Below, piece after piece: positions 1-58,825 of a stretch of 58,825 bases of DNA. A program made the translations under genes and the position numbers. The DNA lies in NCBI GenBank assembly GCA_004366385.1, contig SIRU01000063.1, forward strand, positions 1 through 58,825. Direction: 5' to 3'. The notes under the pieces were generated by a model that saw nothing but the letters and a program-made list of their open reading frames with translations, ran no database searches and was not told where the DNA came from. Source of the stretch: Actinomycetota bacterium. GTDB taxonomy: Bacteria > Actinomycetota > Thermoleophilia > Gaiellales > Gaiellaceae. Position 1 is the stretch's first letter, and the number at the start of each line of letters is the position of its first letter.

Positions 1-4
1 CGGC

Positions 5-619
5 ATGACGACGACGTTCGTGGAGATCCGACCCCGTGAGCTGAAGCCCGCGCTGCGCGAGCTCGACGGCATCTCGGCCGTCACCATCGACGCGCACTAC
101 CGGCTCTACCAGGGCTACGTCGCGAAACGGCACGAGATCCTCTCGAAGCTCGGCGACGTCGACCTCGACAGCGCGAACCAGGTCTACTCGGACGTCCGCG
201 CGCTCAAGCTCGACCTCACCTTCGCCATCGGCGGGATCAAGAACCACGAGCTCTACTTCGGGCACCTCGGCGGCGAGGGCGGCGACCCGGACGGCGCCGC
301 AGGTGCGCTCGTCGAGCGCGACTTCGGCTCGGCGGACGCCTGGCGCGCCGACCTGAAGGCGACCGGGATGGCCGGCCGCGGCTGGGCGTGGACGGCGTAC
401 GACTGGGACGAGGGACGCCTCTTCAACTACATCGGCGACGCCCAGAACACGTTCCCGGTGTGGAACGCGACGCCGATCGTCGCGCTCGACGTCTACGAGC
501 ACGCCTACTTCCTCGACTACCAGACCGACCGCGCCGCCTACATCGAGGCCTTCCTCCGGAACCTCGACTGGAGTGTCGTGAACGGCTGGATCGCGAACTA
601 CCGGATTCCGACCGGGTAG
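5..619 (+). CDS. sodA: Superoxide dismutase, Fe/Mn family
   Basis: A 204-residue cytosolic enzyme that should dismutate superoxide to hydrogen peroxide and oxygen. The four metal ligands of the family are visible: His31 in TIDAHYRLYQGYV, His81 in KNHELYF, and Asp162 and His166 in DVYEHAYFLDYQ. Gly77 and an outer-sphere Gln147 resemble the arrangement in manganese enzymes rather than iron enzymes, but metal use cannot be settled from sequence and a cambialistic enzyme is possible. The loop between Gln147 and Asp162 is shorter than in E. coli SodA (15 against 21 positions), and the usual tryptophan of DVWEH is tyrosine. The start is the ATG four bases into the window, so any ribosome-binding site lies outside. 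It is not obviously co-transcribed with plsY, which begins 173 bases downstream with its own ribosome-binding site. Confidence 0.95.
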   Translation: MTTTFVEIRPRELKPALRELDGISAVTIDAHYRLYQGYVAKRHEILSKLGDVDLDSANQVYSDVRALKLDLTFAIGGIKNHELYFGHLGGEGGDPDGAAGALVERDFGSADAWRADLKATGMAGRGWAWTAYDWDEGRLFNYIGDAQNTFPVWNATPIVALDVYEHAYFLDYQTDRAAYIEAFLRNLDWSVVNGWIANYRIPTG

Positions 620-792
620 CCCTGGGCCCTGGCCGGCGCGGCTCCAGCGGGACGAAGCCCCCGGCTCCGCCTCGCCTGACGCCGCTCGCGGCACGCGGCT
701 CTCCGGGCCCGTACTGTCCGTACCGTGCCCTCCGGCCGCGCACCGCGAGCGACGCCCCAGGACTCCAGGGCTGGGCGCTTGGAGGCGGCGTG

Positions 793-1395
793 ATGCCCGA
801 GGCGCTCGCCGTCCTCGGCGGGTACCTCCTCGGCGCGCTGCCGTTCGGCTACTGGCTGCCGCGCCTCGTCCACGGCGAGGACATCCGCACGCGCGGGAGC
901 GGGAACGTGGGCGCGTCCAACGTCTTCCGCGTGTATGGGCGGCGGCTCGGCGTGACGGTCGCATTCCTCGACCTCGCGAAGGGCTTCGCGGCCGCTTCGC
1001 TCGGGCTGTGGGCCGGCGGCGAGCTCTGGGGCGTGCTCGCGGCCGCCGCGGCGATGATCGGCCACGCGCGGCCGGTCTTCCTCCGCTTCGAGAAGGGCGG
1101 GAAGATGGTCGCGACCGCCGGCGGCGCCTTCTTCGCGCTCGCGCCGCTCGCCGCGATCTGCTGCCTCGGCGTCTGGCTCTTGACCTTCCTCGTGACCCGC
1201 TACGCGTCGGTCGCGTCGCTCGTGACGGCGTTCGCGCTCGTCGGCTTCGTGCTCCTCTTCGGCGCCGGGTGGCCGGTCGTCGCGTTCGCGGCGATCGGGA
1301 CGGTCGCGATCGTGCTCCTCCACCGCCACAACCTCGCCCGCCTGGTGCGGGGCACCGAGCACCGTTTCGAGCTCCGGCGCCCGCGGGGCGCGTAG
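793..1395 (+). CDS. plsY: Acyl-phosphate:glycerol-3-phosphate acyltransferase PlsY
   Basis: A 200-residue integral membrane acyltransferase of phospholipid synthesis. It moves the acyl group of acyl-phosphate to the sn-1 position of glycerol-3-phosphate. The three conserved PlsY motifs are present: GSGNVGASN near residue 35, GHARPVFLRFEKGGK near 95-110, and HRHNLARLVRGTEHRF at the C-terminus. Hydrophobic segments between them fit the usual five-helix topology, and the length is normal. I chose ATG 793 because GGAGG at 781-785 sits seven bases upstream; a GTG immediately before it (790) is the only near alternative. The gene ends 29 bases before the NfeD-like gene. A degenerate second copy of its last 100 bases lies at 3711-3824. 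Confidence 0.95.
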   Translation: MPEALAVLGGYLLGALPFGYWLPRLVHGEDIRTRGSGNVGASNVFRVYGRRLGVTVAFLDLAKGFAAASLGLWAGGELWGVLAAAAAMIGHARPVFLRFEKGGKMVATAGGAFFALAPLAAICCLGVWLLTFLVTRYASVASLVTAFALVGFVLLFGAGWPVVAFAAIGTVAIVLLHRHNLARLVRGTEHRFELRRPRGA

Positions 1396-1408
1396 GCCTG
1401 TTTCGTCA

Positions 1409-1414
1409 TACGAT
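1409..1414 (+). promoter_or_regulatory. -10 element of the nfeD-slipin operon
   Basis: TACGAT lies 10 bases before the GTG start of the NfeD-like gene, which has no Shine-Dalgarno sequence. This is the TANNNT arrangement expected for a nearly leaderless transcript. No convincing -35 is visible. Confidence 0.4.
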
Positions 1415-1424
1415 CCGGCTGAGC

Positions 1425-2843
1425 GTGACTCCGCGCCGCCTGCCGTCGCTGCACCTTCCGCGCATCGCCACCCTGTCGGCGGTCGCGCTGCTCGCGGCGG
1501 TCTGGGCGCTCGCCGTGGTGCAGGAGGCCGGGTCGCAGGAGTCGACCGGGCCCGTGGTCGTGATCGAGCTCGACGCGGCCATCGACAAGGTGTCCGCACG
1601 CTTCCTCGAGCGGGCGCTCGGCGAGGCGGAGGACGAGGGCGCGTCCGTGGCCGTCGTGCGGATCGACACGCCGGGCGGCCTCCTCGACGCGACCCGCGAC
1701 ATGGTCGGGGACGTCTTCGCCTCCCGCGTTCCGGTCGTCTCCTACGTCGCGCCGGAGGGCGCGCAGGCCGCGTCCGCCGGGACGTTCGTCGCGACCGCGG
1801 CCGCACTCGTGGCGATGGCGCCCGCGACGAACATCGGCGCGGCGTCCGTCGTCGGCGCGGGCGGGGAGGACCTGCCGGAGACGCTCTCGCGCAAGGCCAC
1901 CGAGGACGCGGCCGCCCTCATCCGCGCGATCGCCGACCGCCGCGACCGCCCCGTCGCCCCGCTCGAGGCGACGGTGCGAGAGGCGAAGTCGTACTCGGCC
2001 TCCGAGGCGGTGGAGGCGGGGATCGCGGACCTCGTCGCCGCCGACCTCGACGCGCTCGTGGCCGCGCTCGACGGCCGCACCCTCGCCGCGGCGGGCGGCG
2101 ACGTAACCGTTCGCACCGAGGGAGCCGAGGTCCGCACGACCGAGATGAGCCTGCTCGAGCGCATCCTGTCCTTCCTCGCGGACCCGAACATCGCCTTCCT
2201 GCTCATCTCGCTCGGCGCGCTCGCGCTCGCGGTCGAGATCTGGAGCCCTGGCCTCTGGGTGCCTGGCGCGATCGGCGTCGTCTCGCTCATCCTCGGCTTC
2301 GCGGGCATCGGCTTCCTGCCGTTCACGTGGGCCGCGATCGCGCTGCTCGGGCTCGCCGTCCTGTTCTTCGTGCTGGAGGCGCTGAACCCGGGCATCGGGC
2401 TCTTCGCGGCCTTCGGCACCGTGTCGCTCGTCCTCGGCGGCCTGTTCATGCTCGGAGGGTCGGAGCTGCCGGGCCAGAGCCTGGAGGTCAGCCCGTGGCT
2501 GGTCGCCGCCGTCGGCATCCTCACCGCCCTGCTGACCGGGCTGTTCGTCCGCGAGATGCGGAAGTCCCACCGTCCGGTGTACGTGAGCCCGTACGCGAAG
2601 GAGCGGCTCGTGGGCGAGGTGGCCGAGGTGACGGCGCGCCTCGAGCCGCGCGGCGAGGCCCGTCTGGCCGGCGAGACCTGGCGGGCCGAGCTCGGGACCG
2701 GCGGCACGGCCGAGGTCGGCGAGCGCGTGCGCGTCACCGAGCTCTCGCAGCTCGGGCTCGTCGTCGAGCCGCTCGAGGGCGCCGGGGGCGCGGCGAGCGC
2801 AGCGGAAGTCGAATCGGTCGAGAGACCCGAACCGGGGAGGTAG
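1425..2843 (+). CDS. NfeD-like membrane serine protease (ClpP class)
   Basis: A 472-residue membrane protease of the NfeD family, the long form with an N-terminal ClpP-like protease domain. The N-terminus carries a hydrophobic signal or anchor (about residues 12-32). The protease domain (about 40-230) contains the nucleophile serine in AASAGTF, and the probable partner lysine is in SRKATED, the Ser-Lys dyad known from the archaeal homologue PH1510. Several transmembrane helices follow (about 250-385), then a C-terminal OB-fold NfeD domain (about 390-455). It is followed at once by a slipin gene. NfeD-slipin pairs are a conserved operon, and the protease is known to cut the C-terminus of its partner in archaea. 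GTG 1425 is the only start codon after the plsY stop that keeps the signal sequence. Confidence 0.88.
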   Translation: MTPRRLPSLHLPRIATLSAVALLAAVWALAVVQEAGSQESTGPVVVIELDAAIDKVSARFLERALGEAEDEGASVAVVRIDTPGGLLDATRDMVGDVFASRVPVVSYVAPEGAQAASAGTFVATAAALVAMAPATNIGAASVVGAGGEDLPETLSRKATEDAAALIRAIADRRDRPVAPLEATVREAKSYSASEAVEAGIADLVAADLDALVAALDGRTLAAAGGDVTVRTEGAEVRTTEMSLLERILSFLADPNIAFLLISLGALALAVEIWSPGLWVPGAIGVVSLILGFAGIGFLPFTWAAIALLGLAVLFFVLEALNPGIGLFAAFGTVSLVLGGLFMLGGSELPGQSLEVSPWLVAAVGILTALLTGLFVREMRKSHRPVYVSPYAKERLVGEVAEVTARLEPRGEARLAGETWRAELGTGGTAEVGERVRVTELSQLGLVVEPLEGAGGAASAAEVESVERPEPGR

Positions 2844-2845
2844 CG

Positions 2846-3664
2846 ATGGGCATCATCCTCAACTTCGTCAAGGACTACGAGCGAATCGCGCGCTTCCGCT
2901 TCGGCACGTTCGAGGGGATGAAGGGCCCGGGGATCGTGATCGCGCTGCCCGTGATCCACGCGAAGGTCTGGGTCGACACGCGGACGGAGGTCCTCGACAT
3001 CCCGCGGCAGACGAACATCACGAAGGACAACGCGCCGATCGACATCGACTTCCTCGTGTACATGCGCGTCGACGTGAACGAGGCGGAGAAGGCCGTGCTC
3101 GAGGTGGAGGACTATCACTCGGCCGTCGTCGGGCTCGCGACGACGACGCTGCGCGCGGTCATCGGCGACATCCCGCTCGACGACGTCCTCTCGCAGCGCG
3201 ACCGGATCAACGAGCTCATCCGCAGCCGGCTCGACCAGGAGACCGCCCGCTGGGGGATCAAGGTCACGAACGTGGAGATCCGCGAGCTGACTCCGCCGCG
3301 CGAGATCCAGGAGGCGATGAGCCGGCAGATGTCCGCGGAGCGCGTGCGCCGCGCGGTCGTGCTGGAGGCCGAGGGGACGCGGCAGTCGAACGTCACCGTG
3401 GCCGAGGGCGAGAAGCAGGCGGCGATCCTCCGCGCCGAGGGCGACAAGCAGGCGGCGATCCTGCGCGCGGAGGGCTTCAGCGAGGCGCTCACGCGGATCT
3501 TCTCCGCCGCGAAGGAGGTCGACGAGAAGACGATGACGCTCCAGTACCTCGAGGCGCTGAAGGCGCTGGGCGAGAGCCCGTCCTCCAAGTTCGTGTTCCC
3601 GCTCGAGTTCACGCGGCTGCTCGAGGGGATCTCGGCGAAGGCCTCCGGGGACGGCTCCGGGTAG
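2846..3664 (+). CDS. Slipin / stomatin-like SPFH-domain protein
   Basis: A 272-residue SPFH (Band 7) protein, the membrane-scaffold partner of the NfeD protease encoded just upstream; the two coding regions are two bases apart. The core runs from about residue 12 to 185 and has the slipin signatures KGPGIVIALPVI, DIPRQTNITKDN and RELTPPREIQEAMSRQMSAE. A long charged helix follows, with repeats of EGEKQAAILRAEGDKQAAIL, the coiled-coil region that drives oligomerisation. The start ATG 2846 is preceded by GGGGAGG with a five-base spacer. Oddly, the N-terminus is only about eight hydrophobic residues long, whereas most slipins begin with a full transmembrane helix. Membrane attachment may depend on the short hydrophobic loop or on NfeD. 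Confidence 0.92.
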   Translation: MGIILNFVKDYERIARFRFGTFEGMKGPGIVIALPVIHAKVWVDTRTEVLDIPRQTNITKDNAPIDIDFLVYMRVDVNEAEKAVLEVEDYHSAVVGLATTTLRAVIGDIPLDDVLSQRDRINELIRSRLDQETARWGIKVTNVEIRELTPPREIQEAMSRQMSAERVRRAVVLEAEGTRQSNVTVAEGEKQAAILRAEGDKQAAILRAEGFSEALTRIFSAAKEVDEKTMTLQYLEALKALGESPSSKFVFPLEFTRLLEGISAKASGDGSG

Positions 3665-3668
3665 GCCG

Positions 3669-4049
3669 CTACCCGGACCCGGGAGCTCGCGGCCGCGGCG
3701 GCTCGGCACGGCGATCGGGACGGTCGCGATCGCCTTCCTGCACCGACACAACCTCGCCGTTCTGGTGCGAGGCACCGAGCACCGCTTCGAGCTCCGCCGC
3801 CCGCGCCGAGCTCGACCGCGCTAGACCGATGAGCACGATGGCGACGAAGACGCCCAAGAGGACGACGGCGATCACGATCGCGGCGGCGCCCGCGGCGTCC
3901 GCATCGATCTCGCTGCCGGCGATCTGGACGTGGGTGTCTCCGCGCTGTCCGGCATCACCCTCGTACGCGACGGCGAACAGCCCGTAGAGCAAGAGGACGA
4001 GGGCGCCGACGAGCGACCCGGCCGCGAGAACCACCCTGGCTGCAAGCAT
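3669..4049 (-). CDS. Small two-helix membrane protein of unknown function
   Basis: A 126-residue protein with two strong hydrophobic segments, about residues 3-30 (ending LLLYGLFAVAYEG) and about 52-72 (AAIVIAVVLLGVFVAIVLIG), joined by an acidic loop. No family is recognised. I chose ATG 4049 because TAGGCT at 4057-4062 on the minus strand lies seven bases before it, fitting a leaderless promoter; an in-frame ATG at 4115 is the longer alternative. From about residue 76 the reading frame runs antisense through a degenerate plsY fragment on the plus strand, so the tail after the second helix is probably not ancestral to this gene. That the gene is expressed is an inference from the helices and the promoter. 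Confidence 0.5.
   Translation of the reverse strand: MLAARVVLAAGSLVGALVLLLYGLFAVAYEGDAGQRGDTHVQIAGSEIDADAAGAAAIVIAVVLLGVFVAIVLIGLARSSSARAAELEAVLGASHQNGEVVSVQEGDRDRPDRRAEPPRPRAPGSG
3711..3824 (+). pseudogene. Relic of a second plsY (3' end only)
   Basis: These bases match 1291-1390, the last third of plsY's final third, with 14 differences in the first 100 positions (about 86% identity). Translated in the matching frame they give AIGTVAIAFLHRHNLAV, then LVRGTEHRFELRRPR, then a TAG stop at 3822-3824. Most differences are synonymous or conservative, so the copy seems to have been a working paralogue before its 5' part was lost. Upstream of 3711 similarity stops abruptly. No start codon or ribosome-binding site is available. 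Confidence 0.75.
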
Positions 4050-4056
4050 CACGGCG

Positions 4057-4062
4057 AGCCTA
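4057..4062 (-). promoter_or_regulatory. -10 element of the small membrane protein gene
   Basis: Minus-strand TAGGCT, seven bases before ATG 4049, with no Shine-Dalgarno sequence between. It fits the leaderless pattern seen at several other genes here and is the reason for the start I chose. Confidence 0.35.
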
Positions 4063-4157
4063 GCCCAGTCAGGGATCGACCTGGTTCGGCTCAGGGTTTC
4101 CGCGGACGCCTTCATGCTCGTGGCGCGCGACCATCGAGGGCGAAGGAGGTGGTCGGC

Positions 4158-4586
4158 ATGTCGACCGAGACCACGTTCGCCGATCTCGCGGGCGAGCGGT
4201 ACCTCTCGATCACGACCTTCCGAAAGGACGGCTCCGAGGCCTCGACCCCGGTCTGGGTCGTGTCCGACGACCCGCACCGGCTGCTCGTGGCGACCGGCGC
4301 CCACACGTGGAAGGTGCGCCGCATCGAGCGCAACCCGCACGTGCGCGTCGCCGGGTGCAACGCCCGTGGGAAAGTGCACGGGGACGTCGTCGACGGCAAG
4401 GCGCGGCTCGTGGACGAGGAGGAGCTGGTCCGCCGGCTCCAATACGAGAAGTACGGCTTCCAGAAGCGGCTGCTCGAAGCGTCGTACCGGCTCTACTTGC
4501 GGCTGACGAAGAAGCCGCGCGCGCCCGAGGCGTTCATCGAGATCACGCCCCGCGAGGAGCTCGTCGAGCTCCACCGCGCCGCGTAG
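4158..4586 (+). CDS. PPOX-class F420-dependent oxidoreductase family protein
   Basis: A 142-residue split-barrel flavin/deazaflavin-binding protein of the pyridoxamine-phosphate-oxidase-like superfamily. The N-terminal strands show the family pattern: RYLSITTFRKDGSEASTPVW, then WVVSDDPHRLLVATGAHTWK, then the basic RIERNPHVRVAG that in F420-binding members contacts the cofactor. The C-terminal EAFIEITPREELVELH is also typical. The exact substrate is unknown; actinobacterial relatives reduce biliverdin, menaquinone or other substrates with F420H2. Start ATG 4158 is supported by AAGGAGGTGG at 4144-4153. The gene is convergent with folE2, and the two stop codons lie three bases apart in a 6-bp inverted repeat (4581-4595). 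Confidence 0.85.
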   Translation: MSTETTFADLAGERYLSITTFRKDGSEASTPVWVVSDDPHRLLVATGAHTWKVRRIERNPHVRVAGCNARGKVHGDVVDGKARLVDEEELVRRLQYEKYGFQKRLLEASYRLYLRLTKKPRAPEAFIEITPREELVELHRAA

Positions 4587-4589
4587 GCG

Positions 4590-5558
4590 CTACGCCGCGA
4601 GCCAGTCCGCGAGCGTCGTCTGGCGCGGGCTGGCCGTGCCGGTCTCCAGCTCGCCCCGAAGCTCGCCGACGGTGCCGAAGCGCTCGGCGACGACGTCGTG
4701 CGTGTGGATGGTCTCGAAGTTGACCTGCTTCGAGAGCAGGAAGTCGTCGTCGTCCAGCTGGGGGAGGGCTTCGAGCGCGTCGCGGAGCGCGTGGCGCACC
4801 GAGTCCTCGACGAACCGCGGCTGCAGGTGCGCGTGCTCGACTACGTACAACTCGTCGGGTCGCTTCAGCAGGTCGTAGATCGGCGCGCTCATCGAGCGCT
4901 CGGCCACGTCGACGAGGACCTCCGCGTCGAGGTCGTGCTCGGTGCCGACGAAGAGCGTCTGCCGGCCGCGCTGGTTGTGGGTCGCGAGCGGGACGAGCTC
5001 GAGGATCCTGTCGACGTCCGCGCCGTCGAACCCGGCCTCGAGCAGCCGCTCGCTCGCTCGTCCCCGGACGAGGCCCTGCGCGCACGGGCAGGCGTTGATC
5101 CCGTTCACCTCGACCCCGACCGCGCGGCGCGTGCCGGCCTCGGACGCGGCCGCGATCCCGCAGAGCGTCACCATCTCCTGCGTTCTGAGGCCGGTCACGG
5201 GCGTGCGGCGGTGGACGGGCCACTGCGCGCGGATCCAGACCTCGGCGCGGAGCGCGCCCTGGCGCTCGACGACGCGGCTCGCGATCTGCTCGGAGAGGGC
5301 CTCCACGAGCATCCCCTCCCGCTCGACGACGAGCTCGATCGCCTCCTCGAAGAGCTCCGGGAAGCGCGACATGTGCACGCCCTTCTGGTCGGCTGCGAGG
5401 TCGACCGTGCAGTCGATGACCGCCGCCATGACGGTCTCGGCGTCGCCGCGGCGGATGCGCACGGCCTTCTGCACGCCCGTGACGCCCGCCCGCGAGAGGG
5501 CGAGCGCGATCTCGGGTACCGAGGCCTGCAGGTCCTCGTCGAGCCGGACGTCGGTCAC
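4590..5558 (-). CDS. folE2: GTP cyclohydrolase of the FolE2/MptA family
   Basis: A 322-residue enzyme of the type IB GTP cyclohydrolase family (COG1469). It converts GTP to a dihydroneopterin derivative for folate or a related pterin. Family hallmarks are visible: DQKGVHMSRFPE at about residues 57-68 and NACPCAQG at 155-162, where the cysteine is essential in characterised members. The conserved ATHNQRGRQTLFV follows near 210. The length fits MptA and bacterial FolE2 proteins; which of the two products is made cannot be told from sequence. GTG 5558 is the likely start: minus-strand TACGGT at 5565-5570 lies six bases upstream, a leaderless arrangement, and no Shine-Dalgarno is visible. It diverges from a small membrane protein gene. 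Confidence 0.88.
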   Translation of the reverse strand: MTDVRLDEDLQASVPEIALALSRAGVTGVQKAVRIRRGDAETVMAAVIDCTVDLAADQKGVHMSRFPELFEEAIELVVEREGMLVEALSEQIASRVVERQGALRAEVWIRAQWPVHRRTPVTGLRTQEMVTLCGIAAASEAGTRRAVGVEVNGINACPCAQGLVRGRASERLLEAGFDGADVDRILELVPLATHNQRGRQTLFVGTEHDLDAEVLVDVAERSMSAPIYDLLKRPDELYVVEHAHLQPRFVEDSVRHALRDALEALPQLDDDDFLLSKQVNFETIHTHDVVAERFGTVGELRGELETGTASPRQTTLADWLAA

Positions 5559-5564
5559 GCGGCC

Positions 5565-5570
5565 ACCGTA
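5565..5570 (-). promoter_or_regulatory. -10 element of folE2
   Basis: Minus-strand TACGGT, six bases before the GTG start at 5558. The spacing implies transcription starting at or next to the start codon. The same hexamer precedes the asparaginase gene. Confidence 0.4.
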
Positions 5571-5641
5571 CCAACGGGCACGACCAGACGGACGCGCGGG
5601 CGGCCTTGCACGTCGCAGCCGCCTCGTATCAGTGTTCGAGC

Positions 5642-6073
5642 GTGGGCCCGCTACTCGAGACCTCGCTCGCCGCATTGCCGCAGGTGTGGCCGTTCCCGCT
5701 CGTCGTCACCGACCTGGCGTTCGCGGCCGCGCTCCTCCTCGCCGCGGTGTACGCGTTGACGGGCGAGCTCGCGCGTTTCGCGATCGCGTTCGCGGCGCTG
5801 CCGCTCGTCGCCGCGCTGCTCCTCGTCGGGTACGTCCTCTCGGAGGACAGCTACCGCGGCGGCGGCATCAGCCGCTGGGACGCGTACGCCAAGCCGGGAG
5901 GCGGGCTCGTCGTCATGTTCTGGGGGTCGCTGGCCGTGCTGACTCTCGGCGGCCTCGTGCTCGCCTGGTCGTCGCGCCGGGAGCGCAGGCTCTTCGCGCT
6001 CACCTCGATCGTGCTCGCCGGCGCGCTGGCCCTGCTCGTGATCCCGACGACGATCGGCTTCTCGCTGAACTGA
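5642..6073 (+). CDS. Small polytopic membrane protein of unknown function
   Basis: A 143-residue protein with four hydrophobic segments, approximately residues 15-35, 42-65, 85-108 and 118-138. A soluble loop after the second contains SEDSYRGGGISRWDAY. I do not recognise a family. GTG 5642 is one possible start; a TTG at 5606 in the same frame would add 12 residues. No clear ribosome-binding site precedes either. It diverges from folE2 and converges with mutM, whose stop codon is four bases away. Function is unknown. Confidence 0.6.
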   Translation: MGPLLETSLAALPQVWPFPLVVTDLAFAAALLLAAVYALTGELARFAIAFAALPLVAALLLVGYVLSEDSYRGGGISRWDAYAKPGGGLVVMFWGSLAVLTLGGLVLAWSSRRERRLFALTSIVLAGALALLVIPTTIGFSLN

Positions 6074-6077
6074 GTCG

Positions 6078-6905
6078 CTACCGCAGGAGCCGAGACAGCC
6101 GCCGGTCCTTCAGGAGCCGCCCGCCGGTCTGGCAGGCGGGGCAGTAGTAGATCGTGTGCTCCTCGAAGTCGACGCGCGCGATCGGCGTGCCGCACTGCGG
6201 GCACGGCTCGGCGAGGCGGTCGTGGATCGCGTACACGTCCTTGTCGCCCTTCCCCTGCTCCCGGAGCGCGAGCGCGTGCGAGAGGTTCTCGCGGATCGTC
6301 GTCGCGAGTCGCTCGACCTCCTCCTCGGAGAGCTCGGTCGACGCCTTGAACGGCGACAGCCGTGCGCGGAGGAGGATCTCGTTCGCGTGCGCCCGGCCGA
6401 TGCCGGCGAGCGCTCGCTGGTCGCGGAGCAGCGGGTGGAGCTGGCGGCGCTCGCGTCTCAGGATCGCGCCGAGCGCGGCCGCGTCGACGTCGAGCGCGTC
6501 CGGGCCGAGGTGCGCGAGATCGCCGTCCAGCTGCGACGGTGTCACGAGCCAGACGCCCGCGCGCTTCTTCTTCCCGGCCTCGGTGAGCACGAGCTCGGCG
6601 CCGTCCTCGAAGCGCAGCCGGAACATCGGCGTCTTCGGCCCCTTCGCGCCCGGCGCGAGGTAGCGGAGCCGGCCCGCGCTCATCAGGTGCACGCGGAGCA
6701 CGAGGTCACCCTCCTCGGTGGGGAAGAGCAGGTTCTTCCCGCGCCGCTTCGTTCCCGCGAGGCGCCGTCCTTCGAGCGCCGAGAGCGGCGGGTCGATCGT
6801 CTTCAGCGTCGCGACGTGCGCCGGCCCGGCGCGCTCGATCGGCCGCACGGACACGAGCGGGTCGAGCTCCCGCACCCAGGCCTCGACCTCGGGCAGCTCG
6901 GGCAT
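6078..6905 (-). CDS. mutM: Formamidopyrimidine-DNA glycosylase family protein
   Basis: A 275-residue bifunctional DNA glycosylase/AP lyase of the Fpg/Nei family, which removes oxidised bases in base-excision repair. The N-terminal MPELPEVE contains the catalytic proline after the initiator methionine and the catalytic glutamate. The lysine of the beta-hairpin is in GTKRRGKNLLF at about residue 57. A helix-two-turn-helix contains GIGRAHANEILLRARLSP. The C-terminal zinc finger has its four cysteines in CPQCG and CPACQ. Length is typical. Whether it prefers 8-oxoguanine (MutM) or pyrimidines (Nei) is less sure, because actinobacteria have several Fpg/Nei paralogues. It lies 15 bases after the MFS gene and may be co-transcribed with arsR and the transporter. 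Confidence 0.88.
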   Translation of the reverse strand: MPELPEVEAWVRELDPLVSVRPIERAGPAHVATLKTIDPPLSALEGRRLAGTKRRGKNLLFPTEEGDLVLRVHLMSAGRLRYLAPGAKGPKTPMFRLRFEDGAELVLTEAGKKKRAGVWLVTPSQLDGDLAHLGPDALDVDAAALGAILRRERRQLHPLLRDQRALAGIGRAHANEILLRARLSPFKASTELSEEEVERLATTIRENLSHALALREQGKGDKDVYAIHDRLAEPCPQCGTPIARVDFEEHTIYYCPACQTGGRLLKDRRLSRLLR

Positions 6906-6920
6906 GCCACGAGTTGTAGC

Positions 6921-8222
6921 TCAGGCCTGCGCGGGCTCTGGCGCCGGCGCGATCCCGGAGTCGTCGACCGGCTTGGGCATCTCCCGCAGGTGACGCTGTG
7001 GCGAGAAGACGATCCACAGGAAGGCGAGCCCGCCGCCCACCGCGCCGACGACGATCGTCTCGCGCAGCCCGATCCACGTCGCGAGCGCGCCGCCGAGCAG
7101 CGTCCCGGGCGGGATCGTCCCCCAGACCATGAAGCGCATCACGGCGTTCATCCGCCCCTGGAGCCGCGGCGGGCAGATCGCCTGCCGGTAGCTCACCTGG
7201 ACGATGTTGTAGACGACCACCGTGAACCCGAAGACGAGTTGGGCGGCGATCAGGAACGGGAGCGCCGCATTCCCGGCCGGTGCGGATGCGACGAGCAGGA
7301 GCGTCGGCCCGAACAGCGCAGCGACGGCGATGGTCGTCGGGCCGATGCCGAAGCGACCCGAGATGCGCGTCGCCGTGAACGCGGCGACGAGCGATCCGGC
7401 CGCGCCGACCGAGAACACGAGCCCGATGACGCCGGCCGAGAGGCCGAGCTCGCGGACGGCGAAGACGAGGATGATCGAGAACGCGACGTTCGAGAAGAAG
7501 TTCGAGGTCGCGGTGCACCCTGCCTGGGCGCGCAGGTTCGGGTTGCCGAGGACGAAGCGCAGCCCCTCCTTCAGCTCCGTCCACAGGCTCGCCTTCCGGC
7601 CGTTCACCACCGTGCGCTCCGGCCGCTCCTCGACCTTGCGGATCCGCAGCAGAAAGAGCCCCGAGGCGGCGAAGCTGATCGCGTCGGCGAGCACTGCGTA
7701 CGGCGCGGTCAGGACCTCGACCAGCAGGCCGCCGAGCCCGGGGCCGCCCACCTGCGCGGCCGAGCGGCTGATCTCGAGCTTCGAGTTCCCGTCGATGATC
7801 TGCTCCCGCTCGACGAGCGAGGGCAGGTACGACTGGTACGCGACGTCGAAGAACACCTGGCACAGGCCCACGAAGAAGCCCACGACGAAGAGCTGTGCCA
7901 GCGTCAGCGAGTCGAACGCGTACGCGACCGGGACGGTGGCGAGCAACAGGAAGCGGCCGAAGTCGCCGGCGATCAGGATCGGCCGTCGCGGCAGCCGGTC
8001 GACCCACACGCCGGCGGGCAGGGTGAAGAGGATGAACGGGAGGAAGAGGACGGTCCCGAGCGCCGCGACCTCGAACGCGCTCGCGTCGAGCACGAGGATC
8101 GCGACGAGCGGCAGCGCGAGCGCTCCCACCTGCGAGCCGAACTGGCTGATCGTCTCGGCCGACCACAGCCTCAGGAAGTCGCCGTGCCGCCAGAGACCGG
8201 TGCTGGGCCAGACGCTACGCAT
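6921..8222 (-). CDS. MFS transporter, probable drug exporter
   Basis: A 433-residue 12-helix major facilitator of the EntS/MFS_3 type. The N-terminal half has the signature loop GVWVDRLPRRPILIAGD between helices 2 and 3, and the family feature QVFFDVAYQSYLPSLV. Its start ATG 8222 overlaps the end of the upstream arsR-like gene by eight bases, so translation is probably coupled. An ArsR regulator with an exporter in one unit suggests export of an inducing toxic compound. The substrate is unknown. A second, distantly similar transporter is at 16691-17890. Confidence 0.88.
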   Translation of the reverse strand: MRSVWPSTGLWRHGDFLRLWSAETISQFGSQVGALALPLVAILVLDASAFEVAALGTVLFLPFILFTLPAGVWVDRLPRRPILIAGDFGRFLLLATVPVAYAFDSLTLAQLFVVGFFVGLCQVFFDVAYQSYLPSLVEREQIIDGNSKLEISRSAAQVGGPGLGGLLVEVLTAPYAVLADAISFAASGLFLLRIRKVEERPERTVVNGRKASLWTELKEGLRFVLGNPNLRAQAGCTATSNFFSNVAFSIILVFAVRELGLSAGVIGLVFSVGAAGSLVAAFTATRISGRFGIGPTTIAVAALFGPTLLLVASAPAGNAALPFLIAAQLVFGFTVVVYNIVQVSYRQAICPPRLQGRMNAVMRFMVWGTIPPGTLLGGALATWIGLRETIVVGAVGGGLAFLWIVFSPQRHLREMPKPVDDSGIAPAPEPAQA

Positions 8223-8754
8223 CGTCGGCAGGTGGTGGGAGGTCGGCCGCGGAGCGGAAGAGCGCGAACGCGAGCGTGTGCAGCTCGCCGGTCGAGTCCG
8301 CCGAGCCGTGGAACTCGGCGACGAGCTTCGCGAGCCGCTTCTGGAAGCGCGTGATGTTCGCGGAAGTGAGGCGGACGCGTGCGATCCCGGACTCGCCGTT
8401 CGGGTCGCCGCCCGTCGCGAGCGCCTCGTCGGCGGCCTGGCGGAGCATCAGCGCCGTGATCGCGCCGCCGTGGAGGTCGTCGGGGGCGGGGTCGACGCTC
8501 TTGAGCACGAAGAGGCGGGCGACGCGGCCGTAGTACTTCTCCGTCAGCGCACGGACCTTGCGCGTGCGGACGACGCGAACGAGCTCGGCTTTCTCCAGCA
8601 CCTTCAGGTGGTGGCCGACCGTGCCCTTCGGCATGTCGAGCGTCGTCGCCAGCTCGGTCGTGCTCGCGGCGCGCTGGTTGAGGAGCGTGATGATCCGCCC
8701 GCGCGTGGCGTCGCCGAGCGCGCGCAGCCGCTCGGGCTCGTCGACGACGAGCAC
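8215..8754 (-). CDS. ArsR-family winged-helix regulator
   Basis: A 179-residue DNA-binding protein. The N-terminal 85 residues form a winged helix: ALGDATRGRIITLLNQR, then the recognition helix MPKGTVGHHLKVLEKA, then the wing VRVVRTRKVRALTEKYYGR. The C-terminal half has no recognised domain and may bind a ligand. No metal-binding CXC of classical ArsR is present, so this is more likely a small-molecule regulator of the HTH_20 type. It precedes and overlaps the MFS exporter. A promoter and a 26-bp interrupted dyad lie about 40 bases upstream of its GTG start, and autorepression is the natural inference. Confidence 0.85.
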   Translation of the reverse strand: MLVVDEPERLRALGDATRGRIITLLNQRAASTTELATTLDMPKGTVGHHLKVLEKAELVRVVRTRKVRALTEKYYGRVARLFVLKSVDPAPDDLHGGAITALMLRQAADEALATGGDPNGESGIARVRLTSANITRFQKRLAKLVAEFHGSADSTGELHTLAFALFRSAADLPPPADDA

Positions 8755-8794
8755 GTCGTCGAGGTCGTAGTCGGGAATACGGTCGATGGTCGCG

Positions 8795-8820
8795 GAACAT
8801 ACGGGATTTGCCGACCGTTC
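8795..8820 (-). promoter_or_regulatory. Candidate operator for the ArsR-like regulator
   Basis: An interrupted dyad GAAC-N3-CGG-N6-CCG-N3-GTTC spans the -10 and spacer of the arsR promoter. Outer and inner half-sites are perfectly symmetric (7 of 10 positions in each arm). Its position would block RNA polymerase when bound. Assignment to this regulator is by location only. Confidence 0.45.
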
Positions 8821-8824
8821 GCAA
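8796..8824 (-). promoter_or_regulatory. Promoter of the arsR-MFS-mutM unit
   Basis: Read on the minus strand: -35 TTGCGA (8819-8824), a 17-base spacer and -10 TATGTT (8796-8801). The transcription start would fall near 8789, giving a leader of about 35 bases before GTG 8754. Confidence 0.5.
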
Positions 8825-8850
8825 GCTGGTTTCTCCGCAACGAGCGACCA

Positions 8851-8863
8851 AGGGTCAGACCCT
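8851..8863. repeat. Palindrome AGGGTC-A-GACCCT
   Basis: A perfect 6-bp inverted repeat around one base, upstream of the asparaginase gene. A related imperfect palindrome lies downstream at 9809-9830. The pair may be remnants of a small repetitive element. Confidence 0.35.
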
Positions 8864-8885
8864 GGCCAGGTCCGGAACGGCCGAG

Positions 8886-8891
8886 TACGGT
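8886..8891 (+). promoter_or_regulatory. -10 element of the asparaginase gene
   Basis: TACGGT nine bases before ATG 8901, with no Shine-Dalgarno sequence between them. This fits leaderless or near-leaderless transcription. Confidence 0.35.
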
Positions 8892-8900
8892 GGCGCCTCG

Positions 8901-9773
8901 ATGGAACCGATCGTGGTCGAGGTCACCCGTGGCGGCGTCGTCGAGGCGCGGCACGCCGTGCACGCGGTCGCCGTCTCGGACGGGGCCGTGGTGGAGGCCG
9001 CCGGCGACCCGCGGCTCGTGACGTACTTCCGCAGCTCCGCGAAGCCGATCCAGGCGCTCCCGGTGATCCGCGCCCGGCCGGATCTCGACGACCCCGAGAT
9101 TGCGATCGCGTGCGCGTCCCACCTCGCGCGACCCGAGCAGCTCGCTCCCGTGCGGTCGCTGCTCACGAAGGCTGCTGCCACGGAGGACGACCTCGAGTGC
9201 GGGCCGGAGCCGACGCGGCTCGAGCACAACTGCTCGGGCAAGCACGCAGCCCTGATCCTCCTGTGCCGGGAGCGGGGATGGCCCGTCCCCGGCTACCGGC
9301 TTCCCGAGCACCCGTGCCAGCAGGAGCTGCACGGAGAGGTCGCGGCAGCGGCCGAGGTCGACGCGGCCACGATGCCGACCGCCGCCGACGGGTGCGGGAT
9401 CGTCACCTTCGCGCTGCCGCTCGAACGGATGGCGCACGCGTTCTCTCGGCTCGCGTCACTCGACGGCGCGCCGCGCGCCGTCGCAGCGATGCGTGCGCAC
9501 CCGGACCTCATCCGCGGCCCGCTCGCCGCCGACACGATGCTCATGCGCGCTGCTCCCGGCTGGGTGGCGAAGGGCGGGGCCGAGGGCCTGCTCTGCGCCG
9601 TCGGGCCGGACGGGCTCGGCGTCGCGCTCAAGGTCGAGGACGGCGCGACGCGGGCGACGCGAGCGGCCGCGGCCGCGTTTCTGGCCCGCCTCGGAGTCGC
9701 GACCGGCGACCTCGGCGTGGTGCCCGTGCAGAACTCGCGCGGCGAGGTCGTCGGCGAGATGCGTGCGTCCTGA
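8901..9773 (+). CDS. L-asparaginase II family protein
   Basis: A 290-residue enzyme of the asparaginase II family (PF06089, Rhizobium AnsA type), which hydrolyses L-asparagine to aspartate and ammonia and is unrelated to E. coli AnsA/AnsB. Features of the family are YFRSSAKPIQALPVI at about residues 37-52, ACASHLARPEQL at about 75, LEHNCSGKHAALI at about 112-124 and ADGCGIVTFALPLERMA at about 160. The SSAK and CSGKH segments supply the proposed serine, lysine and cysteine active-site residues. It begins at ATG 8901 with no ribosome-binding site but a TACGGT -10 nine bases upstream. It diverges from the arsR unit and is followed by the sigma factor gene on its own promoter. Confidence 0.88.
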   Translation: MEPIVVEVTRGGVVEARHAVHAVAVSDGAVVEAAGDPRLVTYFRSSAKPIQALPVIRARPDLDDPEIAIACASHLARPEQLAPVRSLLTKAAATEDDLECGPEPTRLEHNCSGKHAALILLCRERGWPVPGYRLPEHPCQQELHGEVAAAAEVDAATMPTAADGCGIVTFALPLERMAHAFSRLASLDGAPRAVAAMRAHPDLIRGPLAADTMLMRAAPGWVAKGGAEGLLCAVGPDGLGVALKVEDGATRATRAAAAAFLARLGVATGDLGVVPVQNSRGEVVGEMRAS

Positions 9774-9808
9774 CTCGACCCGTCCTTCTCGGACATGTCC
9801 CCCTGGAG

Positions 9809-9830
9809 AAGGTGTCAGATGCTGACCCTT
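9809..9830. repeat. Imperfect palindrome between asparaginase and rpoD
   Basis: AAGGTGTCAG and GCTGACCCTT flank AT and pair with one bulge. Its core GTCAG/CTGAC resembles the palindrome at 8851-8863. It could act as the terminator of the asparaginase gene or be a repeat relic. It abuts the -35 of the rpoD promoter. Confidence 0.35.
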
Positions 9831-9858
9831 GTCGAAATCGGCCGGATCGGACTAGGAT
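9829..9858 (+). promoter_or_regulatory. Promoter of the sigma factor gene
   Basis: -35 TTGTCG (9829-9834), an 18-base spacer and -10 TAGGAT (9853-9858). The predicted leader is about 110 bases, unusually long for this window, leaving room for regulation. Confidence 0.45.
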
Positions 9859-9975
9859 TCGCGCGCTTGGTGTGGAGGAGCCGGGCGGTAGGCGGGCCGG
9901 CTCGAGCGTGGTGGCAGTGGCAGTTGCAAGTCGGTGTCGGTGTCCGTTCGAGCACGAGAGGAGAGGCCCGCAACG

Positions 9976-11070
9976 ATGCTGTCCGTCGAGATCGCCCTTC
10001 CCGAGGTCGAGGAGATCCAGCGACTGATCGAGCAGGGGCTCGAGCGCGGGTTCCTCACGTACGACGAGATCGTGACCGGCCTCGAGGAGGTCGAGCTCAC
10101 GAAGGAGCAGGTCGAGGACTTCTACACCTACCTGATCGACCACTCGATCGAGCTGGTCGAAGGCGTCGAGCACAAGGCGCTGCCGCACGAGGAGCCTCCG
10201 CCCGCCGAGGACGAGAAGACGCCGAAGCTCGACCTCTCGGTCGAGCCGTCGCTCGACTCGCTCCGTCTCTACCTGCGCGAGATCGGCAAGGTGCCGCTCC
10301 TCACCGCGGACCAGGAGATCTCGCTCGCGAAGCGCATCGAGCGCGGCGACATGTCCGCGAAGCAGCACATGATCGAGGCGAACCTGCGTCTCGTCGTCTC
10401 GATCGCGAAGGGCTACCTCGGCCGCGGGCTCTCGTTCCTCGACCTGATCCAGGAGGGCTCGCTCGGGCTCATCCGCGCGGTCGAGAAGTTCGACTACCGC
10501 AAGGGCTTCAAGTTCTCGACGTACGCGACCTGGTGGATCCGCCAGGCCGTCACGCGGGCGATCGCGGACAAGGCGCGCACGATCCGCATCCCCGTGCACA
10601 TGGTCGAGAAGCTGAACAAGGTCGTGCACATCGAGCGCCAGCTCGTCCAGCGCCTCGGACGCGAGCCGCTCCCGGAGGAGATCGCCGAGGAGCTCGAGAT
10701 CCACCCGGACGAGGTGCGCGAGATCCTGCGCATGTCGCAGCTCCCGATCTCGCTGGAGAAGCCGGTCGGCGAGGACGAGGACTCCTCGCTCGGCGACTTC
10801 GTGCCCGACGAGGCCGCGGAGTCGCCGTTCGACACCGCGCAGCTCTCCCTGCGCCGCGAGGACGTCGAGCTCGCGCTGCAGGCGCTCCCGGAGCGCGAGC
10901 GACGCGTCATCGAGCTCCGCTACGGGCTCGACGGCTCGCAGCCGTGCACGCTCGAGGAGGTCGGCCGCACGTTCGGCGTCACCCGTGAGCGCATCCGCCA
11001 GATCGAGAACAACACGCTGAAGAAGCTCGAGTCGCTGCCCGAGGCGCAGGGGCTCAAGGACTGCGTGTAG
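9976..11070 (+). CDS. rpoD: Primary RNA polymerase sigma factor (sigma-70)
   Basis: A 364-residue sigma-70 factor that directs RNA polymerase to housekeeping promoters. Region 1.1-like sequence occupies residues 1-50. Region 1.2 is [21 protein letters not shown]. Region 2 has [38 protein letters not shown] and the -10 recognition stretch [18 protein letters not shown]. Region 3 follows, and region 4 ends with the helix-turn-helix [19 protein letters not shown] that reads the -35. The compact length without a long acidic N-terminus is usual in some actinobacteria. ATG 9976 is preceded by GAGAGG at a nine-base distance; an upstream in-frame GTG at 9934 would add 14 residues that lack conservation. 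It is single in this window and very probably the group 1 factor. Confidence 0.93.
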
Positions 11071-11087
11071 GGCGAGCCTCGCCCTAC
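11067..11087. terminator. Bidirectional hairpin shared by rpoD and mscS
   Basis: A perfect 9-bp stem, GTAGGGCGA with TCGCCCTAC, around a three-base loop. It contains both stop codons: TAG of rpoD in the left arm and CTA, the minus-strand stop of the MscS gene, in the right arm. There is no T-run, so termination strength is uncertain. Confidence 0.55.
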
Positions 11088-11860
11088 GAGGCGGGGAGGA
11101 GGCCGGCGTCGCCGAGCGCGGCGAGCACGCGCTCGCGGACCTCGCCCGTGATCTCGCCGACGTGCGAGCCGGGCGGCGCGTAGCCGACGACGTTCAGCCA
11201 GGCCGTCTTCTCGCCGACGTCGCCCACGTGCACCTTGAGCGCCTCGGTGCCCCGCGTGCCTGCGGCCGCCTCCTCCGCGACCCGGCGCGCCTCCGCGAGC
11301 GGCGCTGCGATCGAGACGGGCACCTGCACCGTGAGGATGCGTCGCGGATCGCCGACGGAGCGGTTGACGATGACGTTCGAGACCATCCGCTGGTTGGGGA
11401 CGAACACGTGGCGGTCCTCGTCGGTCACGAGCTTCGTGTAGCTCAGCGACATCTCGGACACGACGCCCGTGTGCTGGTCGACGGTGATCCGGTCGCCGAG
11501 CCGGATCGGCTGCGAGAACGCGATCAGCACCCCCGAGCCGAGGTTGGCGAGCGGCGTCGTGAGTGCGAGCCCGGCGATGACCGCGAGCACAGCGCTCGAC
11601 GCGAGGAACGCGCGCGCCACCTCCTGGGTCAAGGGGAAGATCGAGAGCACGCTCCAGGTGCCGATGAACGCGACGAGCGCGACGACGACCCGGAGGAGGA
11701 AGCCGAACGTCGTCCGCCGCCGCGCCGCCACGGCCGGGTCGCGCTCGGCGAGGCGGCGCTCGTAGCGGTTGAAGGCGAGCCGCAGCGCGAAACGCACCAC
11801 GATCACGATCACGAGCCAGATCGCGCCGACGACGAGGGCCTTCGCGAAGTTCGAGTCCAC
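11084..11860 (-). CDS. Small-conductance mechanosensitive channel, MscS family
   Basis: A 258-residue inner-membrane channel that opens under membrane tension to release solutes on osmotic downshift. Three transmembrane helices are visible: about residues 8-28, 50-75 and the pore helix at about 83-115, with the glycine/alanine-rich packing AVIAGLALTTPLANLGSGV. The beta-domain follows with the family motif QPIRLGDRITVDQHTGVVSE, then VPNQRMVSNVIVNRS. The C-terminal alpha/beta domain is complete. GTG 11860 is the only plausible start before the upstream gene's stop at 11908. No ribosome-binding site is seen, so co-transcription with the SHOCT gene is likely. Confidence 0.88.
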   Translation of the reverse strand: MDSNFAKALVVGAIWLVIVIVVRFALRLAFNRYERRLAERDPAVAARRRTTFGFLLRVVVALVAFIGTWSVLSIFPLTQEVARAFLASSAVLAVIAGLALTTPLANLGSGVLIAFSQPIRLGDRITVDQHTGVVSEMSLSYTKLVTDEDRHVFVPNQRMVSNVIVNRSVGDPRRILTVQVPVSIAAPLAEARRVAEEAAAGTRGTEALKVHVGDVGEKTAWLNVVGYAPPGSHVGEITGEVRERVLAALGDAGLLPAS

Positions 11861-11907
11861 GGCAGGGAGTTCGGCGCGCCCGGCCGTGAGCCTGCCGCAG
11901 TTCTGCG

Positions 11908-13275
11908 CTACCCGCCCGAGAGGACTCTGCTCTTCGCGGCGGCGTACTCGTCGTCGGTGAGCTCGCCGCGCGCGTGCAGGTCGGCGAGGGTCGCGAGCGT
12001 CGAGGTGAGATCGCCTTCGGCAGCGGCCGCCGGAGCAGCGGCGGCCTGCCCCTGCGTCGCCCGCTCGCGGGCGGTCTCCCACCAGCCTGCGAGCTGCGCG
12101 CGGGCCTCCGCGATCAGGGTCGACCCGGACACGTCCGGGAACTCGGCGAGCGTCTGGCGGCGAGTGACCTCGATCCAGACTGCGCCCAGCGCGACGAGGA
12201 CGACGACGAGGAGGAGCCGCGCGAAGTCCCCGACGGGGCCGGTGAGCAGGAGCACGAGCCCGACGAGCGCGAGCCCGGCGTAGGCCCAGAGGCGTTCCCG
12301 CAGCGCCGGCGCGAGGAAGCGGCGCGCGGCGGCGGCGCGCGGCCCCGGCCCCGCCAGCCACGCGGCCACCAGGAAGAGCGCTCCGACGACGAACAGCCAG
12401 CGGTACGAGTGCCGGAGCAGCTCGGTGACGATGTCCCAGGCGTTCCCGGCCGCGGCTTTCGTGCTCGTGTCGGTCACGAGCTCGTTCACGAGGTAGTTGC
12501 CGGCGAGGTTCACCGCCACGAGCCCGAGCACGCCCACGATCAGCAGCGAGACGCCGATCCTGCGAACGGCTCGCCGCCGGTCACCCGCCAGCCAGACCGC
12601 GAGCCCGAACGCGCCGAGCGTGAGGAGCGGCAGCGCCCAGGCGAGCGTGTTCAGGATTCGGAACACGTCCTGCGCCGTGTCGAGCTCGTCCGAGCGGAAG
12701 ATCTCGATGCGGCCGACGTCTTCGGGCAGCCGGCCCTCGATCCGGCCGCGGATCCCGACCCGGTCGGCGGCCTCGAGCACGATCCGCTCCAGGTCGAGCG
12801 TCACCACTCCGCCCGCTGTCGAGATCCGCCCTTCGTCGCCCTCGAGGACGAGGACGAGCGTCTCGTGCGACTCCTCGAGCGTCGCGGTCCACAGGCGCTG
12901 GAGCCGCGGCTGCTCGAGCGCGCGCGCCACGAGCGTGTACGCGGCCTCGCGGAGGCCGGCGGTGGCGGGACCCGAGAGCGACTTGTAGTCGGCGGGCAGC
13001 TGCGCTCGCAGCTCCGCCTCGACGTCCACCGACGCGAACAGCTCGTCCACGGCCCGGGTCGCGACGGCGTCCCGGATTGCGGCGTCCTCGATCAGCTCGG
13101 TGCTGGTGTCGGCGAAGACCTCCGTGTTCAGCGCGACGCGGTCGACCCAGACCGCGAACGACGAGAGCAGCAGCAGCAGCGACGCGAGGACGAGCGCGAT
13201 CCAGCCGACGGTCGCGCGGCCTCGCCGCTTCCTCGGCGTGGATGGTGCGGGTGCGGTGGGTGCGCTCTCGCTCAC
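11908..13275 (-). CDS. Multi-pass membrane protein with C-terminal SHOCT domain
   Basis: A 455-residue protein. A basic N-terminus leads into a transmembrane helix (about residues 25-45). A long extracytoplasmic region (about 50-200) rich in acidic residues follows, then about five more helices: roughly 208-230, 238-262, 292-315, 332-350 and 355-372. The C-terminal 30 residues, LATLADLHARGELTDDEYAAAKSRVL, are a SHOCT domain, a short helical module often found at the ends of actinobacterial membrane proteins and thought to mediate oligomerisation. The role is unknown. The GTG 13275 start has minus-strand TAGGCT nine bases upstream and no Shine-Dalgarno. The -10 overlaps the end of the aspartokinase gene, whose stop is 12 bases away. 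Confidence 0.75.
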   Translation of the reverse strand: MSESAPTAPAPSTPRKRRGRATVGWIALVLASLLLLLSSFAVWVDRVALNTEVFADTSTELIEDAAIRDAVATRAVDELFASVDVEAELRAQLPADYKSLSGPATAGLREAAYTLVARALEQPRLQRLWTATLEESHETLVLVLEGDEGRISTAGGVVTLDLERIVLEAADRVGIRGRIEGRLPEDVGRIEIFRSDELDTAQDVFRILNTLAWALPLLTLGAFGLAVWLAGDRRRAVRRIGVSLLIVGVLGLVAVNLAGNYLVNELVTDTSTKAAAGNAWDIVTELLRHSYRWLFVVGALFLVAAWLAGPGPRAAAARRFLAPALRERLWAYAGLALVGLVLLLTGPVGDFARLLLVVVLVALGAVWIEVTRRQTLAEFPDVSGSTLIAEARAQLAGWWETARERATQGQAAAAPAAAAEGDLTSTLATLADLHARGELTDDEYAAAKSRVLSGG

Positions 13276-13284
13276 GGCTCGTGG

Positions 13285-13290
13285 AGCCTA
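13285..13290 (-). promoter_or_regulatory. -10 element of the SHOCT membrane protein gene
   Basis: Minus-strand TAGGCT, nine bases before GTG 13275. It overlaps the stop codon of the upstream aspartokinase gene, so the downstream gene may have its own leaderless transcript. Confidence 0.35.
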
Positions 13291-14541
13291 CTCCGATCGG
13301 CCCGAGGCCGCGTCACCGCTCAGGAAGCGGCGGTGGAGGGCGACGACCGCGCCCTCGACCTCGTCGCTCCCGACGAGGCAGGTGATCTTGATGGGGGACG
13401 TCGAGATCAGCCGCAGGTTGATGCCCTCGTCGGCGAGCGTGCGGAACATCTGCGCCGCGACACCGGGGTGGGAGCGCATGCCGGCGCCGATGAGCGAGAC
13501 CTTGCCGAGGTCGCCGACCTCCTCGATCTCGATTGCGCCGATCGACTCCTGCGCCGTGTCGAGGGCCTTCCGCGTCGCGACGACGTCCTCGCGTGGCACC
13601 GAGAACGACAGCTCGGCCGACCCGTGCACCGCGTTCTGGAGGATCGTGTCGACGCTGACGTGCTCGCCCGCGACGGCCTCGAAGATCGCGGCCGCGACGC
13701 CCGGCCGGTCGGGGACGCCGCGCAGCGTGAAGAGCACCTCGTCCTCGGAGTGCGTGACGGCCGAGATGATCGGCTCCTCCATGCCCGCGACGTCCTGCAC
13801 CCAGGTTCCTGGCTCCTCCGAGAATGTCGACCGCGCGTGGATGGGCACATCGTGCCCGCGCGCGAGCTCCACCGCACGGAGAGCGAGCACGCGTGCGCCT
13901 GACGCGGCCATCTCGAGCATCTCCTCGTACGAGACCGTCTCGAGCTTGCGCGCGTCCGGGACGAGGCGCGGGTCGGCGGTGAAGACGCCCGGGACGTCCG
14001 AGTAGATCTCGCACGCGGCCCCGAGCGTCGCCGCGAGCGCGACCGCCGTGAGGTCGCCGGCGCCGCGGCCGAGGGTGGTGACGTCCATCGTGTCGCGCGA
14101 GAACCCCTGGAACCCGGCGACGAGGACGATCCTCCCGTCGTCGAGCGCCTGCAGGACGCGAACGGGCGTGATCTGCCGGATCTTCGCGCGGGTGTGGACC
14201 GAGTCGGTGAGAATCCCGGCCTGCGAGCCCGTGAAGGAGACGGCCTCCTGGCCGAGGTCGTGCACCGCCATCGCGACGAGCGCGCACGCGACGCGCTCCC
14301 CGGTCGAGAGCAGCATGTCGAGCTCGCGCGGATGCGGGTGCGGCGAGACCTGGCTCGCGAGCTCGAGCAGCGAGTCCGTCGTCTTCCCCATCGCCGAGAC
14401 CGTGCTGACGACGCGGACGCCGCGCTCGCGCGCCTGCACGAGCCTCCGCGCGACGTGGCGGATCTTCTCCGGGTCGGCCACCGACGAGCCGCCGAACTTC
14501 ATGACGACGGTCTCGGCCGCGGGCTCGGGGACTGCGCTCAT
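13288..14541 (-). CDS. lysC: Aspartate kinase
   Basis: A 417-residue enzyme that phosphorylates aspartate, the first step to lysine, threonine and methionine. The N-terminal kinase domain shows [14 protein letters not shown] near residue 14, the catalytic [17 protein letters not shown] and the nucleotide-site segment [15 protein letters not shown]. Two ACT regulatory domains follow (about residues 260-400), including [15 protein letters not shown] and [20 protein letters not shown]. The allosteric inhibitor is probably lysine and/or threonine, by family. ATG 14541 has minus-strand TAGCCT eight bases upstream. An internal translation start for a beta subunit, as in other gram-positives, is possible but not demonstrated. 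It diverges from a phosphodiesterase-like gene across 25 bases. Confidence 0.95.
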
Positions 14542-14549
14542 CGAGTCGG

Positions 14550-14559
14550 AGGCTATCGT
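14550..14559. promoter_or_regulatory. Overlapping divergent -10 elements of lysC and phosphodiesterase
   Basis: AGGCTATCGT contains TAGCCT on the minus strand (14550-14555) and TATCGT on the plus strand (14554-14559), sharing the TA pair at 14554-14555. They lie eight and seven bases before the two start codons, so both transcripts would be leaderless and polymerase could bind in only one direction at a time. Confidence 0.55.
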
Positions 14560-14566
14560 TGCCCGC

Positions 14567-15964
14567 GTGCCGCGGAAGGTCATGGTCATCGGGCTCGACT
14601 GCGCCGAGCCGTCGCTCGTGCTGGAGCGCTGGCGCGACGAGCTGCCGGTGCTCTCGGGGCTGATGGAGCGCGGCTCGTACGGGCGGCTCACGTCCGTGAT
14701 CCCGCCGATCACCGTTCCCGCGTGGAGCTGCATGATGTCGTCCAGGACGCCCGGCGACCTCGGCGTCTACGGGTTCCGCAACCGCTCGGATCACACCTAC
14801 GACGGTGGGTTCATCGCGATGTCGGACGCGATCCGCGAGCCGCGGCTCTGGGACTACGTCACGCGCGCCGGAGGGTCGTCCGTCGTCTTGTCGGTGCCCG
14901 GGACCTTCCCGCCGAAGCCGCTGAACGGGGTCCTGGTCGGGTGCTTCCTCACGCCGTCGGTCGAGAGCGAGTACACGTACCCGCGGGCGCTGAAGGACGA
15001 GATCGCGGACGTCGTCGGCGAGTACCTCTTCGACACGAAGGACTTCCGCACCGAGGACAAGGAGTACCTCCTGCGCCAGGTCTACGAGATGACCGACCGG
15101 CGCTTCCGGCTCGCCGAGCACCTAGCCGAGACGAAACCGTGGACGTTCTTCGCCGTGGTCGAGATGGGGCCGGATCGCATGCACCACGGCTTCTGGAAGT
15201 TCATGGATCCGGAGCACCGCAAGCACGAGCCGGGGAACGCGTACGAGAGCGCGATCCTCGACTACCACCGCCACGTCGACTCGCTGATCGGGCGGCTGCT
15301 CGAGCGCGCGGACGAGGAGACCGTCGTCTTCGTCGTCTCCGACCACGGCGCGAAGCGGCTCGACGGCGGCATCCGCATCAACGAGTGGCTGCGGCGGGAG
15401 GGGCTGCTGGCGACGCTGCGCGAGCCCGAGGGCGTGTCGTCGTTGCGCGACGTGGGCGTCGACTGGGGGAGGACGACGGCGTGGGGGGAGGGCGGCTACT
15501 ACGCGCGCGTCTTCCTCAACGTGCAGGGCCGCGAGCCGGAAGGTGTCGTGCCGGCGGACGAGTACGAGGCCGTGCGAACCGACCTCGCGCGGCGGATCGC
15601 CGAGATCCCCGACGACGCGGGCAACCCGATCCCGACCGCGGTCTACACGCCCGAGGAGCTGTACGGCGAGCCGCGCGGCGTCGCACCCGACCTGATCGTC
15701 GTCTTCGGCGACCTCTACTGGCGCTCAGTGGGGACGATCGGCGGTGACGAGGGCGTGCAGACGCTCGAGAACGACACCGGTCCGGACGACGCGAACCACG
15801 CGCAGGACGGGCTCTACGTCGTGGCGGGGCCTGGGGTGGAAGCGCGAGGGCGCGCCGACGCGCACCTGCTGGACATCGCGCCCACGATCCTCGAGCTGCT
15901 CGGGATCGACGAGCCGGAGGGGATGCGCGGCCGCAGCCTCCTGCCTGAGCTCGCGGCGCGCTGA
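14567..15964 (+). CDS. Alkaline-phosphatase-superfamily phosphodiesterase/nucleotide pyrophosphatase-like
   Basis: A 465-residue hydrolase of the type I phosphodiesterase / nucleotide pyrophosphatase family. Metal ligands and nucleophile follow the superfamily layout: Asp11 in [11 protein letters not shown], Thr49 as nucleophile in PPITVPAW, and later [26 protein letters not shown] and [17 protein letters not shown] supplying Asp and His ligands. No signal peptide is present, so it is predicted to be cytosolic. Substrate is unknown; relatives act on nucleotide or phospholipid phosphodiesters. GTG 14567 is preceded by a TATCGT -10 at seven bases; a start at ATG 14582 would cut the first strand. 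A strong hairpin follows the stop. Confidence 0.82.
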
Positions 15965-15976
15965 TCCCGGACGAGC

Positions 15977-16000
15977 GACGGCCCGCCGGAGCGGGCCGTC
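15977..16000 (+). terminator. Hairpin terminator after the phosphodiesterase gene
   Basis: A perfect 10-bp stem, GACGGCCCGC with GCGGGCCGTC, closed by the loop CGGA, begins 12 bases after the stop codon. There is no T-tract, as is common in high-GC actinobacteria. Confidence 0.6.
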
Positions 16001-16061
16001 GAGGCTGAAGCGGGGAACCATCCCGCACGCGACTGACGTGGGCATCGTACTTCCAGCGCGG

Positions 16062-16155
16062 TGGGCGGCGGGCGCCGGACTCGAACCGGAATCGGTGGTG
16101 AGCCGATCACTACGACTGTCAGTCGCGTCTCCCGCCTTGGGAGCTCAACCCGCCG
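16062..16155 (-). tRNA. Class II tRNA-like gene, anticodon loop reads GAC
   Basis: On the minus strand a cloverleaf can be drawn. The acceptor stem is 7 bp, GGCGGGT (16154-16148) with GCCCGCC (16073-16067); an extra C-G pair (16155/16066) makes it 8 bp and leaves C followed by an encoded CCA (16064-16062). The D-arm is a long 5-bp stem, CTCCC/GGGAG, with loop AAGGC. The anticodon loop CTGACAG (16122-16116) puts GAC at 16120-16118. A long variable arm has a perfect 5-bp stem, ATCGG/CCGAT. The T-loop is TTCGAGT on a 4-bp CCGG/CCGG stem with a T-C mismatch at the outer pair. A long variable arm belongs to Leu, Ser, Tyr or Sec tRNAs, yet GAC would read valine codons. The anticodon stem is weak (one G-T and one C-A at its base). 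It may be an unusual functional tRNA or a decaying one. Confidence 0.6.
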
Positions 16156-16232
16156 CCACCGCCGACGTATCCGCACGTCTCGCGGCAAGAGCAAGAAGTC
16201 CGTGGCAACTTCGCTACAGGGGGCTGACGTCG

Positions 16233-16238
16233 TACAGT
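16233..16238 (+). promoter_or_regulatory. -10 element of the cupin gene
   Basis: TACAGT six bases before GTG 16245, with no Shine-Dalgarno sequence. It implies a leaderless transcript. Confidence 0.4.
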
Positions 16239-16244
16239 CAGGCC

Positions 16245-16694
16245 GTGAGCGACGACAACGTCTTCACCGGAGCCTGGGACCCCGGCGAGGACTGGTCGGG
16301 CGGCGGGGCGCTCTCGAAGAGTCTGCCGCGGGGCGACGTGATCGGCGCGAGCGTGTACGAGCTCGGGCCGGGGAACTTCGCGATCTACCACTTCCACCAC
16401 GGCGCGGAGGAGCTCCTGATCGTCCTCCGAGGGACGCCGACCCTGCGGACCCAGGACGGCGAGCGCGTCCTCGACGAGGGCGACGTCGTCCACTTCCCCG
16501 CCGGGCCGGAGGGCGCGCACGGGCTCCGCAACGACACCGATGAGCCCGTCCGCTTCGTGATGATCTCCGACCACCCGAGCCCCGAGGTCGTCGAGTACCC
16601 CGACCTCGGCCAGATCACCGCGCAGGCACGCACCGACTCGCAGACCGGCGAGCGGTTGTGGCTGATCCACGACGTCGCGTCGGACGACGGCTAG
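16245..16694 (+). CDS. Cupin-domain protein
   Basis: A 149-residue small beta-barrel protein. The first cupin motif is at about residues 42-62, YHFHHGAEELLIVLRG, with metal-binding His-X-His and Glu. The second is GDVVHFPAGPEGAHGLRN at about 79-96, with the last His. A metal-dependent enzyme or sensor of small molecules or sugars is likely, but the substrate is unknown. GTG 16245 is chosen because TACAGT lies six bases upstream. Its stop codon overlaps the stop of the convergent MFS gene by four bases (CTAG). Confidence 0.8.
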   Translation: MSDDNVFTGAWDPGEDWSGGGALSKSLPRGDVIGASVYELGPGNFAIYHFHHGAEELLIVLRGTPTLRTQDGERVLDEGDVVHFPAGPEGAHGLRNDTDEPVRFVMISDHPSPEVVEYPDLGQITAQARTDSQTGERLWLIHDVASDDG

Positions 16695-17890
16695 ACGCGA
16701 TCCATTTCCCGGAATGCCGGGTTGAAGAAGCCGTAGAGCGTCACCGCCAGGTAGCAGATCCCGATCGCGAGGAACGTCCGCGCGACGCCGATCGCGTCCG
16801 CGACCAGCCCTCCGAGGAGCACACCCGCCGGGATCGCGGCCCAGGCTCCGGATGTGACCGCGCCGAACACTCGCCCGCGCAGCTCGGCCGGCACGAGTGC
16901 GTACTGGACCGTCCCGAGGAGAGGATTGATCGGCCCCACCGCGAGGCCACCGACGGCGAGGGCGACGGCGGCGACGGGGAGCGAGGGAAGCGTCGACAGC
17001 ACGACGTAGTCGACCGCCCAGACGACGAAGCAGCAGAGAAAGGTCAGCCGCCGCGGGAGCCTGTGCCCCACCGCGCCGAACACCAGCGAGCCGGCCAGCG
17101 CGAAGCCTCCGAAGACGCCGACGAGCAGGCCGAGCTGGGCTGCGCTCCCGAAGGCCTCCTGCGCGTACACCGGCATGAGCACCACGAAGGGAGCGTCGAG
17201 GAAGTTCGTGATCAGCACCGTCGCGACGATCGCCCGGATGAGGCGGCTGCTCCAGATGAAGCGCAGCCCCTCGCCGAGCTCGGAGAGGTACTGCGTGGGT
17301 GCGTCGGCCGCCCTCTCGTGCTGCACGACCGGGATCGCCGTCGCCACGAGCGCCGCGGAGACGACGAAGCTCGCCGCATTCACCCACAGGGCCGTCGTCG
17401 CCCCGAGGGACGCGACCAGCAACCCGCCGAGCGGCGCTCCGGCGAGCAGCGACCCGCGCTGGATCGCGCCTCGGATCCCCGTCGCCCGCTCGAGCCGCAT
17501 GTCCGCGAGCTCCACGAGGTCGGGGAAGAGCGCCTGCCGCGCGGTCGTTCCCGGCGCGTCGAACAGCGCGCCCACGAAGACGAGCGCCATGAGCTGCCAG
17601 ATCTCGATCCCGACCGTCGAGTGCAGGAGCGGGATCGCCGCCACCGCCCCGGCGCTCGAGAGGTCGGCGACGACGCTCGTCGTCCGGAAGCCCACGCGGT
17701 CGACGATCACCCCGCCGAAGAACGCGGCGAGCACGGTCGGGAGGAAGGTGAAGAACACCGCCAACCCTGTGAGCGCCGCGCTCCCGGTCGTGATCAGCAC
17801 GAACCACGGGATCGCGAGCAGCGAGATCGCGTTCCCCGAGAGCGAGATCATGTCAGCGACGTAGAGCGCGACGAGAGGCGTCCGGCGCAT
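16691..17890 (-). CDS. MFS transporter
   Basis: A 399-residue major facilitator with 12 predicted helices, similar in layout to the transporter at 6921-8222. The helix 2-3 loop is FFGGVIVDRVGFRTTSVVAD, and the region after helix 4 has ALFDAPGTTARQALFPDLVE, a feature of EntS/MFS_3 exporters. Substrate is unknown. ATG 17890 has minus-strand TAGCCT nine bases upstream and no ribosome-binding site. It is convergent with the cupin gene and not linked to a regulator. Confidence 0.85.
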   Translation of the reverse strand: MRRTPLVALYVADMISLSGNAISLLAIPWFVLITTGSAALTGLAVFFTFLPTVLAAFFGGVIVDRVGFRTTSVVADLSSAGAVAAIPLLHSTVGIEIWQLMALVFVGALFDAPGTTARQALFPDLVELADMRLERATGIRGAIQRGSLLAGAPLGGLLVASLGATTALWVNAASFVVSAALVATAIPVVQHERAADAPTQYLSELGEGLRFIWSSRLIRAIVATVLITNFLDAPFVVLMPVYAQEAFGSAAQLGLLVGVFGGFALAGSLVFGAVGHRLPRRLTFLCCFVVWAVDYVVLSTLPSLPVAAVALAVGGLAVGPINPLLGTVQYALVPAELRGRVFGAVTSGAWAAIPAGVLLGGLVADAIGVARTFLAIGICYLAVTLYGFFNPAFREMDRV

Positions 17891-17899
17891 GAGCGCGCC

Positions 17900-17905
17900 A
17901 GGCTA
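17900..17905 (-). promoter_or_regulatory. -10 element of the MFS gene
   Basis: Minus-strand TAGCCT, nine bases before ATG 17890. The same hexamer precedes lysC, the glycosyltransferase at 45337 and the ligase-like gene at 46641. Confidence 0.4.
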
Positions 17906-18049
17906 GTGGCCGACCGGGCGACCCCGCCCTGGAGACGGAGGACGACATGGTCAAGACCGACGGCGCCCCCACTATCGCGTGGGCAGGCGCGAGCACGAAG
18001 GATCGCAACAGCAAGCGGCGCTGGCTCACCCGCCGGGGCCTCGGGGCCA

Positions 18050-18434
18050 CGTCCCGGAGCTGCTCGGTCGTTCTGGGCTGCGCGCTCGTCTCGCGTGAGC
18101 AGCGTCCGCCCTCCTTCGTGGGCCGTGAGCCCGACCGGTGCGTCGTACACCGCGCCTCAATGCAGTCCCGCGGTCGCACAGCGCTCGACGAGGCCGCGAC
18201 TCAGCCGCGCCGAGGGGACGAGGGTCCCGCCGCCGGAGACCACGCCGCCAGAAGCTCGGCCGCGAGCTCCGCCGTCACCCGGTGCGGCGGCGGAAGGCGC
18301 GTCAGGACCGAGAAGGTCTCGATCCGGGTGTGCGCGGGAATGGCCGCGCCTGCGGCCGCACGTCGTGCGACGTCGTGATCCGAGTGCCATCCCGAGAGCG
18401 CGGCGACGGCCACGCTCGTGTCGACGGCGTTCGC
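18050..18434 (-). pseudogene. Broken VapC-type PIN-domain toxin
   Basis: The minus strand encodes a PIN-domain ribonuclease in pieces. The N-terminal part VDTSVAVAALSGWHSDHDVA carries the first catalytic Asp, followed by IPAHTRIETFSVLTRLPPP. Near 18248 the frame shifts, and the protein continues as TLVPSARLSRGLVERCATAG. An in-frame TGA at 18156-18158 interrupts it, then VYDAPVGLTAHEGG and RTLLTRDERAAQ follow. The expected start codon is GCG (18434-18432) instead of GTG. At least three lesions make it non-functional. It follows the antitoxin in the normal vapBC order. Confidence 0.75.
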
Positions 18435-18676
18435 CGCCGCACGCGGTCGAGCGTGTCTCGCACCACCTCGTCGGTGAGCGGGGGCAGCCCCTCGACCGGC
18501 ATCGCGACCGGCCCCTCGGCCGTCTCGACGAGCTCGAGGTCGGCTGCAGCCGGACGGAGCTCGACGACGCCGTCACGCTCCTCGATCTCGAGCGTCTCTC
18601 CGCCCCGGAGCTGCAGCCGGTCACGAATGGGCTTCGGCACGACGACCCGTCCCAGACGATCGATGGTAGTTCTCAT
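18302..18676 (-). CDS. AbrB/MazE-fold antitoxin with lost stop codon
   Basis: The first 80 residues are a SpoVT/AbrB swapped-hairpin antitoxin: MRTTIDRLGRVVVPKPIRDR is the DNA-binding domain, followed by LEIEERDGVVELRPA and a toxin-binding tail ending DTLDRVRRR. The normal stop is expected at 18433-18431, where the sequence is CGA; a TGA there would overlap the toxin's GTG start. The frame therefore reads on for 43 residues through the toxin gene. The DNA-binding domain is intact, so it may still repress its own promoter. ATG 18676 is chosen over a GTG at 18697. No ribosome-binding site is obvious. Confidence 0.6.
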   Translation of the reverse strand: MRTTIDRLGRVVVPKPIRDRLQLRGGETLEIEERDGVVELRPAAADLELVETAEGPVAMPVEGLPPLTDEVVRDTLDRVRRRTPSTRAWPSPRSRDGTRITTSHDVRPQARPFPRTPGSRPSRS

Positions 18677-18954
18677 GGCAGCGAAGACACCACCCACTGC
18701 GCCAGTTACGAGCCCCGCGCCGATCGGCGCGCGGCACGGGCTCGCTGTGGCGCGCCGTCGCGCTGCGTCGACCGACGCGCGCCCTCACCCTGGTCGCGCG
18801 CCCCACCCTGGGTGGGGTGTTGGGCCACCCTCCACCCAGCGCGAGCGTAGCGCCGAAGTGCGCACGCGTGGGACACGGCTTTGCGCCAACTTCGCGCCAA
18901 CTTCTCCCCAGGGTCTGCAACGAGCTCCGCGGATGGCTCGGGGGCCGGCGTCAC
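18677..18954. other. Gap between VapBC remnant and sulfatase-like gene
   Basis: About 280 bases without a gene that I can support. It includes CACCCTGGTC- and CCCACCCTGGG-like GC-rich stretches and the repeated word GCGCCAACTTC near 18890-18905. The antitoxin's promoter should lie in its left part, but no clear hexamers are visible. Confidence 0.4.
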
Positions 18955-18960
18955 TACAAT
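18955..18960 (+). promoter_or_regulatory. -10 element of the sulfatase/E1/lipoyl operon
   Basis: TACAAT, one base from the sigma-70 consensus, 11 bases before GTG 18972. No Shine-Dalgarno is present, so the first gene is probably leaderless. A -35 is not clear. Confidence 0.5.
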
Positions 18961-18971
18961 CCGCCGCGCCC

Positions 18972-20144
18972 GTGAACGTCCTCGTCTACGTCTCGGACGC
19001 GCTCCGCGTCGACCATCTGGGCTGCTACGGCGCCCGCTTCCTGAACACCCGCACGATCGACGGGCTCGCCGCGGGCGGCGTCCGCTTCGACCAGGCCATC
19101 AGCGCCGCGCCGTGGACGGCGCCCTCGATGACGTCCATGGTCACGGGCCTCTACCCGCACCACCACGGCTACCTGCACTGGGACGCCGAGCTCGACCCGA
19201 CCACCGAGACGCTCTTCCGCGCGTTCGGCGCGCACGGGTACGAGGTCGGGACGTGGGTCTTCGACCGCACCTTCCTCTTTCGCGACCTGCCGGAGGCCAA
19301 CGTGCTCGGCACGAGCGAGACGCTCGACGGCGCGATCGGGTGGCTGCGCGCCAACCGCGAGCAGCCCTTCCTCCTCTTCTTCCACAGCTGGGCCACGCAC
19401 ATGCCGTACTTCGTCCAGCACGCGGAGCGGAAGGACTGGCGCGCGGCGAAGGAGGAGGTGATCGCGGGCATCCAGGCCGACTCCGCCTCCGCGCTCGAGG
19501 CCACGCGAGAGGCGTACCGGCAAGCAGTCGAGCGCCAGTCGGAGGAGCTGGTGGCGTCGCTACTCGGCGAGCTCGACTCGCTCGGCCTCCGCGAGAGCAC
19601 CGCGATCGCGTTCCTCTCCGACCACGGCGAGTCGTGGGGCGAGCGGTTCGCGGACAAGTCGAAGGTAGCGGGCGTGTACCACATGCACGGCGCGACGCTC
19701 CACGACGAGATCGTGCGCGTGCCGCTGATCCTCGCGGCGCCCGGCCTCGAGGCCGGCGTCGTCACACATCAGGTGCGCAGCGTCGACCTCGTCCCGACGC
19801 TGCTCGAGCTCGCCGGCCTTCCCGCGGGCGACATGGACGGCGAGTCGCTGCTCTCGGTCGACGGGGACCGCCCGGCGGTGATCGCGGGCACGGACCGCGG
19901 CGCGCTCTCGGCGCTGGCCGTGCGGCAGCCCCCCTGGAAGCTGATCCTCGAGGTCGAGACCGGGGAGGAGGAGGCGTACCAGCTTGAGACCGACCCGCGC
20001 GAGCGGATCTCCCGCCCCGCCGACGTGCCGCCGGAGCTGCGCGCGCTCGTCTTCTCCGAGCTCGAGTCGGCGGAGCGCCGCGAGCTCACGGAGGAGGAGG
20101 AGGCGACGGTGGCGAAGCGCCTCTCCGACCTCGGCTACCTGTGA
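18972..20144 (+). CDS. Sulfatase-like hydrolase with threonine nucleophile
   Basis: A 390-residue alkaline-phosphatase-superfamily hydrolase of the sulfatase type. The N-terminal VLVYVSDALRVDHLGCYG holds the first metal-binding Asp. The position of the formylglycine cysteine (C-X-P-S-R in true sulfatases) reads TAPSM with Thr49 in its place, so it cannot carry formylglycine. It may be a phosphodiesterase, phosphotransferase or Thr-type relative. AIAFLSDHGESWGER supplies further ligands. No signal peptide is seen. The last four bases overlap the start of E1-alpha (GTGA), so it is the first gene of the operon. Substrate is unknown; the operon context suggests a surface glycan or lipid ester. 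Confidence 0.82.
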   Translation: MNVLVYVSDALRVDHLGCYGARFLNTRTIDGLAAGGVRFDQAISAAPWTAPSMTSMVTGLYPHHHGYLHWDAELDPTTETLFRAFGAHGYEVGTWVFDRTFLFRDLPEANVLGTSETLDGAIGWLRANREQPFLLFFHSWATHMPYFVQHAERKDWRAAKEEVIAGIQADSASALEATREAYRQAVERQSEELVASLLGELDSLGLRESTAIAFLSDHGESWGERFADKSKVAGVYHMHGATLHDEIVRVPLILAAPGLEAGVVTHQVRSVDLVPTLLELAGLPAGDMDGESLLSVDGDRPAVIAGTDRGALSALAVRQPPWKLILEVETGEEEAYQLETDPRERISRPADVPPELRALVFSELESAERRELTEEEEATVAKRLSDLGYL

Positions 20145-21037
20145 CCGCGCTCGCCACCCTCTACGAGCGGATGCTCTTCGTCCGCCGCTTCGAGGAGACG
20201 CTCCTCGACCTCTTCTCGCAGGGAAAGCTCGTCGGCACCACGCACACGTACATCGGCCAGGAGGCGAACGGCGTCGGCGTGATCGACCACCTCGACCCGG
20301 CCGTGGACACGATCTTCTCCAACCACCGCTGCCACGGGCACTACCTCGCGTTCACGGACGACGCCTTCGGGCTGCTCAGCGAGGTGATGGGGAAGGCGAC
20401 CGGCACCTGCGGCGGGAAGGGCGGGAGCCAGCACCTGTGCCGCGGGAACTTCTACTCGAACGGCGTCCTCGGGAGCATCGTCCCGGTCGCGACCGGGATC
20501 GCGCTCGCGGAGAAGAAGAAGGGGACGGGCGCGGTGTCGACCGTCTTCCTCGGCGACGGCACGCTCGGCGAGGGCGTCACCTACGAGTCGCTGAACATGG
20601 CCTCGCTCTGGACGCTTCCCGTGCTCTTCGTCGTCGAGAACAACCACTACGCGCAGTCGACGCCGGTCGAGCTCGAGCTCGCGGGGTCGATCCGGGCCCG
20701 CGCCGAGGCGTTCGGCGTCGAGACGGACGAGCTGGACACGACCGACGTGGAGGAGATCCACGCCGCGGCGGGGCGAGCGGTGGCGCGCATCCGCGAGACC
20801 GGCGCGCCGTTCTGGCTCGTGCTGCACACGTACCGCTTCAGCCCGCACTCGAAGGGCGACGACAACCGCGACCCGGCCGAGATCGAGGCGCGGCGCGAGC
20901 GCGACCCGCTGACGGTCGCCGGCGCGCGGCTCGAGGACGACGAGCGCGAGGCGATCGCGGTGCGCGTCGAGCAGCGGCTCGCGGAGACCGTGGCCGCCGC
21001 CGAGGAAGCCCCGTTCGCCGAGCCGGAGGCAGCGTGA
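20141..21037 (+). CDS. 2-oxoacid dehydrogenase E1 component, alpha subunit
   Basis: A 298-residue thiamine-diphosphate enzyme subunit. With the beta subunit it decarboxylates a 2-oxoacid and passes the acyl group to a lipoyl domain. Family features are RRFEETLLDLFSQGKLVG, the substrate loop YSNGVLGSIVPVATG and the ThDP/Mg motif GDGTLGEGVTYESLNMA, with NNHYAQST following. It lacks the long N-terminus and phosphorylation loop of mitochondrial E1. Closest general type is the acetoin/branched-chain/pyruvate E1-alpha family; the true substrate is not predictable. It overlaps the sulfatase-like gene by four bases. A 136-base gap with two palindromic repeats separates it from E1-beta. Confidence 0.9.
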   Translation: MTALATLYERMLFVRRFEETLLDLFSQGKLVGTTHTYIGQEANGVGVIDHLDPAVDTIFSNHRCHGHYLAFTDDAFGLLSEVMGKATGTCGGKGGSQHLCRGNFYSNGVLGSIVPVATGIALAEKKKGTGAVSTVFLGDGTLGEGVTYESLNMASLWTLPVLFVVENNHYAQSTPVELELAGSIRARAEAFGVETDELDTTDVEEIHAAAGRAVARIRETGAPFWLVLHTYRFSPHSKGDDNRDPAEIEARRERDPLTVAGARLEDDEREAIAVRVEQRLAETVAAAEEAPFAEPEAA

Positions 21038-21060
21038 CCCCGGACGCGATCCCTGCGAGA

Positions 21061-21089
21061 GCACTTTGTGGCTCTGAGCCACGAAGTGC
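21061..21089. repeat. Palindromic repeat, copy 1
   Basis: GCACTTTGTGGCTC and GAGCCACGAAGTGC pair around a single T (13 of 14 pairs plus a wobble). It shares the core GTGGCTC-T-GAGCCAC with copies at 21134-21154 and 22716-22740. It has the look of a REP-type element. Confidence 0.65.
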
Positions 21090-21133
21090 CCCCCGCGTCT
21101 CGGACGAGGCGCGGGACGAGCGCGCTGACAACG

Positions 21134-21154
21134 CTCGTGGCTCTGAGCCACGAG
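21134..21154. repeat. Palindromic repeat, copy 2
   Basis: CTCGTGGCTC and GAGCCACGAG form a perfect 10-bp stem around one T. It lies 44 bases after copy 1 in the E1-alpha/E1-beta gap, a paired arrangement that could form two hairpins in the mRNA and alter relative expression of the two subunits. Confidence 0.65.
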
Positions 21155-21173
21155 GTGTTCCCGGGGAGGCGTC

Positions 21174-22205
21174 GTGAGCGCGGGCGGTCACCGGCGCTGC
21201 GCCCAGGTCCTGAACGAGGCGCTGCACGAGGTCTTCGCCGCGCGTGACGACGTCGATCTCCTCGGCGAGGACGTGCTCGACCCGTACGGCGGCGCGTTCA
21301 AGGTCACGCAGGGGCTCTCCGACGCGTACCCCGACCGCGTGCTGACGACGCCGATCTCCGAGGCGTCGCTGTTCGGCGTCGCGGCCGGGATGGCGCTGCG
21401 CGGCCGCCGCCCGATCCTGGAGATCATGTTCGGCGACTTCGTCGCGCTCGGCTTCGACCAGATCGTGAACGGGATCTCGAAGTTCCGGGAGATGTACGAC
21501 GACCAGGTCACCGTCCCGCTCGTCGTGCGAACGCCGATGGGCGGGCGCCGCGGCTACGGGCCGACGCACTCGCAGTCGCTCGAGAAGCTGCTGCTCGGCG
21601 TCCCGAACATCGTGGTCGTCGCGGCGAGCGAGTGCCACGACCTGCGCGCGCTGCTCGTCGCCGCGGTCGAGGACGAGCGCCCGGTGTTCCTGCTCGAGAA
21701 CAAGCTCATGTACGGGCGCCCGAACCGCCGACCGGAACACCGGCACGTGGGCGAGTTCGAGGTGCGCGAGACCGGAGGGCCGTACCCCGCGCTCACGTTC
21801 TCGGCGACCGGCTTCTCGGAGGGCTCGGCCACCGTCGTGACCTACGGCGGGATGCTCCCAGTGGTGCTCGACGCCGTGACGGAGCTCGTGCTCGAGCACG
21901 AGATCTTCTGCGAGGTGGTCGCGCTCTCGCAGCTCGCGCCGCCCGAGCTCGACCCGGTGCTGGAGTCGGTCGCGCGCACGGGCGCCCTCGTGACCGCGGA
22001 GGAAGGGACGCTGACCGGCGGGATCGGCGCGGAGATCGCCGCGCGCGTGCAGGAGGCGGCGTGGAGCGACCTGCGCCGGCCGGTGCAGCGCGTCGCCGCG
22101 CGCGACGGGATCGTCCCCTCCGCCCGCCCGCTCGAGGACGCGATGCTCCCGAGCGCCCGCGACGTCGTCGAGGCGGTCCTCGTCCTCGAGGCCGTGCGAA
22201 GCTAG
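21174..22205 (+). CDS. 2-oxoacid dehydrogenase E1 component, beta subunit
   Basis: A 343-residue partner of the E1-alpha subunit. It contributes the pyrimidine-binding glutamate region LTTPISEASLFGVAAGMALR and the segment RTPMGGRRGYGPTHSQSLEK with its conserved His. The C-terminal transketolase-like domain (about residues 205-335), containing VVALSQLAPPELDPVLESV and TAEEGTLTGGIGAEIAA, is complete. GTG 21174 follows GGGGAGG (21163-21169) at four bases. It is followed after nine bases by the lipoyl-acyltransferase gene, so E1 and its lipoyl partner should be made together. Confidence 0.9.
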   Translation: MSAGGHRRCAQVLNEALHEVFAARDDVDLLGEDVLDPYGGAFKVTQGLSDAYPDRVLTTPISEASLFGVAAGMALRGRRPILEIMFGDFVALGFDQIVNGISKFREMYDDQVTVPLVVRTPMGGRRGYGPTHSQSLEKLLLGVPNIVVVAASECHDLRALLVAAVEDERPVFLLENKLMYGRPNRRPEHRHVGEFEVRETGGPYPALTFSATGFSEGSATVVTYGGMLPVVLDAVTELVLEHEIFCEVVALSQLAPPELDPVLESVARTGALVTAEEGTLTGGIGAEIAARVQEAAWSDLRRPVQRVAARDGIVPSARPLEDAMLPSARDVVEAVLVLEAVRS

Positions 22206-22214
22206 GCGCCGCCC

Positions 22215-23780
22215 ATGCTCGAGATCGTTCTCACGCGCGAGGACGCGAACACCGAGTACGCGCTCCTCGCGGAGTGGCTCGTCGCCGACCGCTCCGAGGT
22301 CGAGGCGGGCCAGCCGGTCGTCGTGGTCGAGACGACGAAGGCGACCGTCGAGGTCGAGGCGCCCGGCGCGGGCATTATCGTCCAGCTGTACGAGGAGGGC
22401 GTCGAGGTCGAGCTCGGGAAGGTGATCGCGAGGATCGCCGAGAGCGCCGAGGAGCTCGCGTCGCTCGACGTCGGCGAGTACGACGAGCAGCCCGCTCCGA
22501 AGCCCGCCGAGGGCGAGCGCAAGGCGACGCGCAAGGCCGTCGCGCTCGCGGAGCGCCACGCGATCGACCTCTCCCGGATCGACAAGCGCGGGTTCATCAC
22601 CGAGAAGGACGTCGAGGAGCTCGTCGCACGGGAGCGGGCTGCCGCAGCCCCCGGAGCCGGCTCGCTGCTCGCAGGCGTCTCCACGGAGGGCGTCACACTT
22701 CCGGCGTCGTTCGAACCTAGTGGCTCTGAGCCACAAGGTGCTCTCGGCGCGCTCGACACCGCGTTTCTCGAGTCTCTCCGCAGCGACCCCGACGCCTTTC
22801 GCGCGCTCTCGCCCGACGAGAAGGTGCGCGCGCTCCGCGACGGCGGCGCGCACGTCGGCGACGACGTCGAGCTCGGTGAGGGCTCGTACGTCGTCGCACC
22901 CAGGATCGTGATCTCGGACGGCGTGCGCCTCGGCCCGCGCGCGACTGTCGTCTGCGAGGAGGTCTTCAAGGCGGGAGCGCTCACGAGCTTCGGCCCCAAC
23001 CTCGAGCTCCGGTGTCGCCGCGCGTTCCTCGGCGACGGGATCTGGGGCGGGCGCTCCGTGCGCTTCGGCGGCGGCGGCCATCGCGACCCGTGGGCCGTCC
23101 TGGCGGTCGGCGACCTCGCGTTCGTCGGCGACGAGGTGTTCGTGAACGTCTGCCGGCCGGTGCTGATCGGCCGCGAGGCGTATGTGACCATGCGCTCGCT
23201 GATCGTCACCCACAACATCGGCCACTCGGTGCTGGAGGGCTTCGAGAACCGCTTCGCGCCGGTCGTCGTCGAGGACCGCGCGCAGGTCGGGCTCGGCGCG
23301 GTGATCTACGCGGGCTGCCGGATCGGGGCGGAGGCGATCGTCGCCTCCAACTCCTACGTGACCGGGGACATCCCCTCCGGCTCCTTCGCGATCGGCGTTC
23401 CCGCGAAGGTGACGGGAAAGGCGAGCCACACGCCGTCGCGCTCGCGTCAGCTCGAGCTCGGGCGGCGGATCGTGGACGACCTCCGCGAGCTGCTCGCGCT
23501 CCGCGGCCACGAGGTCGCGGACGCCGACGACGGCTTCGAGATCGAGGGCGTGCGCGTCCTCTTCGTGCCGCGCTACGAGGGCGGGGTCGAGGGTGAGGCC
23601 GTCGTCCTGACGGTGGAGGCGAGCGCCGACCCGCCCGCCGGCGTCGCGGTGCTCGACCTGCTCGCGCGTCAGGTGCACGGCACCGGCGGCCCCGTGCTCG
23701 ACGCCGCCCGCGAGCTCTGCCGCAAGCGCGGGATCCGCTTCGAGCCGGGCCCCTGGCGCTACCGCAGCGGCCTGATCTAG
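22215..23780 (+). CDS. Lipoyl domain / subunit-binding domain / hexapeptide acyltransferase fusion
   Basis: A 521-residue protein that begins like an E2 component but ends differently. Residues 1-78 are a lipoyl domain with the attachment Lys42 in VVVVETTKATVEVEAPGAG. Residues 104-137 are a peripheral subunit-binding domain, KAVALAERHAIDLSRIDKRG then FITEKDVEEL. The usual catalytic acyltransferase domain is absent. In its place, residues about 205-400 are a left-handed beta-helix hexapeptide acyltransferase, with VIYAGCRIGAEAIVASNSYV and IPSGSFAIGVPAKVTG. A C-terminal domain of about 120 residues is not recognised. I infer that E1 loads an acyl group on Lys42 lipoate and the beta-helix transfers it to an acceptor. 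Residues 168-176 are encoded by a palindromic repeat. Confidence 0.85.
   Translation: MLEIVLTREDANTEYALLAEWLVADRSEVEAGQPVVVVETTKATVEVEAPGAGIIVQLYEEGVEVELGKVIARIAESAEELASLDVGEYDEQPAPKPAEGERKATRKAVALAERHAIDLSRIDKRGFITEKDVEELVARERAAAAPGAGSLLAGVSTEGVTLPASFEPSGSEPQGALGALDTAFLESLRSDPDAFRALSPDEKVRALRDGGAHVGDDVELGEGSYVVAPRIVISDGVRLGPRATVVCEEVFKAGALTSFGPNLELRCRRAFLGDGIWGGRSVRFGGGGHRDPWAVLAVGDLAFVGDEVFVNVCRPVLIGREAYVTMRSLIVTHNIGHSVLEGFENRFAPVVVEDRAQVGLGAVIYAGCRIGAEAIVASNSYVTGDIPSGSFAIGVPAKVTGKASHTPSRSRQLELGRRIVDDLRELLALRGHEVADADDGFEIEGVRVLFVPRYEGGVEGEAVVLTVEASADPPAGVAVLDLLARQVHGTGGPVLDAARELCRKRGIRFEPGPWRYRSGLI
22716..22740. repeat. Palindromic repeat, copy 3, inside a coding region
   Basis: ACCTAGTGGCTC and GAGCCACAAGGT pair around one T with a single mismatch. 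It shares the core of copies at 21061 and 21134 but lies within the lipoyl-acyltransferase gene, in frame, in the linker before the beta-helix. Confidence 0.65.
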
Positions 23781-23802
23781 CGCGTTTACCGAGGAGCCGC
23801 CC

Positions 23803-25050
23803 GTGCGCAACCGGCCGTTCGGCACGGCCGGGTTCACTCCGGTCATGCCACGCGCCGTCCTCACTCGCCTTCCCGCACATGCGGGCGTCAGCGCGATCTT
23901 GTTCCTCAGCCTGCTCGCAGGGCAGGCGGCGCTGATCGCGATCACGCCGGTGCTCCCGCAGCTCGCGGCCGACCTCGACGTCGCAACCGCGGTCGCGGGC
24001 CAGCTCCGCACCGTCACCGGCCTCGCCGCCGGCCTCACGGCGCTCGCGCTCGGCAGCCTCGCGGGGCGGATCGGCCTCGGGCGCCAGCTGCTCGCCGGCG
24101 CCGGCCTGCTCGCGCTCGGCTCGGCTGCGAGTGCGCTCGCTCCCACCTTCGAGGTGCTCGTCGCCGCCCAGGTGCCGCTCGGCGCCGGCGTCGCGCTCGT
24201 CACCACCGCAGGCGTGCTCGCCGCCGCGGAGTGGGTCGCGGAGGAGCACCGCACGCGCACGCTCTCGTGGGCCCTCACCGGCCAGCCGGCCGCCTGGATC
24301 GTCGGGATGCCGCTCGTCGGCGCCGTCGGCGGGGCGAGCTGGAGGCTCGGCTTCGTCGTGCTCCCGCTCGCGGCGGCGCTGCTCGCTGTGCTGGCGCTCG
24401 CCCGCCGCGCGGGCGATCCTCCCCGGCCGGCCGGGCCGGCGCGGATTCGCATCGCCTTCGCGAACCGCGACCTCCGCCTGTGGGCGGGCTCGGAGCTGCT
24501 CGCGAACTCGGCCTGGGCCGGGACGCTCGTCTACGCAGGCGCCCTCTTCGCCGAGTCCTACGGCGTGTCGTCGGCTTCCGTCGGAGTCCTGCTCGCAGTC
24601 GCGGCGGCGGCGTACGTCGCCGGGACCTTCGCCTTCCGGCGGATCGCCGGCACCGCGGATCGCCGCCGGCTCGTCGTCCTCGGCCTGACCCTGGCCGCGG
24701 GCGTCGCGCTCTTCGGCGCCGTGCGGCCGGGCGTCGCAGTCAGTCTGGTGCTCTTCGGCGGGAGCGCGTTCGCGGCGGGCGGGCGCACGCTGCTCTCGAG
24801 CGTCGTCGGGCTGTCGGTCGACCCGTCCGCGCGTGGCGCGGTCATGGCCGTGCGCGCGGCGACGATGCAGTTCGGGTACTTCCTCGGCGTCCTCGTCTCC
24901 GGGACCGCGCTCGCGGTCGCCGGGTACGCGGGGCTCGGGCTCGCCGTCGGCACGCTGTTCCTCGGCGCCGGCGCGCTCTTCGCCCCGTGCGCCTTCGGCC
25001 GCGGCGTCTGCTACCCGGCCGGGCTCGCGCCGTCGACGAGCCGCGCCTGA
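23803..25050 (+). CDS. MFS transporter of the lipoyl-acyltransferase operon
   Basis: A 415-residue major facilitator with 12 hydrophobic segments. The helix 2-3 region LTALALGSLAGRIGLGRQ and helix 4-5 region AAEWVAEEHRTRTLSWALTG fit the drug-exporter (DHA) group. It lies 22 bases after the lipoyl-acyltransferase gene with its own ribosome-binding site, GAGGAG (23791-23796), before GTG 23803; a later ATG at 23845 is possible. Its place at the end of the operon suggests export of the acylated product or of a related compound. Convergent with the large regulator gene, one base apart. Confidence 0.82.
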   Translation: MRNRPFGTAGFTPVMPRAVLTRLPAHAGVSAILFLSLLAGQAALIAITPVLPQLAADLDVATAVAGQLRTVTGLAAGLTALALGSLAGRIGLGRQLLAGAGLLALGSAASALAPTFEVLVAAQVPLGAGVALVTTAGVLAAAEWVAEEHRTRTLSWALTGQPAAWIVGMPLVGAVGGASWRLGFVVLPLAAALLAVLALARRAGDPPRPAGPARIRIAFANRDLRLWAGSELLANSAWAGTLVYAGALFAESYGVSSASVGVLLAVAAAAYVAGTFAFRRIAGTADRRRLVVLGLTLAAGVALFGAVRPGVAVSLVLFGGSAFAAGGRTLLSSVVGLSVDPSARGAVMAVRAATMQFGYFLGVLVSGTALAVAGYAGLGLAVGTLFLGAGALFAPCAFGRGVCYPAGLAPSTSRA

Positions 25051-25051
25051 G

Positions 25052-28000
25052 TCAGCGCCCGCTGGGTGCGACGCCCGCCACCCGGAACACGCCCCACGGC
25101 TCGCCCAGCCCCTTGAACTCGCGCTTCCCGCGCGGCTCCAGCGAGATCCCGGAGCCGGCGACGAGGTCGTGCGTCGTGCCGGTGACGAGGATCTCGCCGG
25201 CCTCCGCCTCCGCCGACACACGCGCGGCGACGTGGATCGCGATGCCGTGGAGGTCGTCCGCCAGGCGCTCGACCTCGCCCGTGTGGATGCCGATCCGCAC
25301 GTCGAGCCCGAGCGCCGCGAGCCGGTGCCGGAGCGCGGCCGCGGCGCGGATCGCGCGCGCCGGCCCGTCGAAGAGCGCGAGCACGCCGTCCCCCACGATG
25401 TCCACGACCTCGCCGCCGAACTCGTCGATCGTGGCCCGGAGCGCCGTGTGGTGGGAGCTGAGGAGCGAGCTCCACGCCCGGTCGCCGATCGCGGCTGCGG
25501 TCTCCGTCGAGCCCACGAGGTCGGTCATGAGGATCGTCTTGAGCACGCGGGTCGGCCGCGCGGGCGTCTCCAGCGCGCGCACGAACGTCTCCACCTCGTC
25601 GAGGATCTGATCCGGGTCCATCGAGACGAAGTGGTCGACGCCGGGGAGCTCGACGAAGCGGGCGTCTGGGATGCGCTCGGCGATGTACTGCCCCTCGGCC
25701 AGGCGCACGTCGACATCGCCGGTGCGGTGGAGGACGAGCGTCGGGACACGGACGGCCGGGAGCGTCGCCCGCACGTCGATGAGCGAGTTCATCTCGATCA
25801 GCGCCCGCGCCGCCCCCGGGCTCGCGGCCGCCCGTGCGCGTTCACCCCACCACGCGGCCATCGCCTCGTCCGCGTTCGGGCACATGCGCTGCATGTCGGC
25901 CTCCCAGCCCCACTCGCGCTCGATCTGCGCGGCGTACTCGCGGCGCTCCTCGAGCGTCTGCGCCCACGGGTAGTCCTCGGAGCGGACGCGGGCGGCGTAG
26001 GCGCCGTAGAGCACGAGCGCGAGCACGCGCTCCGGGTACGTGGCCGCGAACTGGATCGCCATTGGCGCGCCTTCCGAGTAGCCGAACACGACCGCGCGCT
26101 CGCAGCCGACCGCGTCCATGACGGCGCGCACGTCGTCCATCCGGGTCTCGAGGTCGGGGAGGTCGCCGGGCCGGTCGGAGAGCCCGCTCCCCCGCTTGTC
26201 GAAGCGGATGAGCCGTCCGAGCGAGCCGAGCCGGTCGAGGAAGTGCGCGTGCCGGGGCTCGTCCCAGTCCTTGTCCAGATGCGAGACGAAGCCGGGCACG
26301 AGGACGATGTCGAGCTCGCCCGTGCCGGTGACCTGGTACGCGATCGAGAGCGAGCCGCTTCGCGCGTACGACACCGGCGGCCTCGTACGCGTCGCGGGCG
26401 GCGAGGCGACCGGGGAGGCTGCCGCGGACAGGAGCTCGCGCGCGCCGGCCACGTCGGCCGTCTCGAGGCCCTCGTCGAACGAGCCGACGATCCGCTCGAG
26501 CTCGCGCGCCGCCTCCAGGTCGCCGTGGCGGACCAGCGCCGTCGCCGCCCGGAGCTCGAGCGAGCGGGCCTCCTGGCCGGTCGCGACGTCGAGTGCCGCC
26601 CGCAGGTCGTCGCGCCCGCCCGCGTCGCCGCGCGCGATCCGCAGCTCGCCTCGCAGCCGCAGCAACTCGGCGCCGTAGAAGGAGCCGGAGGGCTCTCCGA
26701 CGAGCGCGAGCCCCTCCGCGACCGCGTCCAGCCCGTCGTCGAGCCGGCCGTTCGCGAGGCACGCGTCGGCGAGCAGCCCGAGGAAGTACGCCTCGTCCAG
26801 CACGATCCCCGTCGCCCGCGCGTCCTCGATCCCCGCGCGGATCTCGTCGATCCCGGCGCTCGAGTGCGCGTGCGCCTGCGCCCAGCCGGCGAGGACGCGC
26901 CCCATCGCGGCGCGGTACGTGTAGTGGCGCTCCTCCGCGAGCACCCGCGTGCGCGTCGCGGCCTCGAATGTCTCCGCGACCTCGCGGCGGCACTGGTGCA
27001 CGACCGCCGCCTGTGCAGTCGCCGCAGCCAGCCCGTAACTCCGCGCCGGGTCCTCCGCGAGCCGCACGGCCTCGAGCGCGCGGTCGAGAGCCTGGTCGGG
27101 GAAGCCGAGGAACCAGAGCGAGAGCGCGACCCAGTCGTGGCAGGCGACGGCCGAGTCGTCGCCGAGGCTCACCACGGCCGGCTCGTACGACGCGCTCCGG
27201 TACAGCTCGACGCCGCGCTCCGCCTGCTCGAGCGCACCTGCGAACGCGCCGCGGTGAAGCAGGTTGCACGCGAGGATCTCCTGCACCTCGATCCGCCGGT
27301 CGGTGTCCTCCGGCGACAGCACCTCGAGGCAGCGGTCGAGGTGCTCCTGCGCCCGCTCGTACTCGCCGCGCACCTCGGAGATGGTGGCGAGCGCGATGAG
27401 GATGGGGACGAGCGGCTCGCGGTCGTCGAGGCGCGTGCAGAGGTCGCGGGCCTGCTCGAACTCCGTCTCGGCGTCCGCGGACGGCCAGCCGTCCCGCAGC
27501 ACGTAGGCCCGCCCGAGCAGCGTCCGCAGCTCGAGCTCGAGGCGGTCGCGCCCTCGCCCGGGCGGGAGGCCCTCCACGAGCTCGTGCGCGCTCGTGAGCA
27601 GGTCGAGCGCCTCCCGGTGCGCCGTCCGGCGGAGGGCGAGCTCCGCGGTCAGCCGGAGGTAACGCACGGCGCGGTCGGCGAGCCCGGCCCGGACGGCGTG
27701 CCGCGCGAGCGCGGGGGCGATCTCGGGCGCGTCCTCGCCGTGCGCCTGCTCGAGCGCGTCCGCGAGCTGCCGGTGCAGGGCCGCGCGGTCGGGCGGGGCG
27801 AGCTGCTCGTAGGTGATCTGCTCGTGCAGCTCGTGGACGAAGCGGTGCACGGGGGAGGTCGTCCCGTCGGGCCACTCGACCTCTCCGGCCGGCGCGAGCA
27901 AGCGGCGGCGGACGAGGGCGGCTGCCGTCTCCTCCACGTCGGGCTCGTCTCGGCCGAGCGCCGCGGCCAGCACCCGCGTCGCGCTCTCGGCGCCCGCGAC

Positions 28001-29722
28001 GGCGGCCGCCTCGAGCACGCTCCGCTCCTCGGGCGGCAGGGCGCCGAGCTCCTGGAGGACGAGCGCGCGCAGCGTCGGCGGAACCGTGGTCGCGAGCTCT
28101 TCGACGCCGCAGGTCAGCGACCAGCTGCCCTCGGTCTCGACCAAGGCGCCGGAGTCGATCCAGGCGTCGACGACGTTGTCGGCGAACAGCGGGTTGCCGC
28201 CCGTGCGTGCGTGCAGGACCTTCGCGGCCTCCTCCGTCGCGTCGAGGCCGGGAGCCTTGCGCTCGAGGAGCGCCGTGAACGCGTCCGTGCCCAGCGGCCC
28301 CAGCTCGACGATCGAGCAGAGCCGGCGGACGCGCAGCGCGGCCGCGAGCGCCGCGACCTCCGGCTCCGGGTCGCCGCCGGCGGCGTACGTGCCGACGATC
28401 AGGAGCCGCGCGCGCTCGTCCCGCCGGGCCACGAGCTCGAGCGCCGTGAGCGTGGAAGGGTCGCTCCAGTGGAGATCCTCGAGTACGAGGACGAGCGGCC
28501 GGTCCTCCGCGAGCCGCGTGACGAGCTCGGCGAGCTCGCGCAGCATCCGCTGCCCGCTCGAGCCTGCGGCGCGGCGGCGCAGGTCGTCGAGCTCGCCCGC
28601 GGGGACGAGCCACGGCATCTGCTCGAGCCACGAGGGCGCGTGCCGCGAGAGCAGCTCGAGCACGGACTCTCCACCCTCGCGCGCGAGGCCGCCGAGTGCG
28701 TCGAGCAGCGGGAGGTACGGCTCGCCGGCGCCGCGCTGGTCCAGGCTCTGGCCCCTCGCGACGAGCGCTCCGTGCCGTCGCGCCTCGCCCTCGACGAGGG
28801 CGTCCACGAGCGCCGTCTTGCCCACGCCCGGCTCGCCCGCGACGAGCACGAGCCGGCAGCGGCCGGCGAGCGACTCCGCGAGCGCGTCTCGCAGCGCCTC
28901 CAGCTCGGCGTCCCGGCCGGCGAGCTCGGTCGCGGAGGCGCGGGCGGTGGGCAGAGCCACGGCAGGCGAGCCGTCCGTCGCCGGCGGCGCCTCCAGCCCG
29001 GGATCCTGGTTGAGGATGCGGCGCTCGAGGTCGCGGAGGTCGGCCGACGGTGCGATGCCGAGCTCGCGGTCGAGCGTCTCGCGGAAGGACGCGTAGACGG
29101 CGAGCGCGTCGGCCTGGCGGCCGGAGCGGTAGAGGGCGAGGATCTGCTGCGCGCGCAGGCGCTCGCGCAGCGGGTGTCGCGAGACGTGCGCGTCGAGCTC
29201 CCCGGTGAGCTCGTGGTGCCCGCCTGCGGCGAGCTCCGCATCGATCCGGTCCTCGAGCGCAGCGAGCCGGAGCTCCTCGAGGTGCGGCCCCTCGATCGCC
29301 GCGAACGGCTCCGAGAACTCCGACAGTGCCGGCCCGCGCCACAGCCCGAGCGCTTCGCGGAGCATCGCTGCCGCGTCGGCGGGGCGCGCGGGAGCCGTAG
29401 TGCGCGCATCGTCCACGAGCCGGCGGAAGCGCTCGAGGTCGAGCTCGTCGGGCTCCACGCGGATCGCGTACCCGGCACCGCGCGTCTCCACCAGCCCGTC
29501 GGGGAGGGCCTTGCGGAGCCGCGAGACGTAGATCTGCACCATCTTCGCCGCCGTGTCGGGCGCCTCGTCACCCCAGAGGTCGTCGACGAGCCGCGCAGCG
29601 GGGACGGCGCGGTTCGCGCTGAGCAGGAGGACCGCCAGGAGCGCCCGCTGCTTCCCGGCAGCGAGTGGGAGAGAGCCGCCCCCGTCGGAGACCTCGAGTG
29701 GGCCGAGGATTCGAAACTTCAT
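25052..29722 (-). CDS. Giant BTAD-ATPase-TPR-hydrolase-adenylate cyclase regulator
   Basis: A 1556-residue protein. Residues 1-95 are a winged-helix Trans_reg_C domain (MKFRILGPLEVSDGG at its start; QIYVSRLRKALPDG is the recognition region), and 96-245 a BTAD domain, the SARP layout. Residues about 265-640 are a STAND-type ATPase with P-loop GEPGVGKT (296-303) and LVLVLEDLHWSD as Walker B. TPR-like helices run to about 1120. An alpha/beta hydrolase domain follows, with nucleophile serine in VFGYSEGAPMA. The C-terminal 165 residues are a class III adenylate/guanylate cyclase, with MTDLVGST, VDIVGDGVLALFDG and RIGIHTGEVE supplying both metal Asp residues; the usual Asn of the VNxAAR segment reads His in GIAIHVAARV. 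ATG 29722 has no Shine-Dalgarno and TAGCGT lies 11 bases upstream. Confidence 0.88.
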   Translation of the reverse strand: MKFRILGPLEVSDGGGSLPLAAGKQRALLAVLLLSANRAVPAARLVDDLWGDEAPDTAAKMVQIYVSRLRKALPDGLVETRGAGYAIRVEPDELDLERFRRLVDDARTTAPARPADAAAMLREALGLWRGPALSEFSEPFAAIEGPHLEELRLAALEDRIDAELAAGGHHELTGELDAHVSRHPLRERLRAQQILALYRSGRQADALAVYASFRETLDRELGIAPSADLRDLERRILNQDPGLEAPPATDGSPAVALPTARASATELAGRDAELEALRDALAESLAGRCRLVLVAGEPGVGKTALVDALVEGEARRHGALVARGQSLDQRGAGEPYLPLLDALGGLAREGGESVLELLSRHAPSWLEQMPWLVPAGELDDLRRRAAGSSGQRMLRELAELVTRLAEDRPLVLVLEDLHWSDPSTLTALELVARRDERARLLIVGTYAAGGDPEPEVAALAAALRVRRLCSIVELGPLGTDAFTALLERKAPGLDATEEAAKVLHARTGGNPLFADNVVDAWIDSGALVETEGSWSLTCGVEELATTVPPTLRALVLQELGALPPEERSVLEAAAVAGAESATRVLAAALGRDEPDVEETAAALVRRRLLAPAGEVEWPDGTTSPVHRFVHELHEQITYEQLAPPDRAALHRQLADALEQAHGEDAPEIAPALARHAVRAGLADRAVRYLRLTAELALRRTAHREALDLLTSAHELVEGLPPGRGRDRLELELRTLLGRAYVLRDGWPSADAETEFEQARDLCTRLDDREPLVPILIALATISEVRGEYERAQEHLDRCLEVLSPEDTDRRIEVQEILACNLLHRGAFAGALEQAERGVELYRSASYEPAVVSLGDDSAVACHDWVALSLWFLGFPDQALDRALEAVRLAEDPARSYGLAAATAQAAVVHQCRREVAETFEAATRTRVLAEERHYTYRAAMGRVLAGWAQAHAHSSAGIDEIRAGIEDARATGIVLDEAYFLGLLADACLANGRLDDGLDAVAEGLALVGEPSGSFYGAELLRLRGELRIARGDAGGRDDLRAALDVATGQEARSLELRAATALVRHGDLEAARELERIVGSFDEGLETADVAGARELLSAAASPVASPPATRTRPPVSYARSGSLSIAYQVTGTGELDIVLVPGFVSHLDKDWDEPRHAHFLDRLGSLGRLIRFDKRGSGLSDRPGDLPDLETRMDDVRAVMDAVGCERAVVFGYSEGAPMAIQFAATYPERVLALVLYGAYAARVRSEDYPWAQTLEERREYAAQIEREWGWEADMQRMCPNADEAMAAWWGERARAAASPGAARALIEMNSLIDVRATLPAVRVPTLVLHRTGDVDVRLAEGQYIAERIPDARFVELPGVDHFVSMDPDQILDEVETFVRALETPARPTRVLKTILMTDLVGSTETAAAIGDRAWSSLLSSHHTALRATIDEFGGEVVDIVGDGVLALFDGPARAIRAAAALRHRLAALGLDVRIGIHTGEVERLADDLHGIAIHVAARVSAEAEAGEILVTGTTHDLVAGSGISLEPRGKREFKGLGEPWGVFRVAGVAPSGR

Positions 29723-29733
29723 CCGACCCGCTG

Positions 29734-29739
29734 ACGCTA
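29734..29739 (-). promoter_or_regulatory. -10 element of the giant regulator gene
   Basis: Minus-strand TAGCGT, 11 bases before ATG 29722. The sites for the divergent GNAT gene are not evident. Confidence 0.35.
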
Positions 29740-29806
29740 GCACGCGCTCTCGGCCCGTTTACCGGGCGCCTACCGGCGGTTCGCCGGCCTCGGGCACGCT
29801 CGTCCC

Positions 29807-30340
29807 GTGGCGGCCACGTCTCCTTGTCCCGATCCCGCCGTGCTGGCGGACGGCTCCGTGCTCTGCCTGCGGCCGCTCGAGCCGGGCGACCGCGCGACGG
29901 TGGGCGAGGTCTTCGCCGGCCTCGGCGAGCGCTCGCGCCGCCTGCGCTTTCACGGCCCCAAGCCCGAGCTGACGGACGCCGAGCTCTCGCACCTGGCGGC
30001 GGTCGACCATCGCGACCGCACCGCCGTCGTCGCGTACGCCGAGGGCTCAGGGAAGCCGGTCGCGCTCGGCGAGCTCGTCCGCGACCGGGACGACCGCGAG
30101 ACGGCCGAGGTCGCGTTCGCGGTCGTCGACGGCTGGCAGGGGCGCGGGCTCGGAGGCGTCCTCGCCGATCGGCTGGCGGGGCGGGCTCGCGCGCTCGGCG
30201 TGAGCCGCGTGCGGGCCTTCGTGGCGGCGTCGAACGACGCCGCGGCCGCCGTCGTCAGGCGGATCGGGACCGTGGTGGGCTCCGGCGTCGAGGACGGCGC
30301 CTTCGAGCTCGTCGTCGACGTCGGCCGCCCCCGCGCCTAG
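29807..30340 (+). CDS. GNAT-family N-acetyltransferase
   Basis: A 177-residue acetyl-CoA-dependent acyltransferase. The acetyl-CoA pyrophosphate loop is VVDGWQGRGLGGVLADRL (about residues 106-123), the R/Q-X-X-G-X-G/A motif, preceded by strand TAEVAFAVVD. The N-terminal half, LRPLEPGDRATVGEVFAGLG, is usual for ribosomal-protein and Pat-like GNATs. The substrate is unknown. GTG 29807 has no ribosome-binding site. It diverges from the giant regulator, 84 bases apart, and may be controlled by it, by position only. Confidence 0.82.
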   Translation: MAATSPCPDPAVLADGSVLCLRPLEPGDRATVGEVFAGLGERSRRLRFHGPKPELTDAELSHLAAVDHRDRTAVVAYAEGSGKPVALGELVRDRDDRETAEVAFAVVDGWQGRGLGGVLADRLAGRARALGVSRVRAFVAASNDAAAAVVRRIGTVVGSGVEDGAFELVVDVGRPRA

Positions 30341-30349
30341 ACAGGTAGC

Positions 30350-30372
30350 CCGCGCGGGGTGATGCCGCGCGG
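30350..30372 (+). terminator. Hairpin after the GNAT gene
   Basis: CCGCGCGG occurs twice around GGTGATG and, being self-complementary, forms an 8-bp stem nine bases after the stop codon. No T-run follows. Confidence 0.4.
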
Positions 30373-30492
30373 CGCACAACAGGACCATCGGGGGATGGAC
30401 GCCTGCGTCCGGACAGCCGATGATGATGCTCGTTGTCGAGTCCAGAACGACCGGCGAGGGCGAGGACAGTGTCGGGAGCACCGCGAGCACCC

Positions 30493-33400
30493 ATGCGCAC
30501 GTCTCGGATCACCCCGCGCGTCGGCCTGCTTGCGGCCGCCGCGCTCTCGGCCTGCCTCGCTCTCGCCGGTGGGTCCGCCCGCTCCGCCGACGCCGCGAAG
30601 CCGCAGGCGCCGGCGGCCGTCCCCGGCGAGCTGATCGTCGGCTTCGAGCGTGGCGCCTCTCCCGCCGGCCGGAGAGCCGCGGTCGCGAACGTCGGCGCCG
30701 CCGAGGAGGAGTCGTTCCCGGAGATCCGCGCCGCGCTCGTCAAGGTCCCGCCGGCCCAGACCGACGCCGCCATGAAGCGCCTGCTCGCCGACCCGCGCGT
30801 GCGCTACGTCGAGCCGAACCACGTGCTCTCGATCGCGGCGACGCCGAACGACCCGTCTTTCGGGCAGCTGTGGGGCTTGCACAACACCGGCCAGACGGGC
30901 GGCGCCGCCGACGCCGACATCGACGCGCCCGAGGCGTGGGACGTCTCCACCGGCAGCGCCGGCGTCGTCGTCGGCGTCACCGACACCGGCGTCGACTTCT
31001 CCCACCCCGACCTCGCCGCCCAGCAGTGGGTGAACGCGGGCGAGAACTGCGGCTCGACCGACCCGGGCATCGTCTGCGCGCAGCGGAGCGACAGCGTCGA
31101 CAACGACGGGAACGGCTTCGTCGACGACTGGCGCGGCTGGGACTTCGCGAACAACGACAACAACCCGTTCGACGACAACAACCACGGGACACACGTCGCG
31201 GGGACGATCGGCGCCGTCGGGAACAACGGCACGGGCGTCGTGGGCGTGAACTGGAACGTGAGGATCATGGCGCTGAAGTTCCTGAGCTCCGCCGGCTCCG
31301 GGACGACGGCGGGCGCGATCGGCGCGACGATGTACGCGGCGAACATGGGCGCGCACGTCTCCTCGAACTCGTGGGGCGGCGGGCCGTTCGACCAGGGCCT
31401 GCTCGACGCGATCGAGTACGGCGCCTCGCGCGGGATGCTCTTCGTGGCCGCGGCCGGGAACGACGGGAAGAACAACGACCCCTCGCCCACGTACCCCTCG
31501 AGCTACGACTCGGAGGCGATCGTGTCGGTCGCGGCGACCGACCACAACGATGCGGTCGCGTTCTTCTCGAACTACGGCGCGAAGAGCGTCGACCTCGGCG
31601 CGCCGGGCGTGAGCATCCTCTCGACGACGCCCGGAGGCGGGTACCAGTCGTTCAGCGGGACGTCGATGGCGACGCCGCACGTGGCGGGCGTCGCGGCGCT
31701 GCTCAAGGCGCGCTTCCCGAGCGCCTCGCTGTACGGGCTGAAGGCGCTGCTCCTGCGCACCGTCGACGCGAAGAACACGCTCGCGGGGAAGACGACGACG
31801 GGCGGCCGCCTGAACGCGTTCACCGCCGTCTCCTGCGTGGACGCGCCGCAGGTCTGGCTCGGCGCGCCCGGCAACGGCTTCGTCGCCGCCGTCGGCGAGG
31901 CGCTCCCGATCACGGTGCTCGGCTCGAGCTGCGCGACTCCGGCGGGGCTCGCGAACGTCCAGGTGACGGTGAACGGGACGCCGGTCTCGCTGACCGCCGC
32001 CTCCCCCGACCGCGGCCTGTACCGCGGGAGCTTCACGCCGGCGGCGGAGGGCCCGCTCACGCTTACGGCGACGGTCACCGCCGGCGGCACGACGGCGTCG
32101 CACACGGCGACGGGCTCCGCGTTCACGAACTACACGTGCCAGGACGTGCCGCTGTCGTGGGTGGACGTGACGCCGGGGACGCGGCTGAACAACGCCGGCG
32201 GCGACGACTCCTTCGCGACGCTTGCGATCGGGTTCCCGATCTCGTTCTACGGGCAGAGCTACTCGACCGCGTACGTCTCCTCGAACGGTTTCCTCGCCTT
32301 CGGCTCGAGCGCGGGCGCGACGGCTCACCAGAACACGTCGATCCCGAACACGGCGACGCCGAACGGCATCGTCGCGCCGTTCTGGGACGACCTCAACCCG
32401 AGCGCCGGCGGCGCGGTGTACGCGGGCCTCACGGGCGCCGCGCCGAACCGCGTGCTGCACGTCGAGTGGCACAACGTCCCGCACTTCACGTTCGGCTCGA
32501 GCGGCACCGTGACCTTCGAGCTGTCGCTGAAGGAGAACGGGGACGTCCGCTTCCAGTACCTCGACACCGACTTCGGGAACCCAAGCTGGAACGCGGGCGC
32601 GTCCGCGACCGCGGGCCTCGAGCGGGCGGACGGCGTGCTCGGCAGGCAGGTCTCCTTCAACCAGCCCCTGCTGACGAGCGGGCGTGCGGTCAGCTGCACG
32701 CCCGGGGCGCCCGAGCCGCCGCCCCCGCCGCCCCCGCCCGCACCGACGATCACGACCACGAGCCTCCCCGCCGGGCAGGTCGGCGTCGCGTACTCGCAGA
32801 AGATGCAGGCGACCGGCGGCACGCCGCCGTACTCGTGGTCGCTGGCGGCCGGCGCCCTGCCGGCCGGGCTCACGCTCGATCCGGCGACGGGCACGATCTC
32901 GGGCACTCCGACGGCGTCCGGCACCGCGACCTTCACCGTGCAGGTCACGGACGACGCGGCGCAGCTCGACACGCAGGAGCTCTCGATCGACGTCTCGCCG
33001 CCGCTCGCGATCGTGACGTCGAGCCTCCCCGGCGGGAACGTCGGCGAGGCTTACGGCGCCACGCTCCAGGCGAGCGGCGGCACGAGCCCGTACACGTGGT
33101 CGCTCGCATCCGGCTCGCTCCCGTCCGGCCTCACGCTCGCCGCCGCGACGGGCGCGATCACGGGGACGCCGACGAGCGCGGGCACCTTCTCCTTCACGGC
33201 GAGGGTGACGGACGCAGTCGGCGCGGCCGACACGCGCGCGCTCTCGATCACCGTTGCCGGGCCGGTGCAGGTGACGCAGGCGCCGAGCTCGACGACGATC
33301 CTCGCGGGCTCCCACCGCTCGGGGAGCGCAGCCGGCCTCGCGGCCGACGACAACGCGTACTACGAGGTCAACTCGACGAATTCGGGGACGCGGACGACCG

Positions 33401-33774
33401 ACTGGTACGGGACGTTCACCGGGGTCACGAACGCGCTCTCGAATCTGCGCGTGAGCTACACGGGGAAGAACTCGCGCTCGTGCACGCAGGTGATCTTCGT
33501 CTGGCGCTTCTCGACGAGCTCGTGGGTGCAGCTCAACTCGCGCTCGGTGGGGACGAGCGAGGTCGCGATCTCGAACCTCGCGCCGAGCGGGAGCGCCGCC
33601 GACTACGTCAGCGGCTCGACGGGCGACGGCGAGGTGCGCGTGCGCGTCCGCTGCCAGCGCTCGGGGCAGTCCTTCTTCGCGAGCGGCGACCTGCTGCGGA
33701 TCTCGTACGAGCGCCCCGCCGGGTTCGCGACCGCGTTCGGCCCGCGGCTCCGCTCGGTCAGCCTGTTCGGGTAG
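30493..33774 (+). CDS. Secreted subtilisin-family serine protease, two Ig-like repeats
   Basis: A 1093-residue exported S8 peptidase. A signal peptide (residues 1-34, ending near GGSARSADA) is followed by an inhibitor/chaperone prodomain (about 44-112). The catalytic domain (about 130-430) has the triad Asp164 (TDTGVDFSHPDL), His231 (NNHGTHVAGTIG) and Ser391 (SGTSMATPHVAG), with Asn292 as oxyanion residue. A beta-sandwich region follows, then two Ig-like putative-Ig (He_PIG) repeats of about 85 residues (about 750-920), each with SLP-G and GTISGTPT-like words. The last 150 residues, with SYTGKNSRSCTQVIFVWRF, match the end of the next protease. ATG 30493 is chosen because it begins the signal peptide. 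Confidence 0.9.
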   Translation: MRTSRITPRVGLLAAAALSACLALAGGSARSADAAKPQAPAAVPGELIVGFERGASPAGRRAAVANVGAAEEESFPEIRAALVKVPPAQTDAAMKRLLADPRVRYVEPNHVLSIAATPNDPSFGQLWGLHNTGQTGGAADADIDAPEAWDVSTGSAGVVVGVTDTGVDFSHPDLAAQQWVNAGENCGSTDPGIVCAQRSDSVDNDGNGFVDDWRGWDFANNDNNPFDDNNHGTHVAGTIGAVGNNGTGVVGVNWNVRIMALKFLSSAGSGTTAGAIGATMYAANMGAHVSSNSWGGGPFDQGLLDAIEYGASRGMLFVAAAGNDGKNNDPSPTYPSSYDSEAIVSVAATDHNDAVAFFSNYGAKSVDLGAPGVSILSTTPGGGYQSFSGTSMATPHVAGVAALLKARFPSASLYGLKALLLRTVDAKNTLAGKTTTGGRLNAFTAVSCVDAPQVWLGAPGNGFVAAVGEALPITVLGSSCATPAGLANVQVTVNGTPVSLTAASPDRGLYRGSFTPAAEGPLTLTATVTAGGTTASHTATGSAFTNYTCQDVPLSWVDVTPGTRLNNAGGDDSFATLAIGFPISFYGQSYSTAYVSSNGFLAFGSSAGATAHQNTSIPNTATPNGIVAPFWDDLNPSAGGAVYAGLTGAAPNRVLHVEWHNVPHFTFGSSGTVTFELSLKENGDVRFQYLDTDFGNPSWNAGASATAGLERADGVLGRQVSFNQPLLTSGRAVSCTPGAPEPPPPPPPPAPTITTTSLPAGQVGVAYSQKMQATGGTPPYSWSLAAGALPAGLTLDPATGTISGTPTASGTATFTVQVTDDAAQLDTQELSIDVSPPLAIVTSSLPGGNVGEAYGATLQASGGTSPYTWSLASGSLPSGLTLAAATGAITGTPTSAGTFSFTARVTDAVGAADTRALSITVAGPVQVTQAPSSTTILAGSHRSGSAAGLAADDNAYYEVNSTNSGTRTTDWYGTFTGVTNALSNLRVSYTGKNSRSCTQVIFVWRFSTSSWVQLNSRSVGTSEVAISNLAPSGSAADYVSGSTGDGEVRVRVRCQRSGQSFFASGDLLRISYERPAGFATAFGPRLRSVSLFG

Positions 33775-33781
33775 CCGCTCG

Positions 33782-33810
33782 TTGACACGCCTGGCGCCCG
33801 CACGTACCGT
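33782..33810 (+). promoter_or_regulatory. Promoter of the second subtilisin gene
   Basis: A perfect -35 TTGACA (33782-33787), a 17-base spacer and -10 TACCGT (33805-33810). It lies seven bases after the stop of the first protease, so the second has its own transcript with a leader of about 55 bases. Confidence 0.6.
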
Positions 33811-33872
33811 CTGTGCGGCGTCTCGTGCAGGCCGGGCGCCCTCGTCCGCGACGGGCGAGGCACGACGGAGCC

Positions 33873-36800
33873 ATGCGGCAGCCCCGTACTCACCGGCACT
33901 CTCCGAGACGTCGACGCATCGAGGTCGCGCTGTTGGCTGCCCTCGTCCCGCTGGTGCTGGCCGCGGCGGCCGGCGCGGGTCGGCCTGACACGCGACCCCC
34001 GGTCCCGGCGCCTCCCGTCCTCGCGGGCGGCGCGCCCGCGGAGACGCGCTCGTACCCGTTCTCCGGCGGCGTCTACACGCTGCCCGAAGGCGTCGAGCTC
34101 GCGGAGGATCGCCTCCTCGTCCGCTTCCGCAAGGGCGTCACGCGGGCCGCGAAGGCGAGCGCGCGAGCCGCGGCCGACGCGGAGCTCGCCGAGGCGTTCG
34201 AGCTCGTTCCCGGCCTCGAGCTGCTGGAGGTCGGTCCGGGCGAGAACGTCCTCGACGTCGTCGCGGAGCTCGAGCGCGACCCGAGGGTGGAGTACGCGCA
34301 GCCGGATCTCCTGTACGAGCTCCAGGCGACCACCCCGAACGACCCGCGTCTCGGCGAGCAGTGGGCGCTCGAGGCCATTCGCGCGCCCGAGGCGTGGGAC
34401 CGCGGGACGGGGAGCCCGAGCGTCGTCGTCGCGGTGCTCGACACCGGCATCGCCCTCGGCCACGAGGACCTGGCCGCGAACCTGTGGGTGAACCCGGGCG
34501 AGATCGCGGGCAACGGCATCGACGACGACGGCAACGGCTACGTGGACGACGTCCACGGCTGGAACTTCCTCTCCAGTGGCGCGCCCCACGACGACGTCGG
34601 GCACGGCTCGCATGTCGCCGGGATCGTCGGCGCGGCCGGCGACAACGCCACCGGGATCTCGGGCGTGAACTGGTCGGTCGGGATCATGCCGCTGAAGATC
34701 TGCCAGCAGTTCTGCTCGTTGAGCGCGGAGGTCGCGGCGCTCGAGTACGCGGTCGAGAAGGGCGCGAAGGTGGTGAACGCGAGTTTCGGCGGCTTCTACG
34801 GGGGTACCGCCGCCGAGGAGGACGCGATTGCTGCCGCGGGTGCCGCCGGCGTCCTCTACGTCGCTGCCGCCGGGAACGACGCGAACGACAACGACGTCAG
34901 GGCGGTGCACCCCGCGGGCTACGACCTGCCCAACATCGTCTCGGTGGCGGCCACGACATCTGAGGAGACCCTCGCCACTTTCTCGAACTACGGCGCGACC
35001 TCGGTCGACCTCGCGGCTCCCGGCCACGAGATCCTCTCCACGGTCCCGGGCGGGTACGAGTCGTTCAGCGGCACCTCGATGGCGGCGCCGCACGTCGCCG
35101 GCGGGGCCGCCCTGCTCTGGAGCCAGAACCCGACCTGGACGCTCGCGGAGATCCGGTCGCGGCTCCTCGCGACGGCGCGACCCGTGGACGACCTGGCAGG
35201 CAAGGTCTCGAGCTGCGGCCAGCTCGACTTGGCCGCGGCGGCGGATCCGGCCGTGGTCGCGGGCCAGCGCGTCTGCGTCGTGTTCAGTGGCACGGGGCAC
35301 GGGACGGTCTCGTTCTCGCCCGGAGCCGACCCGTGCTCGGATCGGTGCGTGGTCGAGTTCGCAGCGGGAACCGAGGTGACGCTGACCGCCAGCGCGTCGC
35401 CGGGCTCGACCTTCGCCGGCTGGTCGGGCGCGTGCTCGGGGACGGCGTCGTGCGTGATCCCACCCGCCGCCGCGCCGCCGGTGAGAGCCGTGTTCCGCAG
35501 CGAAGGGTCGCCGCCGGGCTGGTCGCAGGCGCCGCTGGCGGCGCCGGCCGGCAGTAATCCCGCGCCCGAGGGGGCGGACGTTGACCTCTCTTTCTACAAC
35601 CTGTCGCTCTCGGACGATGCGACCGTGCGCGCGAAGACCGTGTACACGTTCCACGGGGACGGGTGCTACTTCGACACGTCCGACACCGGCGGCGTCTTCG
35701 TCGAGCGGAGGACGGCGGCGGCCTGGATTCCGGACGGCGTGATTCGCGCGCCCACCCTCGGCACGGACGTCGCCGCCAACTGGGCGAACTGCTTCCACTT
35801 CGGCGCCGTGACGGAGCTCTCGGGCGACGGGTCCAGCCTGCTGATCGTTCCAGATCACTTCGGAGCGGTGTTCACGCCGGAGCTCGGCTTTCACTTCCGC
35901 TGCGCTGCCTTCGTCTACCGTCGCGGCGCGTCCGCGTGGGAGCTCGACGGGACGCTGTTCCCGCCCGGCCTCGACGAGACCGGATCGCTCGTTGACGCGG
36001 ACTGCCGCTTCTTCGCCGAGGGCGGCACGATCTCGAACGACGGGGGGCGAGTCGCCGTGATGACGCCGAGCCACACGCTCGTCTACGCTCGCGGCGAGGC
36101 AGGCTGGGAGCTCGAGGAGTCGCTCGCCCTGCCGCAGGGCGAGAGCTGCGCGAACAGCATCACGCGACGCCAGATCGCGATCTCCGGTGACGGCACGAGA
36201 CTGCTCCGCGCCGACCTCGGGTGCGGACGTGTGTACGAGTACAGCCGAACCGGCGCCGGTTGGACGCTGACCGACACGATCGAGACCCCGGAGCCGGGCG
36301 TTCCGTGGAACGAGTTCGGCCGCGCGCTCGCGCTCTCGGACGACGGCTCGACTCTCGCGATCACGGCGCTGCGGGCTGACGACCTGCCGCTCTTCGCCGG
36401 TGCGGTCTGGGTGTACGAGCGCACCTCCGCCGGCTGGGTGCAGCGCACTCGGCTGACCGCGCCGGCCCCGTCCGAGCGCGCCGTGTTCACGTGCTCGAGC
36501 GTGGTGCGGGGCGGCGCTCGCCTCGTCTGCGGCACCGTTGAGACGGTCGGATACAACGAGCACCAGGGCGCCGTGTACGTCTTCGACCGGCCCGCCGCGG
36601 GCTGGACGGCGCCGGCGCCGCCGGTGCGCATGTTCGCCACCGAGGGTGTGGCCATCGAGCACCTAGGGGCCACATTGTGGGGAGGCTTGAACCACCACAC
36701 CGTCCCCGAGAGTGGCGGTCTGATCGGTGCCACGATCTCGTTCAGACCGGCCACCACCGGTGAGTATCCTGACGACCGGATCGGCTACGAGTTCCTGTCG

Positions 36801-38864
36801 AGTCCCGTGGTGACGACGTCGACCCTGTTCAGCGGCGCCGTCGACGTCCCGTACTCGCAGACCCTCGCTGCGACCGAAGGCCTGGGGCCGTACACGTGGG
36901 CCCTCGACTCGGGCTCGCTCCCCGCGGGGCTGACGCTGGCGTCCGACGGCACCATCTCCGGCACGCCGACTGCCCTCGGCTCGTCCACGTTCACCGTCCG
37001 CGTCAACGACGACCTCGACCAGACCGCCACGAAGGAGCTCTCGATCGAAGTCACGCCGCTGCCGCTGCCGTACGTCACGACCACGAGTCTCCCGGTCGGG
37101 ATCGTCGGCGACCAGTACTCGAAGGCTCTCGCCGCCGCGAACGGCTCGCCGCCGTACGCATGGACGCTCGACTCCGGGTCCCTCCCGGCGGGGCTTACGC
37201 TCGGCCCGGACGGGACGATCACCGGAACGCCGACGGCGCCCGGCTCGTCCACGTTCACGGTCCGCGTGACGGACGGCCTCACGCAGACGGACACGCAGGA
37301 GCTCTCGATCACGGTCGTTGCGCCGTTGGGTGTCACGACCTCGGGTCTCCCCGGCGGCTTCGTGGGCGTTCCCTACTTGCAGGCGCTCGCGGCCGGCGGT
37401 GGCACGCCGCCGTACACATGGAAGCGAGTGTCGGGGTCGCTACCGGCAGGGTTGACGCTGACTCCGAGCGGCACCATCTCGGGCGAGCCGTCGACAGTGG
37501 GCTCGTCATCCTTCACGGTGCGTGTCGCCGATGCGCGCGACCAGTTCGTGACGCGGGAGCTCACGATCGACGTCTCGGTTCTCACCGCCCCGGCCATCAC
37601 CACCGCGAGCGTTCCCGGGGGCGTCGTGGGTGTCGCGTACTCCCACGGGCTCGCGGCGAGCGGGGGCGCCCCGCCGTACACCTGGACGCTTCAGTCCCAC
37701 TCGCTCGTCCCGGGGCTGACTCTGGGCGCGGACGGGGTCATCTCGGGCATCCCGACGGCGCCCGGCTTCCACATGTTCAGCGTCCGGGTCACCGACGACC
37801 TGGGCCAGAGCGTCACGAAGGAGCTCTCGATCGCGGTGCTCGCTTCGGTCGACATCCTCACCACCGCGCTCCCGAGCGGCCTCGTGGGCAGTGGCTACCT
37901 CATGGCGCTGACGGCGGCCGGAGGCGCGCCGCCGTACACGTGGACGCTCGACTCCGGCGCGCTTCCCGGCGGGGTGACCCTCGGGCCGGAGGGCGTCGTT
38001 GCAGGCATCCCGTCCGCCGCCGGCACCTTCCCGTTCACCGTCCGCGTGACCGACAGCATCGGCCTGACCGACACGCAGGCGCTCTCGCTCACGATCATCG
38101 CGCAGCTCGAGATCACGACCACGAGCCTGTCCCCGGTCACCGCCGGCCAGGCCTACTCACAGACGCTCCAGGCGACCGGCGGGACGCCGCCGTACGGCTG
38201 GTCGCTCGCCGCCGGGAGCCTCCCCGCGGGGCTCGCCCTGAACCAGACGACGGGCGCGATCACCGGGACGCCGACGCAGAGCGGGTCGTTCCCCGTCACC
38301 GTCCAGGTGTCGGACGCCGGCAGCGTCGTGCAGACCCGCACGAGGCCGCTCACGATCGTCGTCAACGCAGCGCCCGCCCCGCCCGTCGCGCCCGCGCCCG
38401 CACCGAAGCCCGCGCCCACGCGCGTCACCGCGCGCCCCGCGGGCGCCGTCGTCGAGACGGGCTCGCGGCGCGCCGGGTCGGCGGCGAGCCTGGCGAAGGA
38501 CGACAACGTCTACTTCGCCGTCGCCTCGACGGCGGCCGGTACGCGCACGGCGTCGTGGTACGGGCGCTTCACCAGGGTCCCGAGGACGCTCTCGAGCCTG
38601 CGCGTGACCTACACGGGAAAGAGCTCGCAGACGTGCGCGCAGACCGTCTCCATCTGGCGCTGGTCGACGCGCACCTGGGTCCGGCTCGCCTCCCGCTCGG
38701 TGGGGACGAAGGAGGTGTCGCTCGCGAACCTCGCGCCGGGCGGCGCGGCGAGCGCCTACGTGAGCGGCAGCGGTGAGCTGCGAGCCCGGGTGAGGTGCAC
38801 GAGGCCGTCGTCCGCGTTCGTGTCCAGCGGCGACCTGTTGCTGATCACCTACCTGCGGCCGTAG
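33873..38864 (+). CDS. Secreted subtilisin-family protease with six Ig-like repeats
   Basis: A 1663-residue exported S8 peptidase next to, and related to, the previous one. The signal peptide contains RIEVALLAALVPLVLAAAAG. The prodomain is about residues 70-150. Triad: Asp190 (AVLDTGIALGHEDL), His244 (GHGSHVAG) and Ser402 (SGTSMAAPHVAG). A bacterial InlB-like repeat follows (about 480-545), with ASPGSTFAGWSGACSGT. A region of about 400 residues with repeated words such as TISNDGGRVAVM and LALSDDGSTLAIT resembles an FG-GAP beta-propeller. Six tandem Ig-like repeats occupy about 977-1498, and the shared C-terminal domain about 1515-1663. ATG 33873 starts the signal peptide, with GGAG just upstream. 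Confidence 0.88.
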   Translation: MRQPRTHRHSPRRRRIEVALLAALVPLVLAAAAGAGRPDTRPPVPAPPVLAGGAPAETRSYPFSGGVYTLPEGVELAEDRLLVRFRKGVTRAAKASARAAADAELAEAFELVPGLELLEVGPGENVLDVVAELERDPRVEYAQPDLLYELQATTPNDPRLGEQWALEAIRAPEAWDRGTGSPSVVVAVLDTGIALGHEDLAANLWVNPGEIAGNGIDDDGNGYVDDVHGWNFLSSGAPHDDVGHGSHVAGIVGAAGDNATGISGVNWSVGIMPLKICQQFCSLSAEVAALEYAVEKGAKVVNASFGGFYGGTAAEEDAIAAAGAAGVLYVAAAGNDANDNDVRAVHPAGYDLPNIVSVAATTSEETLATFSNYGATSVDLAAPGHEILSTVPGGYESFSGTSMAAPHVAGGAALLWSQNPTWTLAEIRSRLLATARPVDDLAGKVSSCGQLDLAAAADPAVVAGQRVCVVFSGTGHGTVSFSPGADPCSDRCVVEFAAGTEVTLTASASPGSTFAGWSGACSGTASCVIPPAAAPPVRAVFRSEGSPPGWSQAPLAAPAGSNPAPEGADVDLSFYNLSLSDDATVRAKTVYTFHGDGCYFDTSDTGGVFVERRTAAAWIPDGVIRAPTLGTDVAANWANCFHFGAVTELSGDGSSLLIVPDHFGAVFTPELGFHFRCAAFVYRRGASAWELDGTLFPPGLDETGSLVDADCRFFAEGGTISNDGGRVAVMTPSHTLVYARGEAGWELEESLALPQGESCANSITRRQIAISGDGTRLLRADLGCGRVYEYSRTGAGWTLTDTIETPEPGVPWNEFGRALALSDDGSTLAITALRADDLPLFAGAVWVYERTSAGWVQRTRLTAPAPSERAVFTCSSVVRGGARLVCGTVETVGYNEHQGAVYVFDRPAAGWTAPAPPVRMFATEGVAIEHLGATLWGGLNHHTVPESGGLIGATISFRPATTGEYPDDRIGYEFLSSPVVTTSTLFSGAVDVPYSQTLAATEGLGPYTWALDSGSLPAGLTLASDGTISGTPTALGSSTFTVRVNDDLDQTATKELSIEVTPLPLPYVTTTSLPVGIVGDQYSKALAAANGSPPYAWTLDSGSLPAGLTLGPDGTITGTPTAPGSSTFTVRVTDGLTQTDTQELSITVVAPLGVTTSGLPGGFVGVPYLQALAAGGGTPPYTWKRVSGSLPAGLTLTPSGTISGEPSTVGSSSFTVRVADARDQFVTRELTIDVSVLTAPAITTASVPGGVVGVAYSHGLAASGGAPPYTWTLQSHSLVPGLTLGADGVISGIPTAPGFHMFSVRVTDDLGQSVTKELSIAVLASVDILTTALPSGLVGSGYLMALTAAGGAPPYTWTLDSGALPGGVTLGPEGVVAGIPSAAGTFPFTVRVTDSIGLTDTQALSLTIIAQLEITTTSLSPVTAGQAYSQTLQATGGTPPYGWSLAAGSLPAGLALNQTTGAITGTPTQSGSFPVTVQVSDAGSVVQTRTRPLTIVVNAAPAPPVAPAPAPKPAPTRVTARPAGAVVETGSRRAGSAASLAKDDNVYFAVASTAAGTRTASWYGRFTRVPRTLSSLRVTYTGKSSQTCAQTVSIWRWSTRTWVRLASRSVGTKEVSLANLAPGGAASAYVSGSGELRARVRCTRPSSAFVSSGDLLLITYLRP
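36802..38368 (+). repeat. Six tandem Ig-like coding repeats
   Basis: Units of about 258-265 bases begin near 36808, 37073, 37331, 37595, 37853 and 38111. Each encodes a strand with SLP-G or a variant, then PPYTW, then SLPAGLTL, then GTISGTPT, then FTVRVTD. Similarity at DNA level is high between neighbours, a sign of expansion by unequal exchange. Confidence 0.75.
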
Positions 38865-38883
38865 CCGCCCGTCCAGCGCTCGA

Positions 38884-39579
38884 CTAGCTCGTCGGGCGGG
38901 CCTGGCCCTCGCCGCCGTCGGCCTGGTCGGGCGGGAGATGCTCGGTCGGCTGGACGGTGAGGCGCTCGTCGTCCACGCGGGTACGGGCGCGCGCGAGGGC
39001 CGCCTCTCGCTCCCGCTCGCCCTCGGCGATCGCGTCGTCGATCTGCGCCATCCGCGCGCGGAGGGACGCGATCCCGGGCTCGTCCTGCGCGTACGCGGCC
39101 TCGCCCAGCGCCAGCTGCCCCTCCCCCCGCCCGCTGCGGAGCCGGCGCTGCTCGCGCTTGATCTGCACGACCCGCCGGCCCGCGCCGCTCCACGCGGTCG
39201 CCGACTCGCGGCCGAAGCGCACCCAGCCGAACACGCGCTCGACGCCGTCCACGGCTGCGCGCCCGACACGGCTGCTCTCGCGGTCGCGCTCGGCGGCGCC
39301 GTAGAAGAGCACGAAGAGTGCCGCCGCGAACGCGAGCAGCATCACTCCGGGGACGACGCTGCCGGTCGCGAGCGCGACGATCGAGCCGATCAGCACGACG
39401 CACGCGAGGACGAGCGTCGGCGTGGGGGTGAGGACTCCGAACAGGCGCAGCTCCGGCTGCGAGTACGAGATCGAGCCCGGCTCCCCGGGCTCCGCGTCGA
39501 GCCGCACGCCGCAGCTCTGGCAGAAGCGGGCGCCGGCGGAGACGGGTTGCGCGCAGGTTGGACAGGTGCGGTCGCTCAC
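38884..39579 (-). CDS. Zinc-ribbon membrane protein with C-terminal coiled coil
   Basis: A 231-residue protein. An N-terminal zinc ribbon has Cys6, Cys9, Cys20 and Cys23 (CPTC and CQSC). Two hydrophobic segments (about residues 50-70 and 73-93) are followed by a basic, then glutamate/arginine-rich helical region (about 100-215) likely to be cytoplasmic and coiled. No family is recognised beyond the zinc-ribbon type. GTG 39579 is supported by AAGGAGGT, seven bases upstream on the minus strand. It lies downstream of the osmoprotectant operon, separated by a hairpin, and converges with the second protease. Confidence 0.72.
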   Translation of the reverse strand: MSDRTCPTCAQPVSAGARFCQSCGVRLDAEPGEPGSISYSQPELRLFGVLTPTPTLVLACVVLIGSIVALATGSVVPGVMLLAFAAALFVLFYGAAERDRESSRVGRAAVDGVERVFGWVRFGRESATAWSGAGRRVVQIKREQRRLRSGRGEGQLALGEAAYAQDEPGIASLRARMAQIDDAIAEGEREREAALARARTRVDDERLTVQPTEHLPPDQADGGEGQARPTS

Positions 39580-39651
39580 GGCACTACCTCCTTACCCGCC
39601 CGGCCGACACCGTACACGCGGCCGCGGCCCGCGCTCGGCACCCGGACGGGG

Positions 39652-39683
39652 GAGCCGCCGCGGCGCACAGGCCGCGGCGGCTC
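39652..39683 (-). terminator. Terminator of the osmoprotectant import operon
   Basis: A perfect 12-bp stem, GAGCCGCCGCGG with CCGCGGCGGCTC, around an eight-base loop, begins about ten bases after the stop of the binding-protein gene on the minus strand. There is no T-tract. Confidence 0.6.
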
Positions 39684-39692
39684 TCGCCGTGG

Positions 39693-40613
39693 CTACTTCT
39701 TCTTCAGGCCGTTCGCCTTCAGGAACGCGTCCGCCACCCTGGCGGCGGGCCGCTGGTCGACGATGACCGCCTTGTTCATCGCCTGCATGGCCTTGACCGT
39801 GAGCAGGCGCGTGACCTTGTTGATGGTGCTCGTGAACCTCGTCCCGTACTGCTGCACGAGCCGCTGGTCGACCACCGGGGCAACGTGCTGGAACCCGAAC
39901 ATGTTCTTCGGGTCGCGCAGCTGGACGTACTTGCTCCCGAGGAGCGGCGGGTCGGTGGTGAAGACGTCGGCCGCGAGCACGTCGCCCTGGTCGAGCAGCT
40001 GGTACGCGGAGATGCCCGCGAGCGGCACGAACTTGAACCCCTTCACGCCGTACTGGCGCCCGATCTGCCCGCGCCAGCGCGTGTTCCACTCCGGGAAGCC
40101 GGCGATCGACAGGTTCGGCACGCGCTTCAGGTCGGAGAGCGTCTTCAGGTTGTAGCGCTTGGCCGTCGCCCGCGTGACCGCGATCACGTCGCGGTCCTGG
40201 AACGGCGTCCGCGCGAGAAGCGTCTGCCCGCGCCGCTCGTACAGCTGCTTGGCGAGTGAGTACGTCGCCTGCGGCGTCTTCGGCAGCGACTTGCGCTTGA
40301 ACGTCACCGAGAGCATGACCCCGGTGTACTCCGGGTAGAGCGTGATCTGCCTGCTCTTGAGCGCGGTGTCGATCAGCTCGGTGGAGCCGATGTTCTCCTT
40401 GTAGCCCACCTTGAACCCGGCTGCGACGAGCGCCTGCCGGTACAGCTGCCCGAGGATGTACTGCTCGGGGAAGTTCTTGGCGCCGACGATGATCGGCGTC
40501 GACTGCTGCGGTGCTGCGGGCGCCGCAGCGGCGGAAAGCCCTAACAGGAGAGCGACGCCGAGTGCGACGGAGTAGGCGGCCTTGGCGGCGCGCCGGTTGT
40601 GCTTGCGGATCAC
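39693..40613 (-). CDS. Osmoprotectant (betaine/choline-type) ABC binding protein
   Basis: A 306-residue exported substrate-binding protein of the OpuAC/ProX-like glycine betaine/carnitine/choline family. The signal peptide spans about residues 1-35, ending in LLLGLSAAAAPAA; no lipobox cysteine is visible, so it may be free or anchored otherwise. The mature protein starts IIVGAKNFPEQYILGQLYRQ and has the family segment ITLYPEYTGVML, where aromatic residues form the ligand cage. The start GTG 40613 is preceded by AAAGGGGGT. It is the last gene of the import operon, 49 bases after the second permease. The ligand could be glycine betaine, choline or carnitine. Confidence 0.88.
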   Translation of the reverse strand: MIRKHNRRAAKAAYSVALGVALLLGLSAAAAPAAPQQSTPIIVGAKNFPEQYILGQLYRQALVAAGFKVGYKENIGSTELIDTALKSRQITLYPEYTGVMLSVTFKRKSLPKTPQATYSLAKQLYERRGQTLLARTPFQDRDVIAVTRATAKRYNLKTLSDLKRVPNLSIAGFPEWNTRWRGQIGRQYGVKGFKFVPLAGISAYQLLDQGDVLAADVFTTDPPLLGSKYVQLRDPKNMFGFQHVAPVVDQRLVQQYGTRFTSTINKVTRLLTVKAMQAMNKAVIVDQRPAARVADAFLKANGLKKK

Positions 40614-40662
40614 AGCACGACCCCCTTTCAGGGATAGAGAGGAAACCCGGCCCGAAGCCACC

Positions 40663-41379
40663 CTACAACCGGGTCACGCCCGTGGTCACGTCGGGCTCCA
40701 ACGCGTGCACGTCGGCCCGTAGTCCCGGCGGGGTGAGCAGACGTTGCACGAGCCCGAGCAGGAAGTCCGCGGCGAGCGCGAGGACGGAGACGCAGATCGC
40801 GGCCCCGACGACGCCCTCGAGCCCGTACGCGGCGCGGTTCACGATGATGTCGCCCAGGCCCCCACCACCGGCCACCGCGGCGATGGTAGCGGTCGCGACC
40901 ACGAAGACGACCGCCGTCCGGATCCCGGCGAAGATCAGCGGCAGCGCCATCGGCAGCTCGACCCGCCACAGGATCTGCCTCCGGGTCATCCCCATCCCGC
41001 GCGCCGCCTCGACCGCGTCCGGCTCGACCTCGTCCACCGCCACGTACGCGTTCGTGAGGATCGGCGGCACGGCGAGGACGACGAGCGCGAGCGCCACGTT
41101 CGCGAACCCGATCCCGAGGAACGCGAGGCCGATCGCGATGACGGCGAGGCTCGGGAGCGCGCGGCCCACGTTCGCGAGGTTGATCGCCACGAAGGAGCCG
41201 CGGTGGAGGTGGCCGAGCCAGGCGCCGAGCGGGAGCGCGAGCACGATCGCGATCGCGATCGCCGCGCCCGAGAGCTTCAGGTGCTCCCACGTCTTCTCGA
41301 GGATCAGCGTGCGCTCGTCGGCGACGAACCGCAGCGCGTCGGCGAACACACCGAGGTCGGCGGCGAGGAGCCAGCTCAC
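40663..41379 (-). CDS. Osmoprotectant ABC transporter permease, second subunit
   Basis: A 238-residue permease of the OpuCB/OpuCD (ProW-like) type, with five or six predicted helices. The EAA loop that contacts the ATPase is AVEAARGMGMTRRQILWRVE, about residues 118-137. GTG 41379 is preceded by GAGGAGG and overlaps the end of the first permease by four bases. It pairs with that subunit to form the heterodimeric channel of an importer whose ATPase and binding protein are encoded in the same operon. Confidence 0.9.
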   Translation of the reverse strand: MSWLLAADLGVFADALRFVADERTLILEKTWEHLKLSGAAIAIAIVLALPLGAWLGHLHRGSFVAINLANVGRALPSLAVIAIGLAFLGIGFANVALALVVLAVPPILTNAYVAVDEVEPDAVEAARGMGMTRRQILWRVELPMALPLIFAGIRTAVVFVVATATIAAVAGGGGLGDIIVNRAAYGLEGVVGAAICVSVLALAADFLLGLVQRLLTPPGLRADVHALEPDVTTGVTRL

Positions 41380-42107
41380 GCGAGCCTCCTCGCGCTCGCC
41401 CACGGCGTGAGCGCGCGCTGCGCGGCGACGAGCAGCGCGTCCGCGACGAGCGCCATCAGCACGGCGAGCCCGCCCGCGACCACGATCTCGGTCTTGAACG
41501 CCTCGCGGAGCGCGAGGAAGATCGGGTACCCGAGCCCGTACGGGATCACGAGCGCGGCCACCGTCGCGAGCGCGATCGTCGACACGACCGCCACCCGCAG
41601 CCCCGCGAACATCGCCGGCACCGCGAGCGGCAGCTCCACCCGCCACAGCGTCTGCCCCCGCGTGTAGCCCATCCCGCGCGCCGCCTCGAGCACGTCCGGC
41701 GGCACGCTGCGCAGCCCCTCGAGCGTGTTCCGGAAGAGGATGAGCAGCGTGTACCCGACGAGCGCGATCTCGACCGTCGTCACCGTCAGCCCCGTCACCG
41801 GCACCAGGAGCTGGAAGAGCGCGAGGCTGGGGATCGTGTACACGACCGCCGAGAACGCGGTGAACGGCGCCTCGACCAGCCGGTAGCGGTGCGCGACGAG
41901 CGCGGCCGCGAACGAGAGCACGAACCCGATCGCCACGGCGATGACGACGAGCTTCACGTGCTGGAGCAGCGCCGGCTGGATCACGCCCGCCCAGTTGTCG
42001 CGCACCCAGTCGGGGCAGAAGAAGCGGTTCTCGACGACGCAGTCGCTCCCCTCGCCGAAGTCCGGGATGATCGGCTCGCCCTGCGCGAGGAGGAGGCCGC
42101 CGCTCAC
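41376..42107 (-). CDS. Osmoprotectant ABC transporter permease, first subunit
   Basis: A 243-residue permease of the same family as its neighbour but with a longer N-terminal periplasmic/loop region (about residues 1-40), which contains two cysteines in GSDCVVENRFFCPDW. The EAA loop is VLEAARGMGYTRGQTLWRVE, about residues 140-160. GTG 42107 overlaps the end of the ATPase gene (GTGA). No Shine-Dalgarno is needed, as translation is probably coupled. Confidence 0.9.
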   Translation of the reverse strand: MSGGLLLAQGEPIIPDFGEGSDCVVENRFFCPDWVRDNWAGVIQPALLQHVKLVVIAVAIGFVLSFAAALVAHRYRLVEAPFTAFSAVVYTIPSLALFQLLVPVTGLTVTTVEIALVGYTLLILFRNTLEGLRSVPPDVLEAARGMGYTRGQTLWRVELPLAVPAMFAGLRVAVVSTIALATVAALVIPYGLGYPIFLALREAFKTEIVVAGGLAVLMALVADALLVAAQRALTPWASARRLA

Positions 42108-43063
42108 TCGGCCAGCGCCGCGAGCGCGTCGAGCGTGACGACGCCGCGCGGCTGCCCCTCCGAGTCGACGACGACGAGCGAGCGCGACCCGTGCGTGATC
42201 ATCTGCGAGAGCGCGTCGCGCATGGTCGTGTCGCCGCTCGCGCGCAGGTCGATCGCGCCGTCCAGCGGCGCGAGCTCGAGCTCGTCGAGCCGGCGCAGTG
42301 AGAGCAGCTTGATCCCGCGATCGGAGCCGATGAACCGCTCCACGAAGTCGTCGGCCGGGTGCTCGAGGATCCGCGCCGGCGTGTCGTACTGCGCGAGCAC
42401 GCCGCCCTCCCGCAGGATCGCGATCCGGTCGGCGAGCAGGATCGCCTCGTCGATGTCGTGGGTGACGAAGATGATCGTCTTGCGCACGGCGCCCTGGATC
42501 CGCAGCAGCTCGTGCTGGAGCCGCGCGCGCGTGATCGGGTCGAGCGCGCCGAACGGCTCGTCCATGAGCATCGCGGGCGGGTCGGCCGCGAGCGCGCGCG
42601 CGAGACCGACGCGCTGGCGCTCGCCGCCGGAGAGCTGCGACGGGAAGCGCGCCCGGTAGTCCTCCGCGGGGAGGTCGACGAGGTCGAGGAGCTCGTCCAC
42701 GCGCAGCCTGGTCCGGCCCTTCTCCCAGCCCCGCAGCCGCGGCACGGTCGAGATGTTCTCGGCCACGGTCATGTGCGGGAAGAGCCCGACCTGCTGGATC
42801 ACGTACCCGATCCCGCGCCGGAGCTCCGTGAGGTCGAGCGAGCGCACGCTCTCACCGCCGATCGTGATGTCGCCCTCCTCGAAGTCGATCAGCCGGTTGA
42901 CGAGCTTCATCGCCGTCGTCTTGCCCGCGCCCGACGGGCCGACGAGGCAGCAGATCTCCCCCGCGGGCACCGTGAGCGAGAGGTCGCTCACAGCTGCCTC
43001 CGCCCGGCCCGGATAGCGCTTCGTCACGCGATCGAAGACGATCTCGGCGGCCGCGCCGCTCAC
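42104..43063 (-). CDS. Osmoprotectant ABC transporter ATP-binding protein
   Basis: A 319-residue ATPase of the OpuCA/ProV family. Walker A is GPSGAGKTTAMKL (about residues 40-52), the signature is LSGGERQRVGLARAL, Walker B is AMLMDEPFGALD and the switch His is in FVTHDID. Unlike short ABC ATPases it has a C-terminal extension (about 235-319) with one recognisable CBS domain (TTMRDALSQMITHGS, then VVVDSEGQPRGVVT). In related importers CBS domains sense ionic strength. GTG 43063 diverges from a rhodanese gene across 24 bases. Confidence 0.9.
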   Translation of the reverse strand: MSGAAAEIVFDRVTKRYPGRAEAAVSDLSLTVPAGEICCLVGPSGAGKTTAMKLVNRLIDFEEGDITIGGESVRSLDLTELRRGIGYVIQQVGLFPHMTVAENISTVPRLRGWEKGRTRLRVDELLDLVDLPAEDYRARFPSQLSGGERQRVGLARALAADPPAMLMDEPFGALDPITRARLQHELLRIQGAVRKTIIFVTHDIDEAILLADRIAILREGGVLAQYDTPARILEHPADDFVERFIGSDRGIKLLSLRRLDELELAPLDGAIDLRASGDTTMRDALSQMITHGSRSLVVVDSEGQPRGVVTLDALAALAE

Positions 43064-43069
43064 GGGGAG

Positions 43070-43076
43070 TAGCGTA
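43070..43076. promoter_or_regulatory. Overlapping divergent -10 elements, importer and rhodanese
   Basis: TAGCGTA holds TAGCGT on the plus strand (43070-43075), 12 bases before ATG 43088, and TACGCT on the minus strand (43071-43076), seven bases before GTG 43063. Nearly the same bases would serve both directions. Confidence 0.45.
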
Positions 43077-43087
43077 GACGCCCGACG

Positions 43088-43522
43088 ATGGCGCGGAGGA
43101 CGCTGGAGGAGCTGCTCGCGGAGGCGCGCTCGCGGATCGAGCGCCTGGAGCCGGCGCAGGCGTGGGCGGCGATGAGGGAGGGAGCGGTGCTCGTGGACAT
43201 ACGCTCGGACGCTGCGCGCGAGCGCGACGGCGTCGTCCCCGGCTCGCTGCACGTGCCCCGCACCGTGCTCGAGTGGCGGCTCGACCCGGACAGCGCCACG
43301 CGCAGCCCGCACGCGCCGGGGCTCGGCGAGCGCGTCCTCGTCCTCTGCGAGCACGGCTACTCGTCGTCGCTCGCCGCCGCGGCCCTCGTCGAGCTGGGCT
43401 TCGAGCGCGCAGGCGACGTCGCCGGCGGGTTCGAGGCGTGGCGCGCGGCCGATCTCCCGACCGCGTCGCCCCCGCCGCCTTCACGTGAGGGCGAGCTTCC
43501 AGGCATGGCCCCGCCCGCGTAG
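43088..43522 (+). CDS. Rhodanese-domain protein
   Basis: A 144-residue single rhodanese domain, a sulfur transferase fold. The catalytic cysteine is in RVLVLCEHGYSSSLAA (about residue 87), followed by the family's AGDVAGGFEAW near 115. Substrate aspartate positions VLVDIRSDAAR and GSLHVPRTVLEWRL are typical. The sulfur donor and acceptor are unknown. It diverges from the osmoprotectant importer with a shared promoter region, though the two have no obvious link in function. Confidence 0.85.
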   Translation: MARRTLEELLAEARSRIERLEPAQAWAAMREGAVLVDIRSDAARERDGVVPGSLHVPRTVLEWRLDPDSATRSPHAPGLGERVLVLCEHGYSSSLAAAALVELGFERAGDVAGGFEAWRAADLPTASPPPPSREGELPGMAPPA

Positions 43523-43653
43523 GTGCCGTGGTCGTGCGTGCGTGGGGCGCCGGCGCGGCCGTGACTGCGCGGAGTTCGCGGATGCGATCTGCGGGAAAGG
43601 GCTGATGCCGCCGCCGCGCTCCGGGGGCACCATCGCCGGAAAGGAGGTCGGAG

Positions 43654-45303
43654 ATGGACGGCGGGAGCCGGAAGAAGGTCGTGATCGCCGGTGGCGGCGT
43701 CGCCGCGCTGGAGGCGATGCTCGCGTTGCGCGAGCTCGCGGAGGAGCGCGTCGACATCGAGCTCTACGCGCCCGACCCGCGCTTCTGGCATCGCCCGCTC
43801 GCGGTCGCGGAGCCGTTCGACCGCGGCCCCGTGCGCCACTTCGATCTCTCGGAGCTCGCGCTCGAGGCGGGCGCGGGCTTCGTGCCGAGCTCGCTCGTGT
43901 CCGTCGACGCCGACCGCCGGCTCGCGTACATGGCGCCGGGCGGGGCCGTCCCCTACGACGCCCTGCTGATCGCCTGCGGCGCCGCGCCGACTCGCGCCGT
44001 CGACGGCGCGATCACCTTCCGCGGCCCGGCCGACACCGCCCGCATCCGGGAGCTGCTCGCCGAGCTCGAGGACGGCGCGGCCCGCCACGTCGTCTTCGCG
44101 GTGCCGGCCGGCGCGGTCTGGAGCCTGCCCGCATACGAGCTGGCGCTGATGACCACGGCCTGGGTGAAGGAGCGCGGCCTCGAGGACGTCACCGTCGCGC
44201 TCGTCACGCCCGAGGAGCAGCCGCTGCGCCTGTTCGGGCGCGACGCCAGCCGCGCGGTGCAGGAGCTGCTCGACGAGAACGAGATCGCGACGCACCTGCG
44301 CGCGTACCCCGCGGACGCCAGGGACGGTGAGTTGATCCTCGTCGGCGGCGGCATCCTCCCGGCCGACCGCGTGGTTGCGCTCCCGCGGCTGCACGGCCCC
44401 TGGATCGGCGGGATCCCGCAGACGTTCGACGGCTTCATCCCGGTCGACACGCACGGCCGCGTGCAGGGGATCCCCGGGGTCTACGCGGCGGGGGACATCA
44501 CGAGCTTCCCCGTGAAGCAGGGCGGGCTGGCGGCGCAGCAGGCCGACGCGGCGGCGGAGGCGATCGCAGCCGAGGCCGGCGTCGAGCTGGATCCGAGACC
44601 CTTCGAGCCGGTGCTGCGCGGGCTGCTGCTGACCGGCGGCGCGCCGCACTACCTGCGGGGCGAGCGCGAGGGGAGCGCGGCCGAGCGCTCCGAGGCGAGC
44701 CTCGAGCCGCTCTGGTGGCCGCCGGCGAAGCTCGTCGGCCGCCGGCTCGCCCCGCTCCTCGCGCGGCTCACCTCCGGCGAGCTCGCGCTCGAGCCCCAGC
44801 CGGAGACCGAGGGAGTCCCGGTCGAGGTGCCGCTCGAGGAGGAGCTGACCGCGCGTGCCGCAGGCCGCCTCCCCGAGCCGTCCGCCGACTGGGTCGACGA
44901 GTTGGAGGCGCAGCGCGTGGGCGACGTGATGACGCCAGACCCGCTGCTCGTGGCGCCCGAGGACACGCTCGGCGAGGTGGCCGAGCGGCTGGCCGAGCGC
45001 GATCTCGGCTCGGCGCTCGTCGTCGAGTACGGGCGCCTGATCGGGATCCTCACCTCGCGCGACCTGCTGCGCGCTGTCGCGGGCCGCGTCCACCCGAGCG
45101 ACGGCCGCGTCCGCCAGTGGATGACGGCGGAGCCGCTGACCGTGCGGCCGAGCGCCGCGCTTCCCGCGGCCGCGCTCCTCATGACCGAGCATGGGATCCA
45201 CCACCTGCCCGTGGTGGAGGACGACCGGCCGGTGGGCGTGGTCGGGATGCGCGACGTCGTCCGCAGCACCTCGCTCGGCGCCGGGATCGGCCTCGGGCTC
45301 TGA
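43654..45303 (+). CDS. FAD-dependent oxidoreductase fused to a CBS-domain pair
   Basis: A 549-residue protein. Residues 1-395 are an NDH-2/sulfide:quinone-reductase-like flavoprotein: FAD motif VVIAGGGVAALEAMLAL at 8-24, a second site with DALLIACGAAPTR, and GVYAAGDITSFPVKQGGLAA near 275-295. I see no paired redox cysteines, so it is unlikely to be a true sulfide:quinone reductase. Residues 425-545 are two CBS domains, VGDVMTPDPLLVAPEDTLGE and IHHLPVVEDDRPVGVVGMRD. CBS pairs bind adenosine nucleotides, so activity may be gated by AMP, ATP or NAD. ATG 43654 follows AAAGGAGGTCGGAG. A stand-alone operon. The electron acceptor is unknown. Confidence 0.85.
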   Translation: MDGGSRKKVVIAGGGVAALEAMLALRELAEERVDIELYAPDPRFWHRPLAVAEPFDRGPVRHFDLSELALEAGAGFVPSSLVSVDADRRLAYMAPGGAVPYDALLIACGAAPTRAVDGAITFRGPADTARIRELLAELEDGAARHVVFAVPAGAVWSLPAYELALMTTAWVKERGLEDVTVALVTPEEQPLRLFGRDASRAVQELLDENEIATHLRAYPADARDGELILVGGGILPADRVVALPRLHGPWIGGIPQTFDGFIPVDTHGRVQGIPGVYAAGDITSFPVKQGGLAAQQADAAAEAIAAEAGVELDPRPFEPVLRGLLLTGGAPHYLRGEREGSAAERSEASLEPLWWPPAKLVGRRLAPLLARLTSGELALEPQPETEGVPVEVPLEEELTARAAGRLPEPSADWVDELEAQRVGDVMTPDPLLVAPEDTLGEVAERLAERDLGSALVVEYGRLIGILTSRDLLRAVAGRVHPSDGRVRQWMTAEPLTVRPSAALPAAALLMTEHGIHHLPVVEDDRPVGVVGMRDVVRSTSLGAGIGLGL

Positions 45304-45329
45304 CCCCGCGTTAGCCCCCGCGTTAGCCT
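45304..45329 (+). promoter_or_regulatory. Duplicated 12-base word carrying a -10 element
   Basis: CCCCGCGTTAGC occurs twice in tandem (45304-45315 and 45316-45327), followed by C and T so that the second copy creates TAGCCT at 45324-45329, seven bases before GTG 45337. The duplication may have produced or doubled the promoter; the first copy gives TAGCCC. Confidence 0.45.
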
Positions 45330-45336
45330 TCGCGCC

Positions 45337-46044
45337 GTGGCGCCCACGGCCGCGCTCATCGGCGTCTACCGGGCCCGGAACGCGCACCTCGTCCGAGCGA
45401 TCTGCGAGCCGGCGCTCGCCCAGGGCTGGACGGTGGCGTGGTGGGCGCTCGACGACATCCCGGACGAGCTCGCCCCGCACACGGTCGGCTCCGGCCCGGG
45501 GCAGAGGCTTCCGCTCCTGAACCGGATCCTTGGGAGCCTCGGCGCACCGGCCTCCTGGCTCGTCGTGAGCGACGACGACGTGGCCTTCGAGCGCGGTGAC
45601 GTGGTCGCGCTCCAGCGCGTCTGCCGGCGCGGCGGGCTCGATCTCGCGCAGCCGGCGCGCACCGACACGCGCGTCGACCACCCGATCACGAGCGCGCGCC
45701 CCCGCTCCCGCGCGCGCAGGACGTCGTTCGTGGAGATCGGCCCGCTCTTCGCCGTCGGCCCCGCGTGGCGCGACCGCATCGTCCCGTTCCCGGAGGAGCG
45801 GGGGATGGGCTGGGGCCTCGAGCTCGACTGGTTCGAGCTCGAGCGGGACGGGTGCGCGCTCGGGATCGTGGACGCGGTGCGCGTGCGGCACGAGGGCACG
45901 CCGGGCGGGGACTACGACTTCGCCGGCGAGGTGCGGAGAGTCCACGCGGAGCTCGCCGCGCGCGGCCTCGAGTGGTCGGACGTCCAGCTCGTGCGCGGGA
46001 CGTGGCGCCCGTGGCGCCGCACGCCGCCGTGGACGCGAGCGTAG
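45337..46044 (+). CDS. Glycosyltransferase-like protein
   Basis: A 235-residue protein with a GT-A-like layout. The N-terminal ALIGVYRARNAHLVRAICEP starts a nucleotide-binding fold; the metal-binding motif is VVSDDDVAFERGD at about residue 72. A substrate region GPLFAVGPAWRDRIVPFPEE and acceptor-site GWGLELDWFELERDG (with the acidic residues typical of the catalytic base) follow. No signal or membrane helix is seen. The sugar donor is unknown. GTG 45337 is placed by a TAGCCT -10 seven bases upstream and lack of a ribosome-binding site. The gene stands alone between the flavoprotein and the exported protein. Confidence 0.6.
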   Translation: MAPTAALIGVYRARNAHLVRAICEPALAQGWTVAWWALDDIPDELAPHTVGSGPGQRLPLLNRILGSLGAPASWLVVSDDDVAFERGDVVALQRVCRRGGLDLAQPARTDTRVDHPITSARPRSRARRTSFVEIGPLFAVGPAWRDRIVPFPEERGMGWGLELDWFELERDGCALGIVDAVRVRHEGTPGGDYDFAGEVRRVHAELAARGLEWSDVQLVRGTWRPWRRTPPWTRA

Positions 46045-46118
46045 CGACCGTCTCTCGCAGCCCAAGTCACGGTTGGCGGAGCGGATCATCGACGAGGGTC
46101 TACAGACGCCCGAGGAGC

Positions 46119-46613
46119 TCAGCCTGAGGAGCGTGCCCGCCGGGCGGCGAGCACCGCTGCGCCGGCCGTGACGCCTAGCAGCGCGAGCAGCATCCCCACG
46201 AGCTGACGGTCGCGCGTCGAGGACACCGCGGAGACGGTGCCCGCGAGCGCCTTCTCGACCGACGCGTCGGTGGGCGGCGGCGCGAGGCGAGTTGTCTTCG
46301 GCGGCTCCGGGTTCGCCGGCGCGCCGTAGTTCGACGACGTGGCGACCTGCTCGAGCGCGGCGGCGGTCTCGGGGTCGACGCCCTCGAGCGCGCCCTTGGC
46401 CTTCGGCGGCAGCGGCGTCGTCGTCTCCTTCCCGAGCCCCGGCGCTTTCGCCCCGCTCGCCTCGGGGACGAGCTCGACGTACTGGAACACCGAGGAGGGC
46501 GGCTCCTGCGCGTGCGCGGGCGCGGCCCACGCGAGCGACGAGACGAGCGCGAGGAGCCCCGCGAGGGCGGCCGTGCGCGCGAGGCGCGGCTCCCGCTTCA
46601 CGTGTGTGCCCAT
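46119..46613 (-). CDS. Exported, C-terminally anchored protein of unknown function
   Basis: A 164-residue protein with a clear signal peptide (about residues 1-36, TAALAGLLALVSSLAWAAPA then HAQ) and a C-terminal membrane helix followed by positive charges (LVGMLLALLGVTAGAAVLAA then RRARSSG). The middle is proline-, lysine- and alanine-rich and probably extended. The layout resembles a surface-anchored linker protein. No family is recognised. ATG 46613 has minus-strand TACTGT nine bases upstream. It diverges from the ligase-like gene and may work with it at the cell surface. Confidence 0.65.
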   Translation of the reverse strand: MGTHVKREPRLARTAALAGLLALVSSLAWAAPAHAQEPPSSVFQYVELVPEASGAKAPGLGKETTTPLPPKAKGALEGVDPETAAALEQVATSSNYGAPANPEPPKTTRLAPPPTDASVEKALAGTVSAVSSTRDRQLVGMLLALLGVTAGAAVLAARRARSSG

Positions 46614-46622
46614 CGGCGTCGA

Positions 46623-46632
46623 ACAGTAGCCT
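46623..46632. promoter_or_regulatory. Overlapping divergent -10 elements, exported protein and ligase
   Basis: ACAGTAGCCT contains TACTGT on the minus strand (46623-46628) and TAGCCT on the plus strand (46627-46632), sharing TA at 46627-46628. They stand nine bases from ATG 46613 and eight from GTG 46641, the same geometry as between lysC and its neighbour. Confidence 0.55.
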
Positions 46633-46640
46633 TTCGCCTC

Positions 46641-48578
<1,938 letters not shown>

Positions 48579-48638
48579 CTTCTGTCCGCGGGAGGGCTAC
48601 ATTCTGTTACGGGTTCCGTGCGAGTCTAGGAGGCAACT

Positions 48639-49019
48639 GTGGCACGCAAGCAGAGCCTCGATGGTTCCGACCTTGCTGCGTCCGCGGTGCCTGGGGTGCA
48701 ACGCCTGACGTTGGAGGAGGCGCGCAAGGCACTCCCCGAAGTCGCGAGGCGGTTCAGTCAGCTGACGGAGCCGAGCGACTCGCTCGTCGAGCAGGCAGTA
48801 GCAGTCGGCCCGCACCGCAAGACGGGCCTCGTGATGATCCCGGAGGTCGATGTCATCGCGGCGATGAGGGAGCTCGAGGAGCTCGAAGACGACCTGGAGG
48901 TCTTCGGGATGATGTTGCTCGCGCGGGAGCGTCTCGCGGAGCCGACCCCGGCCGAGGATCTGATCCCCGTCGAGGATCTCGCCAGACGCTTCGGAGCTGA
49001 GGAGCTGCTCGACGCGTGA
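48639..49019 (+). CDS. Phd/YefM-like antitoxin
   Basis: A 126-residue protein. The segment LTLEEARKALPEVARRFSQL at about residues 23-42 matches the N-terminal DNA-binding fold of Phd-like antitoxins, and TGLVMIPEVDVIAAMREL at 63-80 the second half; an acidic helical tail follows. GTG 48639 is preceded by AGGAGG at five bases. It is followed 27 bases later by a RelE/ParE-like toxin gene that is now frameshifted, so it may survive as an orphan antitoxin. Family assignment is moderate. Confidence 0.6.
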   Translation: MARKQSLDGSDLAASAVPGVQRLTLEEARKALPEVARRFSQLTEPSDSLVEQAVAVGPHRKTGLVMIPEVDVIAAMRELEELEDDLEVFGMMLLARERLAEPTPAEDLIPVEDLARRFGAEELLDA

Positions 49020-49046
49020 GCTACGAGGTCAGGGCAGAGCCCCGGG

Positions 49047-49352
49047 GTGAGCGACGACCTCGAGGAGCTCGCCAGGACCGATCCCGATCTCGTCAAGGCC
49101 GCGATCGCGCTCATGCTCGAGCTTCGGCGCGATCCGTGGCTAGGAGGCGAGCTGCGGGAGCGCTACAACCTTCGTCTGCTCGAGGGCTGCCGGCGTATCG
49201 CGTTCGACCTTCCTGCGTGGGAGGGCAAGCCGGGCTTCCGGCTCGTCTATCGCAACGAGCCCGAGGACGGCGCGCCGGGGCTGTCCGCGTGTGGGCCGTC
49301 GCCCCGCGGGAGGGCCTGATCGCGTGCGCGCGCTCGGCGGCCCGCCTGAGCC
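49047..49352 (+). pseudogene. Frameshifted RelE/ParE-like toxin
   Basis: The first 77 residues are a RelE/ParE-fold toxin: MSDDLEELARTDPDLVKAAI, then YNLRLLEGCRRIAFDL and GFRLVYRNEPEDGAPG. At 49276-49281 the frame is wrong; one extra G would restore AVRVWAVAPREGLIACARSA, the conserved end of the toxin. The uncorrected frame stops at 49319 after 13 unrelated residues. The active-site C-terminal strand is lost, so it is likely inactive. It follows the antitoxin in normal order. Confidence 0.65.
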
Positions 49353-49535
49353 GTGTTCGTAGGTATCCGGAAGCTGAACGGAAGTCCGGCCGCGCTTCTC
49401 GCGGCGTGGAGAGCGGGGCGGTTCGAGCTCGTTGTCTCGGAGCTACTGCTGGCCGAGCTACGCGACGTTCTCGCGCGACCGCACGTGGCCCGGTTCGTGA
49501 CTGCCGGCGAGGATCGGGCTTCTGCCCGCACCGTC
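49353..49535 (+). pseudogene. Remnant of a PIN-family toxin (COG1569 type)
   Basis: Encodes SPAALLAAWRAGRFELVV, SELLLAELRDVLARPHVARF and VTAGED, matching the second and third helices of stand-alone PIN-domain toxins. The N-terminal strand with the first catalytic aspartate (LDTNVL-type) is gone, and the C-terminal acidic residues are replaced by a piece of the ligase gene. The gene has no matching antitoxin of its own. Confidence 0.55.
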
Positions 49536-49682
49536 GCGCAGGCGATCCCGCTTCTTGCGGACCGGCAGGTCGCCCGGAGTCTGGACGCCGTCGAGCGCCG
49601 CGACCTCGACGAGGCGCTGGCCGCGGCCGAGCGAGCGCGCGACGTGCAGCCGTGGGCCGCGCGTACCTCCAGCTCGCACTGG
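49536..49682 (+). pseudogene. Copied fragment of the ligase gene's TPR region
   Basis: Aligns with 48219-48369 at roughly 87% identity; the 60 bases coding RRDLDEALAAAERARDVQPW are almost identical. A four-base deletion near 49662 shifts the frame (PWAA then RTSSSHW instead of SPYLQLA). It is fused in frame to the PIN remnant, so a hybrid of 123 codons ends at 49721. Confidence 0.7.
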
Positions 49683-49721
49683 CGCCTACCCTCAGGTGAT
49701 GCGATGCGCGCACGTGCTTAG

Positions 49722-49791
49722 AACGGTCACCGTAGACGCGCGCACGCAACGTCAGGATCGACTGCAGTCGACGCATCTCTGACCGATGCGG
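49722..49791. other. Gap before the surface-polysaccharide operon
   Basis: About 70 bases with no gene seen. GACTGCAGTC (49759-49768) is a perfect palindrome and GACCGATGCGGTC (49782-49794) an interrupted one; either could help end the minus-strand operon. Confidence 0.3.
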
Positions 49792-50703
49792 TCAGGGGTC
49801 ACCGCGCCTCCAGCGCAGTCGCCGCATGCGCAGCAAGACGAAGAATGCGCGCTGCGGAAGCATCAGTGCGGACGCGAGGAGCAGCCACGCGGAGCTGCAA
49901 CCCAGTGACATACGCAGCGCTCGACACGCGTGGTATCTCGCCGAGCTCCGGTTGCCCGAGCCGAAGGCCAACCAACCAAGACGCGTGTGCGCCACTAGCA
50001 GAGCTTCCGGATAACGCGCGTAAACGTGAGGATGCTTCCTGCGAAGGATCTCGAAAGCGATCGCTCCAGTCCCGTAGTCAAGCGTCATGCGACTTGTGTG
50101 ACCTCTCTCCACCACAACGAGCGGCTCGGGGATGACCGCGACTCGGAGCGTGCGTCCAATCCGCATCACGAAGTCCTGATCCTCCGCTTTCGGAAGTAGC
50201 GGGTCGAAGCCACCCAACTCGCCAAACGCCTCTCTTCTGATCAGAAGGGTTTGCACCGCGAAGAACTCGCCGGTCACCGCGGCATACGTTAGGCCGCTGC
50301 TCAGACTGGGTACGTGATCGGCTATCCGGCCGTTCGCGTGGAACCGAACGCCCGTGAACACGGCGTCGAACTCATCGATCCGCTGAACCTGGCGACTCAG
50401 CTTTTGCAGACGAAACTGATCGTCGTCGTCTAGGAATGCGACTAGGTCGTGTGCCGCATGGGACACCCCGAGGTTTCGCGCACGGCCAGCCGAGCAAGGT
50501 GTGGAGGCGAGCACGACGCGGAGTGACCGGTTCGGAGACTCAGGAATGTCGAGACAGGGACTGGAGTCGATCGCGACGATGAGCACCTCAATGTGGCCGG
50601 AGTACGTTTGTGCAAGCACGCTCCTCACTGCTCTCGCGAGCTCCTGCGGACGTGCGAGGGTCGGAATCACCACGGAGATAGCCGGTTGCGGCACGGAGTT
50701 CAT
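49792..50703 (-). CDS. Family 2 glycosyltransferase
   Basis: A 303-residue GT-A glycosyltransferase, last gene of the polysaccharide operon. The N-terminus ISVVIPTLARPQELARAVRS is the GT2 start; the metal-binding DDDD is in LVAFLDDDDQFRLQKL near residue 93. The acceptor-site motif KAEDQDFVMRIGR (ED) is near 190. The C-terminal 60 residues are hydrophobic then basic, LLLASALMLPQRAFFVLLRM, and may bind membrane. ATG 50703 overlaps the end of the FkbM gene (ATGA). Base composition is visibly less GC-rich than the housekeeping genes. Confidence 0.85.
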   Translation of the reverse strand: MNSVPQPAISVVIPTLARPQELARAVRSVLAQTYSGHIEVLIVAIDSSPCLDIPESPNRSLRVVLASTPCSAGRARNLGVSHAAHDLVAFLDDDDQFRLQKLSRQVQRIDEFDAVFTGVRFHANGRIADHVPSLSSGLTYAAVTGEFFAVQTLLIRREAFGELGGFDPLLPKAEDQDFVMRIGRTLRVAVIPEPLVVVERGHTSRMTLDYGTGAIAFEILRRKHPHVYARYPEALLVAHTRLGWLAFGSGNRSSARYHACRALRMSLGCSSAWLLLASALMLPQRAFFVLLRMRRLRWRRGDP

Positions 50704-51530
50704 ATCGATCGAAACGCTACGAGCTGAAGCTCTCCGTCGCGCGGGCGCAGTTCGTGCCCGGTGAATCCGAACACCTCCGAGAGCCTCGCAATCCGCTCGA
50801 CCGTGACGTGCGGCGAAAGGTGCTCTGGATGGATCTCGCAGATGAGCAGCCTGCACTCCGGTCGCGACAGCGTTCGCGCCAGCCCATAGAGCACTTGGTA
50901 CTCATGACCCTCCACGTCGATCTTGACTACCGTCGGGAAGCGCAGAGAATTCGCGTCGAGAAAGTCGTCGCCTCGCAAGACCTCGACGGCCATGTCTGCG
51001 CGTTCTCCATCGGTCCGCACAAGATGCGATGTCTGCGCAACGTCTAAGGCGCCAGCCATGACGAAGCCGCCAGTTCCTGCCTTGTCGCTGAGGGCGACTC
51101 TGAACGATCCGATTACGCGCTGAGCATCGCTGAGTTCGATGTTGCGGCGCAGCATGGCGTAGGCACGAGGCGAAGGCTCGACTGCGTAAACGGACCCGTC
51201 GGGACCGACTGCGGCTGCCGCAAAGAGCGCGAATAGTCCGAGATTGCTGCCCACGTCCAACAGAACGTCTCCCGGCCGCAGTTCTCCCACGATGATTTCA
51301 AGGGTCTTTCGCTCCTTCAACCATGAAAACTCAGTCAGGCGATACTCGTATGGGTCGGGTGAGCAGAACGCGACTGTGTGTGAGTGCGCTGTCAGGGACA
51401 ACGTCGGAGCGGATCGTGCAGCCAGCAGGTGATATACGCGTCGCGCGAGCGGCCGCAATCCGGCAGCACGGACGATCCGGGTCAGCAGCGGCGAGTAAGT
51501 AAGCCTGCGCGCGTAGTGGATCCGCCGCAC
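50700..51530 (-). CDS. FkbM-family methyltransferase
   Basis: A 276-residue SAM-dependent methyltransferase. SAM motif I is DVLLDVGSNLGLFALFAAAA (about residues 87-106), and post-I is VYAVEPSPRAYAMLRRNIEL. FkbM-type PTVVKIDVEGHEYQVLYG lies near 205. In polysaccharide clusters these enzymes put O-methyl groups on sugars. GTG 51530 is two bases from the stop of the GT4 gene. The acceptor is unknown. Confidence 0.85.
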   Translation of the reverse strand: MRRIHYARRLTYSPLLTRIVRAAGLRPLARRVYHLLAARSAPTLSLTAHSHTVAFCSPDPYEYRLTEFSWLKERKTLEIIVGELRPGDVLLDVGSNLGLFALFAAAAVGPDGSVYAVEPSPRAYAMLRRNIELSDAQRVIGSFRVALSDKAGTGGFVMAGALDVAQTSHLVRTDGERADMAVEVLRGDDFLDANSLRFPTVVKIDVEGHEYQVLYGLARTLSRPECRLLICEIHPEHLSPHVTVERIARLSEVFGFTGHELRPRDGELQLVAFRSI

Positions 51531-51532
51531 AC

Positions 51533-52696
51533 CTACCCCCTACGCCCGTCCGTAGTTCCGGCGAGTGCGACCTCGTATGCCGCCTCGAGTTCTGCAAGAC
51601 CACGTTCCGGGCTGTATCTCCGTTGCCAAAGCGCGAAGGCGCGGATACCCATCTGCTCGGACTCTCTGTCGTTGAGGAGGCGTTCCATCGCCTCGTACCA
51701 CCCCTTCCGGTCGCCGCCGTCAACTAAGAGCCCAGACTCATTGTGTTCCACGATCTCGGGGAGGCCCCCCGTGCGACTCGCGATCACCGGCACGCCGGCG
51801 GCGTAGGCCTCGACTACCACTCGGCCGAAGGCCTCCTGGCAGAGAGAGGGCACGACGACTGCGCGTGCCGCGCGGATGAGATCAGGAACGTTCGCCGGAT
51901 CCACGACTCCGCGAAACTCGACGGACGGCGGTGCAGCTCGACGGAGATCGGCCTCGTCGGGGCCAGTGCCTGCGACGACCAGGCGATGACCTGATTCACG
52001 AAGTGCGGGGAGCAGTGTGGCAAGCCCTTTCTCCTGCGACAGTCGGCCGAGGTAGAGGAAGTAGTCGCCTGCGCCTTCGCGCACTGCCGAGGGCCACGCG
52101 AAGTTTGGCTTGATACGCATACGCTCACTCGGAAACCCCGCCCTGGCGTGTGTATCGCGCACGAACTCGCTTACGGGGAGGAATCGGCTCACCATGTCGA
52201 AGCTATGGACTCCCCGGTGGACGCTGAGCGAAGTTGCGAGGGCTCCGGAAGCGAGAACGGAGTCGCGATAGCACCCGTGCACGACACCTCTCCACGGCAG
52301 CCGACCCACGCAGACCGTGCACGGCGCCTCGTCGCGCAATAACGCTCCATCAAGGCAGATCAGGCGGTGGTTCCGGAGTGACAAGAGCACTGGCACGCCC
52401 TGTCCTCGTGCTTCGCGTAGGACGGCTGGCGAGAGACTGGGAAAGAGGTTGTGACAGTGGACGACCTGGGGACTGTGCTCGCCGATGAGTCGCCGAACCG
52501 TCTTTGCCGCGCTGCGAGCCCAGACCGCGCTCAACCCTCGCCCGACCTGCGAGCGTCGGTTGTCCGTGACGGAAGGCTGCCAGACACTGACGGTGTGTCC
52601 GGCCTCTCGGAGGAGGCGTACCTCGTCGTCGACCGATCGGTTCTCGCCAGAGGCGTGCTCCGACAGGTACCGGGAGTGGAGGACGAGAACTCGCAT
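51533..52696 (-). CDS. Family 4 glycosyltransferase
   Basis: A 387-residue GT-B enzyme. The N-terminal domain has VLVLHSRYLSEHASGENRSV, the donor-domain segment DYFLYLGRLSQEKGLATLLP is near 205, and the conserved nucleotide-sugar E-X7-E is in CQEAFGRVVVEAYAAGVPVI near 300. A cysteine pair in APCTVCVGRLPWRGVVHGCY is a feature of a GT4 subgroup. It sits between the flippase and the methyltransferase genes, four bases from the former. The sugar donor is unknown. Confidence 0.87.
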   Translation of the reverse strand: MRVLVLHSRYLSEHASGENRSVDDEVRLLREAGHTVSVWQPSVTDNRRSQVGRGLSAVWARSAAKTVRRLIGEHSPQVVHCHNLFPSLSPAVLREARGQGVPVLLSLRNHRLICLDGALLRDEAPCTVCVGRLPWRGVVHGCYRDSVLASGALATSLSVHRGVHSFDMVSRFLPVSEFVRDTHARAGFPSERMRIKPNFAWPSAVREGAGDYFLYLGRLSQEKGLATLLPALRESGHRLVVAGTGPDEADLRRAAPPSVEFRGVVDPANVPDLIRAARAVVVPSLCQEAFGRVVVEAYAAGVPVIASRTGGLPEIVEHNESGLLVDGGDRKGWYEAMERLLNDRESEQMGIRAFALWQRRYSPERGLAELEAAYEVALAGTTDGRRG

Positions 52697-52700
52697 GACG

Positions 52701-54011
52701 TCAAGCTGTTGGCTGGGCAGGCTTCGCGTCGCCGACGTGCGCGCGGGGAGCGGTGGCATGCGTCTCAAGCGGCACCCGCTTTGCCGCTTCGCCGAAGTGC
52801 CACCAGGCGACAGCGGCGGTGCACCACTGTGCGATAGCGAGGCCGACTGCTGCGCCGACCGCGCCGTTGACGATTGCGCCTACACCGACAGCGAGGATGA
52901 TCAGAGGAGCGCCGATGAGTCGGACGCGGAGACTCAGACTCGCCGCCGCGAGGGCGCGCATGCCTGCGAACGCACCAGCCATGGCGCCGGAACCAGCCAT
53001 CGCCAGGGCGAGGTACAGGACGACCTCCCGCCCACCCGGCCAGGACTGGCCGAGTAGCGCGGTCCCGACGTCGTCAGGCAGGAGCAGCAAAAGCGAGCCC
53101 CATACAGTCGCGGCGCCTGCAAGAAGTGCGGACAGCATCTTCGCCCCATGGTGTAGCTCCCTCGGCGAGATCTTGAGCAAGCGCACACCTTCGGCGACCG
53201 CCGTAAGGCCCAGACCCATGAACAGAACGTGAAGTGGGCCGAGGAGAATCTGCCCGGCCCGCATGGCCCCTACGGAGGCCACCCCTGCGACTGCCCCAAC
53301 GATGTAGAACGAGAGCTGACCTGCGCCGAGCGTCGTCCAGAACTCCGCGAGGTATCTCGGAGCTAGGTCACTTTGTTCGCGCAGCCAGCGGGCGCTTGCG
53401 CGAGCGTTGGGGATGGTCCGCAACTGCCTGGCGCCGTACAGGGCGGCTATCGCGGCGGCGCCGCCCCACGCGAGGATGTACCAGCCTGCTCCAGCACTCT
53501 GTCCGGCGAGCATCGCCAGGAAGAGGGCAAATCCGACCGCCCAACAGAGGTCGTTCATGAGAGCAGCCGAGCCCTGTCCCTCGACGAAGAAGGCAAACCG
53601 CCAGAAGTCCTGCAGGAGCAGGCACGGCATCACGATCCCCATCGCGAGGACTGGCGTGGTCACACCCCGTCCGGCCAGCGATCCGATGAGAACGAGAACG
53701 ACACCCGCGAAGACGCCTGCGGCAAGAGCTGTGCCGGCTGCAGCACTCATGGCGTTCCGGCGGGCATCCGCGGCGGCATCCGTGTAACGGATGACGTAAG
53801 GCTCGGTGGCGATCGCTCGCGATGTACCCAGTGCGAGCCAGTAGGCCGTCAGAGCAAGGGCAAAGACACCAAACTCGCCGGGCGACACCGCTCTTGCGAC
53901 CGCCACCCCGAGCGCGAGGTTCGTGAGGCTGGACAGGGACTGGTCGGCTAGCCCCCAGCCGGCCCGATGTGCACCCCCAAGCCAGCGATTCCGTTGGCGC
54001 TCCTGATTCAT
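52701..54011 (-). CDS. Wzx-like polysaccharide flippase
   Basis: A 436-residue membrane protein of the polysaccharide-transport (MATE/MOP) superfamily, with about 12 hydrophobic segments. The N-terminus GWGLADQSLSSLTNLALGVA and the segment VARAVSPGEFGVFALALTAY are usual for PST flippases. It would move undecaprenyl-linked repeat units to the outer face of the membrane. ATG 54011 starts 12 bases after the Wzy-like gene. No gene symbol is given, because such proteins diverge too far for transfer of names. Confidence 0.85.
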   Translation of the reverse strand: MNQERQRNRWLGGAHRAGWGLADQSLSSLTNLALGVAVARAVSPGEFGVFALALTAYWLALGTSRAIATEPYVIRYTDAAADARRNAMSAAAGTALAAGVFAGVVLVLIGSLAGRGVTTPVLAMGIVMPCLLLQDFWRFAFFVEGQGSAALMNDLCWAVGFALFLAMLAGQSAGAGWYILAWGGAAAIAALYGARQLRTIPNARASARWLREQSDLAPRYLAEFWTTLGAGQLSFYIVGAVAGVASVGAMRAGQILLGPLHVLFMGLGLTAVAEGVRLLKISPRELHHGAKMLSALLAGAATVWGSLLLLLPDDVGTALLGQSWPGGREVVLYLALAMAGSGAMAGAFAGMRALAAASLSLRVRLIGAPLIILAVGVGAIVNGAVGAAVGLAIAQWCTAAVAWWHFGEAAKRVPLETHATAPRAHVGDAKPAQPTA

Positions 54012-54023
54012 CGGGATCGTGGT

Positions 54024-55457
54024 CTAGGAGGCGCCCGCATCGTCCTGCCGTTTTGTGGCTCGTCCAACGCCGACGCCGAGCGCGAAGAAGAGCGGCACGG
54101 TCCCATACGGGAAGGCGAGCAAGGGCTGTGTCGCCGCGATCATCAGAAACACGAGCGACATGGCGAAGACCCACCAGAGAAACGGTGCTTCGCCGAGAGA
54201 TGCGTTCCTGGCGGCGCGTGACACTTGGAACAGAGCCAGCCCGATGGCAGCCAGGAAGAGGCCCAAGCCCGCAATCCCGAACCGCGCGTACGTTTCCAGA
54301 TAGTCGTTGTGCGGCTTCCGAACGGCGGCATCCTGGTCCGTGCGAAATCCACCCGCCAGATCCGGACCCAAGCCGACCCCGATGAGCCAGCCAACTGGCT
54401 GTTCTTCGACCGTTTGAAGCACACTCTCCATCCATTCGCGTCTGTGGGAGATTGAGCCGGCGAGGGGGCCGGCGTCTCCGCGAAGCGTTGCGAGTTGCGA
54501 CGTTGCGAAGCTAGGTGTTACAGGCCCCAGGCGTCCGGCAGGGGCAAACGCCATGACTCCGAATGCGGCGACAACTCCGACAAGAAGGCCAGCGGCGAGA
54601 CGCGATGCCACTCCGTTCGATCGACGGGCGATCAACCCTGTGACTGTCGCGGCGAGGGGAATGGCCAAGTACAACCCTCGGCTTTGCACCATGAGAATCA
54701 CCGCGATAGCCGCTCCGGCCGGAATGAGCGAGAGACGTCCGAACGGTCGAACGAGTGCGAAGTAGAAGAGCGCTGCTGCAGCGGCTGGGCCTGCGGCCGA
54801 GTAGCTCCCGAGCAGTGGTACGGGGCGCTGGAGTCCTACCGTGGGGCTGACTGCTGCGAGTTCGTCGCGCCAGGGATAGAGCAACGAGTAGAGGACGCAT
54901 GCCAGGAAGATCCAGCCGAGCGGCCGTACGAGGCGTGGGATTCCGAAAGTGACGGCTGCCCAGTAACCGACGAGAAGGAACGAGAGCTCGAGGGGAAAGG
55001 TGAAGTCGCGGACTGCGTCCCGACCCCAAACCGGGTAGTCGACGAGTAGGCGTATCCCGGCAAACCCCAGAAAGCACGCCGCAAGCGCGAACGACGCGGG
55101 GATCCTTTGCATGAAGGGTCTCGCCGCTACTGCCCAGAGCAGAGCTAGGAGCAGCAGCTCCGTGATCGGGATCGGGATCCACGGAGTCGGGACGCCGACG
55201 TTCGCGAAGCCGTAGCCGAGGACTAGCGACCCTCCGAGCACCAGGAGGAGCGCGCTCCATGCGAGCGAGCCGCTCCGTGCCAACGTCACGGCCGCCACGG
55301 CCGCCACGATCGCTGCCGCAGTCGACAGGGGCGCCACAGTCAGGGCGACTCCAGACGCGGCGCAGAGTACGACCGCGCCAATCAGATACCACTGATGGGA
55401 GGCTGGAGTCGTGCCGATGCTTCGGCCCGTGATGACCATAGGCGGCGAGCTCCTCAC
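54024..55457 (-). CDS. O-antigen polymerase/ligase-like protein (Wzy_C)
   Basis: A 477-residue polytopic membrane protein with about 12 hydrophobic segments. The large loop near residues 320-400 has the Wzy_C motif KPHNDYLETYARFGIAGLGL, including the conserved His. It should polymerise or ligate repeat units from a lipid carrier at the outer face. GTG 55457 overlaps the WecG-like gene by four bases (GTGA). It is not closely similar to the TPR-containing ligase at 46641-48578, so the window has two different enzymes of this class. Confidence 0.82.
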   Translation of the reverse strand: MRSSPPMVITGRSIGTTPASHQWYLIGAVVLCAASGVALTVAPLSTAAAIVAAVAAVTLARSGSLAWSALLLVLGGSLVLGYGFANVGVPTPWIPIPITELLLLALLWAVAARPFMQRIPASFALAACFLGFAGIRLLVDYPVWGRDAVRDFTFPLELSFLLVGYWAAVTFGIPRLVRPLGWIFLACVLYSLLYPWRDELAAVSPTVGLQRPVPLLGSYSAAGPAAAAALFYFALVRPFGRLSLIPAGAAIAVILMVQSRGLYLAIPLAATVTGLIARRSNGVASRLAAGLLVGVVAAFGVMAFAPAGRLGPVTPSFATSQLATLRGDAGPLAGSISHRREWMESVLQTVEEQPVGWLIGVGLGPDLAGGFRTDQDAAVRKPHNDYLETYARFGIAGLGLFLAAIGLALFQVSRAARNASLGEAPFLWWVFAMSLVFLMIAATQPLLAFPYGTVPLFFALGVGVGRATKRQDDAGAS

Positions 55458-56260
55458 AGCGATCGAGTGCGCCCATTCGCGAGGGAGTCTCGGACCACGC
55501 CGATGACGAAGCTCGCGTTGCCGCGCAGATAGCGGCCCCCGAGGCGTCTTGGTTCACGCAGGAGGCGGTGGAGCCATTCGAGGCCACTGTTCTGCATCCA
55601 CCGGGGTGCACGTTGCTTCGCTCCCGCGACGAAGTCGAAGGCTGCTCCCACGCAGAGGAGCACGGCACGGGCATCGGCCGAGGCAAGGCGCTCGGCGGCC
55701 CAGTCCTGCTTGGGTGCGCCGAGGCCGATCCAGACGCAGTCGGCTCTCGCGGCACGGATGCGCTCGGCGGTTGCATGCCACTCGGCATCCGTCAGCTCGC
55801 GGAACGGTGGCGACTCGACTCCGACGACCTGGATACCTGGGTACCTTCGAGCCAGTGTCTCGCCGAGCTGGCCGGCCACCTCGGGGGTTCCCCCGTAGAG
55901 GTAGTGCCGTAGTCCGATTGCGACGCCCCACTCGCAGAGAAACGCCATCGCGTCGGAGCCGGCAAGTCGTTCTGCCGGGCAGCCGAATAGTCGAAGCGCC
56001 CACGCGACCGGCTGCCCGTCTGGCACGGTGAGGTCGCCACGGTTGAGGAGCTCCCGGTACGCCTCGTCGTGCCTAGCGAGCACGGTCGGGTGTGCCGCGC
56101 AGAACCGAACGATGTGGCTGTGGCCGCACTCCACGAAGCCCGCCACGCGCTGCGCGAGCTCGTCCGGCGAGACCGGATCGAGGCGCACGCGGTTCACGTA
56201 GCCATGCCTCGCTGCGGCTCGATCGCACCGGCACTCGGAAGCTGCCAGTGCCGTCGCCAC
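55454..56260 (-). CDS. WecG/TagA/CpsF-family glycosyltransferase
   Basis: A 268-residue GT26 enzyme that would add a sugar to an undecaprenyl-linked precursor at the inner face. Conserved segments are FCAAHPTVLARHDEAYRELL (about 53-72), LTVPDGQPVAWALRLFG (about 77-93), LYGGTPEVAGQLGETLARRY (about 120-139) and VWIGLGAPKQDWAAERL (about 175-191). GTG 56260 shares one base with the stop of the epimerase gene (TAGTG). The sugar (ManNAcA, ManNAc, glucose or other) is not predictable. Confidence 0.88.
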   Translation of the reverse strand: MATALAASECRCDRAAARHGYVNRVRLDPVSPDELAQRVAGFVECGHSHIVRFCAAHPTVLARHDEAYRELLNRGDLTVPDGQPVAWALRLFGCPAERLAGSDAMAFLCEWGVAIGLRHYLYGGTPEVAGQLGETLARRYPGIQVVGVESPPFRELTDAEWHATAERIRAARADCVWIGLGAPKQDWAAERLASADARAVLLCVGAAFDFVAGAKQRAPRWMQNSGLEWLHRLLREPRRLGGRYLRGNASFVIGVVRDSLANGRTRSL

Positions 56261-57255
56261 TACGCCACCTGCGCGGTCTCGAGGCCGAGTCGCTCGCGAA
56301 GCTGATCCTCGATCCAGGCGTACGTCCGCCGCAGCCCGTCCTCGAGCGAGATCTCCGGCTCCCAGCCGAGCACCTCGCGCAGCCTCGTGTTGTCGGAGTT
56401 CCGGCCGCGGACGCCCTGCGGGCCGTCGACGTGGACGAGCTCGATCTCGATGCCCGCGATCTCGGCGACAAGGTGTGCGAGCTCGCTGATCGTGACCATG
56501 CGGTCCTGGCCGAGGTTCAGCGGCTCCCCGTAGTCGGAGCGCATGAGCTTGTACAGGCCGGTGACGCAGTCGTCGATGTAGCAGAACGACCGGGTCTGCT
56601 GGCCGTCGCCCCAGATCTCGACCACCGGGTCACCGGTGAGCTTCGCGTAGGCCACCTTCCGGCAGATGGCGGCCGGCGCCTTCTCCCTGCCCCCGTCCCA
56701 GGTCCCCAGCGGGCCGAAGACGTTGTGGAAGCGGGCGATCCGGGTCTCGAGGCCGTAGTCCTGCGTGTAGTACTGGCAGAGCCGTTCCGCGATGAGCTTC
56801 TCCCAGCCGTACGCGTCCTGCGGCTGCGCCGGGTAGGCGTCCTCCTCGCGCAGCGGCGCGATGTCGGGCGTCTCCTGCAAGTGCTCGGGGTACACGCAGG
56901 CCGACGAGGCGTACAGGTAGCGCGTCACCCCGTTGCGCCGAGCCGCCTCGATCGTGTTGACGTTGATCAGCGTGTTGTCGTGGAGGATCTTCGCGTCGTT
57001 GGCCGTGATGTAGCCCATGCCGCCCATGTCCGCGGCCAGGGCGTAGACCTCCTCGATGTCGCCGAGCGTGGCGAGATGGCAGTTCTGCTGGTCGCGCAGG
57101 TCGAACCGGAAGTACTGGTCGGCGGCGGAGTCCTCGTACTGCGGCGCCTTGACGTCCACCCCGCGAACCCAGTAGCCCTGCTCCTTCAGGTGCCGGACGA
57201 GGTGGTGGCCGATGAAGCCGCCTGCGCCGGTGACGAGCACCTTGACCTGACCCAT
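56260..57255 (-). CDS. GDP-mannose 3,5-epimerase-like enzyme
   Basis: A 331-residue SDR-type nucleotide-sugar epimerase. The NAD-binding loop is VTGAGGFIGHHLVRHL near residue 8. It carries words characteristic of GDP-mannose 3,5-epimerase of plants: LAADMGGMG near 78, YASSACVYPEH, GTWDGGREKAPAA near 192, QQTRSFCYIDD and GPQGVRGRNSDN near 283; the catalytic Tyr-X3-Lys is in QDAYGWEKLIAE. GME makes GDP-L-galactose or GDP-L-gulose from GDP-mannose. ATG 57255 follows AAGGAGAA at six bases. The clear match to GME words makes a plain UDP-glucose epimerase unlikely. Confidence 0.85.
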   Translation of the reverse strand: MGQVKVLVTGAGGFIGHHLVRHLKEQGYWVRGVDVKAPQYEDSAADQYFRFDLRDQQNCHLATLGDIEEVYALAADMGGMGYITANDAKILHDNTLINVNTIEAARRNGVTRYLYASSACVYPEHLQETPDIAPLREEDAYPAQPQDAYGWEKLIAERLCQYYTQDYGLETRIARFHNVFGPLGTWDGGREKAPAAICRKVAYAKLTGDPVVEIWGDGQQTRSFCYIDDCVTGLYKLMRSDYGEPLNLGQDRMVTISELAHLVAEIAGIEIELVHVDGPQGVRGRNSDNTRLREVLGWEPEISLEDGLRRTYAWIEDQLRERLGLETAQVA

Positions 57256-57269
57256 CGAGTTCTCCTTCG

Positions 57270-58814
57270 CTAGTGAGATCCGGCCGTGCCGCTCCTGAGC
57301 ACGGCGGGAACCGTGCGGAGCAGCAGGCGGAGGTCGTTGCCGAGCGACCAGCTCGTGACGTACACGTAGTCGAGCCGCACCATCTCCTCGAACGGGATCG
57401 CGCTCCGCCCGAGCACCTGCCACAGGCCCGTCATGCCCGGCCTCAGGTCGAGGCGGCGGCGGGCCCACTCCTCCGAGATCTCGCCGTCCTCGTCGAGGAT
57501 CAGCGGCCTCGGGCCGACGAGCGACATCTCGCCCTTGAGGACGTTCCAGAGCTGCGGGAGCTCGTCCAGCGAGAGGCGGCGCAGCACGCGGCCGACGCGG
57601 GTCATGCGCGGGTCGTCCGGGATCTTGAACATCCGCGCGTCGCCGCCGTTCCGCGCGTGCACGTTCAGGTGCGCGACCTCGGCCTTCCGCTCCTCGGCGT
57701 CGGCGGTCATCGTCCGGAACTTGCAGATCCGGAACGTGTGGTTGCGCGCGCCCATCCGCACCTGGCGGAAGAGCACGGGCCCGGGCGAGTCGAGCTTGAT
57801 CGCGAGCGCGACGAGCGCGAGGAGGGGGGAGAGGAGGACGAGGCCGAAGGCCGCGACCGTGAGGTCGAGCGTCCGCTTCATCAGGCGCGAGGAGCGCGAG
57901 AGCCGCGTCGGGGGCAGGCCGACGAGCGGCATCCCCTCGATCGTGTGCAGGCCGACCCCGGGGCTGACGAGCTCGTACAGGCGCGGCACCACGTCGACCT
58001 GCACCTCGAGCTCGTTGAGCGAGCGGATGAGGTCGAGGGTCGAGGCGCTGTCCTCGGTCGAGAAGGCGACGATCACGCGCTCGATCTCGAGCAGGCGGGC
58101 GATTCCGGGCAGCCGCTCGGGCGGGCCGAGCAGCGTCAGGTGGTCGAGGTCGTCGCGCCGCTCGCGCGGCTGCGCGTCCACGAAGCCGACGAGGTTGATC
58201 CCGTACTCGGGGTGGTTCAGCAGCTTGCGGGCGATCGTCTGCCCGACCTCGCCGGCGCCGAGGATCACCGTGTTCTGGACGTAGGCGGGGCGGCGGCGGC
58301 AGATCGCGCGGGCGGCGGCGCGGAGCACGGTCACCAGCACGATCGCGAGTCCCCAGAAGAGCGCGACCTTCGAGATCTGCGGGTCGAGGACGCTGAGGAC
58401 GTGGGCCACGACGTAGAACGACCACGCGCCGAGGGTCACCATGTTCAGGACGCCGACGAGGTCGTCCGCGGTCGAGTGGTCGGTGCGCTCCTCGTCCCGG
58501 TCGTAGAGCCCGTACAGCTTGGCCAGCACGACCCAGCCCGGGAGCGTGGCGAGGAAGAGCAGGAGCTCCGTCTGCGCGGAAAGGCCGTTGTTGCCGTTCG
58601 TCCCGATGACGAGCTCGGCGACGAGGAACGCGACGCCGAGGCCGAGCACGTCCGCCGCCAGCAGCATCCGCCGCATCAGCCAGCCCCGGCCCTTCACGAC
58701 CGCGGTGCGCCGGCGGCGCTCGACGATCTCGAGCGTCCGCTCGTCGACCGTCGCCGTCAGCTCGTCGTGCAGGTCGATTGCGCCGTGGAGTGCCGCACGC
58801 TCCGTCGTGTTCAC
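57270..58814 (-). CDS. Polyprenyl glycosylphosphotransferase (WcaJ/PssY-like)
   Basis: A 514-residue membrane enzyme, first gene of the operon. It starts glycan assembly by transferring a sugar-phosphate to undecaprenyl phosphate. Four N-terminal hydrophobic segments (about residues 48-170) lead to a CoA-binding-like Rossmann domain with VILGAGEVGQTIARKLL near 190. The C-terminal catalytic domain (about 318-505) has the family's KRTLDLTVAAFGLVLLSP membrane helix, FRICKFRTM, SLDELPQLWNVLKGEMSLVG and RPGMTGLWQVLGR. The start GTG 58814 is 11 bases from the window end, so its promoter is not visible. Confidence 0.9.
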   Translation of the reverse strand: MNTTERAALHGAIDLHDELTATVDERTLEIVERRRRTAVVKGRGWLMRRMLLAADVLGLGVAFLVAELVIGTNGNNGLSAQTELLLFLATLPGWVVLAKLYGLYDRDEERTDHSTADDLVGVLNMVTLGAWSFYVVAHVLSVLDPQISKVALFWGLAIVLVTVLRAAARAICRRRPAYVQNTVILGAGEVGQTIARKLLNHPEYGINLVGFVDAQPRERRDDLDHLTLLGPPERLPGIARLLEIERVIVAFSTEDSASTLDLIRSLNELEVQVDVVPRLYELVSPGVGLHTIEGMPLVGLPPTRLSRSSRLMKRTLDLTVAAFGLVLLSPLLALVALAIKLDSPGPVLFRQVRMGARNHTFRICKFRTMTADAEERKAEVAHLNVHARNGGDARMFKIPDDPRMTRVGRVLRRLSLDELPQLWNVLKGEMSLVGPRPLILDEDGEISEEWARRRLDLRPGMTGLWQVLGRSAIPFEEMVRLDYVYVTSWSLGNDLRLLLRTVPAVLRSGTAGSH

Positions 58815-58825
58815 ATTCCGGCCTC

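Follow-up and report, generated by a model that had tools for sequence, protein, structure and literature searches.

An E1 enzyme paired with a lipoyl-bearing beta-helix acyltransferase: a candidate route from lipoate to sugars

The acyl-carrying role of lipoate is familiar chiefly from complexes of central metabolism, whose end product is acyl-CoA. The stretch of Gaiellaceae DNA analysed here (58,825 nucleotides, hereafter the window) encodes both subunits of an E1-type enzyme, followed by a 521-residue protein, LH, in which a lipoyl domain is joined to a beta-helix acyltransferase. Where would an acyl group loaded onto this protein go? The original prediction was that it could pass straight from lipoate to an acceptor such as a sugar, bypassing CoA.

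The operon and the domains of LH

The conserved operon consists of genes for an AP-superfamily hydrolase/transferase, E1-alpha, E1-beta and LH, in that order on the forward strand. The first, 'sulfatase-like' gene (18972..20144, 390 aa; PF00884, 1.8e-39; start inferred from homologues) overlaps the start of E1-alpha by 4 bases. Its product is probably not a classical sulfatase, since the nucleophile position in alignment A3 reads APWTAPS, with a Thr and no Arg two residues past the Pro; its AlphaFold model (pLDDT 50) was too poor for use. E1-alpha, a thiamine-diphosphate dehydrogenase subunit, lies at 20141..21037 (PF00676, E 4.6e-54), and its best solved relative is human PDH E1-alpha. E1-beta follows at 21174..22205 (PF02779, 4.3e-28; PF02780, 6.8e-22), and LH at 22215..23780. 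The sulfatase-like gene is found immediately 5' of E1-alpha in Gaiellaceae loci L004-L010 and in L114 (L008 ends at a contig edge). A PF01663-type phosphodiesterase gene on the same strand (14567..15964; start inferred from homologues) is kept as an upstream neighbour in most Gaiellaceae loci.

The operon had also been thought to include an MFS gene, which suggested export of an acylated compound. While the sulfatase-like gene proved to be conserved, the MFS gene at 23803 lies outside the operon and is absent from relatives of the locus, so the export idea is unsupported. No nucleotide-sugar gene adjoins the window operon, and the closest glycosyltransferase-like cluster is about 26 kb off. 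The window contains no E3 gene, in line with the original prediction, which expected one elsewhere; a true E3 is encoded at C44:109964-111325 in the source genome (TIGR01350, 473.6 bits).

LH begins with a lipoyl domain (residues 1-80, 22215..22454; PF00364, 7.2e-12). Residues 1-87 of its AlphaFold model, which is of moderate quality (pLDDT 66), match lipoyl domain 2q8i_B with Z 13.2 and an rmsd of 2.2 over 87 residues, and lipoyl/biotinyl domains filled the matches of a fold search with the model. The predicted lipoylation site is Lys42 (22338..22340), within the sequence ETTKA; this Lys is invariant in alignments A1 and A2. Pfam made no significant call for the subunit-binding domain PF02817 in the window LH; profile-profile comparison (hhalign) with canonical E2 binding domains recovered the predicted subunit-binding-like domain at residues 105-138 (22527..22628; 96.4% probability, E 1.3e-9), with a loop 3 residues shorter than that of E2.

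The left-handed beta-helix acyltransferase domain occupies about residues 212-400 (22848..23414; PF00132, 9e-9; 3ect, 1.3e-9). The LH model also matches GlmU (2oi6_A, Z 13.2) and LpxD-ACP (4ihf_A, Z 13.1), with large rmsd in both cases and moderate model pLDDT. The candidate catalytic base is His333 (23211..23213) in VTHNIGHS, which aligns with the His of 'ASHS' in 3ect. Both Lys42 and His333 are invariant in a 10-sequence alignment whose other members are 48-73% identical to the window LH. LH retains GVPAK, a motif typical of beta-helix acetyltransferases that use CoA, and may therefore be able to use CoA itself. The C-terminal alpha/beta domain (residues 409-521, 23439..23777) has no Pfam match and is shared with a lipoyl-free homologue (L026:88-1002). 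An E2 core hidden in this part was ruled out, as LH has no Pfam match to PF00198 and no DHR/HxxxDG motif. LH also has no PglD_N Rossmann domain (PF17836), and its NeuD_NnaD score of 40.8 bits compares with a cut-off of 160.8. Thus the predicted order of E1-alpha, E1-beta and a lipoyl protein with a beta-helix replacing the E2 core is borne out.

Distribution of the fusion and a parallel design

We found the full-length LH fusion in 13 different loci, the window included, in Gaiellaceae and Acidobacteriota. Its intact presence in a single-contig genome (G009) and in 12 loci besides the window rules out both an assembly artefact and a fusion limited to one genome. The original prediction called for a survey of the fusion and its neighbours in other genomes, and there too the order hydrolase-E1-alpha-E1-beta-LH is conserved. 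A plasmid search for relatives of LH or of the lipoyl-PglD proteins described below returned only lipoyl-free Streptomyces acyltransferases and partial acetyltransferase matches.

Lipoyl and binding modules like those of LH, accompanied by E1, also occur fused to PglD/NeuD sugar N-acyltransferases in Myxococcota, Pseudomonadota and other Thermoleophilia. Both the lipoyl Lys and the His typical of PglD are kept in all of these proteins. Myxococcota contributed 13 loci from 11 of 189 genomes. Of the 12 that were inspected, 11 place E1-alpha and E1-beta next to the lipoyl-PglD/NeuD gene; the Myxococcota locus L170 lacks a nearby E1. The lipoyl-PglD gene is convergent with E1, outside its operon, at L011, L174 and L188, three loci of Thermoleophilia.

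The neighbours of these fusions include Gfo/Idh/MocA and DegT genes (L112), a DegT aminotransferase (L173), a PF02397 (PglC-type) sugar transferase identified by Pfam (L161 and L165) and, beside a lipoyl-NeuD gene, NeuA-NeuB-NeuC (L172). At this last locus a dihydrolipoyl dehydrogenase gene (TIGR01350, 447 bits, cut-off 408.8) stands in one gene run with E1-alpha, E1-beta and lipoyl-NeuD. Judged by its predicted products, this run holds the parts expected for a lipoate cycle in which NeuD replaces E2. By the same kind of evidence, the principle of an E1 plus a lipoyl-acyltransferase reaches beyond LH and recurs, with another sugar enzyme, among the glycan genes of several phyla.

The E1 clade, the proposed route and its alternatives

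The E1-betas of all lipoyl-acyltransferase loci form one clade (support 100/100), apart from every PDH and BCDH E1 sampled, among them the source genome's own three canonical E1s. A GYGPTHSQ motif is present in 35 of 36 clade E1-betas and in none of 19 canonical E1s. RenH of the renieramycin system, which by its architecture is probably an enzyme of the QncL kind, falls inside the clade and shares the motif with the window E1-beta; among the named systems of this kind, the tree covered RenH. Also inside is a Streptantibioticus (S. cattleyicolor) E1, whose lipoyl-E2 adjoins PKS/KASIII-like genes. QncN, QncL and QncM route a C2-glycolicacyl unit from a ketose phosphate via a lipoyl domain, an acyltransferase domain and an ACP (PMC6335953). 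The original proposal of a 2-oxoacid-derived acyl is doubtful if an ordinary 2-oxoacid is meant, since the window E1 clusters with enzymes of the RenH type, and these resemble QncN/QncL, which use ketoses.

Our best explanation draws on the architecture, its conservation, the operon, the E1 clade and the parallel fusions, all obtained by analysis. LH would stand in for the E2 of a 2-oxoacid-dehydrogenase-like complex. E1, with its alpha and beta subunits and thiamine diphosphate, would form a most likely small acyl group and load it on the lipoyl group at Lys42. Because the window E1 shares its clade with RenH, which resembles QncN/QncL, this acyl is plausibly glycolyl derived from a ketose phosphate. 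The lipoyl arm would then swing into the beta-helix active site, where His333 would activate a sugar-type acceptor at a hydroxyl or an amine; this acceptor would receive the acyl directly from lipoate, without CoA. The housekeeping E3 on contig C44, docked at the binding-like domain, would reoxidise the dihydrolipoyl group. Here we infer the lipoylation, the direction of transfer, CoA independence, the identity of the acyl and the sugar acceptor. As the best reading of the sequences, a transfer that needs no CoA and runs from lipoate to a hydroxyl or amine of a sugar is given a probability of about 0.6. Direct transfer off lipoate, the core of the original prediction, is probable by comparison, the same design having been found separately with PglD/NeuD in glycan clusters, in one case together with an E3 gene.

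The donor could differ while the mechanism stays otherwise the same, with E1 using an ordinary 2-oxoacid (pyruvate, 2-oxobutyrate or a branched-chain one) and acetyl, propionyl or a similar group being moved. PDH provides the best named models and structures for the window E1-alpha and E1-beta, and the E1-like enzyme and E2-NRPS fusion of pepteridine biosynthesis in Photorhabdus are proposed to act on alpha-keto acids (PMC5384830). However, the window E1 lies with RenH outside the sampled PDH and BCDH enzymes, and a dedicated E1 would be needless for plain acetyl because acetyl-CoA supplies ordinary acetyltransferases. We regard such a donor as possible but doubtful.

Two other readings change the path of the acyl itself. 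The beta-helix domain might take acyl-CoA as usual, leaving the lipoyl and E1 part with another purpose or partner. This would fit the retained GVPAK motif, the position of the lipoyl-free relative beside LuxC and that of similar Streptomyces acyltransferases close to AMP-binding enzymes. It is nevertheless unlikely, since the lipoyl module recurs on PglD/NeuD, an acyltransferase of another type, and E1s of the same clade lie nearby in nearly all cases; such recurrence is not expected of an idle fusion. Alternatively, LH could be a thiol transferase like E2: CoA or an ACP would receive the acyl from lipoate, and the beta-helix trimer would serve mainly as scaffold. E2 cores and beta-helix enzymes are both trimers, and lipoyl-E2 proteins associated with the same E1 clade adjoin ACP-like genes in four loci (L111, L119, L177 and L187). 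Yet we saw no ACP gene beside the window operon or in its relatives L004-L010, the E2 motif is missing from LH, and beta-helix acyltransferases have hydroxyls and amines as acceptors, which together make this reading improbable.

Beyond direct transfer by LH, we put forward tentatively, at somewhat less than even odds, that lipoate serves bacteria of several phyla as an all-purpose carrier of acyl groups in glycan biosynthesis. A dedicated ThDP E1 would load glycolyl from ketose phosphate onto a lipoyl domain. The acyltransferase fused to that domain would be interchangeable (WcaF-like beta-helix, PglD/NeuD or E2) and would deliver the glycolyl directly to a sugar amine or hydroxyl or to an ACP; E3 would carry out the reoxidation, and CoA would not be needed. 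If so, acyl-lipoyl would join CoA and ACP as the third kind of tethered or activated donor in glycan acylation, and the E2 catalytic domain would be an exchangeable module. Unusual, perhaps N-glycolyl, sugar decorations would be predicted on flagella and surface polysaccharides. A GYGPTHSQ E1-beta with a lipoyl-acyltransferase fusion is a signature by which such clusters can be found, and the L172 run with its own E3 suits testing.

Comparison with known systems

Among named models and solved structures, the LH acyltransferase domain comes closest to O-acetyltransferases of the WcaF/maltose-acetyltransferase type, which are CoA-dependent and, unlike LH, have neither a lipoyl domain nor an E1 partner. 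PglD/NeuD and LH are both beta-helix acyltransferases with a catalytic-type His (a candidate in LH), but LH lacks the PglD Rossmann domain. Known PglD/NeuD enzymes use acetyl-CoA as donor and, to our knowledge, have no lipoyl domain. LpxD-type beta-helix acyltransferases take acyl from a carrier protein (the 4ihf match), a precedent for a tethered donor. Pyruvate and branched-chain 2-oxoacid dehydrogenase complexes have E1-alpha, E1-beta, lipoyl and binding domains in common with the window set; they differ in having the 2-oxoacid_dh core that LH lacks, and the window E1-beta belongs to a separate clade.

We found no description of lipoyl domains fused to hexapeptide or NeuD/PglD proteins, or in an O-antigen context, in the literature; in a flagellin paper, 'lipoyl' means fatty acids (PMC4875605). 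In the pepteridine system an E1/E2-like pair likewise supplies acyl to the free amine of a small molecule. Its proposed route runs via an NRPS carrier and condensation domain (PMC5384830), where LH has a beta-helix acyltransferase instead. Closest in principle are QncN/QncL/QncM (quinocarcin), NapB/NapD/NapC (naphthyridinomycin), SclQ1-4 (scleric acid) and RenH/RenI (renieramycin). Like the window, these systems combine an E1-type ThDP enzyme with a lipoyl domain, and in them, as proposed here, acyl goes from lipoate to a non-CoA acceptor. In these systems the acyltransferase of the lipoyl protein is of the E2 type and charges an ACP for NRPS assembly, whereas LH has a sugar-type beta-helix and no ACP accompanies it; the comparison by sequence covered RenH. 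The original prediction knew of no characterised system of this form; passage from lipoyl to a non-CoA acceptor, the ACP, is already described for the QncL type, and the new part would be the inferred transfer to a sugar.

Domain composition, spread and setting of the fusion

The E1-alpha (20141-21037, + strand) and E1-beta (21174-22205, + strand) genes matched the Pfam models E1_dh and Transket_pyr plus Transketolase_C, respectively, and the adjoining 521-aa fusion protein, LH (22215-23780, + strand), matched Biotin_lipoyl and Hexapep. The Pfam search found no 2-oxoacid_dh core in LH. The original prediction of an E1 pair beside a lipoyl/beta-helix protein was right. Aligned with canonical E2 binding domains (hhalign, 96.4%, E 1.3e-9), the subunit-binding domain of LH is, judged by its sequence, real but divergent. 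The named models nearest to the acyltransferase part were WcaF-type O-acetyltransferases, at scores far under their cut-offs; its closest solved relative was 3ect, whose 'ASHS' histidine aligns with LH His333. In fold comparisons of an AlphaFold model of moderate quality (pLDDT 66), residues 1-87 resembled lipoyl domains (2q8i_B, Z 13.2, rmsd 2.2). Residues 201-390 resembled the beta-helical parts of two enzymes, GlmU (Z 13.2 over 161 residues) and ACP-bound LpxD (Z 13.1 over 164 residues), in each case at a large rmsd.

A search of the genome collection recovered nine full-length relatives, and Lys42, THN(332-334), His337 and the ENRFAP stretch were invariant in the 10-sequence alignment. Whole-genome searches placed the fusion in four of the seven genomes of the genus (the window's counted), in a small number of other genera within the family and in a second Acidobacteriota genome (G917). 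Thirteen different loci were counted (the window, L004-L012, L023, L025 and L091). A lipoyl-free relative, with beta-helix and C-terminal domain, directly adjoins a LuxC acyl-CoA reductase gene (L026/L118, G053 C204).

The Gaiellaceae gene order is AP-superfamily hydrolase, E1-alpha, E1-beta and LH, with the hydrolase and E1-alpha genes overlapping. Since threonine occupies the hydrolase's nucleophile position (APWTAPS), 'sulfatase' is a family name only. The proposed export by an MFS protein was not supported, as the MFS gene at 23803 is missing from relatives' loci.

A palindromic repeat, GTGGCTCTGAGCCAC, occurs three times in the window's E1-LH operon (21068-21082, 21137-21151 and 22720-22734) and at 57 sites genome-wide; the reversed control pattern had none. 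Two copies sit in a 136-base E1-alpha/E1-beta gap absent from relatives, and one lies inside the LH frame, as an insertion at about residues 168-175 not present in homologues. The repeat resembles a small mobile element of the REP type. Elsewhere in the window, putative glycosyltransferase/polysaccharide-like genes (49792-56260, - strand) have a third-position GC of 0.67-0.78 versus about 0.95 in the rest, which suggests recent acquisition. A putative 1563-aa regulator in one frame (25052-29743, - strand) appears to unite a SARP-like transcriptional activator, an ATPase, an alpha/beta hydrolase and an adenylate-cyclase-like domain.

A separate E1-beta clade and the acyl donor

In a maximum-likelihood tree, the E1-betas of all special loci split from canonical E1-betas beside ordinary E2s (branch 100/100), the latter including the three from the window's own genome. 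One fast-evolving row, L082, had initially been classed as canonical but grouped with the special loci in the first tree; its locus carries the clade motif and an ACP-like gene, and the row was excluded from the second tree. This motif, [GR][YF]GPTHSQ, was present in 35 of 36 clade members versus 0 of 19 canonical rows. The clade includes a Streptantibioticus cattleyicolor E1 beside KASIII/PKS-like genes, and RenH of the renieramycin plasmid. Its presence there, with the window E1-beta, apart from canonical E1-betas makes a plain 2-oxoacid donor doubtful.

RenH/RenI consist of a fused E1 followed by a lipoyl-acyltransferase, and by this architecture we take them to be of the QncN/QncL type. 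The QncN/QncL enzymes of quinocarcin biosynthesis carry a glycolyl unit from ketose phosphate via lipoyl to ACP (PMC6335953). Given this relationship, glycolyl-lipoyl is a possible product of the window E1. NapB/NapD and DinS/DinU are further systems of the QncN/QncL kind (PMC7570522), and alpha-keto acids are the proposed substrates of a similar pair in pepteridine biosynthesis (PMC5384830), so the window E1 may instead use a donor of that kind.

With a window-clade E1-beta alone as query, blind to neighbours, 5 of 346 Actinomycetota genomes matched. Three lie outside the window's genus; the E1 adjoins a lipoyl-E2 (a lipoyl module on an E2-type acyltransferase) in two and a convergent lipoyl-PglD in one. 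Lipoyl-E2 with an ACP-like gene was found at L111, L119, L177 and L187. At the first three, E1, lipoyl-E2 and a SAM methyltransferase follow one another with a small ACP-like gene nearby, a set that looks, from its genes, like a further acyl-ACP product pathway.

Lipoyl modules fused to PglD/NeuD

Using the lipoyl/binding module as query, we found the E1 pair joined elsewhere to acyltransferases of other types, including lipoyl-binding domain-PglD/NeuD fusions. All of these keep the PglD-type histidine and the lipoyl lysine, and the NeuD_NnaD model scored above its cut-off at L128 and L161. In the window's own order (L027/L112), a run of Gfo/Idh/MocA, DegT, E1-alpha, E1-beta and lipoyl-PglD adjoins chemotaxis/flagellar genes. 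Pseudomonadota loci were L076, L081/L173, L141 and L142, with a DegT gene adjoining the set in L081/L173. In Myxococcota, 11 of 189 genomes carried such fusions, at 13 loci in all; E1-alpha/E1-beta genes adjoin the fusion in 11 of the 12 loci looked at. A Bac_transf (PF02397) gene lies downstream, confirmed in L161 and L165, and NeuB is near the fusion in L162. At three Thermoleophilia loci (L011 2444-4601, L174 and L188), a sulfotransferase gene precedes lipoyl-PglD, convergent with the E1 genes; the pairing has a Pfam basis in L011 and L174 only.

By gene content, the strongest single locus for lipoate-fed sugar acylation is L172, a nonulosonate-type cluster of Pseudomonadota (G825 C55:50000-69000). 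One gene run encodes a NeuA-like cytidylyltransferase, NeuB, NeuC (417 bits against a cut-off of 236), a dihydrolipoyl dehydrogenase (TIGR01350, 447 bits against a cut-off of 409), a polysaccharide deacetylase, fused E1-alpha/beta and lipoyl-NeuD. As annotated, the run encodes all the components of a lipoate redox cycle, NeuD occupying the position of E2, and apparently specifies a complete dedicated complex.

Proposed transfer from lipoate to sugar

We propose that E1 would put a small acyl onto the lipoyl group at Lys42 of LH, that the beta-helix active site, with His333, would move it from the lipoyl arm to a sugar hydroxyl or amine, and that the arm would be reoxidised by the E3 encoded on another contig (C44). 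We infer the lipoate-to-sugar step from architecture and gene company. LpxA and LpxD use acyl-ACP as donor, so a carrier-bound donor has precedent in the beta-helix fold. N-deacetylases recur nearby (PIG-L in L114, the polysaccharide deacetylase of L172, and PIG-L-annotated genes beside Streptomyces relatives), which would fit acetyl removal and then re-acylation; no deacetylase adjoins the window operon.

Direct acyl transfer from lipoate, the central idea of the original prediction, gains strong comparative support from the parallel fusions and their gene company. We found no description of such fusions in the literature searched, which covers only a minority of subscription journals. On sequence evidence, lipoyl-sugar acyltransferase fusions are a new form of lipoyl-dependent acyl transfer. 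They are most like QncL-type systems, which share this lipoyl dependence, but here sugar acyltransferases stand in place of the E2 domain.
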